Positions 1-64,000 of a DNA stretch of 64,000 nucleotides are shown piece by piece; the stretch's first letter is position 1; each line of letters begins with the position of its first letter. A model generated the notes under the pieces. The model searched no databases, was not told the origin of the DNA, and saw only the letters and a program-made list of their open reading frames with translations. Source of the DNA: Stromatinia cepivora (lineage: Eukaryota; Ascomycota; Leotiomycetes; Helotiales; Sclerotiniaceae); the NCBI GenBank assembly GCA_014898415.1, contig RCTD01000014.1, positions 1,240,001 through 1,304,000 on the forward strand. The letters are read 5' to 3'. The position numbers and the translations under genes are program-made.

Positions 1-1
1 T

Positions 2-2669
2 TCCTTAGATATCCTGGCCCCTAGTGAATGCGCCATCGATCTCGGACAAGGTATTATCACAGATCCTTTCGCTTTGCGCGTTGTTCTTGGTGGAACAACT
101 CCCGCCTTAAAGTTGATCTCTGGGGCCAAAGTATTTGTTCAAGGCCAGAAAGAGCCTCTTCATTTCACTCTGGATTTGGATTTAGATGCCGAAGGCGCTG
201 CGGCGACAGGGCAGCTCTCGACTGAAGGAGGTTGGATCAATCCGATGGGTATTAGCGAGAAGTTAATTATCGGTCCTAATCTAGCTTTGAAAGTCGGCAT
301 GAAATGGGCGACGTTTGCTGTGCATGGTCCCGGTGAATTTGGGTTTGTTGGAGGCCTATCTATTGGCAAGGTTCAGGGTCAAATTGCTTTCAACATTGAT
401 GAGAATCCATCACGTAAGTAGAAGACTGCATCTTTTGAGCGCAATTGCTAAGTTCATCATAGGAGAAATGCTGTACGCCAAGGTTGAGAAGCTGGACATT
501 CAAGATGTAGTTGAATTCGCGAGTGCAATCACCTCGATGAATATAGAAAAGGTATGACGGGATTACTACTTCTTTTGATGATAGACTAACGCTTTATAGC
601 CTCCTAATGTGGTGAAGTTTGAGGAAGTGGAAATCTATATATGTCCTGGAGGAACAACAATTGGCACGTTGATTTACCCGCCAGGTTTTTCGTTTACGTA
701 AGTCTTTGAATCTGTCGCTACGGAGAAATTCTTACATTATCAGTGCGGACGTTGTACTTTTCGATATCCATGCCAATGTGATGTGCTCCGTGGGCCCGAA
801 CGGAATAATATGCAAAGGGCGAATTGATGCTTTTAGCCTTGGACCTCTTTCAGTCCGTGGTGTAAATGGGCCTCGAGCTATTTTTGAGCTGGAGCTCACC
901 GATTCAAAACAATCTGGAACAATTGACGGCATGGTGGAAATATTTGGCGCTCAGTAAGACTTCCACCCAAACTTTGGCTTGAGACTACTCGAATATTATC
1001 TGACCGAATGTAGAGTTGCTATCGTGGCGCACTTTGAGCTTCAGCCAAAGCTAACCTTTGACTTTTTGTTCCATCTCGACTTCTGTGGCCTGTACACATT
1101 TGAGGTTCATGCTTATCCTCATGAAAATCCAACGGAAGGATCATGCAAAGTAACTTCCACTAGTTACCGACTAGAAGCAGAATTCCACAAGCAGATTCGT
1201 GGAAATATTGCGGATAATTTGGACAAGATGTTTGAGGAGAGAGCGCGAAAGAAGAGAGACGAAAACCAACACACACTCGAAGCGATTCAATCCGCGAGAA
1301 ATCAATGGAAAGCAACCTGTGAAGCATGCGAAGCTCGACAAAAGGCTGCTCATGATGCGTACATCTCGAAGAAAGAAAACACGGAGAAAAATCGAGATCG
1401 CATCGTGGAGGAAGATCGAGCAAAAATAGCAAACCTTCAGGCACAGCTTGACGAACGTTCACGGGAGATGAGAGGAAAAATTTCTAAAGCGCAGCAATGG
1501 CTTAACGAGAAAAATAATGAGCGAGCCGCAAAGATAAGAGCAGACACAGAATCTCTTCAAAGGACTGAGTCCGAATGGGAGGAAAAGGTTCGCAATGCTC
1601 ATCGCCGTGTCGATGAGACCACTCAAGCTCTACATGATGGGTTCGGAGGTCTTGAGTAAGTATCAGACCCCATGATCAATAATAGGTTGGTACTAACTGA
1701 GCAGGGACAAAATCCATGAAGCGAGACAAAAGGTGCAGTCTCTCGAAAACGACGCCGATGATATTATGCGCGATATTCATAGATGTGAGAATGCCAGAAG
1801 ATGGGATTTGCCCGCCAAAGCACAGCTTCCATACCATTATACCAAATACGGCTTAGTCGAAGCAGCCAAAGAGGTTGCTGACAAGTCCCTTTGGGTTTTG
1901 GAGGAAACAATTAAGAGCGCTGATTATATAACGTGTAAAGGTGCTAAGGCAGCGGCTGATGTTGCCCTTGATGGAGTGCTTCAAAGTTCTCATCTTCTCA
2001 TTGCAGCAGCGAAGGCTGCACTAGAACTGACGGATAAACTTACCAGTGAATTTGTCCAAGCGGCAAACCTCGGTTTAGAAAGTGCGAAAAGTGTAGGACA
2101 AGTAGCTGTCGATGCAGCCAATGCCTTGCTGGAAACGGCGAAGAATCTGAGCCCTGCAATTATAGCAGGAGCCCATGCATTGGTTAGCGCACTCGTTGAT
2201 TGTGCAGAATGGCTAGAGTACCAAGCCGCCGAACTGGCTTTGAAAATTGCGAAAGAAGGGGGCGACGATGCATTACTGCTGGCGAAAGTCGGAGTTCAAG
2301 TCGGCCATGAGGTCTCACAAGTGGCGATGCGTGGTTGGCAGATAGTCATGAGACTTTTGGGATCACTCGTGGATATCACCGATGTATCGTTGAAGGGAGA
2401 GTTGCGTAGCCCGGTTGGTAATTTCGCTTTTATAGCTGATGTGAAAGGGACGATTGGAAAGGATCTTCATTTTTTCCATTATTGTCTTGAATTTGATACT
2501 CGGCGCATCATAGAATTCATTGAAGCGTTGTTCGATAAGTAAGTTTGTCCTTGCTTCTGTAATGTATCTTTGGTGCTAACATTGAATTAGGTTGGTAGAT
2601 TTGATCGAGGAGGGCGTTCTTGAGGTTGGACATGCTGTAGAGGCAATGGTTACAAAAGCACTAGACTAA
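2..2669 (+). CDS. Hypothetical large protein, 3' part: beta-rich domains, coiled coil and Ala-rich helices (5' partial)
   Basis: The product is not recognised. Seven exons join in frame: 2-413, 463-551, 600-697, 744-953, 1014-1655, 1705-2538 and 2591-2669, giving 787 residues to a TAA stop. The six introns are 46-60 bp with GTAAGT/GTATGA-type donors, and several have a CTAAC box before the AG. The frame is open at the left edge, so the start lies outside the window. Residues 1-300 are rich in Gly, Ile and beta-type patterns and contain two similar blocks (around GGLSIGKVQGQIAF and around LGPLSVRGVNG), suggesting repeated beta-domains. Residues about 330-490 are a highly charged coiled coil rich in Lys, Glu, Arg and Gln. 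Residues about 520-700 are Ala-rich amphipathic helices, and the C-terminus returns to a beta-like block. No signal peptide or catalytic motif is visible in this part. Structure confidence is high; function is unknown. Confidence 0.8.
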
Positions 2670-3248
2670 AGCTGCGGATCCAATAGTAAGTGGGGTGGGT
2701 TACGGACTCATGAAACGAAGTGATGTTTGTATATAATGATACTTTTGAAAAAGATCTTTTTGTATTTTAGGGCTTGATCGTATGGTTTAGTATAGTAAAT
2801 AATCAAATAATAAATTCTTTATTAAAAAAAAAAATCAATAGCAGATTGTATTAATTATGATGTTGAGAAGCGTTTCATGAATCCGCATGCCCACCGTTAA
2901 TCCCAAACTCTAGCTTTAGACCTGGTCAACTTTTTCTAAGGGAACTCGAAATGACTTTACTACTTGTGAGATGAAATGGACAGTCAAATCACGAAATACC
3001 TTTATTGATGGTGTTCAATTTATTCTTTCTAGTTCCGTGAGCAGGGGCTACCCAGGCGCTATCTTCCGGGTAGGGCTCGGCTCGGCACGGGAACCCACGG
3101 GGTAAATTAGTGCTTTGAGATTTAGCGGGACCCTTGTTTACGATAACGCGATAACACAATGTAGGGCTAAATTATTCTAAGGTTAATGTCGCGTCAAGTA
3201 AATTGATACCGTGCGACATAATTGACCTGACTCGATTACAACAACAAT
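2670..3248. other. Intergenic region between the coiled-coil gene and GCP2
   Basis: This stretch holds the 3' UTR of the left gene (AT-rich with an A-run near 2825) and the presumed promoter of GCP2. A short GC-rich patch at about 3040-3100 contains the imperfect repeat GGCTCGGCTCGGCACGGG. No further gene is seen. Confidence 0.5.
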
Positions 3249-5887
3249 ATGTCAAGCACGAAGCATACAGAAGGGAGACGGCTATCTGATCGCGAGAGAT
3301 TACCACTCACAATCAGAGAGGATTTGGCTGCAGGACTCGAAAGACGACCTAGATCAGCGACACAGCCTACCAGACGGATGAAACAAACACATGGAGAGAA
3401 TATTGCTGCTGGAAACTCTATTGAGGTGTTAAAGAAGGCAGCAGTAACACAAAGTAAGAGCAATTACAAGTATTTCTTCCAAAATAGAAGATTGACCACC
3501 TGATTATAGTACCATGGAATCCAAAAGCCACATTGATACATTACACGACATCCCCTCTTACATCTCGCATATCCAGCCCACCCTTGGCCTCGACAATACG
3601 AAGACATCCCAGACCTTTGAAGGACTTGCGTTCTGATACACATGAGGCTATCATATTGGAGGATCTTCTTTTTGTGCTGATGGGTTATGAAGGACAATAC
3701 ATTCAATTCTCGGAGAACTATGATCCAACCTCCGAAAGGGATCGTCTTACTGGTCCTAATTTCACAATACTCCCTGGGCTGGATGTCAGTTTGCAGGATC
3801 TGACTATTAAGGTTTTGAAAATGGCCACCTACTATATGGCGATTGAAGCTTTCCTGGAAGTTCAAGGGAGACGGGAATACGGCTCTGTGAATCATGCTTT
3901 ATGTGCTGCGATCAGGAAACATTTACATGACTATCTCGTCATGATAGTACAACTGGAGACCCAGTTCCTCACGAATGTCGACTTTACTATGAATATTTTA
4001 AATCTGCATACTCTATCAGCAAGTCACATGTTGTTTCAGATATACTCATTTGGACGAGAGATATTGAAACAAAATTCGCTTTTGGAAGATGACTCTGATG
4101 GTGAAATTGATGATGTTGATGATATCCTCGAAGCTTTGCGTTCAGGTGGGGATCTAAGTAAGGGAAGTCTCCCAAAAGAGCGATTGTGTATAGGCGGGGA
4201 TGTTTTACGTCTTCTTACGACGCGGCTGGAAATGATGTCGGGTGATCCTGCAGCCCGGGCTATGCTTACTTCATTATTGAAGGAAGCTAGTCGCCCTTAT
4301 ATGCTGATGCTAAATAAATGGCTACAATATGGCGTTATCGAAGATTTACACGGAGAATTTTTGATTAAAGAGCAAAAGAGCATCAAAAGAGAAAGACTGG
4401 AAGACGACTATACGGACGAATACTGGGACCGCAGGTACACTATCAGGAATGAAGTTCCACCTCAGCTAGAACCTTTCAAGGAAAGAGTTCTGTTAGCAGG
4501 GAAATATCTAAATGTGGTGCGTGAATGTGGAGGGTTAGATTCGAGCAATACTACTCAAAATCTTCCACAATCCTTTTCCTTTGATGATATTCGGTTTTCG
4601 GAGAACATCAACAACGCCTATGCGCATGCGAACGAATCATTACTGAAATTACTACTCACAACTCATCAGTTGCCCGCTAGATTGCGGTCAATGAAGCATT
4701 ATTTCATGCTTGACAGATCACATCTCTTCACCTCTTTTCTAGAGCTCGGAGCATCTGAGTTTCGAAAACCGATCGATAAAATTAATATGAGTAAAGTAGA
4801 AACTCTACTGGATCTTGTTTTACATCAGTCAGGAGCTACTCAAGATGATTTTAAGGAAGATCTTCGGATTGAAATGAACTCGATTAGTCTTGTTGATTCT
4901 TTGAATCGAGTGGTTAGTATCTCTGGGATGGAGCAAGGTGAAACTCTTGATATACCTACTACGCAGCAAAATGAGAGTGAACGGATACCTATTGGGTTTA
5001 CATCACTACAGCTAGATTACTCGGTGCCATTCCCCGTCTCACTAGTTATCAGCCGAAAAACAATCTGGAGGTACCAAGTGTTATTTCGATTTCTACTCTC
5101 GCTACGATATCTAGAGCGACAATTGCTAGGAAGCTGGCAATCTCAAAATAAAGGTGTTGGATGGTCACATAAAACATCGAATAAGGAGATCGAATATTGG
5201 AAACGTCAAGTCTTCATTTTACGGGCTCGAATGCTGGTGTTTGTTCAGCAACTTTTGAATTTCTGTACCTCCGAGGTGATTGAGCCGAATTGGCAAATTT
5301 TGATGGCTAAACTCGAATCAAATGGCTCAGATGGTTCGAAACCGGCTGTCAATACGGTTGATGAGCTAATGCAGCATCATGTCAATTTTTTGGATACTTG
5401 TTTGAAGGAGTGTATGCTTACTAATAGCAAACTTTTGAGGGTATTTTCCATGGCCGAAGAGTCTAGACTAAGCTAACCCTGTGAACAGAGACACTCTAAA
5501 CTTATACAAACATGTACCCACTTCGCCTCATTTACAGGCCGTCTATCCAAGGAGTTAGAGAAGTTAGATCCAGATCTAACAGGATCCAAGCGACCAGCAA
5601 CTATGTGCAAATTGCAGTGGGAACGCTTCCAAACCGAAAAATCTCGATTTACTTCGGACCGTCCGGCTTCTACGGCAGAGGAATCACCACAGCTTGATAA
5701 ATTGCGTGATTTGATGAATAAATTCGAATATAGCTTTGGGAAAAGTCTTCAGGGCTTCATCGATGCATTGAATCATTTTGCGGCTACGGAAACTGTTGTT
5801 TTCTTAGGTCTTTGTGCAAGATTAAGTACTGTAAATCAGGGGACAGAGTTTAGTGGGTTGAGAAATGAAGAAGGTGGGGAGGACTGA
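3249..5887 (+). CDS. GCP2: Gamma-tubulin complex component 2 (Spc97/GCP2 family)
   Basis: This protein pairs with GCP3 in the gamma-tubulin small complex that nucleates microtubules at spindle pole bodies. The exons are 3249-3453, 3510-5440 and 5489-5887, giving 844 residues. The introns are 56 bp (GTAAGA donor) and 48 bp (GTATTT donor, GCTAACC branch). The first 70 residues are basic and low in complexity. The GCP N-terminal half starts near residue 100 with EDLLFVLMGYEGQYIQF, which resembles the GCP2 start of that domain. It includes the GCP2-typical stretches DYTDEYWDRRYTIRNEVPP and LLAGKYLNVVRECGG. The C-terminal half (about 470-830) contains the usual LLDLVLHQSG and FLDTCLKECMLTNSKLLR stretches and ends with a helix carrying HFAATETVVFLGLCARL. 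Length and collinearity match a complete GCP2. The last intron is needed to read the conserved C-terminus: without it the frame stops at 5476. The protein acts at microtubule-organising centres. The gene appears intact and shows no RIP signature. Confidence 0.93.
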
Positions 5888-7060
5888 TGTAGAGATTTGA
5901 GATTGTTGGATAAGCATATCTTTAACACTCGGCAATCCCATGACTGTCTAGGGCTGAAAGTATTGGATTGTCAAACCTTCGTTATCTGAGGTAGGTCCGA
6001 AGAGCGATAACTTACAATCTCAATGTTTCGGTCGAAATGGCTTTAGATTTGCGGGATCTTTTTGTTATCTCATGATAATAGGAAAGCACACTCCTCCCTT
6101 CGACAGGGCCGCCAGAAGATACTTTGCCGGCCTTGCGCTTTTCGTGGCCTTATCAACCGCTACCTAAGCACTATTCGAGATCTGAGCGCTCCGACTTCCA
6201 TCCTCAAATGGCCATCCAACAAATCTGATACATAGTTTCGCACTTTTGTTCAAGGCTCGCAGCTCTAGCTTCAATCAATCCACAACCTAGTTCGCACACA
6301 ACAACTTTGCCTTCAAGAATCGTGCTCCGCGACTTGCGAGGGCCAAATATGGAAGAAACAACTAAATCACAGTCAACTACATGATTTTCATCCAGTTGGG
6401 TTCAATCCTTTCTACTTACCGACATCTTGCAAACCGAAAGCCTTGAAGGCCCGAGGCCTAATCTCGGTTTACCACATTGCCAACTGAACGTCGATTTTTC
6501 CGTTTCCGTTTCCTTCTTCGATGTCGATAGATTGAGCAAAGATGACGAGTATTTCGCCTTTCTGTGTAATATCGGTAGAGGTCGCAATACCCCGACATCG
6601 AGGATCTGTCCGTCGGCGCTCGTTTTGGTGTCTATAAGAGGCTATTGTCTACGGCTTAAAAGAGCGATTCGAGATGCGCGTGCGATGACGAAATAGAGAG
6701 CGGATTCAGGATCGATGTCGCTACCACTTCTGGCTACAAGGAGGATTTGCCTTTGGGGGGATATGGAGCGGTAGGTCTTGGGTTTGAGGTGATAGGTTGA
6801 GGTTGGGAATAGGAAAGTTTCCATGTTTGGATGAGATGATATATGGATGGGTTGATATGTAGATGATTTTAAGATTGATTTATTGTCGAGTGAGAGATAA
6901 ATTTGTGATTTTAGCAGATAAATGGATGTTTTCTATAAAATCGAGCCTTTTTTGATTAATATCTACCTTAAATTCCGAAATTGTATAATTTGCGAGCGAT
7001 GATGTCATCAAATGCGAACTGTAATGTCCCTCCCGTCACGCTGATAAATGCTGTGTAGGT
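5888..7060. other. Intergenic region, no convincing gene
   Basis: The GCP2 3' flank is followed by moderately balanced sequence with only short open frames on both strands, of at most 89 codons (for example 6427-6696 plus). None shows a recognisable domain, splice-supported extension or codon bias. A decayed gene or UTR cannot be excluded at 6400-6820. Confidence 0.35.
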
Positions 7061-7080
7061 AGGTATTTCAATCACAATTC

Positions 7081-7500
7081 TTTTTTCCCATAACTTGCTA
7101 TAATCTAGCTTGTAGTTAATTGACTAATAAGAAAATAATCCTGTACATTATTTCTGGTATAAAGAATACTAGATAATTGAAGAATCTAAATGGATATCTA
7201 TAGATAATTAATAGATTATTTATAAAATTTATAAATATTCATTATTTATAGATTAATAAATAATCTATATGAATTAATGGATATTCGTTTATTTTTAAAA
7301 TTGTTTTTATATTATTATATTAATTTTTATATTAATCTTTATAAATTATATAAATTATTTATTAATTTATAGATTATTTGTAGATAATCTATTAATTTAT
7401 AATTAAATAGGTAACTTGTAAATAATCTATGAATAATTTATATGAAGCAGATTATTTTAAAATCTTAATGGATAATTTGTGGAACAAGTAGTATTTTCAA
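7081..7500. repeat. AT-rich low-complexity tract (TAATCTAT-type words)
   Basis: The sequence is built almost entirely of A and T, with the words ATAATCTAT, TTATAGATTA and AATTATTT recurring in both orientations between 7140 and 7450. This is typical of heavily RIP-mutated repeat debris or an AT-isochore spacer. No coding frame is present. Confidence 0.6.
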
Positions 7501-7539
7501 TGGATAACCTATAAAGCGGATTATCCGCGGGTACCTATG

Positions 7540-8690
7540 GGTTGCGGGTTATTTCTACGCAGCCTAACTTTTATACCAAATCGAAATTTCACGATTCCTT
7601 TACTTATTACAGCCGAAGACTTGCGACGGCCTCAAAACGAGGTACTTTCCTACCAGTCTATAACATCGTATAGGCGCCTGAGGTTAAAAAATCCTGTATC
7701 TTTCCTCATCAGTATAAAACACAACTTCTCCCTTCCAGCAATCAATCGCACAGGCACGACTTAGTAGTCTACAATAACTATTCCCACCGCTGCCTCTTTA
7801 ACTATCCATTTCCCCAGTAAAATAACGATCAGACAAGAATCGTTTATGAAAATATTACAGCGACTATCCATCAAACTCACAGAACCTCCGCAAGCATATA
7901 GTTTTACAATTACCACGCTGGATCTCAATATATATCCCTTCATACTCCAGAGAAGAAATAGCCGATCACTTTCTCGTCTCTTTAGGCTTCTGTGCCTCTA
8001 TCACTAAAATATTTACATGGAACATTATGAGTTGAACAAACCTTGTCCATTGTATGAATCTTGATATTTTCTCTATCCTTCTTCACCTTGGAGTTGTATG
8101 TTGATTAATTACTACTAGAGCAGATGTATATTCGACTACAAGACAAGAGCTGGGGAATTGGGAGAGGATTGGTAATAGAGGATGGATGTTGAGTGTTTGG
8201 TTGTTAGAGATGTGGATGTATTATTGAATTTTAGCTGAAGAGGGGATTCAGGACAGGTTGTGATGGGAATATATTTTGATGAAAAGTGAAGAGGATATAT
8301 TTTATTGAAGGGAGGATATCCTCTCATTCCACCAGGCGATTGCGCGAATTCCATATTACACCCGTAGAAATCATGAAGGCGCCTTGGCTTGTATTCACAA
8401 CACGATGGTTAGAACATGGACACTTCAAGTCATATCTCTTCAACAATGATAAGTATACAATAAACTTCGGGTACGCTGCGATACAATTAATGCCATTAAC
8501 ATCAATCATAGATCATAGATCATAGATCACAAATAATGGTGCTACGGTACAATTGGAATGTAATTGACCCTAAAGTTCGCATCTTCCCTATCATACTCTT
8601 TCCTCACATCCTCACACACACCTCAATCTTCTCTCTCCCCAAGTAAAAAAAAGGATCAGAAAGTAGAAGCAGAAGCAAAATAAATCGGTG
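7540..8690. other. Intergenic region, nothing recognised
   Basis: Only short unrelated open frames occur. A short tandem copy of TCATAGATCA is visible near 8505-8528. No promoter-gene pair or RNA gene was recognised. Confidence 0.3.
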
Positions 8691-8692
8691 GC

Positions 8693-8859
8693 AGCAGAGC
8701 GGCCAGGACCATACCGCGTCCAGATCGGGGTAATGTGGGAACTCCTCGAATTTTCGAATTTATTGTTGTGATGCTTGTTGTTGTGATTAAATGTTGTTAT
8801 TATTGTTTTGATTTTTTTGATATTTTTGTTGTTAAGTGCATGGTCCTGACCACTCTGCT
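8693..8859. repeat. Inverted repeat, 22-bp arms about 120 bp apart
   Basis: The left arm, 8693-8714, starts AGCAGAGCGGCCAGGACC. The right arm, 8838-8859, is its reverse complement with three differences, all transitions. Both arms contain a core resembling a tRNA A box (TAGCAGAGTGG in the right arm read on the minus strand). The spacer is GC-balanced on the left and T-rich on the right. It could be a small transposon remnant or a folded RNA; no further evidence is available. Confidence 0.5.
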
Positions 8860-10640
8860 AAGTGTCACCTTGGGGTAAAGATGTTTGGTTATGAGTTGGT
8901 GAGATGTTTGAGACTGTATCTCGGATAAAGGTTTTGGCGGAAAAGTAAAGAGAACTTAAGTGTTCTGTTCGAGTGATAGGTTGAACAAAAATGTGATGGT
9001 ACAGAATTGTCATTGAGTTCACAGTTGGATGATAAACTGTTGCTATTGGTTGTATCAATAATTAAGTTTTGTGTATTGAGAGGAATGTTTGGTGAACGGC
9101 TTGTTGATGAGGTGAAAACAAAGGTTCATAGTACATGCACATGGCCAGGTGTAATTTTGATGAGAGTAAGACATCAGATCAAGATGAAAGATTTAGGGTT
9201 ACTTAAACATAATGCCATCCATCCTTCATAAAACAGCATCATCCCCTTGAGAAGCTAGAAAATGATGAGAAAAAGCAGATAGCTCAAGATGATGGCGATT
9301 TCTTTTTACACTTGGTCCTTGAGTTGCCTCGATGCATATACAAGCATAACTTGCGCAAAAATTACTATTTTGAAAATCAAAATACAACGTGGAAAGCAAA
9401 CTCCAACAACCGGTGGTAAATTGAGCGCAAAATATCTATCATCGTATGCATCGTAGCATGGTGATTAGTTCTCATATTCCCCCACATGACAAATGCGTTT
9501 ATGGAATATACTATGGTCAAGTATTGATATCTATTCTGATCAGATGTAAGACTTATATGTTTTAATTGCTTTGCGCGGAATCTCTTTACCTATTTCAAGT
9601 CCCGCTAGGAATCTGGACTGTGAGTGATTTAGAGAAGAGGACAAGCATCGGGGACTCCTCGGCATCTTGTTTATGATACCGCTGCGGTGATCCAGTTGAA
9701 GCACTCTTTTGGGGTTTCAATATATTGTATATCCATCTTTCAATGATTGATGCCCCTCAATTTATCCGGGACTCATCCTCGGGACCGATTGAAAGATGAA
9801 TTGTCATCAACTTCCTGCTTAGGAAATTAGTTATCATTTAATCCTCGGACCACTTCTCTGAAGCAACATGGGAATTAAAAATCTCGGCATATCAACGATA
9901 CTCGTACTCGTATACAATCCTCAATTGTTAAGATCAGACGTATTTATTTTCATAGAAGTGCCGCCAAGACTTTCGGTACCGAAACTCTACAAGCAAGGCA
10001 ATGCGGGGCCCCACCATCTTTTTCGCGTGGAATTTTAAAATGCCCCCCTTATGCTTATATTATACTTTAAATTCGTAATGCATTACGATGATACGACTTT
10101 GATATTCTTTAGGGTATTATCCGCTCTGCCCCGTCTGATTAACTACCAGGTTAAGTGTCTCTGCACATCTGAACTATCCGGTTGTCGTTGTTTTGGACCC
10201 GTTGTTTTGATATGCACCGACGTTGACTGTTTATCTCTGGATCTGGATAGCTAGATATCTTGTATGCATGCAGCAGCATATAGCAGGGGCGTACGTACCA
10301 CCTCTACTGTGATATCTTTGACCAAAAGCAGAGGATTAGCTAGGGTTTTCAGGAACTCACTCCTTCAATGCTCTTGAATGTGCAGATATAACCCAGTGAT
10401 TTTCTTTGTTTCACCGCGGCATATCCATAATACCCCAGTCGGTGTGCTCGTTCTCGCACATAGAGTGCACGGCACTTACAGAATGCTACAAGCGCCAGGA
10501 GATCCAAACTGTCGAACAGGTTAAAGCTTCAAGTATAAGAACTTCTAATCTTTCCTACTTTTCTCATCTGTTCATCTAGTCATCCATTAGTTCATCTCTT
10601 GTACATAACCACTGTTCGAACTTCCATTGCACCCAATAAT
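8860..10640. other. Intergenic region upstream of the LysM gene
   Basis: No credible coding region was found; the open frames at 9007-9231 and 10051-10254 lack start context, introns or similarity to known domains. The last 150 bp, with pyrimidine-rich runs at about 10550-10600, looks like the promoter and 5' leader of the gene beginning at 10645. Confidence 0.35.
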
Positions 10641-10644
10641 CATA

Positions 10645-11339
10645 ATGAAGATCTCGCAGACCACCCTTTTCGCCTCAGGTTTGGCCTCAATTGCTTTAGC
10701 TCAGGATACAACCTGTAGCATCTCAAGCCTCAGCACCACAGCCTCCACTTGGACTGACACAGAAACGGATACCACAGAAACCGATTCAGCATTGCTGCCG
10801 CCACCAACCGTGGTGTTTGTGATATTGCACGTGCCAGCAGAATGCCAGATGCTGAATACATCGATACCGGTATGGTACTTATCATTCCCGCTCAAGTATG
10901 CAATCCCGACAACGAATCCTATCTCCTCACTGCCTCAAGCGACACCACCTCATGTGTATACGGAGGACCTCACACATACACCACTGTGCGCAATGATACC
11001 ATTACCAAGATCGCCACGAAATTCAACGTTGATGTTTCGGTGATCTCAACCGATACTATTACTGGCATGCTCAATGTTTCATCGGTCGATGAGATTATTG
11101 CTGCCGGGCGTCAGATGAAGGTGCCTCAACGCAGTCCTTCTGAGTGTACTGTCCAACCAATTCAGTTCACGTATGGTGTGTACAAGGATTTGGCTGAGAA
11201 GTATCATGCTACTATTGGACAGCTGTTTGGGTTCAACACTGGATATCGGTACAGTGATGCGGTTGAATCTCTTTCGCCTGTTCTTACGATTCCTATGAAT
11301 TGCAAGCCGCTTTTCGATAACATTACTGTTGTCTCTTGA
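10645..11339 (+). pseudogene. Secreted LysM-domain protein with a frameshift near its first LysM
   Basis: LysM proteins bind chitin-type glycans; secreted fungal ones commonly shield hyphae or mask chitin oligomers from plant receptors. The ATG at 10645 opens a signal peptide (MKISQTTLFASGLASIALAQ, likely cleaved after ALA) and a Ser/Thr-rich stretch. The LysM sequence then continues in another frame (from about 10791): IAAATNRGVCDIARASRMP, the LIIPAQVCNPDNES motif, a second LysM around GGPHTYTTVRNDTITKIATKF, and a third, weaker LysM-like block before the TGA at 11337-11339. No intron with credible GT and AG sites bridges the change of frame at about 10755-10790, so a small indel is the simplest reading, either natural or an assembly error. 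If repaired, the protein would be about 230 residues with three LysM-like repeats. Whether the copy is functional is uncertain. Confidence 0.7.
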
Positions 11340-11344
11340 GATGC

Positions 11345-12977
11345 TTATGAGTGGAGGGGCTCTGAGTGGGTTGTGAAGTATATGGATGTAGAAGGATGTA
11401 TGGTGAAGAGTGTACTTAGCAAGTTGAATGATAGTTTTCTTGGGAGGTAACGTGCCTTTGCTATTACAATGTTATGATATCTTGATGTAATGTTAGCGAT
11501 TATTTTTGGGGGCTTTGATGAATATACTGCACCATTGTGTACTGATTGTTCGACAACTAATGATCCATTGCGAACGTACGGGAGGATGGTTTGCGCCATC
11601 CCACTGATAATAGCGCCTAGCCATAGTGAGGCAAGTTTAGATTGGCGTCTACCCATGACCATGGCGAGCGCTCCATAATCGCCTCTTTCAACGATTGGAT
11701 CAATGATCGAGAATATTGGTTCTAACCATGGACTAACTAGGTTACAAGGAACCTTAGGATCGAAGAATGAGCCGCAGAGGAGCGACTGCATCCCACGACA
11801 ATCGCAGCTTAAGGTCATATAGTAAGGCAGAAGTTTACCTTCTTCAAAAACAATCTCTGTCTCCAGTCTTGACGGTGAGAATGGCGGCGTGCTTGGGTAA
11901 ATGGAAGTTGGCAGTAATGCCAGGGACATCGTCTTGCTTGGGATAGGACAGGAGTAAAGTTTTGGCAACGGTAGCGTCGCAGTCATGTTGCTGAGAAATG
12001 GAAAAGTCAAAGTTGCAGCTAACGCTACGGAAGATTGACTGCAAGTATTATGAAGGATATAGAAATCAGAGAGGAACTCTAGGGCCTATTCGGATAATAG
12101 TGGGATGGTTATTCCAGAGTACGATTTTTGATAGTGTGCCGTCCTTCGAAGTTTAAAGCTCTAAGCAGCAGCAAGGGAAATGGACTACGGCGATTGATAG
12201 ATTTTGCTATCTCGAGTGATTGTCGTCCGCTACCCTTCATTGTTGGCTAGAAGTGCAGTCCATTATCGTGCAGCATCATCATCTATATCGCCGAGATCAA
12301 CCTCGAGGTCACCAGTTAAGTCTTCATCGCCGTCGCACGTCCATACAGTCGTCTTTCTGGGTCGGTGCGGGTCTGGTGCCCTTGGACTGTTGCATTTCCA
12401 CCCAAAGCGCCGATAAAATGTATGCCCAAGCAAATGATAAAATCGCGAGGCAGTTACCTCGCGCAGGACTCTTTCGTTCGCCTTGAACTCTAGGCCAATT
12501 GGAGAAGGGGGAATCGTCCGCAAAATAACACTGTGTTGAACGTTGGAGATCAAGGAGTAGCTGGTGGTGCATGATCTTCTCTTTAAGGGAGCAGTTGCCC
12601 TCCGATATACCCCATATTGACCATCCGTTGATGTATAGCGCAGAATTGTTGCCGGATGATTCGGAGTGTCTAAGCTTGAACCTAGAGGATTCATAGTCTT
12701 TAGAGAATCTATTCGCTAGGAATGTTGGAGCTCTGCTAAGGACGTTTTAAAGTAAGATACAGTCGGATTGAAGCCCATCCTAAGGTTCGTCTCCACAGTA
12801 TAAAACAACCAAGTCTGGTAGCTTCTTACTAGCGTACGTTCCGTGTCCGCTTGACTTGGTCGAAGAGCATCTTCTCGTACGACCATCTGAGCTGGGACAG
12901 ATTGGTACTAATGGTATTGTGATGAGAGAATCCAAGAAAGCAATACACAGACCTTCAATAATAAGGCAAAAAGACAC
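11345..12977 (-). pseudogene. Decayed gene of a fungal protein family, five in-frame stops
   Basis: On the minus strand, a conserved-looking protein can be followed through two frames. It has an N-terminal piece with SSDGRTRRCSSTKSSGHG, a presumed intron (GTAAGA donor near 12832, acceptor near 12717), and a segment with ARGNCLAILSFAWAYILSAL (about 12390-12460). After a change of frame comes VDLGDIDDDAAR, then a long run to about 11500 with SSVALAATLTFPF, LLPYYMTLSCDCRGM, NLVSPWLEPIFSIIDPIVE and SKLASLWLGAIISGMAQ. Between 12265 and 12090, five in-frame stops (TAA or TAG) sit where Trp or Gln would be reached by C-to-T or G-to-A changes. I believe this is a multi-copy hypothetical family of filamentous ascomycetes, but its function is unknown. 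The ends are approximate. Confidence 0.65.
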
Positions 12978-13521
12978 TAGAGAAATGGAAAGTACGAATA
13001 AGTTGAATGATGGGTGACAAGAACACCGTAAGGGTGGTCAGTGTTGTGTTTAAATAATGAAATTGAAATCCAAGTTTCCTTTGAGGTTGGTATCACGTGA
13101 TATTAATTCGCCTTAATCTGCCTAGTCCAACTGAGCGATCTAACTTAATTGGGTCACCGCCTTATTATATTCAGGGTTCAATAACTTTATATTCAATTCT
13201 AAAGTACCCTAATAATAAAATTGTACTGATGTATTGCTTAATTAGGCTTAGGCGTTCATCCGGCCAGTGTGTTCAGTTGGCCTGTGGATTCTTCTACTCA
13301 CCTCTCCCCAAGAAAACATCCCGAAATCAATCCGAATAGTGGCCCTCCTTCCTATTTGATCCCACGAGCAAACACTCATCACTCTCATCACTCTCATCAC
13401 TCTCATCACTTTCATCTTTCCTGGCTCTGTGACTAATTGTTTCCACAATCCCATCCACATTGATGCTTTGAATATATATCCAAATTTGCGCGACGTTGCC
13501 ATCAAACAACAGGCACAAATA
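12978..13521. other. Spacer before the initiator tRNA gene, with a small tandem repeat
   Basis: No gene is seen. At 13373-13412 the 9-bp unit ATCACTCTC is repeated about four times. The rest is ordinary intergenic sequence. Confidence 0.45.
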
Positions 13522-13646
13522 AGCAAGTTGGCGCAGTGGAAGCGCGCCGGGCTCATAACCCGGAGGTCCCCAGATCGGTAAGCACAATCAGACTCCAAGA
13601 TATCAGAATTCAGACTAACAATAATTTCAGAAACTGGGACTTGCTA
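13522..13646 (+). tRNA. Initiator tRNA-Met (CAT) interrupted in the T-loop by a spliceosomal-type intron
   Basis: This tRNA starts translation. The acceptor stem AGCAAGT (13522-13528) pairs perfectly with ACTTGCT (13639-13645); the discriminator A is 13646. The A1:T72 pair is an initiator hallmark. The D arm is GCGC-AGTGGAA-GCGC. The anticodon arm CCGGG-CTCATAA-CCCGG has CAT at 13554-13556 and the three G:C pairs typical of initiators. The T stem CCCAG (13569-13573) pairs with CTGGG (13634-13638). The T-loop is ATCG plus AAA, the initiator-type ATCGAAA, but 53 bp (13578-13630) separate its G57 and A58. There is no canonical intron at position 37/38. A T-run at 13662-13666 could end Pol III transcription. 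Without the insert the cloverleaf is perfect, so the gene looks functional and not decayed, provided the insert is removed. Confidence 0.92.
13578..13630 (+). other. Putative spliceosomal intron inside the tRNA-iMet T-loop
   Basis: The 53-bp insert begins GTAAGC, has the branch box GACTAAC at 13613-13619 and ends TTTCAG, with 11 nt between the presumed branch A (13618) and the last G... that is, AG at 13629-13630 lies about 12 nt downstream. These are the signals of the protein-gene introns in this window (for example GACTAAC at 584-590, before an acceptor at 599). It lies between tRNA positions 57 and 58, outside the 37/38 site cut by the tRNA splicing endonuclease. It also splits the internal B-box promoter. 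Splicing by the spliceosome is inferred from the signals and not shown. Confidence 0.85.
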
Positions 13647-14624
13647 ACCTGCCGACATTTCTTTTTGGCCTTTTCGAGGCATTTCAGTGTTCTTCTTTTG
13701 GCTGGAGGTTGGAGGGGACGTCTGCTACAGGATTAATAACTCAATTGCTGAAGATTCTTTTTTTTGATATCCAAAAGTGGATACGGATAAGGAAAATATG
13801 TTAGTCCCTCGGATAATCTACTTCGGAAGAAGAGCTGGCTTGGAATGTACATACTATCAATGCCCCACACTCAAACCTTCTTTATTTTATCTGCAACTTC
13901 ATCTTTTGCAAGACATCGGTGGATGAAAGAATAGTGAGCAGCTTCTACTATCATGAGAATCCAGCCATCGGACTTTCTGTGGATATCCTTTATTGAAAGG
14001 ACTACAGATATCTAAGAGTTAAGACTTACCATTAGTGTGGTTGAGAAGGGATGGAACAGATCCAGTAACTAAGAACATGAGTTTCATTCAAAGCATGTCA
14101 AAGTCGAAACTTACCCCTAAGCCGAAATTCAAAAAGGCCTCGAGATACTACAAGATGTTGTTCGAGGTGTTGTTCACTGTTTGTTTGAAGGATGCAACTA
14201 AGTCATACCTATGCCACAGGCTGAGTAGCCATGGCTAGCATTTCCATTTTCATTCACCTCCAGTTTGTGACTACAAGTGTAATGTACAAACAAAACACAA
14301 TTTTTTTGATTATGATTTTGTCTTTTTGTGCAATTCCTTTCACTGTCGATGTCTACCTGATATTCCAGTCTATGCTATTCATTTTATGGTTTATTTTATA
14401 TCACACCCTGTCGGGATGACTGTATACGGGGAAGTGAAGCTTATCAACGAACGTATAGAACTCTTTGGTTGTTAATACGTTTTGATTTGCCTAGAGAGCT
14501 AGAATCTATGGAGGGTGAAGAACTATATAATGGTGCATGCCGAGGCACTAGTGCGAGCATTAGTGCGCACGTGATCCTTATCATCCTTACCATGCACGTG
14601 ATTCATATTCCGACAGTAACATAG
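13647..14624. other. Spacer between tRNA-iMet and the AT-rich island
   Basis: No credible gene is present. Two short frames (14035-14238 and 14231-14419) have no recognisable domain. Base composition falls towards AT after about 14280. Confidence 0.35.
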
Positions 14625-14944
14625 GTGGATTCAGGCATACCTTTAACACTAGGTTCTTATTTACATTATAACAAACAGAATCCTGAATTCATTATAACAG
14701 CAAACTATAATATAGAAGGATATATTTATATTCATTTTTCTTTTACAATATCTATAAAAATTGCCGATAAGAATCAACGATTGAAGATATTATTAATTAT
14801 TCCGCCAAATATTAATTTTGTAAATGTTTTTATATATTTTACAAAATCAAACGTTAACGATTCATCACTTTTTGATGGTTTATCCTTTCCCGATATCTTT
14901 GTACTTTATAAAATTAATATAAACGAATCAGGATATATCATCAT
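14625..14944 (+). pseudogene. Upstream half of a decayed unknown gene, split by a copia insertion
   Basis: An open frame in AT-skewed codons encodes stretches such as TISIKIADKNQRLKILLIIPP and SLFDGLSFPDIF and runs without a stop into the LTR at 14945. After the copia element and one copy of the 5-bp target site are removed, the same frame continues at 20410. The product is not recognised; it seems to be a fungal hypothetical protein with a long C-terminal partner (see 20405-21590). The 5' end is uncertain because no good start context is visible. Confidence 0.5.
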
Positions 14945-15092
14945 TGTAGGATTAGAATTTAGGTCACGTGATCACAATGGTGCACAGACCATATTTGGGG
15001 ATAATCTCAATTCTACTTTTATTAGAATTATAGATCCTTAATTCAATCTATATAATCAATAATACTATTATTTCCTGTATCAAAAGTTAATA
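14945..15092 (+). repeat. 5' LTR of the copia element
   Basis: A 148-bp repeat starting TGTAGGATTAGAATTTAGG and matching 20257-20404 with mostly transition differences. The CACGTGATCAC motif seen here has become ATGTGATCAT in the partner LTR. Confidence 0.88.
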
Positions 15093-18000
15093 GATTATAA
15101 AATCCGGTTGTATAATAATGATTAGAAAGCAAAATAAATCGAAAAAGGATTAGTATAACTAGTAGGGATGAAATAGAATGAAAATCAGAATTTTCATATA
15201 GTGTTATCGAAACAAAGTTGAAATACGATAATATAGTTTATAATTTACAACATTACAAGCCAAAGTGGAGAGCAATCTGTATAATGCCGATATAGAATTA
15301 TAATAGAGATGAAAAACAAGTTCGCATAATTACAAGAAAATATATTACAATATAATTTTACGAATTTTTTTATTGTTTTATTTTTATATTTCTTTATTAT
15401 CCTGAATTTATTTGTTGTATATTTTTTAAGATCATTTTAAAAACTTGAAGATTATCTTCGATATTTATCAAACAACAAAAAACCTTTACAATATCGAAAT
15501 CAAGCAATCCTTTGAAACTCGATTAAAATAATTATGAATGATAATTTAGATAAACGAAAATACAATTGAAAGGGAAAGGATGGTTTTATACAATTGATCA
15601 AATATTAAACGAATATATATAGATTGCAGAACTCAATATAATATCTATCTACGAGATCAATGATCATGTATATTACAATATCGAATTGAAATCGGAATAC
15701 TTAAAGGACGAAGTGAATATGTTATTATATATTTATACAACATTCAATAATGATGATGAAACCTTTATCGATGAATATTCAATAGTATATACATTCTAAA
15801 GATACCTTAAATCAAAATATACTAGAATCAATGCAATTATAACCAATACATATATAATGATGATCCAGAACTTCAAATTCCAACCCGATATTCATCTTGA
15901 TATAATCATTATCGAAATCTAGGATAAACTAAAAGAATACAAAAGGAAATTAGGGATTGCAAATAAAAGCTATCGATCAGTATATCAAGATATTATTTTG
16001 TTTTTGATTTTAATATATAATCCTTTAATCGATTATCAAAGAATAATGGATATATTGAATATCCAAATCAATTTTAATATCGATGATAAAATCAAGTATT
16101 TATAAATTAAGGAACTTTGTTTTAAGGATAAATTAAAGCGAATACAAATTGCGAAAAAATCTAAGTACATTTTTCGATATTAAAAATCAGATTTCGAGAT
16201 TCTAAATAATGTTTGTGATTTATATTAAAGAAAAGATCATTATATATAAAACTATTTGTATTTAATACGAACCAACAAATTCCTTTATAATTATCTTTAT
16301 TATTAAAAAAAAAAAAGATCATTGAATCCAAAAAAGGTTTATTTCAATAAAAAAAATCAAATATACTTTATTAATAATATCTTTGAATCAAATTCCGATA
16401 TTGAAGATATAATAAAGGAAGATTACAATTTAACAAAGAAGATTATTAGTAAAACTTTTCCTAGCAAATGATATACTAATATAAATATTTCTTTATATAT
16501 ATTTGATCAATCTTTATTATTCAGATCAATAAAATCTATTATCAAATAAAGGATAAAGATTAATAGGAGAATAATATATTATCGTTATTGAAATTTAATA
16601 AATATAATATATAAAGATAATTCTAAAATGCTATTTTCAAATATATTATATATACTAAAGCTAGAAATAAATTTGTTATCAGGAAAAAGGATCTGCGAAA
16701 CAGAACTGCAAGGGGAATTCAATTTTCATTATATATATTTCAAAAAGGATAATAAGAAAGTTATTCATACTAGAATATAAGATAAAATATATATGGTTTT
16801 ACATATAATCAAAGGATATAAGGATACAATTCTTTATTCGAATATATATCAAAATGATCAGGAAAAAGACTTTTTTTCAAAGATAATCAATAACATTAAA
16901 GATATTAATAACAAATTAATATTCAAGGAGAAAAAGAGATATCTATTATAGTATCGAAGATTCAATTATTTAGATCCAGATAAGATCAAGAATCTATATA
17001 AGATATCCAATATAATCAAACTAATAAAGATCCTAATTGAATTAGATATCTGTAAAGTATGTATACTTATCAAAATAACCAATTGTATTCCGAAACAATT
17101 GAATCTGCACAAATCAAAGAGATTCGAATTTATACATTTCGATATTGTAAAATCATTCCCAAAATCGATTTGAGGGAATCATTATTTTATATTGATCATT
17201 GATAATTATATAAAAGTAAATTGGATTATATCATTTAAACAAAAAAACGATATAATTCAAATATTGAAAACTTAGAAAAAAAAGATGGAATTAATTACTG
17301 AAGAAAAGATCATTGCAGCCAGGATTGACAATATACCAGAACTTTTATAAACTATTCATAAATAATTATTAGATATATAATCTGAAGTTATAATAATTGT
17401 TTTCTTATATCAAAACAAATCTGCAAAATAGAATATAAGGATTACAAAAGCAAATATAAAAATAATATTAAAAAAAACTGGATTATTATTAAAATTTTGG
17501 AATGAAATTATAAAATACAATATTTATATCAAGAATTATGTTGGTATTGGTTTTGGTATGGATGGGGTGGGTCGGTTTTTTATAAAAGTTTTTATAGATA
17601 TAATATTAAATATAGAGATATATAAAATCTGGGGGAACAAATATTATGCTTATATCAATCCTAAGATTATTTTGAAAAGATAAAGATACGATAAGTTACG
17701 GGATATTTCAAAAATTAATATATTTTTAGGATATTTAAAAGTTATGAACAAATATATGAAAATATATTTTCCAGAATTAGATTATATATTTCGATTAAAT
17801 AGAATAATTATAAATGAATTTCATCGAAAAGGAGATTTGAATCTTAAATTAAGAAATTGTGAATTAAATTTATAAGGAATAAAGAATATAAAATTAGATC
17901 GAAGATTTCGTGGTAGATCGGTAGCAAACAAAGTATCTTTTCCATTTTCAATACCAAATGCGATATTTGTATCACCTTTGTTCCAAATATTCTCTCCAAT

Positions 18001-20256
18001 AGATATTATACCGAGTTCAATGATTGTATTAAGTATCCTAATTGTCGAATTGAAATCAAATAAATTAAATATATTAATATCAATATATGATAAAGATAAA
18101 AATGGTAATATTCAGAAAACAAATCAAGAATCTTTTTCCAAGGATACTTTAGATATCGAATCCATCATTCTAAAGGTTCCAATTCAAGAATCAACTTTTA
18201 CAAATCTTGAATCTATATTAGAAGCAAAATTTAAGATCGTTTTAAATTTTGCTGATAAATCTATTTCAATAAAATCAGAAAGTAAAGTAAATCCATAATC
18301 ATCTGAAATCGAACAAAAGGATACAATAGACTTTGAAAATGAACCTTTAAGATATCTAATATGAAAACAGAAAAGAGATATAGAATAAGATTCTGAAAAA
18401 GAATAGGAAAATAAGATTATAAAGATATTGATTATAATATCTATATAGGCCAAAATTCAAAAAAGTATAAAACATATTATAATTACAATCCCAATTATTT
18501 ATAAAATGAATTTTTATATTAAAGATAAAATTATTTCAAATTTTATAATTTCGTTAATAGATACAAATAATATAAAAAGTATAATATATCCAGCCAAAGA
18601 AATTCTGGAAATTAAAATATCAAGAATTTATAAGGAAGCAATATCAGATCGAAAATATTCTGAAAAATAGAAGGAAATTATCCAAAAAGAAATTATATTT
18701 TTAATTCAAAATGATATTTGGAAAGAATATATATTCTTTAAAGAAAATAATCTGGTTTCGATGAAATAAGTATTTACAATCAAGATTAAAAATAACAAAG
18801 TAGAACAATTCAAGATAAGATTAATAACTCGAAAATTCAATCAGGTATTAAGAAAAAATTATAACGAAATATTTGTACCAATAATGAAGCTAAATATATT
18901 TAGATTATTCCTAATTATTATTACAAAAGAAAATTTGGAATACTTATATTTCGATATCAAAAACGCTTTTATTGAATTATATTTGAAAAAAGAAATCTAC
19001 CTCGAATTATTCCAAAATATCAAAATCGAAAAGGGATATATACTATAAACCCTACGAAATCTATATAATTTGAAACAAACTAAAAGAGATTGGAATTTAT
19101 TATTGAAGAAAGAGTTTTTAGATATAGACTTTATATAAAGTTTGATAGATCTATATCTGTATATATTCAAAGATTGTAATATAATATTATTGATATATAT
19201 CGACGATATCGTTATTGTATTATATATATTATTGCAGATTATTTGATTCGATGAAAAGCTATCAGTTTGTTTTAATACCAAAAATCTAGAAGAAATTAAT
19301 AAGATCCTAGATATTAAAATTATTCGTAATAGAAAAATGTATATATTAATTATAAATCAAAAAGAATATCTTGATATTATATTAATCAAATATAATATTA
19401 TATATAAATAATACCAAATTAAGAAACTATCAATAATAAACTATACCTATCTTCAGCTAGCAATCAATAACAATGAACTGATAGATATAAACGAATATCA
19501 ATAACGAATAGGAAATGTAATTCATTCAATAATATATACTCAATCAAATATAATGTTTTCAATTGAAAGATTTTCACAATTTATAACAAAACCAGCAAAA
19601 TATTATATTATAGCTTTAAAGAATCTGATACGATATTTATAATCAATAATCAAACAGAAATTATAATTCGGATTAAAGGGAATATAATTTGATATCTACA
19701 AAGAATATAATATATTTGACAATATAATAAAGGTATATATAGATATAAATTAAATTAATAATAAATATAATCAGAAAAGTATTTCAAAAGGAATTGTAAT
19801 ATTCTATAAAAGCTCTATATCATAGACTAACAAAAAACAAATATTTATAACTACTTTTAATACAGAATCAAAATATATTATAATAATAATATTCATCAAA
19901 CAAAGAAAATGGATTATATAAATATTCAAAGATCTATTCAAATCAAATTATATTGGAAAAAACGGAGATACAATTCAAATATTTAATAATAATTAAAACG
20001 CTTTAGTTTTAATCAAGAATTTATATTTGTATGAACAATCCAAATATATAGATATCAATTATCATTTTATTAAGGATTTAATAGAAAAGGAAAAAATCGT
20101 TATTAGTTATATCAATATATATAATATAATTGTCAACAAAATAACGAAGTTTTGTACAAAGATTGCTTTCGAAAAATTCAAGAAAATATTAGGATTAGTA
20201 ATTTAAAAGGATCGAATAGGATATCCTCAATAAGGAAGTATTGGAAATGAAATCAT

Positions 20257-20404
20257 TATAGGATTAGAATTTAGATTATGTGATCATAATAGTATACAAA
20301 CTATATTTAGGGATAACTTTAATTCTACTCCTATTAGAATTATAAATCCTTAATTCAACCTATATAGTCAACAATACTACTACTTCCTGCATTAAAAGTT
20401 AACA
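20257..20404 (+). repeat. 3' LTR of the copia element
   Basis: A 148-bp partner of the 5' LTR. It starts TATAGGATTAG (TG decayed to TA) and ends AACA, and is followed by the ATCAT duplication. Confidence 0.88.
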
Positions 20405-21590
20405 ATCATTGTATTATTCAATCTTATTACAAAAGGATTCGTTATTATAAAGGAGATTTCTGCGATCATTAAGCCCAGCAACGATATTTCAAACCAATTG
20501 ATTCGTAACCTCGAATCTTTATCTAATATATTTATTTTTAATATATACATCAAACCGAATGATTATATATAGAAAGATCTAAAAGAACTTTACAAGCGTT
20601 TAAACAATACTGATATCGCCATATACAAAACTAATATAAAGAAAATATATATTCAATAAAGAATTATATTAATGAAATAGAGTAGATTTAAGTATTAGGA
20701 TCAACAAGATCAACAACCGCCACCGTATATCGATAATCCTATTCATCCAATACCAGAAGTGCAGGTTCCTTGGTTATCACAGATCGCTCTTTAAGAGGAG
20801 TGTGGACCACTCAATGCAATCGAAGGGAATCGAACTCCAGTTCAAGCGGATGGTGCACCGATATCGCATGGCCATTTTTCTTACAGCGATATAGAGCTGT
20901 CGGACAGCGAAATAAACTTGGACGATTTCGAATGGGATTCACGGTCTGTCGATATGGATTTTGAGATGGGCTCGGATGAGGAACTTCTTGCTAATTTGCA
21001 ATTACAAGATTTAAATCAGAAATCGAAAGACGATTTGATAATTTCAAAGATACTTGAATTGAAATTCGTAAATTGGATAACCAAAGCAACAATGATAAAC
21101 CCAGATATTAATAATTACAAATGTTTAATAATTAAATTATCAATTCTTAATGATTATATTCGTATATTTAATACTCGAATATTTGATACTATTAGGCCTT
21201 AATATTCTGTTATATTATTCTACAACCCATTCGATTCTGATAATACTATCCGGTTATAAAAAGAAAAGAACCGATAATTTATTTCAGATATAACCAAATT
21301 GATTAAATAAGCTAATATATTTTACTCTAATATTAAAATCAATTTGCAATTGATAAATAATTTCGTAAAATTAAACGACATTATTCGCAATTTTGCTCTA
21401 CATTTCGGATATAACAAAACCAAGTATATCCATCAAAGAAATGTTTGTATTGTTTGGATATAAATTGAATTTGGCAAATCGAAAAGAAACATTATTGGAG
21501 ATAACAGCAGATCAGTTTCTCGAAAACGGGATGCTTTGGAAACTAATAGCAATATGTCCAAGCAAGCAAGAAATATCAGATGAAAGATGA
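20405..21590 (+). pseudogene. Downstream half of the decayed unknown gene split by copia
   Basis: The frame continues from 14625-14944 after the element is removed. The translation contains KGFVIIKEISAIIKPSN, KDLKELYKRLNNTDIAIYK and DQQDQQPPPYIDNPIHPIPE. An acidic stretch SYSDIELSDSEINLDDFEWD follows, then a Lys/Asn/Ile-rich part to about 21590. The frame is interrupted by several stops (for example in about 20560-20700, near 20794 and at 21200) that are one transition from Trp, Gln or Arg codons. The island 20690-20990 is much less AT-rich than its surroundings and keeps coding-like composition. The family is unrecognised: it could be a host gene or part of an older element. Confidence 0.5.
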
Positions 21591-21599
21591 TATTTTATC

Positions 21600-22578
21600 T
21601 TTATTTTCTAATTATCTTACCTTTTCACCTTACCCGACCAATTGTACTAAGGTATTAAACCTTATTCATTATTATAAATAACCTTTAGTTTAGTCTTTTA
21701 GATCTTATATATATTTATAACCTTTCAAATACGGGTTAGTTGTTACCCACATAACATTCTCGTACTCAACTCCAGCTATTACTCACACTCTGAGCCTCAA
21801 GCATAACATTTGGCCTGTCACTCGAATATTTACCTAGTACCGCCGTCACCCTGCCCTCAATATCATCTACTTTGGCTTCAGCAGAAGACTCAGAACCAGC
21901 GGCCCTATCGATTTACACCTTGCTTCAACATGTATTTAAACATCTCTGCTGTCCTTCGTTCATCTCCATATTATTTCATTTATTTCTCTCTACTCTTATG
22001 TTCGTTTATAAACCATCTCTTTCCAATCATCTTTACTATTACACTTCTCTTCTTTCAAATTGTTTGCCAGTCACTTGTTATCGAAAACCCTCTTCCATTG
22101 ACATTATTTCCGCTCATATCAATACAGTGAAGATTTCAAAAACCTTCTTCAAGCCTACAGGTGAAAGTGACTACACAGCAGATGAAGAATCGGAAAATAC
22201 AAACGATAAGTCAAATACCCCATTTTCGGGCCACCCCCTGTTTTAGACCACCTTAAAAAACTATTTTATTTTAAATAAACTTTTTTATTCAATCTTTAAT
22301 AATTCAATAACTATTTAATCAATCGATCTGAAATTTGAATATATTATTATTTATAATATATCGAATATCTATACTAAAAATGATATTTTTATAATCTTTG
22401 ATGTGATTGTAAATGGGCTAATTATATATCGGGTTAATTCGGAATATGATATTCTCTATATTATATTTCAAAATCGAATAAATAGTTATCTATCTTATAA
22501 AAAAGGTGTAAAAAATATATAAAAGATAATTTCAATTCAAGAGAAAGTATTAGTAGATTAAATATTAGTATAGAAATC
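21600..22578. other. AT-rich spacer, remnants only
   Basis: Short open frames at 21810-22246 have no recognisable domain. The sequence becomes strongly AT-rich after 22250. Nothing else is supported. Confidence 0.35.
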
Positions 22579-22887
22579 TGTCACGGAAAGCCCTGTGATC
22601 CCCTGTATCCTACGAAGGATCAAAGCGTATGCTTTCCAATCGGAATGAAGGATCTTCTAGCCCTTACCAATCTACCAATTGATAAGGTGATCCTGATATA
22701 CTAATAAACAAAGATCTAGCCTAATTAAGGTGTATATCGGCTAGATAACCATTCATTTGTTCTATATATACAGCTCTTGATTCATATAATCAAGGGCAAG
22801 TCATTCAATTCTTTTACTCTACCAATCACGTGTACCACCTATTCCCCGATCCCTGAAAGTGCTCTGTAATCATACTATCCCGTGATA
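22579..22887 (+). mobile_element. Solo LTR (309 bp) with 5-bp target duplication
   Basis: The sequence starts TGTCACGG and ends CCGTGATA, a near-perfect terminal inverted pair typical of LTR ends, with one transition. AAATC lies directly outside on both sides (22574-22578 and 22888-22892). It contains a TATATATA box near 22765. No internal domain or second copy is present in the window, so it is a solo LTR. The superfamily cannot be assigned. Confidence 0.8.
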
Positions 22888-22892
22888 AAATC

Positions 22893-24979
22893 ATTAAGTA
22901 TTAGTTTTATTTATTAACAAATAAAAGAAATAGATAAAAGTCTCTTTAAAGTTAAAAGAAATGATTTTTCATTTGGAAAACGATGGATACAGAATTTTTT
23001 GAAAAGGAATCCTGAAATTAGAACCAAAAAACAATATCGAATCGATTCTATATATATTTCAAGTACTATTGATAAAATTATTAGCAAATAGTTTGAAAAA
23101 TTTAATTTGTCTTTGTTTAAGTATATTAAACCTAAAAACTAATAGAATATAGATGAAACTAATATTATAAAAGATCAGAATTTAAATAGTCTAATAATAG
23201 AAAGTTCAGAATATTGTTTTATTCAAAAAAAAACAATCTAATTCAAGAGTTTGGATATTGTGAGAAAGTTGGGATATCAAGATCTGATGCGTAGCTAGTT
23301 CGTAATCATATGGTCACATGACTCTTCGTAGTTAGTGTTGGAGGTCACGTATTTGAAGGTGATAAACCTTATAATTTGGAAGTAGTTGTTACGAACCTCA
23401 ACTACGAAACTAGGGCTAGCCGAAAGCGGGCCGAATTGTACGCTAGTTTGAAGAGTTTTCACCTATATAGAGGGGAATTCTTCAATACCATTAGAAAGAA
23501 AATAATGAAAAGTTTTTGATTCTAAACCCAAACCTATTGTTATTCGAAATTAACCGATTCTTTGCTGTGATTCTCACAGTAGTGGCTCGAAGACTATAAT
23601 AGAATAAGCAATTATGAAGTTATAATAATAATATAGGGTTGTATATATCAGAATCACAAATGGCAAAGAATCAATTAGTCCTAAAACAGGTATAAAACTT
23701 TTCATTATCCTTTTCTAACTAGAAGAACCTCTTTCTTTTAAGTCCAATAAAGAGCGATATCGAAACGATAACAAACCGTCGATTATATATTAGAGTTTAA
23801 TGAATACAGAGATTTTACAGAGTTTTCTAATCAATCGATAATAGACCGTTGGTTGTATGCTTGTTTTTAACAATGAAGCCGCTTCCTTGTAGAGATTCCT
23901 AGCTTTACTAGCAACATCCTTCCAACAACCGTAACAGTATAAGGGTATTATATTATATACAATTAATAATACTGAATAATATTCGGATTCAAATTCTTAA
24001 TCTTCAATATTGAGAGTATAACTTTCCTATATATCCTTTTCGAATTCTTTCATATATCAATACCTTATTCTTATTTATCGATTTGAATAAAGATTCATCA
24101 TTTCAATTATCTTAATTAATATCATAAAGATTCTTTATTCGAATACTCTTGATATTCAACTAATTAGGTTTCTTTATTTGAATACCCCTGTATCGATGAT
24201 TTCGATTGTAGTACGAATAATATCATATGATCGTAGTACGAATCATATAATTATAGTATTAATAGTATTATATGAATTCGAATATAATATTTGAAGATTC
24301 ATAATGATTTATGAATTTTATATTAAAGAATATAAAGAAAATATGAAATTTCTTTAAATTTAATAAAATATTATTATTTTATTATAAGGAGATTTTTTTT
24401 AAAAATATTAATTCCTTTTTTTAATTAATATTTTTAAGTGTTTGAAATGATATTTATTAAATTACAATAAATAATTTGACAACAAATTTATTTTAAAAAG
24501 AAAAATACTATTATAGATTCATTATTCATTTCTAATTAATCGATATAGACACCTTAAATATCTATATTTTATATAATCGATACTCTTTTTAATATCTTCT
24601 TCTTTCCTTTGTAGAATATCATTATATTATCTAAGACCCCTATTACTACCGTGATAGATTAGAAGCTAGAATAAAATATATTCTGATAGAGTAGAACCGC
24701 GCTAAGCTTAATACGGTTCTAGCTCTAGAAGATATATTTAACAAAGTATCAAATTTTATATATTTTATAAAACAAGACGGGAATTGAGATGTTGATATGT
24801 TATTATAATTTGCTTTAATTTTCGATTATTATTTTGGTCAATGTTTGATGGATGACTAATCAAGTCTCAGCACATTAACGGCTGAAAAGAGTCGCGCTTT
24901 GCCTAAATTAGACTAGTCCCTCTGACGCGCATCAAGTCCCGGGCTGCATAAAATTCTGGGTCTTAAAATCGACCTGACA
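22893..24979. repeat. AT-rich island with degraded repeat debris
   Basis: No open frames of note. A less AT-rich patch at about 23275-23600, with ACGAACCTCAACTACG and CACAGTAGTGGCTCGAAG, looks like an LTR or leader fragment of another element, but no partner repeat was found. Imperfect copies of a GATAA-ACCGT-GATTAT word occur near 23770 and 23840. A perfect 7-bp hairpin (AGAACCG/CGGTTCT) lies near 24690-24720. Confidence 0.5.
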
Positions 24980-27174
24980 ATGTCCAACACAATGTCCACA
25001 AACACCAATATGGATAGTAAAGAGGATGTTAATGGCGGCGCTGGAAAGCATCTTTTATCGAATCTACCTCTTGAGATATGGACCAACGTTGGGGAGCAGG
25101 TATTTCTTCCGTCAAAACGCTTTTCCTTCTCCGCCTGTGTACACTGATTAACCGCAATTATTAGATGCGCACTTCACAACTGTTCAAATCGCTAGGAGCT
25201 CTTGCCCAGACCTGTAAAGTCTTTTCAGATGTCTTCATGCCAATACTTTATTCTCGAAGAATCATCTACGTCGATAAACCCTGGCAATCAAAACTCCCTA
25301 TGGTTAACAATTACAGCATCCTTCCAAGTACTCTTATCCATACGAAGGACTTGGAATTTCACTTAATCGAAGACAGCGTGATCGGAGATGGTGTGACCGA
25401 CTATGAAGAATTCGATGAATTTGTTGCAAAAGTCTTGAACAAGACACCAAATCTTCGATCTTTTCGGTAGGTCACGAAATCTCGACATCTCTGACTACGT
25501 TTACAGCATTCCAACTTTTCCCCACAGCATTTCCTAACAACGTTGGAGAATTCAGACCATATGCGATTGCTCTGTGAAGTCTCACAGGCATGTCTCGACA
25601 TGCAAATGATCCAACAAGGATCAAATATCAACATTTGTAAACAAATCTATATTGCGTTCTCTTGCTTGTGCATTCATGTCGTGGTATATACCCCTTTGTG
25701 CATCGACCATATACTGACAAATGCAATTCAGATGGTCTGATCAGAGTATACCCGGTAACAGCCTCCGAACTCTCGCTTTGCAAGAATTGAGTAATATGGA
25801 CAAGTTGAGAAAAAATCCAAGGCTTAAACATCTATGGATTGAATTCTCTACAGATCTTCCCGAAGAGAAACTTGTCGACGCCAATTGCTGGTGTTCTCTG
25901 GAGGGATTTTGCAATTTGACATCTCTTGATCTTTACAACTTTTATGGTAATAATTCTCACATAACAGATGAACTTGCTCAATGCCTGGTCAATTGCCCAA
26001 ACCTAAAATCCTTAGGGATAGGCCTAGGGTCTGATGTTGATTGGGCGCTGGTTTGTAGTCCGGTCGTCAAAGATGAAAACGACAAATTTCTGGAACAACT
26101 GTGCTCGCTCTACGCAGATCGTTACAAGGGCCGCCCCTTAGATCTCCATACACTGCGTCTAGGATACGGTGCATCCCCTTATGCACCCAAGATGAAAGAT
26201 AATCGGCAATATCTCGAAAATCTTGTCTGCACAAACGGATTGCGCACCCTGGACTTTTACAATGGTTTATGGGTGGAATACCTTGGGGATGAGCCAAAAG
26301 ATGTCTTACCTATTGATTTTCAGCTTCTAGAAGGGTGCGAATCACTCACTCATCTTTCAATAACCGGATTAGAAGGCGATGTCATAGATTGGCTAAGCGA
26401 TAAAAAACGATTCTCGATTCGGACGATCTCAACTGCGAATTATTCCCATCTCTCGGATGAAATATCCTTTGAATTAGATCTTCCCAATCTTTCAACAATG
26501 GTCACTCATAAATTATACAATCAAGCACCTAGATCCGTGAATGAAGATGAAGGTGTATCCCCTTTTATTCAGTCTTCCGTGCTACACTCTGCTGTTTCGA
26601 AGTATACCATTCTCGATAATCTTCTGAACGGGGGTTCACAGCTTACTAGACTTACGTTATGTATTCATTACGAAACCCAATGGGTATTTAGATTCTTCAT
26701 TAGCTCATTTGGAGATGCTAACATTGGTAGGAACATTTCTGTAGTCAATTGGCAAATCTAAATTCGTTGACTCAGCTTCGGTTGAATGACCTTTTTGGAC
26801 GGGGTTTTTTGCCGAAACATCCTTCGTTATCCTTTAGGAATGCCACAAATAATACGGATATAGCGTATTGTTATGGACAGGAAATATCTAAATTATGCCC
26901 TTCCTTAAGATATGCCATGATTTCTTTCTCTCGCAAATCAGCCGCTGCTTGGGAAATTATACCGGTTGGTGATGGCGTTCGAGGTCGGCGATTTCGAATA
27001 TTGAGCGCTGATGAGTTAAATACATTCGAACTATTCTCCGATGACTTTGATGAATTAGAAAAGCCGGCGGGTCTTCCTCTAGAATCTCAATGGGAAAAAG
27101 CACGGCCATATCCATATCTAAGATGGGTTCCGCATGATGAGAATTCTGATACTAGCTCTGGTGATTCTAGTTGA
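24980..27174 (+). CDS. F-box protein with leucine-rich-type repeats
   Basis: Such proteins usually act as substrate receptors of SCF ubiquitin ligases. The exons are 24980-25099, 25165-25466, 25732-26683 and 26731-27174, giving 605 residues. The F-box core is assembled across the first intron: LSNLPLEIWTNVGEQ, then SLGALAQTCKVFSDVFMPILY (about residues 28-70). The remainder contains irregular Leu-rich segments such as LTSLDLYNFYG, CPNLKSLGIGLG, LHTLRLGYGA, LTHLSITGLEGD and LTRLTLCIHYE, consistent with LRR-like repeats. The last intron is 47 bp with a GCTAAC branch. The second intron is 265 bp, unusually long here, but joining across it restores the frame exactly. The C-terminus is acidic and Ser-rich. 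The substrate is unknown. No RIP-type stops are present although the gene lies between two AT-rich islands. Confidence 0.82.
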
Positions 27175-27876
27175 GTTATTCATTGAAACTTGATTTTCAG
27201 AATTTCGAGCATGCACAATCCTTCCATCCGAGTCATTATCGCAGCTTTTTCACCTGCGTGCACAAAATTCGGATTGTTCGGAGATGCCACATTCTCTCAC
27301 AAAAGGTCGCTGTGCAACGACCGGCCTCTCTGGAAACTCCTGATACCCAGCAGCTTGATCGATGCCTGACGCTGAAATCATCAATTTCGGAGTGTCAAGA
27401 TATCCATTAGCACAGAGAATTATTTCACCAACATGAAGCCTCGAGATTATTTGCGCTTTTCAGTGCGACACCTCAAAGATTTCCGGTAGTCACTTTCTAC
27501 TAGCACCTTATTTCGATGCATCGAAAAGAGATAACGAAATATCCTGATCAACTCCATACACCAATCCCGATCCTTGCGATGGTGTTGACGGTACTCATAC
27601 TCGCACCCTTTTCAAACGTCTAGAGATGGACGCCAGTACACTAAAGACAATACTTCAAAAGCATCGTGACGCCCAGATTCACACATGCGGTTCCATACTC
27701 ATACTCATTCCAATCCTCGTCCCCATACGTATTTGCATCCCTAGCAATCCCGGCGCGAAACATTTCCATCTTCGACGAATGCTCCGAAAAAAAAATCAAA
27801 AAACATCGCGAACACCAACACCAACAGCAAAACGGCATCATAAGTTACCGAACCACAATCTCAATCAAAATCACAA
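27175..27876. other. Spacer downstream of the F-box gene
   Basis: Short open frames only. Frames at 27626-27884 are Lys/His/Asn/Thr-rich and may be an upstream exon of the small frame at 27877, but no clear splice pair links them. Confidence 0.3.
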
Positions 27877-28008
27877 ATGACTGAGCCTCCCAAGGTTCTG
27901 CGAGATCAGAAGGATAAATGTGGTAAGAAATATTATGAAATAGATGAAGAAAAAAGGAGAACAACGTGGCAGGAAGATTATATTACTAGATACGGATGGC
28001 CTTTCTAA
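27877..28008 (+). CDS. Small open frame with a WW-domain-like half
   Basis: A 43-codon frame starts at ATG 27877 and ends TAA 28006-28008. It contains CGKKYYEIDEEKRRTTWQ, which resembles the second and third strands of a WW domain (paired Tyr, charged turn, TTW). The first WW tryptophan is absent, so either an upstream exon is missing or this is a gene fragment. It ends shortly before the AT-rich island. Low confidence. Confidence 0.3.
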   Translation: MTEPPKVLRDQKDKCGKKYYEIDEEKRRTTWQEDYITRYGWPF

Positions 28009-28500
28009 TTTTTAACTATTCATTGTATTGTTTCAGGTTTTCTAGATCTGGGTTTGGATCTAGAAGGATAAATAAGATAGTAAAGAAACTTGTGGATGGT
28101 TTTAGATAACTCACGGTTCATAGATTAGTGTTTAAGGCACATTCGGATCGTTTTTTTAAGATATTTGACCACATTTGTTTCAATATATTAATTAGCTTTA
28201 ATATCACAAATATAATATTTATCGAACACAATATTAAAGCCAATATATATTAAATCAAATAAAAAATATTAAATCTAATATATATTTAACCAAATATTCG
28301 AACTTTTTCTTATATAATAATCAATAATAGTTTTTTAATACTATTGATTAATATATTTGAAAAAATTCGATATTTCAATTAAAAAATCTTCATTTCTATA
28401 CACCCCTGTCATTTTCCCGGGTATATTAGCCTCACCTAAATATACCCAAGTATATATTAGACCCAATATTTCTAATATTTCAAAAAATCGATCCAAACGG
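28009..28500. other. AT-rich flank of the gag-only element
   Basis: The sequence is AT-rich with the repeated word TTAAATCAAATA-like around 28240-28290. No gene is seen. Confidence 0.4.
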
Positions 28501-28650
28501 TGTGACGAACCCAACGAGCGTTTAGAGATCAACCTTAGAATTAAAAGCTACAGAGCTAAAGAGAGTGTGCTACGAAGCTATATATATGATCGGTTCGAAG
28601 CTTAATACTGTACTAGCCCGATCGGACGCGATCATGTGTATCTTATAACA
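28501..28650 (-). repeat. 3' LTR of the gag-only element
   Basis: A 150-bp repeat. On the plus strand it starts TGTGACGAACCC and ends TATAACA. It matches 30007-30156 with mainly transition differences, showing RIP on the other copy. Confidence 0.85.
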
Positions 28651-29069
28651 CTACCCCTCCCTTCTGAAGAGTTCGTCCCGAATTCGCTTTAAATGATCAT
28701 TAATCTTCTTTTGATAAAAATGCCTGATACGTGGATTGCATCACAGCTAACGAATACGCATCCACTGTATCATATGTTTCCTCCAAATGATCTTCAAAAT
28801 ATCGGTTATTGATTATCTCTTCTAGATCCTTATCATCATTATTTTCGAGCTTAGTAATTAATGTAATAACCGGAACAGGCTCTTATCGATTTCGGATTTT
28901 TTGATGTGGATCTAACGGATAGATTTGTATTCAATAAGAAATACTTTTATATTATATATATTTATTTTGTTTATACAAAAGAGTTCTTTCAGAAAAGGAA
29001 AATTTGGGTATTTGTATGTAGAATAGAATCAAGGTACGATCAGGTTTATCTGATTAGATATCAAAAGAA

Positions 29070-29839
29070 TTAAAGGTATCAATGATATTAAGATTGTTAA
29101 TATCCATTGAATCGTAATTCCGAGAATGGGATAGATTCTGCAATATATATAAGGTTCTAGATTTATTAGAGTAGAATAATATAGGGAATCCATTTGTTAT
29201 ACAAATAGCTAATTGTTATATGATCTGAACAAAATCGGAATAGAAATGAGGAAAAGAAAACTGTTGAGAAAAACGATTTCTAAGAGTAATATTGAATCCA
29301 TTGCAAAAGGTTGAGATCTTATTCGAATCGGATCAATTCTGATCTTTGGCTTTGTAAAGGGTCCTTTCGAATTTTGTAATATAGGTATATAGAAAATCGG
29401 TTCCTTGTTTGAAAATGAATAATTTATCTTTAGCTTCTTGAACTTTATTTGGATTATTATAAATATGTATAAATTGATTTAGGATCATTGTATAATCTAA
29501 AAGAATGTTTTGATTAAGAGAAGAAAGCTGAAGTAGTATTATAGTTTGTATATGAGATTCGAGATTGAAATAAATATAGTAAAATTGAGCTGTAACATTG
29601 TCGATCACAGCATCGTCTACTTATAGTTTCGCTTGAATCGAGGGAAGCCAGGTATCGAACTTTTGAGAGCTATTATTGAACTTTTCAGGATCAGGAAAAA
29701 AGGGTTTCGGATGAGAAGGAGTATAAACAATAGAAATGTATTTGAAAATCAAAGAGCGTAGAAACGAGATTTCATTTCGCTGACAAATCACTTCGCTGCG
29801 AAGTTCTGTAATCATGAGATTTATCGAATTGTAATCCAT
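29070..29839 (-). pseudogene. Decayed gag of the LTR element
   Basis: One minus-strand frame from ATG 29839 has an internal TAA near 29619 and a TGA near 29333 but otherwise continues to about 29070. The N-terminus has a coiled-coil start (ELRSEVICQRNEISFLRSL) followed by the capsid-like part. A second short coding-like stretch (DLEEIINNRYFEDHLEET) lies at about 28720-28870 just before the 3' LTR. Confidence 0.65.
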
Positions 29840-30006
29840 AGTTTAGAAATTAAGGGTAAGAAAAAAGACAATACTTTTGAATAGTATTAAGAAGATTTAT
29901 ATGTAGATGAGAGAGTAGAAGCGATATATCTAAATAGAAGCAAGCGGAGTGTATGTGAGTATATATAGATATTATTTTATTTCTTATTTAAAAGAGTTTT
30001 TAATAA

Positions 30007-30156
30007 TATAATGAACCTAATGAACATTTAGAGATCAATTTTAGAATTAAAAGCTATAGAATTAAAAAGAGTGTGCTACGAAGCTATATATATGATCGGC
30101 TCGAAGCTTAGTACCATACTAGCCCGATCGGACGCGATCACGTGTATCTCGTGACA
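30007..30156 (-). repeat. 5' LTR of the gag-only element
   Basis: A 150-bp partner of 28501-28650. On the plus strand it starts TATAATGAACC (decayed from TGTGACGAACC) and ends CTCGTGACA. Confidence 0.85.
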
Positions 30157-30312
30157 AACGGACCCTTAGTATCATAATTAATAGAAAGGACTGAACCAAC
30201 AACAAACAGATGGCATTTAGATTCCGGAAGTCGCATTGACATAGATAAATTGACAGTAAAATTTTATTTTGTTCGCCAATAAATTCACAACGCTAATGAA
30301 TCTATGTATAGA

Positions 30313-31846
30313 TCATACGAATTCCTTGAAAAAATCCTCAATCTCCTTCTCATATTCCCGGACGGCCAATTTTCTCTGCACACTCTCCTTCCCCGCCCTG
30401 GGAAACGGCTTCTCCTTCCTCGCAATCACAACCGCCAATTCTCCCTCTCTCCACTCCACCCTCGCCGGAAGCGGAGCCATTTCATTCGCCTTCTCAATCA
30501 TCGGCCAAATCCTTTTCTTGAGATTATCCCGTCCGTCATCTGTGGTGGGCGGGTCATTCATCTCGAGAAGCCAAACACATTTTGGTCTTCCTGCGCGAAT
30601 CAACAGCGCCGTTTTGATTTCAGCATGCGAAGCCACTATATTTTCCATAGGGGTCGGGTTAATATTGTATCCAGTGGACAAGACAATCATATCATCAGTT
30701 CTCCCGCTGTATTTCCACAAACCCTGCTTTTCTGGATGTTTTGAGAAAAGGTCTTTCGAGCGCCATTCAGTAACTTCTGGATTGTTGAGGAATATGAACT
30801 GAGCATGTAGAATTTTCTCATTTTTGACAATCACTATTTCATAGAGATCCTCTAAGAATTTTTCAAATATTCTAGTGTTCGGAGACTTTCGAGATACTCG
30901 GGTTTGGCTGTCATGGCTTGCATAAAACCCGGGGAAAGGGCGGCGGCTTGACAGAAATCTAGGTTGGGAATTTGAGTGACAAGCTCGGGATTGGGCAAGA
31001 CGTTTGCGGGACCGAGGATGGGAGGCATGTTCCAATAGTAGGTTGTTGCTGTCATGTGGAGTAGACCAGTGATCTATCCATGCTTCCTGGCTTGACATTG
31101 GTGCATCTGGTGGGGCATCTCTTGGCGATGCGTGCTTTCGATATGCGGTGAGAGCCGCAAATGTATACGTTATTGCCGATGGAAATCCTATTGCAAAATT
31201 AGCCCGACGGCCTCATCCAAAAATGACCGAAGGCTGACTTTCCTGTAGAACCCGAGGTATGAAGAACGACAAAGAGTCGGTGGGGACATTCAGCCAGTGT
31301 GGCTGAAAATGGATAGTGTGGTACAATCCCCTTGGCTATCCAATGTGATACACTTTCCATTTCCACGCACTTCATTGGTCTCCGCGCAAGTATGGCCGTC
31401 AAGATTGGCTTGAAAGATGGGAAGTCCGCGGCCACTAAGATATTTTGGCACTTGGTGACTTCGAGAAGATTTAATTGTGCTGGGACGGGATTATACAGTG
31501 ACATCAAGAGAGCCTTCGGCGATGCCAAGAATCAGTAAACGCTTGTGGCCAAATGGAACGTTCATCTTGCCTTATGTCCAGTTTTCACTGCTGCTAATGC
31601 TAGCATTCCATATCTAATATCGGAGGGTCCAATATAACCAATGGTACTGAAGTTATCACTCTTACCAAAGGTTTCCTCGACGAACCATGCGAGTCTATTG
31701 ACGGCATTAGCAAAGTTAATGTAACTGACTTTCACAACGCCATCGTTGATATCTTCTGATTTCAAGAATGCGCAGTACAATCTGTCCGGCTCCTGCAGAG
31801 CACGTTCGTCAATAAGCGTAGGCAAGAGAGCCCCGCCCTTAGCCAT
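30313..31846 (-). pseudogene. Decayed adenylation-domain gene (NRPS-like/AMP-binding)
   Basis: The family activates carboxylic acids with ATP, often as the first module of fungal NRPS-like reductases. On the minus strand the order is right but the frames are broken. The start at 31846 encodes LLPTLIDERALQEPDRLY and GYIGPSDIRYGMLALAAVK. Next comes a part with the ATP-binding loop LHTSGSTGKS (about 31240-31270), then LGPANVLPNPELV, and last the C-terminal adenylation motif KYSGRTDDMIVLSTGYNINP (30640-30710) and SVQRKLAVREYEKEIEDF. The central region expected between LEYL and FLEDLYEIV is missing at about 30870-30890, and there is no phosphopantetheine site or reductase domain downstream. At least two frame changes are present. 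It is dead or, less likely, misassembled. Confidence 0.75.
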
Positions 31847-32209
31847 GGTGTGCGAGTTGGCGAACCCTGAAAAGCTTGAAATTTCACGACAGAAGACGAT
31901 TGATCAAAAAGAAAGAAAATGCAGGACCTGTATCCGAGCTACTTCTGACGCGAGATGGCCGGAGCCAGCCGATTTACAGCGTCCAGATCCGCTTTGAGAA
32001 CACCCAGTATGCTTACCCTAAGGGTCCTTAAAATACTTCCTGTACGGACCCTTCAAATGCTCCTTTATTATTAGTGTTGTTGAGTTGCACCCACTGTTCT
32101 TTTGCTCTATCCAAATAGAACTATACGCTTAATATCTCTTCGTAATTTCTATCCATCCATCCATCCATCCACCCCACTCATTCCCTCCCCTTTCTCCCCC
32201 CCACCCAAT

Positions 32210-33619
32210 CTACCTAGGATTCTCCCCAAACGGCACGCCCGTACAGTTAAACCCCCCAGGAGCCACAACCCCATCACAAAGAAACTGCCGCGGTCTCGTC
32301 CCATTAACCGTATCCCAAAGACCCCCCAAATCCTCAATCACAACCCCCGTACAAGGCGCCGCAGCACTACACTGCAACTCCGCCAGCACATCACTACTCG
32401 CCGTCCCCTTCCAATCAGCCAATAGTATATCCGAGAAATGGAACAGCGAGGTATCGCAATTGCCTGTTGCGGAATTATATGATGTACATTGCGTGATGGC
32501 GAATATACCCGTATTATTATGGAGGGTAAAATTGGTGAAGGAGAGGTTTGTGGCGTGGCCTAGACCGCCGCCACCGCCGTTGGGGGGGTAGCCGGTGGAG
32601 AGCCCGGTCCAGGTTTTCATGTAGACGCCGTAGCGCATGTTGTAGGAGCGGATGTTGCGGACGGTTATATTTTCTACTATTTCGTATTTGCCTTCTGTGA
32701 TTGGGGATTAGTGAGAGTTTGCGAGGAAATAAGGTTAGGGGATGTACCGTATTGACCGATACTTCCGATGGCTACACCGAGCCCGGTGTGGAAATCACAA
32801 TCTTCTATGAGGATATTGGTGGAGTTTGCTTTCATGGAGATGGAATCATCACCATTATCTACTGTCCAACCACGAAACGTGATATTATCCGCATAGATAG
32901 TATCTGCACCATCCGTCTGACATCTCATTAGTCTCCTCCCCAAAATATCGAGTCAAATCAAAACGAAAACCTACATTCAAACTACTAAACTCAAACCCCA
33001 CCGGCCTCATATCCGTACTGTTAACATAAATATTCTCCAACAAAACATTCTCGGCATAAATCAACGTCATGGTCCACATCTGACTCTGCACAAACCTAAT
33101 ATTCTCAAACACACAATCCGTCACCCTAGTATAAGTAATCTGATGTGGTCTCCGCGGATAATTATTCGTGCCATTAATAAACTCATACCAAACCTGTCCA
33201 TTACCATCTAGCGTCCCATATCCATGACCATCCCAATGAATATTGCGTCCGCCGAATAACCACGCACTACTTTGATTTTGGTAGCCGACGGGAAGAGAGT
33301 TATTGAGCCAGTAGGTGATGTTTGGTGACCAGATTAGTGTACCGTGGAGATCTACTTTGACGTTGGAGAGATGGGTGGTGTTCATTACGGTTTGGATGTT
33401 GTAGGTGGTGTTTTTGAAGAGGATGGTTCCGTGGGTGGTGAGGCCGTCGTTGTGGCCGCATTCTGAGAAGGCGCGGATGATGGCCGGGGCGCTATCGCCG
33501 CCATTTGCACAGGGTTCTACTATGCATATTTTTTCCTTGAGAATGGAGATTTCTGGGGAAGAATGGGAAAATATGAGGGCGGGAAAGCTCAACGCTGTGA
33601 GAAGGATTTGAGGCAACAT
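32210..33619 (-). CDS. Secreted glycoside hydrolase family 28 (pectin-backbone exo-hydrolase type)
   Basis: GH28 enzymes hydrolyse the pectin backbone outside the cell by inverting hydrolysis. The exons on the minus strand are 33619-32975, 32916-32748 and 32694-32210, giving 432 residues. The introns are 58 bp (GTAGGT) and 53 bp (GTACAT). A signal peptide is visible (MLPQILLTALSFPALIFS). The family motifs fall in order: NTDGAD formed across intron 1, DNGDDSISMK with the paired aspartates, and TGLGVAIGSIGQY, where the usual GHG is replaced by GLG. YMKTWTG stands where endo-enzymes have RIK. These variants and the Gly run at PPNGGGGGLG fit the exo-polygalacturonase/rhamnogalacturonase-like branch, not classical endo-polygalacturonase. 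Many N-glycosylation sites (NTT, NIT, NNS, NST) are present. The gene appears intact and lies between two pseudogenes. Confidence 0.88.
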
Positions 33620-34666
33620 TTCATGGTACGTGAGGAGAATGAAGCATAATAGACATATATATACAATAAGAACTCTGAGATTTATATACTTACAACAATA
33701 CTTACTTGGGTATAGATTTACCCCGTGATGGAGATAAATTAGATATTCCAAGGTTAGAGGTTTCGTTGAAGATATATGCGGGGAATTGCGGGGTACCATG
33801 GTGATCAATGACTACTTTGAGCCATGTAAAATGCACAGTTACAAAATATAACAATAAAGTAAATTGCCCGAGATTTCATCTTCACAAATGAATAACTGCA
33901 GTGAGCTGTGTATATGACCCAGAGGTTACTATCCCTCACCCAGCTAAACAAACAACCTATCTTTTCCATTCCCTAATTAGCAAAGAAAATCATCCTCATA
34001 TCCTCATATCCTCATATCCTCATATCCTCATATCCTCATATCCTCATATCCTCATATCCTCATATCCTCATATCCTCATATCCCATATCCTCACACAACA
34101 TCAAATATCCCCCCACATCATTGACATTTAACTTCTGCCCCGCCGGTTCTATCCTTCCCATGCATACTCCCCCATCTTTCCCACAGAAAAACTTCGGTAA
34201 TCTATGGCAAGCTTAACGTCCCGAAAAAATGCCGATTCTATTTGCGCCTGTACTCCGTAAATGTTTGGGTTCTTGACACAGATATCTCTACTGTCGAATT
34301 GACGATCTGTGATTCCTAAAATATGTTTTCTTTTATTAACTCAATATTCATATAATAAATACTATAAAAGAATGGAACAATATTATATCGATAAAATGTT
34401 TCCGTAAATAGAGCTATGCTTCCTTGCCAACTTTGCATACTTCTCGCCTCTCGCGTAATATGATGCCATGTACATTATATCCTAAAGCTCCAACGTTATC
34501 CTTCAATCACTAATCTAACAAGCCCAAATCCCATCACATACACACACATCATACCCCATTCCCTACTTCCTCACTCCCACCACCTCTTATCCAAGCCCTC
34601 CAAAAACTTCAAATCCACATTAACAAAACTCCTCCACAAATCCACCTCCTGCATCCATGGTCTCTT
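33620..34666. other. Promoter side of the GH28 gene, with an 8-bp minisatellite
   Basis: The GH28 promoter lies at about 33620-33990. A tandem array follows at 33991-34090, then AT-moderate spacer to the next gene. No gene is seen. Confidence 0.5.
33991..34090. repeat. Tandem array of the 8-bp unit ATATCCTC (about 11 copies)
   Basis: Near-perfect head-to-tail copies. The array sits about 370 bp upstream of the GH28 start codon. It is likely length-polymorphic. Confidence 0.9.
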
Positions 34667-37501
34667 CTAAACCGCAAAAGCAACACCCGCCACAATATTC
34701 GCCAACTCCTTTTCATCGAATGCCATAACCAAATATTTATCCTTCTTTGCTATCACTTTATCCCCAAATTGTTTCTCAAAAGGTTCTATCAGATTCTGAC
34801 ACGTCTCATGCATACAAAACTCTGAAAACGGCAGATCTTTTGGAACAAATAACCAAGTGAACATGCGCCCTGTGAGATCGTAAAAGGTAAATTCATCACA
34901 TATATCGTGATGAGCTGTTAGAGGATAGAAATATGGAGCGCTCCATAAGCGAAGTAGAGCGAACTTGACATCGGGGTGAGAAGTTGAGAACTTTCTGGCA
35001 GTATTTAAGAGGCGCGGGACTTTAGAGGGATCTTCCATCCGGCATAGCATTTCGGGGTCAGTAGTAACAGGACCCCAAGCGACGAAGAAGTCAGGTTTGG
35101 AAGGACGGATGGATTCTGTACCCTGAAATGCCTGACAATTGGATTCTGTCGATGCATGACTACGAATGATACCAGACTTGCAAACTGCAAAAGGCTGTGT
35201 CAGTAACTTTCAGGGAAAAAGAAAGAGTGGATCCTTACGTCTTGCAATGATAGGTCGAATTTTCATATCCCATTCAAGGGGAAATGATGCGTAATCATCT
35301 CTGAACTTCATTTGCCTTCGACCAGTTGTAGGGCATGCTGCCTCAGCTTAGTTCCAATCCATGATGCCCAATTTGACGCAGGAAAGTACCCCCAACAGGC
35401 CAACATGCTCAGTTCAAAGAACTCTTCCCAATTTCGACAAAGCTCGATTGCAGTATTGAGGTTACTATCCTTCGCGATGGAGAAATGTAACCACCCTCCA
35501 CGACTCATTGCTTTATCACTGGGGTAATTCCATATCGTTCTACCACAAATCTTTACGCGGATCTTCTTGCGTACTTTCTGAGCATTATTAGAATTACCGA
35601 AATCAATAGCACCCCCTTCCTCACCGCCCATAATGTTTTCCATGGATGGTGCCATTCCAGGGACCATTCCAAGCATACTCTCAGCTGCCTCTTCTCGGGA
35701 AATCTCTTGCTTTGAACGCCATGTTCCAGGTAATCCACCACGTTTTTTCCGTGTAAACCTGATCTTTAAATCATAAGGGTCAGCAAGGTCGGCTTCATGG
35801 TTTTCGTGATCATGAGCGCCATTGGTTGGAGCCTCTGGTTCATTTTGCTCTTCTGCTTCTTCTTCAGACCGAAAGAAATCTGCGCATGCATCACGAATTT
35901 CTTGGAGGCTAGGTTTCTCCAATTTGAGACAGACATCTCTCAGAGCCGTACCAGTCACTTCCACATCTGCAAAGAATGCCTCGATACTATCAGCGCGAAG
36001 AGCTGCTGGGAGTAATGCGGCGTGCCCAAGCAATAACCGACAGAACAATAAGTGCTTGATCTCAGATATCTCGCCGAGTAGTCGTTGGACTTCAAATTCT
36101 GTAAAGGTCCGGGTTGTTTTTTGAATGTGAGGATTCTCTACCGTACCTGCCACCACTACTCCATGAACATCATCAAGGTCAATTTTGATTCCATGAGCCA
36201 ACCTGTGATGTATGTCCTTTCGGGTTTCGATGAGAGATTTATCAGGGAGCTCTTGTGGATTGGGAGTCGGTTTGCTTGCCTTGACCGCCTGAGAAGGAGT
36301 GGTAGTTGTAGCTGCTCCATTCCTCTTCTTTTTATTCTTCGACTTTTTGGATATAGAAGAGGACTCGATTTGGGATACAAGTTCGTCGATACTATTTGTG
36401 TTAAAGGTTGGTTCTTGAGATGCTACATTATTCTCGGTCAAATCATTCTTGTCAATTTCATTCGAGGGTGGTTTTTCCATTTCTGGTTCTTCCGTTTTAA
36501 GTTCTTCTTCTGAGGACATCCATAAAAAATGTCGCATGAGATCTTTTAGATATGGTCAGTTTGTATCGATTAGACATATAACGTGAAGTCCTCCCTTCAA
36601 AGTCTGCACATGAGATTTTTAGAGTGTAACTCAACATACCAATAAAGTTCCCTCTCCCATCCTCCAGTTCATCTTCAATAGGGTCCCAGTCCATATCTTC
36701 ATCCGTGCCCTCATTCTCCTCTGCCTCCTTCATCTTCTCCTTATAAAGTTTCTCCAGAAAAGTATCTTGCTTTTTCTCCTCTTCCCTTCTCATTTTCTCC
36801 TCCATTCTTTGTTTTGCTTGCTTCCAATTCCTTTGCCATAATTGTGCTTCTTGTTTTATCTTCTTTTGTCCCTTTTCTCGATTTGCTTCCTCATCGTCCT
36901 GACATTCTCGTACCCATTTGAACCATTGATGATTTTTATACAAGATCTGGGATGAATTTAATTAGCATAGAGTCCATAGTATTTATCGAAGGTTGACAAA
37001 CCTCGGCAGTTCTTCTCTCGAGTCTTTCTAAAGCTTTGGTAACATATGTTTTCTGGTTCATGAGTTGGTCCAAGAACTTCGCATGCCTATAATCCATATT
37101 CTGACTGAAGAATCGACTATGGTGCAACCTTCTTGCCCTTATTACTCCTTCCAGTCATTGATATTTGGTCTATAGCCAATCATGTAGTTTATTGCATTCT
37201 GCCTCCGTTGTTACGCCCTTAAACGTCTCATTTCCTAGGGCAGTTTTCGTATTCGCAAAGTACAGAGGAAGATTCTTGTCCAGGCGTTCAAGTCGAGCTG
37301 TGCGAATTTTGTATCCACGGTAGAGACCTGAAGGTTGTTAGATATCTTGATTATCTCGGAGCGTTCTGGGGACATAATACCTTGACATTGTTTAGAGTGG
37401 AAGCTGCAGAAGAGACCATTTATAGATGTAGCAGTCTCCAAGCAGCGTTTCTCATCAGACACATTCAGTGCATTGCACTGCGAAGGAGAATTGGCATCCA
37501 T
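34667..37501 (-). pseudogene. Large conserved fungal protein gene with two nonsense codons and a frameshift
   Basis: The exons on the minus strand are 37501-37381, 37327-37002, 36946-36640, 36542-35239 and 35184-34667, all with good splice sites (introns of 53, 55, 97 and 54 bp). The N-terminus is Cys-rich (CNAL, KRCLETATS, LFCSFHSKQCQG), possibly metal-binding. Next come RARRLHHSRFF, MDYRHAKFLDQLMNQKTYV, a long charged coiled coil (WQRNWKQAKQRMEEKMRREE), and an acidic block DMDWDPIEDELED. A Lys-rich linker precedes C-terminal LRQHALQLVEG, FRDDYASFPLEWDMKIRPI and a conserved-looking tail. In-frame TAG (37172-37170) and TGA (37157-37155) interrupt exon 2, each one C-to-T change from Gln or Arg. 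Exon 4 is out of phase by one base near 35310, where a lost C of a CC pair would explain it. I believe this is a recurrent hypothetical family in Pezizomycotina. The function is unknown. Confidence 0.72.
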
Positions 37502-38357
37502 TGCCGTACTTCATTGACAAGATTGTAGAGGTATGAATAAAGCTTCCTCCCATGCCGATGGGTATTTCAAGGAGGTTATAGAACTTGCGGGGGACGAGGG
37601 TCTTGATTGGTCCTGATAGGAAACGCGTTTCGCGTTTGAATGTGATAATCTGATAACCATGGCAGTTAACGTTGCTCGAGGTGACGTTCAAAAAAGCAAT
37701 TGAATGAAAGATTGATATCATAAGAAGCTCGGGAAAGCCAAGGATTGATCTCACCCAGGTCGGGCTGTATAAAAGAAGATTTGGATCCATCTCAAAAAAG
37801 AAAAGAGTTTCTGAAATGGAAATCTCCAAATACCGACCTGTTTGCTTCCTTATCGGAAAAGCTATCCAGCTACCCCGCCTTTCCCCGTAAAACGTAAAAC
37901 GTAAAACGTATAGGTTAATATGGCCGAATTGGAACTCGTATATAAATAAGTATTGATAGAAAATGTATATGGAATTAGAAGATGTAGATCTAATTTAATC
38001 TTACCTTCCTACCTCGTATGTATTTGCTTGTTCATAGCACCTGCCATTTCATTTTTTGATGCTTCATGCTGAATTAACGACTCATCATTATTTACCTATA
38101 TATCTTTTTTCTAACATTCACCACAATTCCAACCACCACATGGACAACATTCACTCATGCATGTGTATTTTTTTCAACCCAGAATCTATCTTTTTTGTTT
38201 TTGAATCCCTTACTCTTTCTATCGTTCTTTTCTTCTTCTATCCATATCACGACAATGGATCCCCATCAAAATCCCACCCAAGTTGGAAATCATGAACACG
38301 TATTGCACAACGCCCTGTATATTGTCAAACAACTCTTATTTTCTTCATCAAATCACA
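37502..38357. other. Spacer between the decayed gene and tRNA-Thr
   Basis: A minus-strand open frame of 124 codons (37829-37455) overlaps the start of the neighbouring gene and lacks recognisable domains; it is probably 5' leader. At 37885-37910 the unit AAAACGT is repeated three times. No other gene is seen. Confidence 0.35.
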
Positions 38358-38457
38358 GCCCGTTTGGCTTAGCGGTAAAGCGCATCACTAGTAGTCTTCC
38401 GAGAGGTAAATAAATAGATGAATGATGAGATCCTAGGTTCGATTCCTAGAACGGGCA
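38358..38457 (+). tRNA. tRNA-Thr (AGT) with a canonical 28-nt intron
   Basis: The acceptor stem GCCCGTT (38358-38364) pairs with AACGGGC (38450-38456); the discriminator is A (38457). The anticodon stem CATCA (38383-38387) pairs with TGATG (38423-38427), with the anticodon AGT at 38390-38392. An intron at 38394-38421 follows position 37, the normal site for the tRNA splicing endonuclease. The T arm CTAGG-TTCGATT-CCTAG is intact with a standard B box. It is a useful contrast to the initiator tRNA at 13522. Confidence 0.93.
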
Positions 38458-39769
38458 GTTTGAATATTTCTTTTGCAATATTTTTTCACTCAATTATTGG
38501 TGGTTTTTTTTGGAGGATACAAGATGGAGGGAGAGGGGAGTTGGTTAGTGTTTTTGATTTTTGTATGTTTCGATATCCCAAATGGCAGAACATTTTTGTG
38601 CGGTGATGCTGTTTTTTACACCTCATTATATCATTCCGGTAAACGTTGTTATTTCTTCAATTCTCGACGACTTCGATTTAAATCTTGCTATTTTACTAGT
38701 CTTGAGACCGAGAAGTACCCTGCCTTCCATTATTACTTACCATGCCTGCACTTTTCATCACAAGATGCTTGAAAGCCAAGAGAACGAGTTCGATATGTGC
38801 TCATTAGTTGAGAAAATGCTCTTTGGCTGGCGGATAGTAAATGACTATTAGCTGAATATCAGTCGAAAAGGGTGTAATCTTGATACCTAGAACTCATAGG
38901 TAAAGCAATGTATACCGACGTACTACGAATCGATTTCATTCCGGCCTCACTTTTAAGTTATCGTTTAGCCTTTGAAACTTTCACATGTGTCGGGGAAATG
39001 CCATTGATTTTTGCGACATCTTAGCATTCCCAAATCCTGATAGTATCCACGATCGGGAAATTAATCAGAAACTTGTACCTTCTGTAACCTCCAGTGAGTT
39101 ACCGTCATTATAGAACTCCAGCGAGCAAGGCTCAGCGCTATAATTCCGTATGATACCATATCTGTCAGATGGCAGGACCCTTATTTAACCGAAGCAAGAA
39201 AGAAAAAAATGCAAAAGGCTTAACTTAGCCAAACTTTATCCCACGATACTGACGATCAGATAACGCAACTAAATCTGACACTCTTCGACGGAGATATCCA
39301 GGTTATCAGCATATAATTTTCGACCCAAGGGTTCATTGTCCTACCCCCCTTATGTAACTCGTTTAACATCTAAAACGATGATACGTCTCTGTACAAGGTG
39401 ATAGGTCGTAATTATATCATAAATCACTCAGGTGAGTCAACGACAACATTGTTCGAAGACCTTGTCTGGTGAGTTGGTCGATTTGCACGTGTGTTAAATA
39501 TAAGAAGAGGATGGATGCGGAGAAAAGGAATTGAGTGTTCAGCCTATAGAATGTTGGACACGACGCCATCTGATAAGGCAGAGTCAGATTTCGAGGTACG
39601 GATCTACTTGACGAGAATACATTTTACGATGATCAAGACAATGGATTTGTGTAGGTTCTGATATGAGTACTCTTAGGTAAGACTACTTTCAACTTGTTAT
39701 TAGGTCTGAGACACTGCCTTCGTTGGATTGAATTTCTCCCAAGTTACCAACGCTTCAGACTCCCTCACA
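38458..39769. other. Spacer upstream of the antiporter gene
   Basis: Only short frames occur at 38473-38851, immediately after the tRNA, without recognisable domains. The region from about 39480 to 39769 is the likely promoter and leader of the antiporter. No other element was found. Confidence 0.35.
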
Positions 39770-41494
39770 ATGGCTTACCTCCCTTATGTTGAACCTGGAC
39801 TCGAAATCATCCTTCCATTATCAACTTTTATATTCATACTCAATATTACACGGGATGTTCTCGACAACTTTCTCTACTGTGGACTCATTGGTGAAATATT
39901 CATCGGTATACTATACGGAATGCCCATCACAGGAACATCATGGCTCGGCATAGAAACGCAAGAAACAATACAATATCTCGGGTATCTCGGTCTCATCTGT
40001 CTAGTATTCGAGGGCGGACTCATTACCGATCTTAAAATGTTGAGAAAGACAATATGGGTAACGCTTTCCGCAGCGGCAATTGGAATCCTCATGCCTATGG
40101 CTCTCTCATTCTCTATCATGGGTATGAAGTTCGATACTGTCGAAGGTTCGGGATATCCAACTGCATTGGCTGCTTTCTCAGCTGGTGTCTCGCTATGTTC
40201 CACATCTTTAGGTTCTACATTCATCATACTCGCATCAGCAAACTTACAGAAAACTCCAACTGGTACATTGATTGCTGGCGCCGCAATGCTAGATGATATT
40301 CTAGTGCTTGTAATGGTTAAAATTGTCACAGCACTCGGACAAGGACAATCAAATCCATGGAGAATAGCTCGACCGGCCATTTCAAGCCTCAGTCTCATTC
40401 TTGCCACATTTCTCCTGGTGCCATTTCTCATCAAACCAATATACAAAACTTTCCATTCAATTTTCGCAAATCAGAAAGAAGTTAACCGCGGAACTTTCGG
40501 TAAGAGTTATGATACGGAAAAGGGGATTTCACGACATACCGGATTTATGCTTTCTACTTTGGTACTCATACTTCTTGTTACTATCGCTGCGTGTGTAGAA
40601 GGATCTATATTACTTTCTGCATTCCTAGCAGGGGCAATCGTCAGATATATGTGGCAAAGTGGTGATTGGGATTTGGATATGGAGATTGATCGACCTACTC
40701 TCATGTTTGAAGAGTACTATAAACCGATTATGGATCATATACTCGTACCTTTCTTCTTTGTGAGTTCTCTTCTTACTATTACTCATATGACATCCTATGA
40801 TGAAGGATGTATAAATTCCCTTCCAGCTAACAAAATATATGTACGAGTATAGGCATCAATCGGTTTCTCGATCCCCATCTCAGAAATGTTCTCCCCATCC
40901 ATAATCTACAAAGGAATTTTCTACGCCCTCCTAATGTTCCTAGCCAAAGCATCCGTAGGATTAACCCTCTATATGAATTTCCTCGTCCAAAAAATAAGAA
41001 CTCCAAAATCCTCCTCACAAACACAACATCCCCAATTGCAATCCGACATCTCACCCTCCGAGCTCCAAACCCCCAACACCCGCACCAAAAACCCACCAAA
41101 ACCACCCCATCTAGACGCCATCATAGTCGGCTCAACCATGATCGCCCGCGGCGGCTTCGGCTTCCTCGTCGCATCCGAAGCGCAGAGTTCGGGAACACTG
41201 AGTTTACACTCAAAGAATCTTGTGAAAATTGACTTACAGGATCCAGCAAATAAAAGAGGTGTTAAAACGCTAGATGTAGTGGAAGATCAGATATTCTTGG
41301 TTATTATTTGGGCGTTGGTTTTATGTACGATTTTGGGGCCGGTGGTGGCGGGGATTGCGGTGAGGAGGAAGGTGGAGGGGGAGATGGAGGTGGTGGGGGG
41401 GAGGTGCGGATGTAGGGTTGGACGTGAGGTTGGACGTGGGGTTGGGATGAGGGTGGGAGGGAGAGAGGAGGGGGGGTGCCATCTTTGTTTGTAG
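39770..41494 (+). CDS. Cation/proton antiporter (CPA superfamily membrane protein)
   Basis: Members exchange Na+ or K+ for H+ across membranes and contribute to pH and salt homeostasis. The exons are 39770-40759 and 40853-41494, giving 543 residues. The 93-bp intron has a GTGAGT donor and an upstream GCTAAC. The ATG at 39770 is chosen because the protein aligns from MAYLPYVEPGLEIILPL; the frame is open further upstream without an ATG. About ten to twelve hydrophobic helices are visible, with the antiporter stretches LGLICLVFEGGL and the acidic pair in TLIAGAAMLDDILVLVM, where an Asp-Asp couple is typical of ion-binding in the family. A cytoplasmic loop with HPQLQSDISPSELQT precedes STMIARGGFGFLVASEA. 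The last 45 residues are a Gly/Arg/Val-rich low-complexity tail from a G-rich tract; a missed final intron or a degraded 3' end is possible. Confidence 0.85.
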
Positions 41495-41756
41495 GGGTTT
41501 TTATTTTTGGGTGTGGTTTGATGGGTTTGTGTGGAGGGGATGGAGGAGATAGGATGTTATGGGAATGGAAACGGAGTTTGAGGAGTAAATCGAGATGTAC
41601 ATTTGTTCAGAGGAATAATATAGATTAGTAGAAGGGAAGTGCGCATCACAATGATTTCTTCTTCGTTACCGAATAGTTACAATGCATAAAACAATTTCGA
41701 TACCCAAGTTTAACTCACATTCATTACATAATCACAATGGCCAAGAATCCCATGTA

Positions 41757-42263
41757 AGAGTTCTGGTCCAAGCTCACCGCACACCATTCGAATTCGTGAC
41801 AGAATCCCTGCAAAAACCATGTTTTCTCATACAAAATTAAATATCGAATAACTTTTTCAATATTAAATTAAAATAATTGAGATTTAAAAATATAATAACT
41901 AAATACAATCGAACCATAAAAAATAATATACCTTATCTTCTATAATTTTTGTTCAAAAGTTATACTAATTTAAAATTTAAAATCTTCAAAATTTCAATAT
42001 ATAATGTTTTTCTTATACAAAATAAACGATTTTTTCGAACCTTTTTGTTTTTTTGACTTCGAATATATATAATTCCAAAACAAAAATACTTCAAAATATT
42101 CTATTTGATTTTTAATAAATTTCGATTAATTATCATTATATAAATACATATTTTGATAATTTATCTCAATTTTTCATATAAATAATAAGGGTCTGAAAAG
42201 TTGAAAAATCATGAATTTTGGTGTGATTTCGCTTAGTGTGCGGTGAGTCCGGACCAGAACTCT
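41757..42263. mobile_element. MITE, 507 bp, with 28-bp terminal inverted repeats and TA target site
   Basis: The left terminus starts AGAGTTCTGGTCC and includes TCACCGCACAC; the right terminus is its reverse complement at 42236-42263, 25 of 28 positions matching. TA lies just outside both ends (41755-41756 and 42264-42265). The interior is about 85 percent AT with no coding frame. TIR plus TA duplication points to a Tc1/mariner-type non-autonomous element. It sits about 260 bp downstream of the antiporter stop. Confidence 0.82.
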
Positions 42264-42265
42264 TA

Positions 42266-43044
42266 TATACACCTGTTCTAACGCCAACTTGAATTTATTC
42301 ATCTCCACTTCTGAGAATACCTTTATTGTAACATCCCCCATTTCACTTCACTCATTGGACCACATCAAATTGTTTGTTTATTTATCCACTCCACTTCACT
42401 TCACTGCATTTCCTTCCCATTAAACACCACTTCTAAAGAATCTAGTCAAAGGAACCCAAATTTCTCTATTCGTCTTTCAACTTTTTGAAAACAGAAGAAA
42501 AAGGGAAAATGGAAAGAAAAACGTATTTGTCATGGAGGTGCTTTCCCTTGCTTCTCCCCTGTTACCTTAACCAGTCAAGCGCACTTGACAAGATGATCTC
42601 ATCGTGTTTAGCACTCGGCCGTCGCGCGTTTCTGGTGAGGTTTTTTGTGGATAGAGGGAGAGAGGTTTTCGGGCTATTATTGGACAGAAGTGATGAGGAT
42701 GAATGAGAGACTGGTGAATGGGTGAGTATACATAAATAATTGAAAGATTTTCATGCCATCTATCTTGACTCATTGATTGTAAGCACAACATATATCAAAT
42801 ATGCGAGGGTATAAACCTATTTATCCAAATCTCCACAGGTATCTAACTCATCCTCATCAAGCAAGCCAAAGCAAGCCAAAGCACACAACAAAGAATGCAA
42901 GAGAAACGACAGCTTTAGCCCTGTAATCCAATACCATCTTGTTCCCACGCCTGCAAAAAATGCGAATGAACTGTGATGTCTCCTATACATATAACTCAAA
43001 GAAGTATAAGCCCCCAACGTTGAACGAAATAACCCCAAGCTCCT
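42266..43044. other. Spacer with no convincing gene
   Basis: Open frames of 73-74 codons on both strands (42485-42791) have no recognisable domain. The segment 42837-43044 is probably the 3' UTR of the minus-strand gene that ends at 43045. Confidence 0.35.
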
Positions 43045-43371
43045 CTACAAAATGACCAAAACGAGAGTCACTGCCATAGCAGTAAACATGCCAACAGCCA
43101 CCAGGCTTTGAACAAAACTTATCCAAATGCCTCGACCTTGTTCTTTCCGTGAAGTTCTCAACACGCCTTCTTTACTTGTGTATGATGGGATTGTGCCGTA
43201 TCCAGACGATGAAACTGCTGCGCTCTTCTCGATATCGATGGTGTCAAACGGTTGCTATATGTGAGCAATTAGTGGATGGTATGATGATCCAAGGAAATGA
43301 AGATGTACCATCATGCTGGAAGGCTTGGATTCCTCTGGGGAAGAGTTTTCTGGGAGAGCTTTGTACTCCAT
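43045..43371 (-). CDS. Small single-span (tail-anchored-like) membrane protein, 90 aa
   Basis: The product is not recognised. Exons are 43371-43309 and 43254-43045 on the minus strand, joined over a 54-bp intron (GTACAT donor, TAG acceptor). The protein begins MEYKALPENSSPEESKP, has a Ser/Thr-rich hydrophilic middle (FDTIDIEKSAAVSSSGYG, YTSKEGVLRTSRKEQGRG) and ends in one hydrophobic helix, ISFVQSLVAVGMFTAMAV plus a few residues, immediately before the stop. This is the layout of a tail-anchored protein with a cytosolic N-terminus. The basic SRKEQGR patch lies just before the membrane span, as positive-inside would predict. A further upstream exon cannot be excluded. Confidence 0.6.
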
Positions 43372-45842
43372 CTTTCTGGCGGGAGTTGGAAATGGGTATG
43401 GTAGGTGAAGCATGAGGTTAAAGTCCTGAAATGGAAAGAATAGATCCGTGGTTGCGAGGAAGGAGGAGAGCTGGTGAGAAAATCTACAGATGTGAAATGG
43501 CCATGCAAATATGAGGTATTGTCTGAATATTGATTTAACCAAACATTGAAATCTCGAGGGAGCAGTCTTCTTTTCTTCTAGAAAATCCCTACTCTGATGT
43601 TATTACACTAATTTCCTTATCGGCGGACTCTGCAAGCAAAATTAATTTGGTGTGTAGTTGATAAGCCATGAACGTCTGCTGCAAATGGCATGTGATGGTG
43701 CTTATCTCTGCACAGGGGTTCAGAAAATGACACACTCGTGATTTCTCATGCAGAAAAGATCCGGAATACATCCGCGACAGCGAAAAAATAGATAACACTT
43801 TATATGAGACACGAATAGAGAGGAGGCGGTTGATAAGATGGTGGGTAGAAATATCAGCCGGATTGAGGGGCTAAAGCCAATATGATAAACTTGAGAAAAA
43901 GTGTCATATGAGGTCCATGAGAGACAACAACTGATGCTGTGCTTGTGAACTCAATTTGAAATCATTATTACACGGCAACATATTGCGGCAGAATTCTACT
44001 CTATTGCAAGACATAGACGCTGGGTTGGGAGGGTTGCAGATGCCGCCAAAAAACCATAAGCATACAACTAGTACTACCATATCCACTTTGAATCATGCAG
44101 ATGACGGGGTATGCGACCATCTTGTGCGAGACTTAGTGCCAGAAAAGTGGTGGTTGAAGCATAAAAAGAGAAAAATACTTTGGAACAAGATAGCTAACAT
44201 CTAACAATCATGCATGCCTCATTGGTACCAACCAAGAGTATTCCAAGTGCCCCATACGGATGAATATGTAGAAATGGCAAACCTTTACTGTCGTTCTTAT
44301 CGGATCATAGACCTGCAAAGTGTACACTATTGTATACACATAAGTTCGTGCTGAAGCTAGGCAATGCTTTGAGATGCCTGTCAAGGTCCTGCATAGAGGG
44401 TCCAGTACATTCCAAGCAGATCTCGAAGCTTATACTTTAGAAAGTCTCCACTCTCTTATACATTCAGAGCCATCATGCCCGACGTTTTGCGGCGGCTATA
44501 CTCCGTAATATACAAGACGGAGAATGGCTTATAGGTTGCTTAGGACGGGACCCAGATATTCATGAATGTTCCTCGGGTAGCCCTTAGATGATCCAGCATG
44601 CATATCAGCGGACCTTCAATTCCACCCATTTTGTAAGATTTATATTGCATATTGGAGGACATCGGCGCCACTATTCGAGTCGTAGCAATAGGATATTTCT
44701 TGTCCGATCTTTTGGCATAGGAAAGAGATATGGTTCCGACTTCGAAATCGGCTAAGGATAGCATATTTTATCGAAAATTTTGTCTTGAGTTTGAGAACTG
44801 GATTTCGGTAATGCTAAAACTCAGGACATATCTCGACCTTTGAGGGGGGAGGAGGAGGAATGACGGTGAAATCTCCTCAGTTCAGTTGAGGATTTCTCTA
44901 ACGCATAAATATCTTTTTCGACGATCGCCAGGGCGTATGCAAGACATCGTTGTCAGATAGGGTAAAATTAAGATGGTTTTGAGGGCTTTCCTCATGTTGT
45001 TGAAGTTGTGCTGTTGAAGAATTGATGAGCTTTGGGATGTCATAAAATAACAGGATAGGCTTAACTTAATGATGCTGGCTGGCTGGTTCACCGCCTGCAG
45101 AATACATACAATGCCGGAACCCACCATTTCATTAAGTCTCTCTCCCAAACATCAAAAGTATATAACGTTTATAGAATATCATCAAGTTCATTAAGCATAG
45201 AAGCTTGTTTTAACATATCATTTTCATTTATAGTTCATTTAATTCTATCATCTCATTCAAGTGTTGACATTGAAAAGGACTGCATTTCAACTTATTTTTT
45301 CGCGCCTGGTAAAGAAGAAGCAGCACATTAACCAAACTGAACTCAAAACAGGCTTTTCGAGTTACCTACCCCTCAGATTAGACTAATGGCACTTCAAATT
45401 CGCCCGAAACCGTTATTTAAATACAGTCTCTTCTGTGCAATGATAGGTGTTGTTCGTAAGGTAGGACATTGTTCGCCATTCCATTGCCATTGCTTCAAAG
45501 GATGGCTATGGCTATGGCTGTGACTATGGCTATGCCTGTGACTTAATCATTGCAAAGCCACAACTCAAAATTCACCTGTGGATCACAAGTCACCACCAGC
45601 AGGATTAACATTAAAAACTAGGTATTTATATGAACATTCACTTGTGCTCGTCGTCTTTGTGACTGACATTCACAATTTACAGTCACATTCACGCCTGATT
45701 TTAACTTTATTATTACCCTCTCGAAAAACCCCGCCTTTCTACTTACCCACATACTACCTACCTACTTACGAAGTATCTCTCATAGAAACAGATAACAAAT
45801 TCTACGACAACGACAACATAGCCCTTTTACCACAGCAATACC
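43372..45842. other. Long intergenic region, no supported gene
   Basis: The frames present are short, for example 44540-44764 minus with 74 codons, without domain or splice support. A small simple repeat of CTATGG/CTGTGAC units lies at 45502-45541. A pyrimidine-rich leader with CTAC/CCTA repeats at about 45730-45770 precedes the SYLF gene. Confidence 0.35.
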
Positions 45843-47127
45843 ATGACTGAACCATCAAATAATACAACTAAACCGTCAGCTTGGGAGAAAACCAAGACTG
45901 GCGGTAAAGCTGCTTTTGATAAAGGGTGGGCTGCATTCGAGAAGTTAGGAGGACCAGTTAACAAGCTCACGAATAAGATTGGATCTGAGGCCTTCTGGCC
46001 AACGGGGATGGAGAAAGAATGCGAGAAAGCTGCTCGAATCCTCAAATCATTCTGTAGTACGTCTGCTTAATACTTTCAACTGCAAACGACCCACTAACAA
46101 TTTGACAGAAGATGGATTTATGGCGGAGCAACAAAAAGATGCATCGCTAGATCCAGAAACTAAGAAGAAAGCCCAAGATGGTCCCAGCAAACCACCGAAA
46201 GTTCTTGTCAAAATCCCTCAAAAGGTTATCAAGAACTGCGTCGGTCTTGCAATTTACACCACAATGCGTTCTGGGTTATGGGTATCCGGAGCAGGTGGAT
46301 CGGGCGTTTTGATTGCCAAGAACGAGAAGGGACAGTGGTCACCACCGTCCGGAATTCTCGTTCACACTTTGGGTGTAGGATTCATGGCCGGAATCGATAT
46401 CTATGACTGTGTCATTGTTATCAATGACCGCAAGGCTCTCGATGCATTCAGTAGATTACGTGTCTCCCTCGGTGGTGAAATATCTGTTGTGGCTGGGCCA
46501 ATTGGGAGTGGAGCGGTCTTGGAGAGCGAGCTCTTGAAAAGTCGAAAGCCTTTGTTCTCCTACATGAAAAGCAGAGGTTTGTATGCAGGAGCACAGGTTG
46601 ATGGAACCATAATTATCGAGCGCAACGATGAGAATGCAAGATACTATGGGGAAAGGTTGCCAGTGGCACAGATTTTACAAGGCAGAGTCCCATCACTTCC
46701 ACCAACGGCTGAATTATTGATGGAGGTTGTGAAGGATGCTGAGGGAAGGCCAAATCTAAATCAGGCTTTCTTGCAGCAAGTCTACGATAAGCCAGCTCCC
46801 GCAGATGTGGAGGTTGTGCATTCAGGAGAGGCTAGTGAGGATGAGAAGAAGAAGTATGGAAACCCGAACACGGCCGAGGGTTATGCTATTCAGCAACAAT
46901 TGCATGGATATCAACAGCAGCAGTATCCCGGATATACGCACGGTAACGACCTATATTACCCTTCTCCACCTCCAGGACCCCCGCCCCATCAAGGCCATAA
47001 TCCCTTGGAGCAGGCTCCTCCGGCTTACTATCCGCCTCCGCGTCCGTCGGAGTTTCCACAACAGCAAGGAAGTGGTGCAACTGAACACGGCTATTATGCA
47101 CCCGAAAAACCACCCCGCCCAACCTGA
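45843..47127 (+). CDS. ysc84: SYLF-domain lipid-binding protein (Ysc84/Lsb4-like)
   Basis: The SYLF domain binds phosphoinositides and, in yeast Ysc84, actin and Las17 at endocytic sites. Exons 45843-46056 and 46109-47127 give 410 residues. The 52-bp intron has GTACGT and CACTAAC signals. The domain spans about residues 40-280. It includes CEKAARILKSFC, the motif IPQKVIKNCVGLAIYTTMRSG... (read as VIKNCVGLAIYTTMRSG), SGSGVL-type glycine turn GAGGSGVLIAK, and WSPPSGILVHTLGVGFMAG. The later parts are VSLGGEISVVAGPIGSG and SRGLYAGAQVDGTIIIERND. The C-terminal 120 residues are Gln/Pro/Tyr-rich with PPPGPPPHQG and PPAYYPPPRP, likely SH3 or WW ligands. There is no C-terminal SH3 domain, unlike yeast Ysc84. 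The gene appears intact. Confidence 0.92.
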
Positions 47128-48843
47128 AGAGTTGTTAGGATAAAGATAAATTAATTCTTAGCTAGTTTGGTTTGCTTATGGTTCGCTTTTTAGTCGATTC
47201 TGGAATTGCCCTCCGATTATTAGCTAGTCTTGATTGGTAGAATGAGCAAGATACGTTGTGATTCACTATATATGGCCATGAGACGCCTGCTTGAAAGATC
47301 TTCAGCCAACCATTTTTGTGCTCTGATCGACATTTGGACCACGTGTGTAGACGCCCAATCGTTGTTTTGTGCACATCTGTGTCTACGAATATCGCACGAA
47401 GCATGTTGAATCGAATTGTAATGGAGGCTGAAAACGGGGATCGTTGCTGCCTCCGCAATGATACTAATATTATTGTATGAAAGAATCTGGAAAGTTCCTT
47501 TTCTATACTTTGTAGAGGAGTTTTAATAAATAATAATGGCAAGCTTATAGTAATATTTGGAAGCCCAAATTAAACATAAATTGATAACAAGAACACACAC
47601 AAGATTCCTTCTCGGTTGGAAGAAGTTTTGTCCGAGACCCGCTCTGAGTAGGTATTGTGGCTGTGCTCGCTCCTTCCGTCAAAATTTGATAACTTCTTTC
47701 CCACTTTCATATCCCTAAGGTTCATCATTTCATCTCATTTCATTCTTCCCTTGATTGCGATATCTTGTATACTAGGAACTCATTACGTTGTACTACCAAG
47801 AATTACCTGAATTCCGATTCTCTTGGGTATCAATCATCATCGAAGCTCCAGTCGGAGATATTTTGGAGAACATCCTTTGGGCTTGTCCAAATATGTTCCC
47901 GACAGGTTGTGCAAATTTTGACTGCATTTCGGACGATCCGCAGACTTTAATATGTTTAAGTTGCTCAGGTGGCTCAGAATGCCGGCGAAGACTCCATGAC
48001 CGACTAGGATCTGCTTTTCATAAATTCGTTCCTGACCCATCTTATTGGCCTTTGATCTACTTGCGAGAGCTTCCACTTCTGATATATCATAATCTCATAT
48101 TCAGACGCTACATAGGCACACTTGACTAGTGCTACTGCACTAGTATTTTACCATCAAGTAACAATGCTTGGGTCACTCTGGATGCTATATTAGCAACGAT
48201 GGCCACGTCGATTCACAGCTCACTGTTCTTCGAAAGCGCTCAGCTCCAGTTTCTTCAACTATACCTTCTGGTATATAAGGATCTTTGATTGCAATCTGTC
48301 TAAACTCTTCTTACTCCTCCCGCCTCATATTCCCCTCCCGGCATACTTAATTTGGAACAACTACTATGAAGTTTTCACAAGCTGTGTCAGCGTCTAAGGT
48401 CCATGGCAAGTACTGTTCATCAAAGCTTGGAGGTCAACATCTTCACTCCTTTAGCCGTTTTCAAACTCGCACGTTGACTTCATGGAGCTAAGGAATGCAA
48501 TTCAAACAGTTAAGGCACAGCACATGGCAGTTTTATCACGCTTGAGGTGGTATTGCGGCAAACTTTTGTATTCCTGCTAAATCATAAAAAAGGCAAAACT
48601 TTTTTCATCTCCTTCCGAGTGAATGACAAAGCATAGCATATCCGACTGTATCCCTCAACCACAACTTCTTCCCTCTTGACCATCTTCCAAGGGAGCCAGC
48701 AGTTAGCCTTCCAGCCCTCCCAAATCTCAAATTGCCGTTCGCCCCCGATGGTGTGTCGGAAGCTTTTCGGACTGAAATGCCAAGCTGGAGATAATGTTAG
48801 TAACATTGCAAATGTTTCAAAAATTATGTCTGCACCTGATGAT
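47128..48843. other. Intergenic region with short unassigned frames
   Basis: A frame at 47788-48129 (113 codons) encodes a Cys-containing sequence without recognised domain, lacks an ATG at its start and may be an exon of an unknown gene. No other support was found. The last part is the 3' flank of the minus-strand small protein gene. Confidence 0.3.
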
Positions 48844-49123
48844 TTAACAGCCAGTGCCGCAAGCGCCACAGGCTCTTCCTGGGATGACCCAGACCTCCCG
48901 CCCTTCGGCAAGACAAGTTGGGCATCTGACACCGGGCATCTGGTTCTCAGTCAGTATCAATCAACCCACGGTTATATCAGATGCAATATCTTACGCCGGG
49001 CATTTCAGTCACGCCAAAGGACTCGGAAATTTCACCGAAGGGCATCAAAATTGGCTTGGTGGAAGGAAGAATGTTCATCTCTTCTTGAAAGATGGTCTCG
49101 AATGGAATTGGTTGAAAAGACAT
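48844..49123 (-). CDS. Small zinc-ribbon-like protein, 74 aa
   Basis: Exons 49123-48995 and 48939-48844 on the minus strand join over a 55-bp intron (GTAAGA donor, ACTGAC branch, CAG acceptor). Exon 1 encodes MSFQPIPFETIFQEEMNILP and a neutral linker. Exon 2 encodes GVRCPTCLAEGREVWVIPGR followed by ACGACGTGC and TAA. The spacing CPTC-X14-CGAC-GTGC provides two Cys pairs that could bind one zinc ion. Translation might also start at the ATG that begins exon 2, which would give a 31-residue peptide. The clean splice pair and the Cys pattern support a real gene. The function is unknown; a nucleic-acid or protein-binding zinc ribbon is plausible. Confidence 0.55.
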
Positions 49124-52100
49124 GTTGATTGAAGTTGATTGAGAAGAATCTTTTAATTGATAAACAGATGTGAGACGATTGTGTGTTGAAATAATGAAGT
49201 TGTTTGGGTTGATGAGGTTTTTTTGATTGATGAGCTTCAACTTCAGTCGAGTGGAAGTGGTCATTATATAACTTTCAGGAACGAGTCAAGAGGGGCCCGA
49301 AACTCGATCCAACAAAAGAAAAGATGAACTACCTTATGATTTTGCGGTTGCCTGCATCGTCGAATGTAAGTTATGTTCGATGTGATTGTATATCTGCATC
49401 TGCAGCTAATCAAAAAGGTAGCCGCAATTCCGTTCCAGATTAAATGGACCACCCAAAACTAGGAACAATCGTGCCCTTCTTGAGCACAGTCTTACGATGG
49501 ACAAATCCAAACATTGTGCGGCACCGCATGATGGAAAACTTGAGCGACACTTGTTATCAACGGTGCTAGTGATGGAAAGTAATGTCCGTGGTATTTCAAG
49601 TCAGCAGACCGATTACATGCATTGGTATTCTCCCTCGGATCTAAACCCAGCAATCGTCGGTCAGTATATTGATAGGTCGATCTTACTTGACCACAAACAA
49701 GGAATCCTCGCACCAGGTTATGAACGCGAGATGGCCGCTCAGCGAATAGTACAAGGAGTGTACCTGAAAAGTTGACCGGGCCAGCTCTTAAGAGCTAAAT
49801 GTGACCAGGCATTAATGCTTCTCGGCCTCAATCCAATGATCTTGCACATTCTGTAAGTATCCATGCGGCATAAGAAATTCGCATGGTTGGAGGGCGTGTT
49901 CGGAAAATTCCAACAGTTGAGGAGTTTCTTTTACTAAGCGACAGAACCCTTCATGCAGCCTGCAAGTGGGCGCCAAAGTCATTTTGTCCTTGTATTTCGA
50001 AATATCCTTAACCTAATTACAGCCCAAGCCTCAGGGATCATTACACAGATAGAGATCATGTCCGCACATTATGTTTCACACTCGAAATCCCATCAACGAT
50101 ATTGCCGGAGAGATTCCAATACAACGATTCACTGTGCCTCCCAACCAGTGGTTGGAAGATTGCAACCCCATCTTCAATTATGTTGGGGGTCAGAACGTGG
50201 GTGGAGCTAGGTATATGATAGATCATTTCTGACGAAATGAAAGACAGTTTTCCGACTCGTCACTTCTTACGGTATGTATCGGATGATACACGTCAAATTT
50301 CCATTCAGGACGGCAGTTGGTCTTGCATGCATATGTGGCTGGGTTTACCAAATCGTCGGAATGTTTTGATATGAACATTCGGCACTGGTCAGACCCGCGA
50401 GTTTCTGGGCACAGTCATATGGATCGAGTGCTTTCAACAAAGATGTCAGTATTTGATATCGATCAACTCAACGCATCATCCACCGACAATCTGCGCTCAT
50501 CGAACAAGATTAAAATGGGAAGCACATGACCGAAAAAAACAAAATTCTCCGAATCTCATAATGAGTTGAGTTCGACAGGGACATTGTTGAGTCTTGATAC
50601 CCGGGGATGAGGAAAGGTGCGTTGTGTAATGAGGATCTGTGTGTTACATTATACAACATACGGAGTGGTCGGACTGCATCCGGAGTTATTTCTATCCCTA
50701 TTTGAAGCTGTGGAGAAAGTTCTCGCCAGGCCATTGCCATGCAATCCATATGCAAATTTGAAATTTTTCCTCGAAAAGTGATTCGATACACAGGTTGTTA
50801 TTTTTTGTGTTACATTCACACGCATACAAGTCTACTGTATGTATTATTGGCCCGAACCAAAAGTTCGAGCAACATAAGCCAACACATCAAAGTGCATTAA
50901 ATACATCAGGTAGATGTGACATCGAATGGATAACCCATTTTCAAATCTATTTAGGCAGATACATATTTTCCACCTTCAATTTCATTGTCACTATCCATAT
51001 TTTAATGCGAAACTCATCAATCATTATGAGCGGATTTGATATTTTCCGAATCTTCCATCTCACAACATAATGTCTTCTATGCTTTTCCGTTCAATTTGTT
51101 TATCGATATATTAATATCGTAACGCAATCTACTTTATAATATATGTAATTTGGCAGAAGTGGCCCCCAAATTATCTCAAGCCCCCTTACTTGAGGCCACA
51201 GATGTCCACCACAAAACCGATCTCTCTGATCGTATGATATCCGAGTCGGATTGGCATGCATGCACGAGGCTACATTGATCTAAAAAAAAAATTACTTTGT
51301 TACGGAGCATATTTTGATTCGGAAATAAAGTCCGATGTCCTTAATATATCGGTCGGGTAGGTGCAGATTAACTCGATTATTTGCATCCGAAGTGACGAAC
51401 CATTAGGTTGGGATTGCTATTGGGTTCCAGCTGTGCAATTAAGAGGAAATAAATCATCGTTGAAGAATTTCATGTCGATTAAATCATGATTCGAGTCATC
51501 AACTTATTGGCACAGAATCACCTCACTTTCATCGCATTATCGAACGTCGAAAATACCAATTATTATCTCACACATGGCAGAGTAGATTGGAGTTGCGAGC
51601 ACAAAGTTTGTTTGTTGAACGGTGGGGACGCTTCTAGAATCGGATGAAATTTACCACATTTAAATTTATCAGGTCTGGATCTGATGTCAAGCATATATTC
51701 AAACGAATGGGATGGAATGGAATGGCATGTATAATGAGCTATTAATCAACCCGCTCTGCTCTGTGCTACATTAGATTGTCGCAAGGTCAGAGGAAAGAGA
51801 TTGGATGCGCTGGGACTACTGCTTTTCTACTGTACGAAAGCATTTCAATTCAACATCCTGGGAGGAAGCTCATGGTTTGCGCATCGTACACTGCAATTCT
51901 AAGGGGTTTATTTCATGTGAAGTGTGTATATCACTCATCCGTTTATATTCTTCCCGAGAAACTTCTAACTTCCGAGTCCGGCTTTCATACCTCATGTCAA
52001 ATATGCAATCAATCATTCAATCAATCAATCGATCGATCGAAGCGATTTGATTTAATTTCATTTCTTCAAATCTTCGAAATAAATCGTTGCATGTATGCAT

Positions 52101-52288
52101 GTCCTTTAGAAATTGACATTTCTCTGCATGAGGTAGGTTCTTGCCTTGCATCTAACCATCCAATCCCGGCATGTACTCTAATGTCTTGAAAAACATATGC
52201 CGGGATTAGATGGATTTTAAGAGTTACATTGCGTGTGGGGGGATACCGATTCCGGATCCCTAGTCCCGAAAAGACATGTGTTCTGGGC
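49124..52288. other. Long intergenic region, no supported gene
   Basis: Short open frames only. The longest is 137 codons at 51776-52189, and one of 92 codons at 49497-49775 begins with ATG and contains HWYSPSDLNPAIVGQYIDRS. None has a domain or splice support. AATGG and AATC simple repeats lie at 51706-51728 and 52010-52040. Confidence 0.35.
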
Positions 52289-52868
52289 CATTATATAACA
52301 TCGGCATTCCGAAATCAATCTAGCTTATTCCAGAATATATTAGATTGCGAAATGAATTAATTGATATCGAAATTGAAAAAAAAATAAAAGTATTTACAAA
52401 TAAATTAAATTTATATAAAAATAATATATTCAATATTTTAATTCATTAATCAATAAATTAATATAAAAAAAGAAAAAATTTATAATTTTATTATTATTTA
52501 TATTTTCAATCTTATTATTATTATTATTCTTAATCTTATTATTATTATTTTTAATTTTATTATTATTATTTTCTTTTTATAAAAATACTTTTTTTATATT
52601 TATTATTTAATTAATATAGAAATCACAATCAAAATTATTATATAAATAAATAAATAAATAATAATAGTAAAGCTAAATTTTTATAAATTTTAAATTCTGA
52701 TTTTATAAATTTTAATTTTTTATAAACTTTAATTTTTTTTAAATTAATATAATAAAAATTATGAAAAATATAAATAAATAAATTATTTAAAATATTGATT
52801 AAAGTAAATTAATTCATTTCGAAATAAACTACAGATTATTGATTTCGGAATATCAATATTATATAATG
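52289..52868. mobile_element. Inverted-repeat element, about 580 bp (MITE-like), very AT-rich
   Basis: The left arm, 52289-52362, contains ATTCCGAAATCAAT and CGAAATGAATTAATT. The same two blocks occur in inverted order at 52807-52868, so the arms are about 62-74 bp and imperfect. The interior is a TTA/ATT-rich tract without coding capacity. No clear target duplication is visible, so the outer ends are approximate. Confidence 0.55.
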
Positions 52869-55007
52869 ATTCGGAATATATAAATGTAGAGTGAAGAGGG
52901 ATAATTAGATTATAGAAGGGATATTTATTATAATGAATATTTATTATGAGATTTTTTAAAATAAGTTTTACGGTTTAGAGATGAAAAGAAAATGAGGTGT
53001 GAGATAAAGATGAGTGAAATAAAATAAAGATAAGTTTTATAATTAATTAATTAATCAATCAATTAATATATTACTCGTATATTTTTATATAATTTTTTTG
53101 GAAAATAATTGGTTTTTTAATTATTTGAATTTTTGTATTTTTTTTTTGGAAATAGATATATTTTAGATATAAGATTTTATATTAAAATAAGATTATTTAT
53201 ATAAAATATTTAGTTATATATTAGAAATTAAAATTTTTTTTTTTAAATTAAATTTTCTAGTTTTAGATTATTATTTATATTGAAAATCAAGATTTCATTT
53301 ATTAATAACTTTTTAACAAATAAATATAATTAATCAAAATTTTGAATACAAATTTATTATATATTTATAAATAGATTTTGAAAATTTGAGATTTTTTATA
53401 ATTTTCTTTTATAGAAATAGTTAAGATTGAATTTTCGAATTTTTAATTTGTATATAATTTAATATAAATTGAAAAAGTTATAAAAATCTGAATAACTTTT
53501 CAATAAAAATAATTAAAAATAAATTATAAATTTTAATAGAATTCTTGAATTATATTATATAAAATAAATCTAGTTTCGAAAAGTTCTCATTTATAAATAA
53601 TATTTTATTATTAATTGAAAAATTATTTATATAAAATAAAATATAACTATCAATAAAAGATTATTTATAAATTATTATATATAATAATTTGATTCATTTA
53701 TTCTAATATATATATTTTAAAACACCTTTTATAACTCGATTCTTATTAATCTAAAAAAATATATAAGATCTATATAAGAATATAAAATTGAAGAAAAATA
53801 AATCGAATTTATTAAAAATTAGAAAAAGATATTATATATAATATATAAAATGAAATTGAAGAAAACAAAATGTTTAATCAATTAAAGGCTTTTTAATAAT
53901 ATAATTTTTATTATTTTACGATCGATGATTATAGAATAATAATTAATTGAGGGATTTGAAGTTGAATAGAAGAGTTAGAGATTGAAAATGATTCTGATTG
54001 ATTTAATGAATCAGGGTATGCGATAAGAAAGATAAGGAACCTCAAAATATTTCGAAATGCTTTTCGGTGCTTTGATCACGAACTTGAAGCAAGGGTATAC
54101 TACACCACCTATATCATTTCAATATAATTTTCATATTCATATTCAGATTCAGATTCAGATTCAGAGTTTGTAAGAACCATGTGAGAGCTAAAATCTATCT
54201 ACTCCACACTTTAGTACAGAATTCGATGCACAGACCACCTTCGAAAAGAATTACTAGGAACTCTGAATAGCTTCAAAATTTATAATTAATTGGAATAAAA
54301 GAGATTCAAATTATAAATGTTTGATAGGCTACGTAGCACGAGCTGTACGCCCCTTAGGGCCTACGATCAGCTCGTATAATATAATTCAAAGATTCCAAAA
54401 AAAAATTGGATATTTTATTTTTAGTTATTTTTGTTAAAAAGTTATTCAATATTTTTATATTTTTTGAATTTGTATATAAATCATATACAAATTAAAAATC
54501 GAAATTTCAATATTTAATATTTCTATTAGAGATTTGCGTTCCCCGGATCTCTAACTTTTCGAAAATGTTAATTTAAATTTTATATTTAAAAAGATTATTT
54601 TAGACTTAATTTTAATATTATAATAAAACACAGATAGAAAGTCGATTTGAAATTATTATTCAAATCATTATTCAAATCATTATTCAAATTATAATTTAAA
54701 ATATAATTTAAATTATAATATAAATAATTTCAAAGATTTTTATTTTAATAAATCCATTTAAAAGATTTTCTTTTATAATAGAAAATTATTTTAATAATTT
54801 TATTTAAATAGTTTTTTATAATAATAAAGTTGAATTTAAATTAAATTAAATATAAATAAAAAACTATTTATTTATTATTAATATTTTATTTAAATTTTAT
54901 TAATTTCGTTTTATATTATTCGAAAGCTATTTAAATTATATAAAATATATTCGAATTAATAAAAATATATTAAAATTATCTCAAAGTTCTTAATTAAAAT
55001 AAATAAA
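52869..55007. repeat. AT-rich island, low complexity
   Basis: There is no coding capacity. A patch of normal composition at 54000-54380 holds a short run of TTCAGA repeats (54137-54160) and the hairpin at 54338-54375. The rest consists of A/T words typical of RIP-exhausted DNA. Confidence 0.6.
54338..54375. repeat. GC-rich hairpin within the AT-rich island
   Basis: ACGAGCTG (54338-54345) pairs with CAGCTCGT (54368-54375). An inner GCCC/GGGC stem closes a four-base loop. It stands out from AT-rich surroundings and may be the end of a transposon or LTR. Confidence 0.6.
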
Positions 55008-55009
55008 TC

Positions 55010-55190
<181 letters not shown>

Positions 55191-55209
55191 AATAATAATA
55201 ATAAATTAA

Positions 55210-56259
55210 TTTAATTAAATTAAATAAATTGAATTGAAAAGTTCTAAATCAGATATATCTAAGATTATAAGATCTATATCAAGTTTTTTGTTAGATTTAT
55301 TGCAGGGGTATTTTAGACCAATCAGATTGCTTATATCGTGACTTAATATCGACAAGACGATAATAAAAGAAAATTCTAAAATTACGAAATTTTTAGAATT
55401 GATTAATATCTATATAGCGAATCTATATTCCAAATTTTAATCAATTATTTTGATTCGTTATAAAGTTATTAATAGATGAAAATCGTGGTTTTTGATATAA
55501 AATAATAATCGGAATAAGAGTGGTCGGAAACTAGAGTGCTTGACTCATTGAATAAATAGTTTATTATTTATCTCAATCCATTTAATATATTCATATATTA
55601 TATCTATTATCTATCTACATGTCCGTCGTCTGTACTGTACTATACTGTACAAACAAATAATCATCTATCTATCTAGTACTATCTATCTAGTACTATCTAT
55701 CTAGTGCTATCTACTAGGTATAGATCCAAGCAAGCTATCCATCCACCATTCATTCACGATAGATACTCTCCAATTCTAACTCCATTACCAATTCCACTCC
55801 CAATTCCAATTCCAAGTCCCTCCAAGAATTCTCAAAAACGCCATGCGCCTGCGCTTCAAACAAATCAAATCAAACGACTCCAGACCAAATGAAAAAAAAA
55901 ATCAAACCAGAAATGACATGACCAATGAAATGCTAATGGGGGTATCCTTTTCTTTCCATGCTATCTTTTCTTCCCGTTCATTTGTCCGTTCTTTCATTCG
56001 TTCACACACCTTCCAATCCCTTACTTTAATTTCCTTCATCCTCTTAACTCCTTTCCACCTTTCCTGCGCCTCGCTAGGCCTCACTAGGCTTCACCGTACG
56101 CAACCCCAACTCTCGCAAATCTCAACTCCTGTCGATCAGAAGTGATCGGACCACACAAGAAAATGAACCCATTCATACAAGCCAGTGCCAAGCTCCTGCA
56201 GCTTCACAACCAAATTATAACATACATCATACATTACATTAACACTTATCATCCCAAAA
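55210..56259. other. AT-rich to normal transition and 3' flank of the PLC gene
   Basis: ATCTATCTAGTACT-type repeats occur at 55660-55715 and CCAATTCCAATTCC at 55770-55815. The plus-strand frame at 55843-56145 lies in the presumed 3' UTR of the convergent PLC gene and shows no domain. Confidence 0.4.
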
Positions 56260-59121
56260 TCAAGACAAGATTTTCTCGATTTTCACCAATAGTAAACCAT
56301 CTGTAGAATTGCCCTTGACATCTTTCAAAGGAATTAATCGATATCCTTGTTGAAGACGATCGAGTCGGATGCAAGCCCATGCTGCTAGCTCATCTTTTGA
56401 ATAATTGGCATCTTCGATTTTGAATCTGTAGGTGTAAGGAAGAGGAGTTAGTAAAATGACATGATATGATATGACCTGCAATTTGGAGGTTGATTGATTT
56501 GATTAATGGAATGGGAGGGAGAGGTTGTCGGGGTGGCGTTGCGTGTGCGTGGAAGTGGGCGTGGGGGAATGGTAGTGGAGTGGTGGGGGGTGGAGGGGGG
56601 TGATGGGGTGGTGAGGCGCGTGCATGGTGGGGAAGTAGGAACTTCGGCGAAGTGGAAGTGATGGGCAGCGGACGGCCGAGTGGTAGGGTTGTGGTGGCCG
56701 GAGGGAGGCCGTGTACTGCGTGACTTTGGGCGGCTGGGGGCCGAGCTCGTCAGTGCGCGGGACGGGCTGAAAATTATGACCATGATTCGGTAGGATGAAT
56801 GCTGCGGAACCACACCCGAGCAGCCAAGCGCCGGTAAGACAGTCATACTGCACCCTAAATTGATCTGCATAGATATAACTGCGAGCAATGCCCAGCCGGT
56901 TCCGGGCCGTTGCGCTGTTGAAGATGAAAGCCCCGAGGAGAAATTTGCATGTACCAGCCACCTGAGCGGTATGACATAATTGCAGGTACATGATTTGTCA
57001 ATATCTAATGATCAAATCATATAAATCTAGACCTTGTCTAGCTTCCTGCGTGTATAACTTTCGGAAGTATAAATAGAGAAATGTTGAAGAAAAGTAGTGT
57101 AGCATGTACTAACCTTACAAAGCTTAACTCCTCCACCACGTTTCTGATACCTTCGAAGTGAAGAGTTTCGCCTTCATAATCGGGTTTGCTACCCGATTTA
57201 TAAGCCGTCTTGAGTTTGTGTTCACCCTCTTTTGCTTTGCCTCCATTTTCAATTGGTTGCCCGTTGAGCTCTTCTTGGCTTTCAACGTGCAGCTCACATT
57301 TGACGTATGGATGAAAGCCCTTTTCCGTCTCACCTTGAGGAAAGGGGATTTGTTGCCCAACGAATATGCTGATTTTCAAATCAAGGGTCTTGTAAGGAAT
57401 AGCTGCACAAATTTCGGATGTTACATCCTCGCTGCGGTAGCCCGGGGGTTTCAATACCCACCCTTGGGATCCGGCAAACATTCCTTCATTTAACATCATA
57501 CCTTCATCCAAAGTCTGCCAATTCAAGGCAACCATTTGAATGCCTTTGCGCCAGCAGACCGAAGGGTCGAGATTAGATGAGTCGAATCGTTTGCCAGCCG
57601 GAAATGCTCTCATGAAAAAATTGCGATTATGAGCAAACATCTGTTCTCGATTTGATTCATGAAGTTCCAAGATCACTTTCTCGCCGACAGAAAAAATGTG
57701 AGAAGGTTTTGTGGCTGCTCCAACATCAAACGACACAAAATGTTCGCTGTGAGTATAGATTCCAAGTTTACTAAGGGTTTCGCAGATCTTTGCTTTTTTC
57801 TTTGAACTTCCTCGATCGTCCTCAGAACCTGAATGTCCAGATTCTGCATCCTTTCTTGAGATCACCGGTACTAATGTGTTGGATGACGTCTTCTTCTCTA
57901 GAGTATCCGTGCTCGTGGGAGATAATCCGTTGGTGGGAGATAATCCATTCGTGGATCCATTCGTGAGCTCGTTCAAATGCTCCTGTGCATCTTTCAGCTC
58001 CGGAGCTTTCTTGACCTTGACCAAAATTTTGTTGAGAAGCTCCTCAAGTCTAGGAACCCTTTCTTCCGGATTACATGTTTCGAATGGAGAGTCGAGTAAG
58101 AGACCCTCCCATTCTTCTTTCATGATGTCGACCATTATTTCCTGTTGTTCATGATCGGCATGAACTTCCAAACTGACGATAATTGGGAGAGGGCTTGTGG
58201 TGAAGGCATTTTCCCGAATTGCTTTGCAAACAGCTCTAAATCCCACCGGTGCTGTCAATGTCCAACCATGTAAAACCAAAGGTTCTCCGATCATCGATGA
58301 TCGTATTGAGGCCGGCCGTCCACCATGTTCGTCCTCATCCAGAACCTTGAGTTTATCTCCCGAACTTGCCTTTGAACCTTTATGTTTGGCACCCTCTAAC
58401 TTCTCTTTAGCAATCTCTAACTTCTCTTTAGCACTCTCTAATTTCTCCTCCACCGTCAATATGGCTGCTGCTGCTCGGCTAGAAAGTGTGCTTCCAGTTC
58501 CAGAAGGCTGCCGTTTGTGATCGGTTTTATTCGAAAATGTTGATTTATCATCTTTCTCTGCTGCTTCTCCATTGTGTACATCTATTTCAATACATCGACA
58601 ATTTTGTGTGAGAGCCTGATGGCAGTTAGCATAGAATCCTCATGATATCAAGATCAACTTACCGTTTTGTATGCTTCTGTAGAACTCCTTGATAACAGCT
58701 GATTCCCTTCAAGATATGTATTATGACTACTACTGATGTAGTAGTTGGTGATTGGCTTTGACTGATCTAGCTCCGGAATACGTTTCATGACCTCTAATGA
58801 ATGACTATAGTACACTGACTCCAGAAATTGTTCGAATTTGTATGTATCTTTTTCCAGTGTAATTGTATGCCCCTGGACATCTGCCAGCCACTTCTCAAAT
58901 CGTTCTCTTCCTAGGCATGATTCGGCACCTCTTAATTCATCGAAAACCTTCCATAAATATTCTTGAATCTCATGTGAAAGATAGACTTGTCGTGGAGGAT
59001 CCCCTGCGGTGGGATTATTGAGAGGTGGAAGATGTCCTCCATGCCCAGGCGTAAGCATTGTAGACATGGCCATAAGTTTGTGAAGAGAGAACTGCTTTCC
59101 GGAGGGAGTGAGGAGAGGCAT
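56260..59121 (-). CDS. plc1: Phosphoinositide-specific phospholipase C (PLC-delta type)
   Basis: This enzyme cleaves PI(4,5)P2 to IP3 and diacylglycerol, linking signals to calcium release. The exons on the minus strand are 59121-58663, 58615-57114 and 56425-56260, giving 708 residues. If translation starts at the in-frame ATG at 59250 it would be 751; I prefer 59121 (MPLLTPSGKQF). An EF-hand-like helical part (about 40-130) precedes the X domain, with SSSHNTYLEG carrying the first catalytic His, CRCIEIDVHNG, and LVLHGWTLTAP with the second. A low-complexity KEKLE insert (about 200-225) splits the X domain. The linker is Ser/Thr-rich. The Y domain contains FFMRAFPAGKRFDSSNLDP, WRKGIQMVALNWQTLDEGMM and QGWVLKPPGYR. 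A C2 domain ends the protein, completed only across a 688-bp intron: VEELSFVR joins FKIEDANYSKDELAAWACIR. Intron 1 is 47 bp. Confidence 0.92.
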
Positions 59122-60178
59122 GGTAGATATTCTATTACGAGGACAAATAGTATTAGCAAATGAATCATAATCCAACACATTGGAGCCACAAATGAATGCA
59201 AGACACTGGATCTGACACCCAAGTTTCTTGATCCATCGTGATTCATTCATATCAGCAAAATTACGGTGATCTTGACGTGTTTCGATCCCTATTTAGTAGC
59301 CCTGCTGGTGGGGGGGGGGGGGTTGAAGATAATCAAACAAGATGGGAAAATAACTTTACCTCGGGAACTTTTTCCTCAAAAACGAAACCATCTCTCCTTA
59401 GAATACCATGAATCGTAGAAGTTGATTTGAATAACTACATGAGGAGTGTATGATGAATAAACTTTTGAATGATTTACGAAGCAGGGAATGAATTTGTTGA
59501 TTATCAAATGGGCCAAGACGAGGGCTCATTCAGCTGCTGGGTACAATTGTTACTATTCTTAAAAGCTGACAAGACTAGAATTGGGTGGGTACAAATGTTT
59601 TGATGACGGATAGGGTTGATAGGAGAGTAGGAGAGTAGGAGAGTAGGAAAGTAGGAAAGTAGGAAAGTAAATCCATCATGTCAAAATGGCACAGTGAGAC
59701 AAGATTTGAGCGAGTGTTATGAAGGAGAGGATGTGGGTAAATAGCAATATGATTCCATATTGACAAGTTGATGAATGAATGTTTATTTTTAAGTATTTTT
59801 ATATATTTTCATATATTTTCATATATTTTTTAGAGCTCTTTGTTATTAGTTATCCACTTGTTAAAAGCTAATAGCCCCCGGCCCGTACCTTTTTTACTGG
59901 TGTTCCTTGGCTGAACAATCCGTACTATAGTGTTAAGCTTTTCGAATTCCATATTACCAACACTAATAACTGGATAACATTACCGTGGAACGAATCACTA
60001 CTGAAACACAAACTTCAAAGCCAAGTTATCTACAGAGTAACAAGCTTTTCAGGGTTTGGTTGTTTGGTTTGTGGAGTTCTTCAATTTGCCCCTCAGCCCA
60101 TCATCTACTTCTACTCGAGTAACAACACCATAACAACACCATAACACCGCCTCACTGCTCCGTACATCTAAGACATTC
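59122..60178. other. Divergent promoter region between PLC and the cupin gene
   Basis: The PLC and cupin genes are transcribed away from each other. A run of about 13 G lies at 59313-59326. A 10-bp GTAGGARAGT tandem repeat of about five copies lies at 59618-59670. The ATATTTTC repeats at about 59800-59830 are AT-rich. No gene is seen. Confidence 0.45.
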
Positions 60179-60559
60179 ATGGCCTCAGAAACAAAAATTC
60201 AATTGGAGGAAAAGGTTCGTTCCTGGGGATTTTCATCAGTATTTACTTGGACAGATGCTCCGTGAGTTATTAGAGAACCCATAACTACACAGCCTCAATT
60301 ACTCCCCAAGACTCCATAACAAGGCTGATTCTAACTTTTAACTTCGCCTCATTCAAGAAATACTCATTACAACCCACATTCCCATGATGGTTTAACCACA
60401 CATCTTATCACGAAAGGTCAATTAACCATTACCTATCCAAAAGAAAGGGACCCTCAAAAAGTTACATATGGTGTTGGTGATAGAATTGATGTTGATGCTG
60501 GTAGGGTTCATGAAGTATGGATTGGTCCTGGGGGTTGTACGTATGTGATTGGAGAATGA
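60179..60559 (+). CDS. Small cupin-fold protein, 94 aa
   Basis: Exons 60179-60261 and 60358-60559 join over a 96-bp intron (GTGAGT donor, TCTAAC branch, AAG acceptor). After MASETKIQLEEKVRSWGF comes a compact cupin core. The first motif is NPHSHDGLTTHLITKGQLTI, with two His and a conserved Gly, and the second is GDRIDVDAGRVHEVWIGPGG, with a metal-type His. The protein ends YVIGE. Length and order match single-domain cupins. The substrate is unknown; a metal-dependent small enzyme or binding protein is likely. The gene appears intact. Confidence 0.78.
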
Positions 60560-61605
60560 ATGGATGCCACGTTTGGTTTGCCCTTTTGGTCTCTTGATCT
60601 CGCATATCCATACGAATGTCTTCGAATGCTTCATTACATGGTTGATAAGTAATATGGCATGGCAATGGCGATGATGATGGCGATGATGATGGCGATGAGG
60701 ATGGGTAAGGTGGGAGATGCACATGTTAAAACAAAGTAGCAGGTGTCGAGATTAGATAAGACTCAGTGACATGTATAAGATCTTTGGGAACATTGACAAC
60801 ATTACAAATGCTCGGAAATGAGTTGATGCATCTACCGTCCAAATTCAGACAAGCACCTGTGTTTATGTTACGCATGGCTGCGACATATGGATATGGGGCT
60901 GATGCGGTGAAATCAATGATATCTACACTGCCACTTCTGTCCATTAGAATTCGTAGCAGTTCCTCTTCCTCTTTGGTGCTATTCATATGGTATCATAAAC
61001 ATTCTACAAATTGTTCCCGGTCTTTACATGAATTCCTCTTGTTTCCATCTAGCAGACATCCAGATAGGTCCAACAGTCCCCGGATCTGGAATTTGCGTAT
61101 ACTTTCAGAAGTGCTGAGATTGTATATTACATAGGTACTTTGCTTTCCACATCAGATGAGATAGCTCCCCCCCCCCCCATAGCGGCTCCAGGTTTACGAC
61201 CAAATTACACTTCATTTCATTGGTTGACCAGCGCTAGCTTCCCCGGAAGAGACTCGCTCAGAATTATACCAGCTCCTTCTCCGCAAAAGAGTACTATGAT
61301 GGCAGGAACAGCTGGTAGGAAAAAGTCATCAATTACACTACAAATGACAATTTCCATCTATTAATTTACCTTTCCCAAATACAACTTTTCATCTTCGATA
61401 CCATTCATAACCACGAGTATTATCAACACCAGCACTCTTCTCTTGTTCAACTTACAGTCCATTCATTGTCCGAAATCGATTCAATCATTGACTTCAATGA
61501 TTCCTCTCAATTACACAATCCTTATATTGTTTTTATCTTGGTGGGCACTTCGCAATTTTGATCATTCCTTTCAACGATTACCTCACAATCTTAGCTATCT
61601 CAATT
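60560..61605. other. Spacer with a decayed-looking coding stretch
   Basis: Open frames on both strands at 60726-61364 show mild coding-like composition but change frame around a run of about 12 C at 61167-61180. No domain is recognised. They may be a gene remnant on either strand. Confidence 0.3.
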
Positions 61606-62208
61606 ATGTTCTTCCCATTCCCTTGCGCGAACCCGACGAAGTCGAACGCTAAGTCAAAAATGAATTCCAACGCGAAAAATGCGAACCAGGACTTTGGTAT
61701 CCCTGGTAACTCAGGTGCATCTCACTACCGACGTTTCAAGAATTACTTTTATAAGAATCAGAGCGGGCTTTGGAAAGGACATCCGGATGAACCGGTCATG
61801 AATGAACTTACGTTGAGAGCACTATTGGAGGTTGATGGGGACCCGTTGAGAATCGTACTATCTCCCGAATTACAATCTACAGCGGCGCCAAAGTTATCTC
61901 CATTAAAAACCTTAGCTCGACCAGGTGACATGGTGTACGAGCATAAAGTTCCCGTACAGTCAGGGCTTTGCAGAGCCCAAAAAACTTTAAGATCAGATGG
62001 TGCTGGAGTCACAAACGTTAATTCTCTCATTGTCAAGTCCCAAACCCCCTCTGCATACGACAAACCTCACAATGTCGGTAATACTCGACCTGAGCCAGTT
62101 CTTCGTATCGAGGCGGCTTCTCCAGTTTGTGTTGACGAAAACCCGTACCTTGACACTCATCTGGTACAGAAAAACCGACATTACCAATTTAATTTCGGGA
62201 ACAAGTAA
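61606..62208 (+). CDS. Hypothetical protein, about 200 aa
   Basis: The product is not recognised. A single exon from ATG 61606 (or from the internal ATG at 61660) runs to TAA 62206-62208. The sequence is hydrophilic, with an Asn/Lys/Ser-rich start (MNSNAKNANQDFGIPGNSG), ASHYRRFKNYFYKNQSGLWK, ELTLRALLEVDGDPLRIVLS and a C-terminus with two Cys-containing segments. There is no signal peptide, membrane span or catalytic motif. The frame is open to 61558 upstream without an ATG, so a 5' exon is possible. Confidence 0.5.
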   Translation: MFFPFPCANPTKSNAKSKMNSNAKNANQDFGIPGNSGASHYRRFKNYFYKNQSGLWKGHPDEPVMNELTLRALLEVDGDPLRIVLSPELQSTAAPKLSPLKTLARPGDMVYEHKVPVQSGLCRAQKTLRSDGAGVTNVNSLIVKSQTPSAYDKPHNVGNTRPEPVLRIEAASPVCVDENPYLDTHLVQKNRHYQFNFGNK

Positions 62209-63530
62209 GAGATTTTCACTTGATTGTCTTTTCTTTTCTCCTGACATTTTACCAAGTCTCCGAGCTGAGAGAAATTTCTAGTGGATCAGCGGATCGGCGT
62301 GTACTTGACCTTCATATGGAAAAAGATGAAGCAGTGGTGGTGCTAGTCATCAGATTTATGGATATCATCCAGCGTTCCTTCAACTTAATCTTCCCTTCCA
62401 TACTTAGAGTGACGGATAGCGAGCACTCAATAATAATTCATCTACTTCTACTTCTACCATTCTATTCCATTAATTACAAACTCTTATCATGTTATTACGT
62501 GACTGACTAGAGTTATGAATAAAGATATATCAAAAGCTTTAGGTAGGCACTAGTAAATCTTACATAACGGTCCCGGATGCGAAGCATCGCTCGCTTCATT
62601 CGTACCCATGTGTCTTCTCGGAGATTACATATGTAAGTCTAGTCTATCAGGCTGTTCTCTTGCTACCACATAGGGGGTTCTTGAGTCTCATGCACTATGC
62701 ATGGGTGGATGGATACTCAGAATCCCGATCCATCACAACGAATTCACACTACACAGCGGAGCTATATGTAAGATGTTAAGATATTAAGCTGTTAGTATAT
62801 TTCGATAGATATACCTTTTATAATGATTATTATTATTTTGATATATTATTTGAATTCTTTATTTATAAAGTTCTTTTTAATATTATAAGATTCATTATTT
62901 ATGTGTGAACTCTGCTTTTGCGGTATACTATGATGACTTTTGAGTGTCTGCTATTATACGTAAGTTAGAGAAGAATTACCGAAGTGGAGTGAGGGGTGGG
63001 GGGTGTGCAATGAGTTGAGAATATGTTGTGGATTACACAAGTTTGGCTTTGGGCTTTGTGAGAAGGAAAGAAGTACTAGGATGTTTCTGTTTATACTGTG
63101 ATATCCGCTCTGTTTCAAGAATTCCAGTAGCCCTGAGTTGTTTGACTAAGGGGGGTATGTTGTATATGTTGTATGGTTGTGATATCTGCTTGTTCTGGGG
63201 ACTTCTGATTATATGTTGTTGTTGTTGATATCGATAATGTGTCTTGGTTATAGATAATGGATTATTAATCTTACCTTCCCATTGCACTTTCTCATCGCTC
63301 CACCGCTTAAGGACTCGAGCGCGAGAGATTTTTTATAAAATACATATATATAATAGTTTTGAAGCTTCAGTGAGTATTAGTGCCGAAACATCTAATTCAC
63401 CCAATACATATATAAACACTCGCCAAACTCACCCACCGTAACTTCCACTAAGAAACTTTTGCTGTATTTACATCCCATATTTTCCAACACCTCATCCAAG
63501 ATCGATACTTTGAATCACTCATCCGCTTCG
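62209..63530. other. Intergenic region, nothing supported
   Basis: Short unassigned frames only (62220-62510, 63028-63441). An AT-rich patch lies at 62800-62900. No repeats of note. Confidence 0.35.
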
Positions 63531-63570
63531 ATGTTGAAGAGCGCTGGCATTACGGTTCGGTATTTGATAG
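63531..63570 (+). CDS. Possible first coding exon of a gene continuing to the right
   Basis: ATG at 63531 opens MLKSAGITVRYLI, which resembles a short mitochondrial-type targeting start, and ends at a good GTAGGT donor (63571). No matching downstream exon could be settled before the window ends; acceptor-like AG sites lie near 63767. Weak evidence. Confidence 0.2.
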
Positions 63571-64000
63571 GTAGGTATCTGGTTTAGAATTGGGATTGGG
63601 TGGAGAGAGTTGTATGATCTTAGTTCTGTAAATGGGTGTTTAGGGGTTTTTTATGGAAACTGTAGAAAATTGAGGATTTGCGGTAAAAGATTTGGGAAAA
63701 TAGGGGTTGTGTGATGTGATTGGGTTATTTTTCATCTCTGAGAATGATGTTCATGGCTACCTAATTAGTTGTCTAATCTCTCAAGATTATGGTAAGTTAT
63801 GATATGCAAAAAATACATTATCTCCCGTCGGCAAAGAAGAGAAATAAAACTAAGAAAAACCAAGAAAAAAAAGCAACACTACCAAATCAGCTCCTTAAAA
63901 GCTCTCTTTTGAGGTCTGCGGAAGAATCTTTCAGATATGCAAGAAGAGGCTTCAGTAAAAGTGTGGTTGGTTTCATCTACACTACGAGTATTCATCCAAG

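What the first reader, a model, noticed from the sequence alone, without database searches (positions are those of the whole stretch)
13522..13646. Initiator tRNA-Met gene interrupted in its T-loop by a spliceosomal-type intron
Seen directly: a perfect initiator cloverleaf (A1:T72, GGG/CCC in the anticodon stem, T-loop ATCGAAA) forms only if 13578-13630 is removed. That insert starts GTAAGC, contains GACTAAC and ends TTTCAG, exactly the signals of this genome's mRNA introns. Established: eukaryotic nuclear tRNA introns removed by the tRNA splicing endonuclease normally lie after position 37, as in the tRNA-Thr here. mRNA-type introns are known in some fungal U6 and other snRNA genes, so splicing of a Pol III RNA has a precedent. 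I know of no described nuclear tRNA with a spliceosomal intron. Inference: this tRNA depends on the spliceosome, coupling initiation of translation to mRNA splicing.
Basis: partly seen in the sequence, partly recalled or inferred. Interest (0 to 1): 0.97.

Follow-up and report, generated by a model that had tools for sequence, protein, structure and literature searches.

The report
Initiator tRNA genes with mRNA-type introns
In this fungus all four genes found for the initiator tRNA, the tRNA that starts every protein, are interrupted at the same place by a short insert bearing the signals of an mRNA intron, so making any protein would likely depend on the mRNA-splicing machinery cutting a tRNA precursor.

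Summary
Confirmed and extended. Window 13522-13646 is an initiator tRNA-Met gene whose T-loop is split between positions 57 and 58 by a 53-nt insert (GTAAG...GACTAAC...CAG). The genome (55.67 Mb, a relative of Sclerotinia) has four initiator genes by our searches, on four contigs. All four carry an insert (53, 58, 53, 57 nt) at that position. Their exons are identical over 72 nt and the insert interiors have diverged, yet GTAAG, ACTRAC and AG persist in 4 of 4. No uninterrupted initiator was found with three patterns. Forty-five introns of small-GTPase genes from the same genome show the same kind of length, 5' site, branch site and branch-to-AG spacing. A bulge-helix-bulge, the signal for tRNA endonuclease at unusual sites, is absent in 3 of 4. 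T-runs follow all four genes, as after most other tRNA genes examined, which points to Pol III. The only U6 snRNA gene found, another Pol III RNA, also carries a 53-nt GTAAGT...ACTAAC...TAG intron: a precedent in the same genome. Ten searches of open-licence papers listed no spliceosomal intron in a nuclear tRNA. Splicing itself is inferred: no RNA data were available. Verdict: very probably a real spliceosomal intron in an essential tRNA; new variant of a known kind.

The parts
13522..13577 (+). 5' exon of initiator tRNA-Met (positions 1-57: acceptor 5' strand, D arm, anticodon arm with GGG/CCC and CAT, variable loop, T-stem 5' strand, T-loop ATCG)
   Evidence: Sequence; identical in 4 of 4 copies; ARAGORN after removal of the insert
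13578..13630 (+). 53-nt insert, predicted spliceosomal (U2-type) intron at 57/58
   Evidence: GTAAGC start, GACTAAC, CAG end; same kind of signals in 4 of 4 copies with diverged interiors; fits 45 mRNA introns of this genome
13578..13583 (+). 5' splice site GTAAGC
   Evidence: 5' site score 6.4, mRNA introns scoring lower or equal 8 of 45
13613..13619 (+). Branch-site sequence GACTAAC, predicted branch A at 13618, 13 nt from the end of the intron (A to G inclusive)
13628..13630 (+). 3' splice site CAG
13631..13646 (+). 3' exon (T-loop AAA from A58, T-stem 3' strand, acceptor 3' strand, discriminator A)
   Evidence: Identical in 4 of 4 copies
13662..13666 (+). T5 run, predicted Pol III terminator, 15 nt after the gene
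   Evidence: first T4+ run at 11-15 nt in 4 of 4 initiator genes; T5+ within 40 nt in 40 of 58 other tRNA genes against 7 of 58 in control stretches
13473..13478 (+). TATATA at -49, upstream promoter-like element
   Evidence: TATA[AT] at -65..-35 in 23 of 58 other tRNA genes against 6 and 5 of 58 in two control stretches; in 2 of 4 initiator genes

Best explanation
The 53-nt insert is predicted to be a U2-type spliceosomal intron lying between G57 and A58 of the initiator tRNA, and since all four initiator genes found in this genome carry such an insert, the spliceosome likely has to cut every initiator tRNA precursor before it can fold. Steps. (1) Shown: the insert, its position, its signals and its presence in 4 of 4 copies. 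(2) Inferred from the T-runs and upstream TATA-like elements: Pol III makes the precursor, although the insert splits the internal B box. (3) Inferred: U1/U2/U6 recognise GTAAG, ACTRAC and AG, release a lariat and join G57 to A58, which restores the initiator T-loop AUCGAAA. (4) Inferred from known enzymology: end trimming, D-loop/T-loop docking and methylation of A58, which in yeast protects initiator tRNA from nuclear decay, come after splicing, so unspliced precursor should be destroyed and the supply of initiator tRNA is tied to the spliceosome.
For: Four of four initiator genes have the insert at the same phosphodiester bond, with exons 72 of 72 identical in all six pairs; insert interiors (without first 6 and last 20 nt) are 61-69% identical after gapped alignment, shuffled means 52-57%. 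Core motifs persist: GTAAG 4 of 4, ACTAAC 3 and ACTGAC 1, AG 4 of 4. mRNA introns of this genome (45 with well-aligned flanks out of 71 called): 49-196 nt, 21 of them 49-59 nt; GTAAG start 11 of 45; CTRAY branch site 38 of 45, A-to-G distance 10-32; tRNA introns 13, 13, 11, 11. No uninterrupted copy: 5'-half pattern, up to 2 mismatches, finds the 4 only; spliced T-arm pattern, up to 3 mismatches, 0; GGGCNCATAACCC 6 hits, 4 initiators plus 2 that ARAGORN calls no tRNA. The only U6 gene found has a 53-nt GTAAGT...ACTAAC...TAG intron. T-runs after 4 of 4 genes and no T4 inside gene or intron (31 of 45 mRNA introns also lack T4). BHB not formed in 3 of 4. The unspliced RNA keeps the T-stem in its best fold in 1 of 4 only. 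A58 methylation and decay: PMC11301382, passages read.
Against: No RNA evidence at all: no reads, no lariat, no RT-PCR. The 5' sites are not stronger than usual: mRNA introns scoring lower or equal are 8, 15, 8 and 27 of 45 for C14, C21, C10, C5. C10 and C5 have a CAG three bases before the TAG that must be used; with CAG the branch distance would be 8, below the shortest of 38 measured (10), so TAG is expected, but this is not shown. The mRNA introns were called by an aligner that only allows GT...AG, so those two ends are no independent match, and a few of the 45 may be false calls. The insert splits the B box (score -15.6 against -4.4 intact and 14.9 or more in the 41 of 58 tRNA genes whose box fitted my pattern) and no replacement box stands out from shuffles, so how Pol III reads the gene is open. 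TATA at -49 in only 2 of 4. Presence in relatives could not be tested.
Confidence: 0.92

Rival explanations
1. The insert is a non-canonical tRNA intron cut by the tRNA splicing endonuclease and joined by tRNA ligase, as in archaea, Cyanidioschyzon and nucleomorphs.
For: Such introns are known in the T-arm (56/57, 59/60 in archaea; 3-nt T-arm introns in the Guillardia nucleomorph; PMC4090602 passages). C14 can form 3 of 4 central pairs of a BHB.
Against: C21, C10 and C5 form only 1 of 4 central pairs at the boundaries. What is conserved between the copies is GTAAG, ACTRAC and AG. Fungal endonuclease is known to cut next to the anticodon (recalled); the window's tRNA-Thr and L077 have their intron in the anticodon loop by the Rfam model, others by ARAGORN, which looks only there.
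Confidence: 0.04
2. The four genes are dead or regulatory copies and real initiator tRNA comes from an uninterrupted gene absent from this assembly.
For: The assembly (48 contigs) may have gaps; its completeness is not given.
Against: Four copies on four contigs keep both exons identical over 72 nt while the introns diverged, so the product is under selection or conversion; no other initiator by three patterns.
Confidence: 0.03
3. As in the best explanation, but Pol II transcribes the precursor, so that splicing is ordinary co-transcriptional pre-mRNA splicing and the tRNA is processed out of a longer RNA.
For: The B box is split in all four genes.
Against: A T-run follows within 11-15 nt in 4 of 4 and the genes contain no T4, as expected for Pol III; TATA-like elements lie where other tRNA genes here have them, but only in 2 of 4; the U6 gene shows that a Pol III RNA gene with such an intron exists in this genome.
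Confidence: 0.08
4. Assembly or sequencing artefact.
For: None found.
Against: Four independent loci with different introns of 53-58 nt at one position.
Confidence: 0.005

Closest known systems
mRNA-type intron of U6 snRNA in fungi (S. pombe and others; Tani and Ohshima 1989 and Canzler et al. 2016 seen only in the reference list of PMC5832005)
   Same: A Pol III small RNA interrupted by a GT...AG intron with a branch site, removed by the spliceosome in S. pombe (recalled); such an intron of 53 nt is present in the U6 gene of this same genome.
   Different: The host RNA is a tRNA; the intron splits the T-loop and B box; all four dispersed copies carry it; the product acts in translation, not in splicing.
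Introns of fungal U3 snoRNA genes (PMC5832005, passages read)
   Same: Canonical spliceosomal introns with RCTRAC branch sites in a structured non-coding RNA.
   Different: U3 is a snoRNA. The paper (2017) says U3 and U6 are so far the only small structured RNAs known to be often interrupted by an intron.
Canonical nuclear tRNA introns (tRNA endonuclease, position 37/38)
   Same: An intron in a nuclear tRNA gene; this genome has many, such as tRNA-Thr(AGT) at 38358-38457.
   Different: Other position, other signals, no endonuclease substrate structure in 3 of 4; predicted to use another machine.
Non-canonical (BHB) tRNA introns of archaea, Cyanidioschyzon and nucleomorphs (PMC4090602, passages read)
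   Same: Introns within the T-arm.
   Different: BHB-based; 3-24 nt in the Guillardia nucleomorph cases described in the passage; GT...CTRAC...AG signals are not part of their description there.
[quoted passage not shown]
   Same: An intron in an initiator tRNA gene.
   Different: Self-splicing and bacterial; group I introns are far larger than 53 nt (recalled).

Membership tests
U2-type spliceosomal intron | GT...AG ends with an extended 5' site | tested here: met
   GTAAG[C/A/C/T] and CAG, CAG, TAG, TAG in C14, C21, C10, C5; 5' scores within the range of 45 mRNA introns
U2-type spliceosomal intron | Branch site CTRAY at the usual distance from the AG | tested here: met
   ACTAAC in 3, ACTGAC in 1; A-to-G distance 13, 13, 11, 11 against 10-32 in 38 of 45 mRNA introns
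U2-type spliceosomal intron | Length within the genome's mRNA introns | tested here: met
   53, 58, 53, 57 nt against 49-196 nt, 21 of 45 at 49-59 nt
U2-type spliceosomal intron | Excision through a lariat by the spliceosome | not testable with these tools
   No RNA data
Canonical nuclear tRNA intron (tRNA endonuclease) | Position 37/38 next to the anticodon | tested here: not met
   Insert between T-loop positions 57 and 58
Non-canonical BHB tRNA intron | Bulge-helix-bulge at the exon-intron boundaries | tested here: not met
   Central helix pairs 1 of 4 in three copies, 3 of 4 in C14
Eukaryotic initiator tRNA-Met | A1:U72, three G-C pairs closing the anticodon loop, CAU, A54 and A60 (T-loop AUCGAAA) | tested here: met
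   Sequence of the joined exons; ARAGORN tRNA-Met(CAT) 4 of 4; A54U55C56 as initiator mark: PMC3978253 passage; the other marks are recalled
Pol III tRNA gene | T-run terminator downstream, none inside | tested here: met
   4 of 4
Pol III tRNA gene | Intact internal B box | tested here: not met
   Split by the insert in 4 of 4; score -15.6
U6-type mRNA-type intron in a Pol III RNA | Host RNA is U6 snRNA | tested here: not met
   Host is a tRNA; the resemblance is in mechanism only

The most novel reading that the evidence does not exclude
A whole essential tRNA identity has been handed to the spliceosome: every initiator tRNA in this fungal lineage is a Pol III transcript that must pass through the spliceosome before A58 can be methylated, so spliceosome activity sets the rate of translation initiation; and the intron was donated by the U6 snRNA intron of the same genome through reverse splicing, which would be a direct trace of how spliceosomal introns move. 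For the donation: aligned whole, 0, 0, 0 and 1 of 27 short mRNA introns match C14, C21, C10 and C5 as well as the U6 intron does; outside the core motifs, 2 of 45 mRNA introns are as good as U6 in the 5' region, 0 of 37 in the 10 nt before the branch site, and 4, 0, 1 and 2 of 21 in the middles. The resemblance was noticed before it was tested, is weak, and could also reflect shared Pol III constraints.
Probability: 0.2. Interest if true: 0.96.

Novelty: new variant of a known kind. Interest (0 to 1): 0.92.

Why it matters
Nuclear tRNA introns are taught as the domain of one protein enzyme that cuts beside the anticodon (recalled). Here an essential tRNA would instead need the spliceosome, in every gene copy found. 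If true, the spliceosome can work on a tRNA precursor probably made by Pol III, translation initiation depends on splicing capacity in a direct way, and annotation tools that expect introns at 37/38 lose the initiator tRNA (ARAGORN 0 of 4 here). It also bears on how introns spread: two unrelated Pol III RNAs in one genome, U6 and initiator tRNA, carry such introns. Since the fungus is close to the well-studied Sclerotinia and Botrytis, existing small-RNA libraries could test it soon.

Tried and rejected
tRNA endonuclease substrate: BHB test failed in 3 of 4 copies. Replacement B box in intron or flanks: nothing above the 95% level of shuffles. More tRNAs with a T-loop intron at 57/58: one pattern (GTTCG before the insert) gave 4 hits, none a tRNA after joining; other positions and T-loops were not searched. 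A wider census of tRNA isotypes by a joined query of eight tRNAs found nothing, and the tool says an empty answer shows nothing, so I do not claim that only the initiator has such an intron. The Rfam tRNA search listed 62 tRNAs (63 of 3161 candidates scored); I fetched all 62 in 60 regions. ARAGORN of them; of the other four, three were seen with cmscan and one was not looked at further. None of those seen has an insert in the T-loop, but both programs favour an intact T-arm. Mobile 'introner' origin: the whole 125-nt query hits only the four initiator loci, so it is no abundant repeat by that search. Relatives: the prokaryote genome collection 0; viral contigs 1, an uninterrupted initiator-like tRNA; no fungal genomes were open to me, metagenome scans were capped at 0. 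My early note that U6 is uninterrupted was wrong: Rfam had fitted the end of the intron into the 5' stem. U3: two full-length hits, not examined for introns. 5S: 37 matches listed (47 of 1706 candidates scored), all covering 1-120, 36 over the cut-off.

Full report
OBSERVATION. Window 13522-13646 reads as an initiator tRNA-Met gene split at 13578-13630. Joined exons give a 72-nt RNA that folds to a clean cloverleaf and that ARAGORN calls tRNA-Met(CAT). It has the initiator marks: A1:U72, GGG/CCC around the anticodon loop, T-loop AUCGAAA. Unspliced, neither ARAGORN nor the Rfam tRNA model at its cut-off reports the window gene. Of the four copies, C5 just reaches the Rfam cut-off (29.0 bits) and C10 stays below it (26.4), both with a wrong 3' half; C14 and C21 do not match up to E 0.1.

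ALL COPIES. A search of the window's own genome (55,666,819 bases, 48 contigs) finds four initiator genes: the window (C14), C21, C10 and C5. All four are interrupted after ATCG of the T-loop, by 53, 58, 53 and 57 nt. Exons are 72 of 72 identical in all six pairs. Insert interiors (first 6 and last 20 nt left out) are 61-69% identical after gapped alignment against shuffled means of 52-57%; one of six pairs exceeds the best of 200 shuffles and one ties with it. The 100-nt flanks are 51-68% identical by the same alignment, without a shuffle control; some short stretches just upstream look alike. So the interiors are near saturation, a single gain before the copies spread is likely but not proven, and the core signals have been held: GTAAG in 4 of 4, ACTAAC in 3 and ACTGAC in 1, AG in 4 of 4. 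No uninterrupted initiator: 5'-half pattern with up to 2 mismatches gives those 4 only; the spliced T-arm with up to 3 mismatches gives 0; GGGCNCATAACCC gives 6, of which 2 lie in no tRNA that ARAGORN can see. The assembly may still be incomplete.

COMPARISON WITH mRNA INTRONS. Of 71 introns called, 45 have well-aligned exons on both sides and at most 200 nt. They are 49-196 nt (21 of 45 at 49-59), start GTAAG in 11 of 45, have CTRAY in 38 of 45 with 10-32 nt from branch A to the last G, and end TAG 27, CAG 16, AAG 2. A few may be false calls. The tRNA introns fit: distances 13, 13, 11, 11. In C10 and C5 a CAG stands three bases before the TAG; its distance would be 8, shorter than all 38 measured, so TAG, which gives the right T-loop, is the expected site. 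Their 5' sites are ordinary to somewhat weak (8, 15, 8, 27 of 45 mRNA introns score lower or equal for C14, C21, C10, C5).

U6. The genome has one U6 gene by pattern (up to 3 mismatches) and by Rfam (47 of 5334 candidates scored). Rfam matches it over 1-105, which I first read as uninterrupted (note). The locus shows otherwise: a GCC-UUCG-GGC stem-loop and AUU, then GTAAGTATTTACCGAGCG...AAACTAACAATTTCATAG (53 nt), then UGGUCAAUUUGAAACGAUACAGAGA; Rfam had fitted the end of the intron as the 5' stem. The reading of exon 1 as U6 rests on its stem-loop and on recalled U6 sequences. So a second Pol III RNA of this genome carries an mRNA-type intron of the same size and signals. Introns in U6 of fungi are established; PMC5832005 (passages) states that U3 snoRNA and U6 snRNA are so far the only small structured RNAs known to be often interrupted by an intron. 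The U6 intron is nearer to the initiator introns than most mRNA introns are: whole introns, 0, 0, 0, 1 of 27 as good; outside the core motifs, 5' region 2 of 45, upstream of the branch 0 of 37, middles 4, 0, 1, 2 of 21. This was a test made after noticing the likeness, on five sequences; leave-one-out ranks among the initiator introns themselves vary from 0 to 26 of 45 and 0 to 19 of 37. I treat a common origin as possible, not shown.

POLYMERASE. A T-run of 5-7 begins 11-15 nt after each of the four genes and there is no T4 inside gene or intron; among 58 other tRNA genes 40 have T5+ within 40 nt, against 7 of 58 in control stretches. Absence of T4 in four introns is weak by itself: 31 of 45 mRNA introns lack it too. 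TATA[AT] lies at -65..-35 in 23 of 58 tRNA genes against 6 and 5 of 58 in two controls, and in 2 of 4 initiator genes. These point to Pol III with an upstream element. The internal B box is split, and no substitute stands out from shuffles. That is an open problem of the reading, and leaves Pol II possible.

HOW IT WOULD WORK. Inferred: the spliceosome joins G57 to A58, restoring the T-loop. The best fold of the unspliced RNA keeps the T-stem in 1 of 4 copies, C5. In yeast, m1A58 protects initiator tRNA from nuclear decay through TRAMP and the exosome (PMC11301382, passages). With the intron lying directly before A58, the methylation, T-loop/D-loop docking and end trimming would have to wait for splicing, so unspliced precursor should be removed and spliced tRNA should depend on spliceosome activity. 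None of this was measured.

ALTERNATIVES. Introns of the archaeal kind occur in T-arms of archaea and algal nucleomorphs (PMC4090602, passages) and rest on a BHB; at these boundaries 3 of 4 copies make only 1 of 4 central pairs, C14 makes 3. Canonical introns of this genome lie by the anticodon: by the Rfam model in tRNA-Thr of the window and in L077, by ARAGORN, which looks only there, in many others. A pattern for a T-loop intron in other tRNAs gave 4 hits, none a tRNA.

ORGANISM. A 533-aa reading frame of a phosphoinositide phospholipase C in the window is 94% identical to a protein of Sclerotinia trifoliorum, 87% to Botrytis paeoniae, 82-86% to Sclerotinia borealis, Ciborinia and Monilinia (120 best of 2016 listed). 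It is thus a close relative of Sclerotinia; the species is not known to me. Whether Sclerotinia and Botrytis share the insert could not be tested.

LITERATURE. Ten searches of the open-licence library list no paper whose title or opening abstract describes a spliceosomal intron in a nuclear tRNA. Two lists were cut (20 of 136; 15 of 29); preprints and most subscription journals are not held. I read passages of seven papers, none whole. PMC6315951 reports 192 tRNAs predicted in S. sclerotiorum and small-RNA libraries usable as a test. PMC8450103 describes the search for non-canonical introns for archaeal candidates with BHB models; that such a gene would go unseen is my inference.

VERDICT. Feature real (shown). 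Spliceosomal nature very likely (0.92) but not proven without RNA. New variant of a known kind: a known intron class in a class of RNA where I found none described.

Noticed in passing
L017 (G000:C6:2125355-2125520, - strand; intron 2125442-2125494): The only U6 snRNA gene found carries a 53-nt GTAAGT...ACTAAC...TAG intron between its 5' stem-loop and the UGGUCAAUUUGAAACG segment; the Rfam match hides it by fitting the intron's end as the 5' stem.
   Followed up: yes
window 38358-38457: tRNA-Thr(AGT) with a 28-nt intron at the canonical place next to the anticodon; ARAGORN misnames it His.
   Followed up: partly
L078 (IMGVR_UViG_3300031616_000008) 4029-4101: A viral contig carries an initiator-like tRNA-Met without any insert, with T-loop TTCGAAT instead of ATCGAAA.
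   Followed up: no
window 14001-26000, 28001-30000 and 52001-56000: Strongly AT-rich blocks (GC 0.17-0.33) next to blocks of about 0.4-0.45, as RIP-mutated repeats in filamentous ascomycetes would give (cause not tested).
   Followed up: no
L018-L020 and L033-L035: tRNA-Thr(AGT) genes of what looks like one mature sequence occur both without intron and with inserts of 7, 13 and 28 nt by the anticodon.
   Followed up: no
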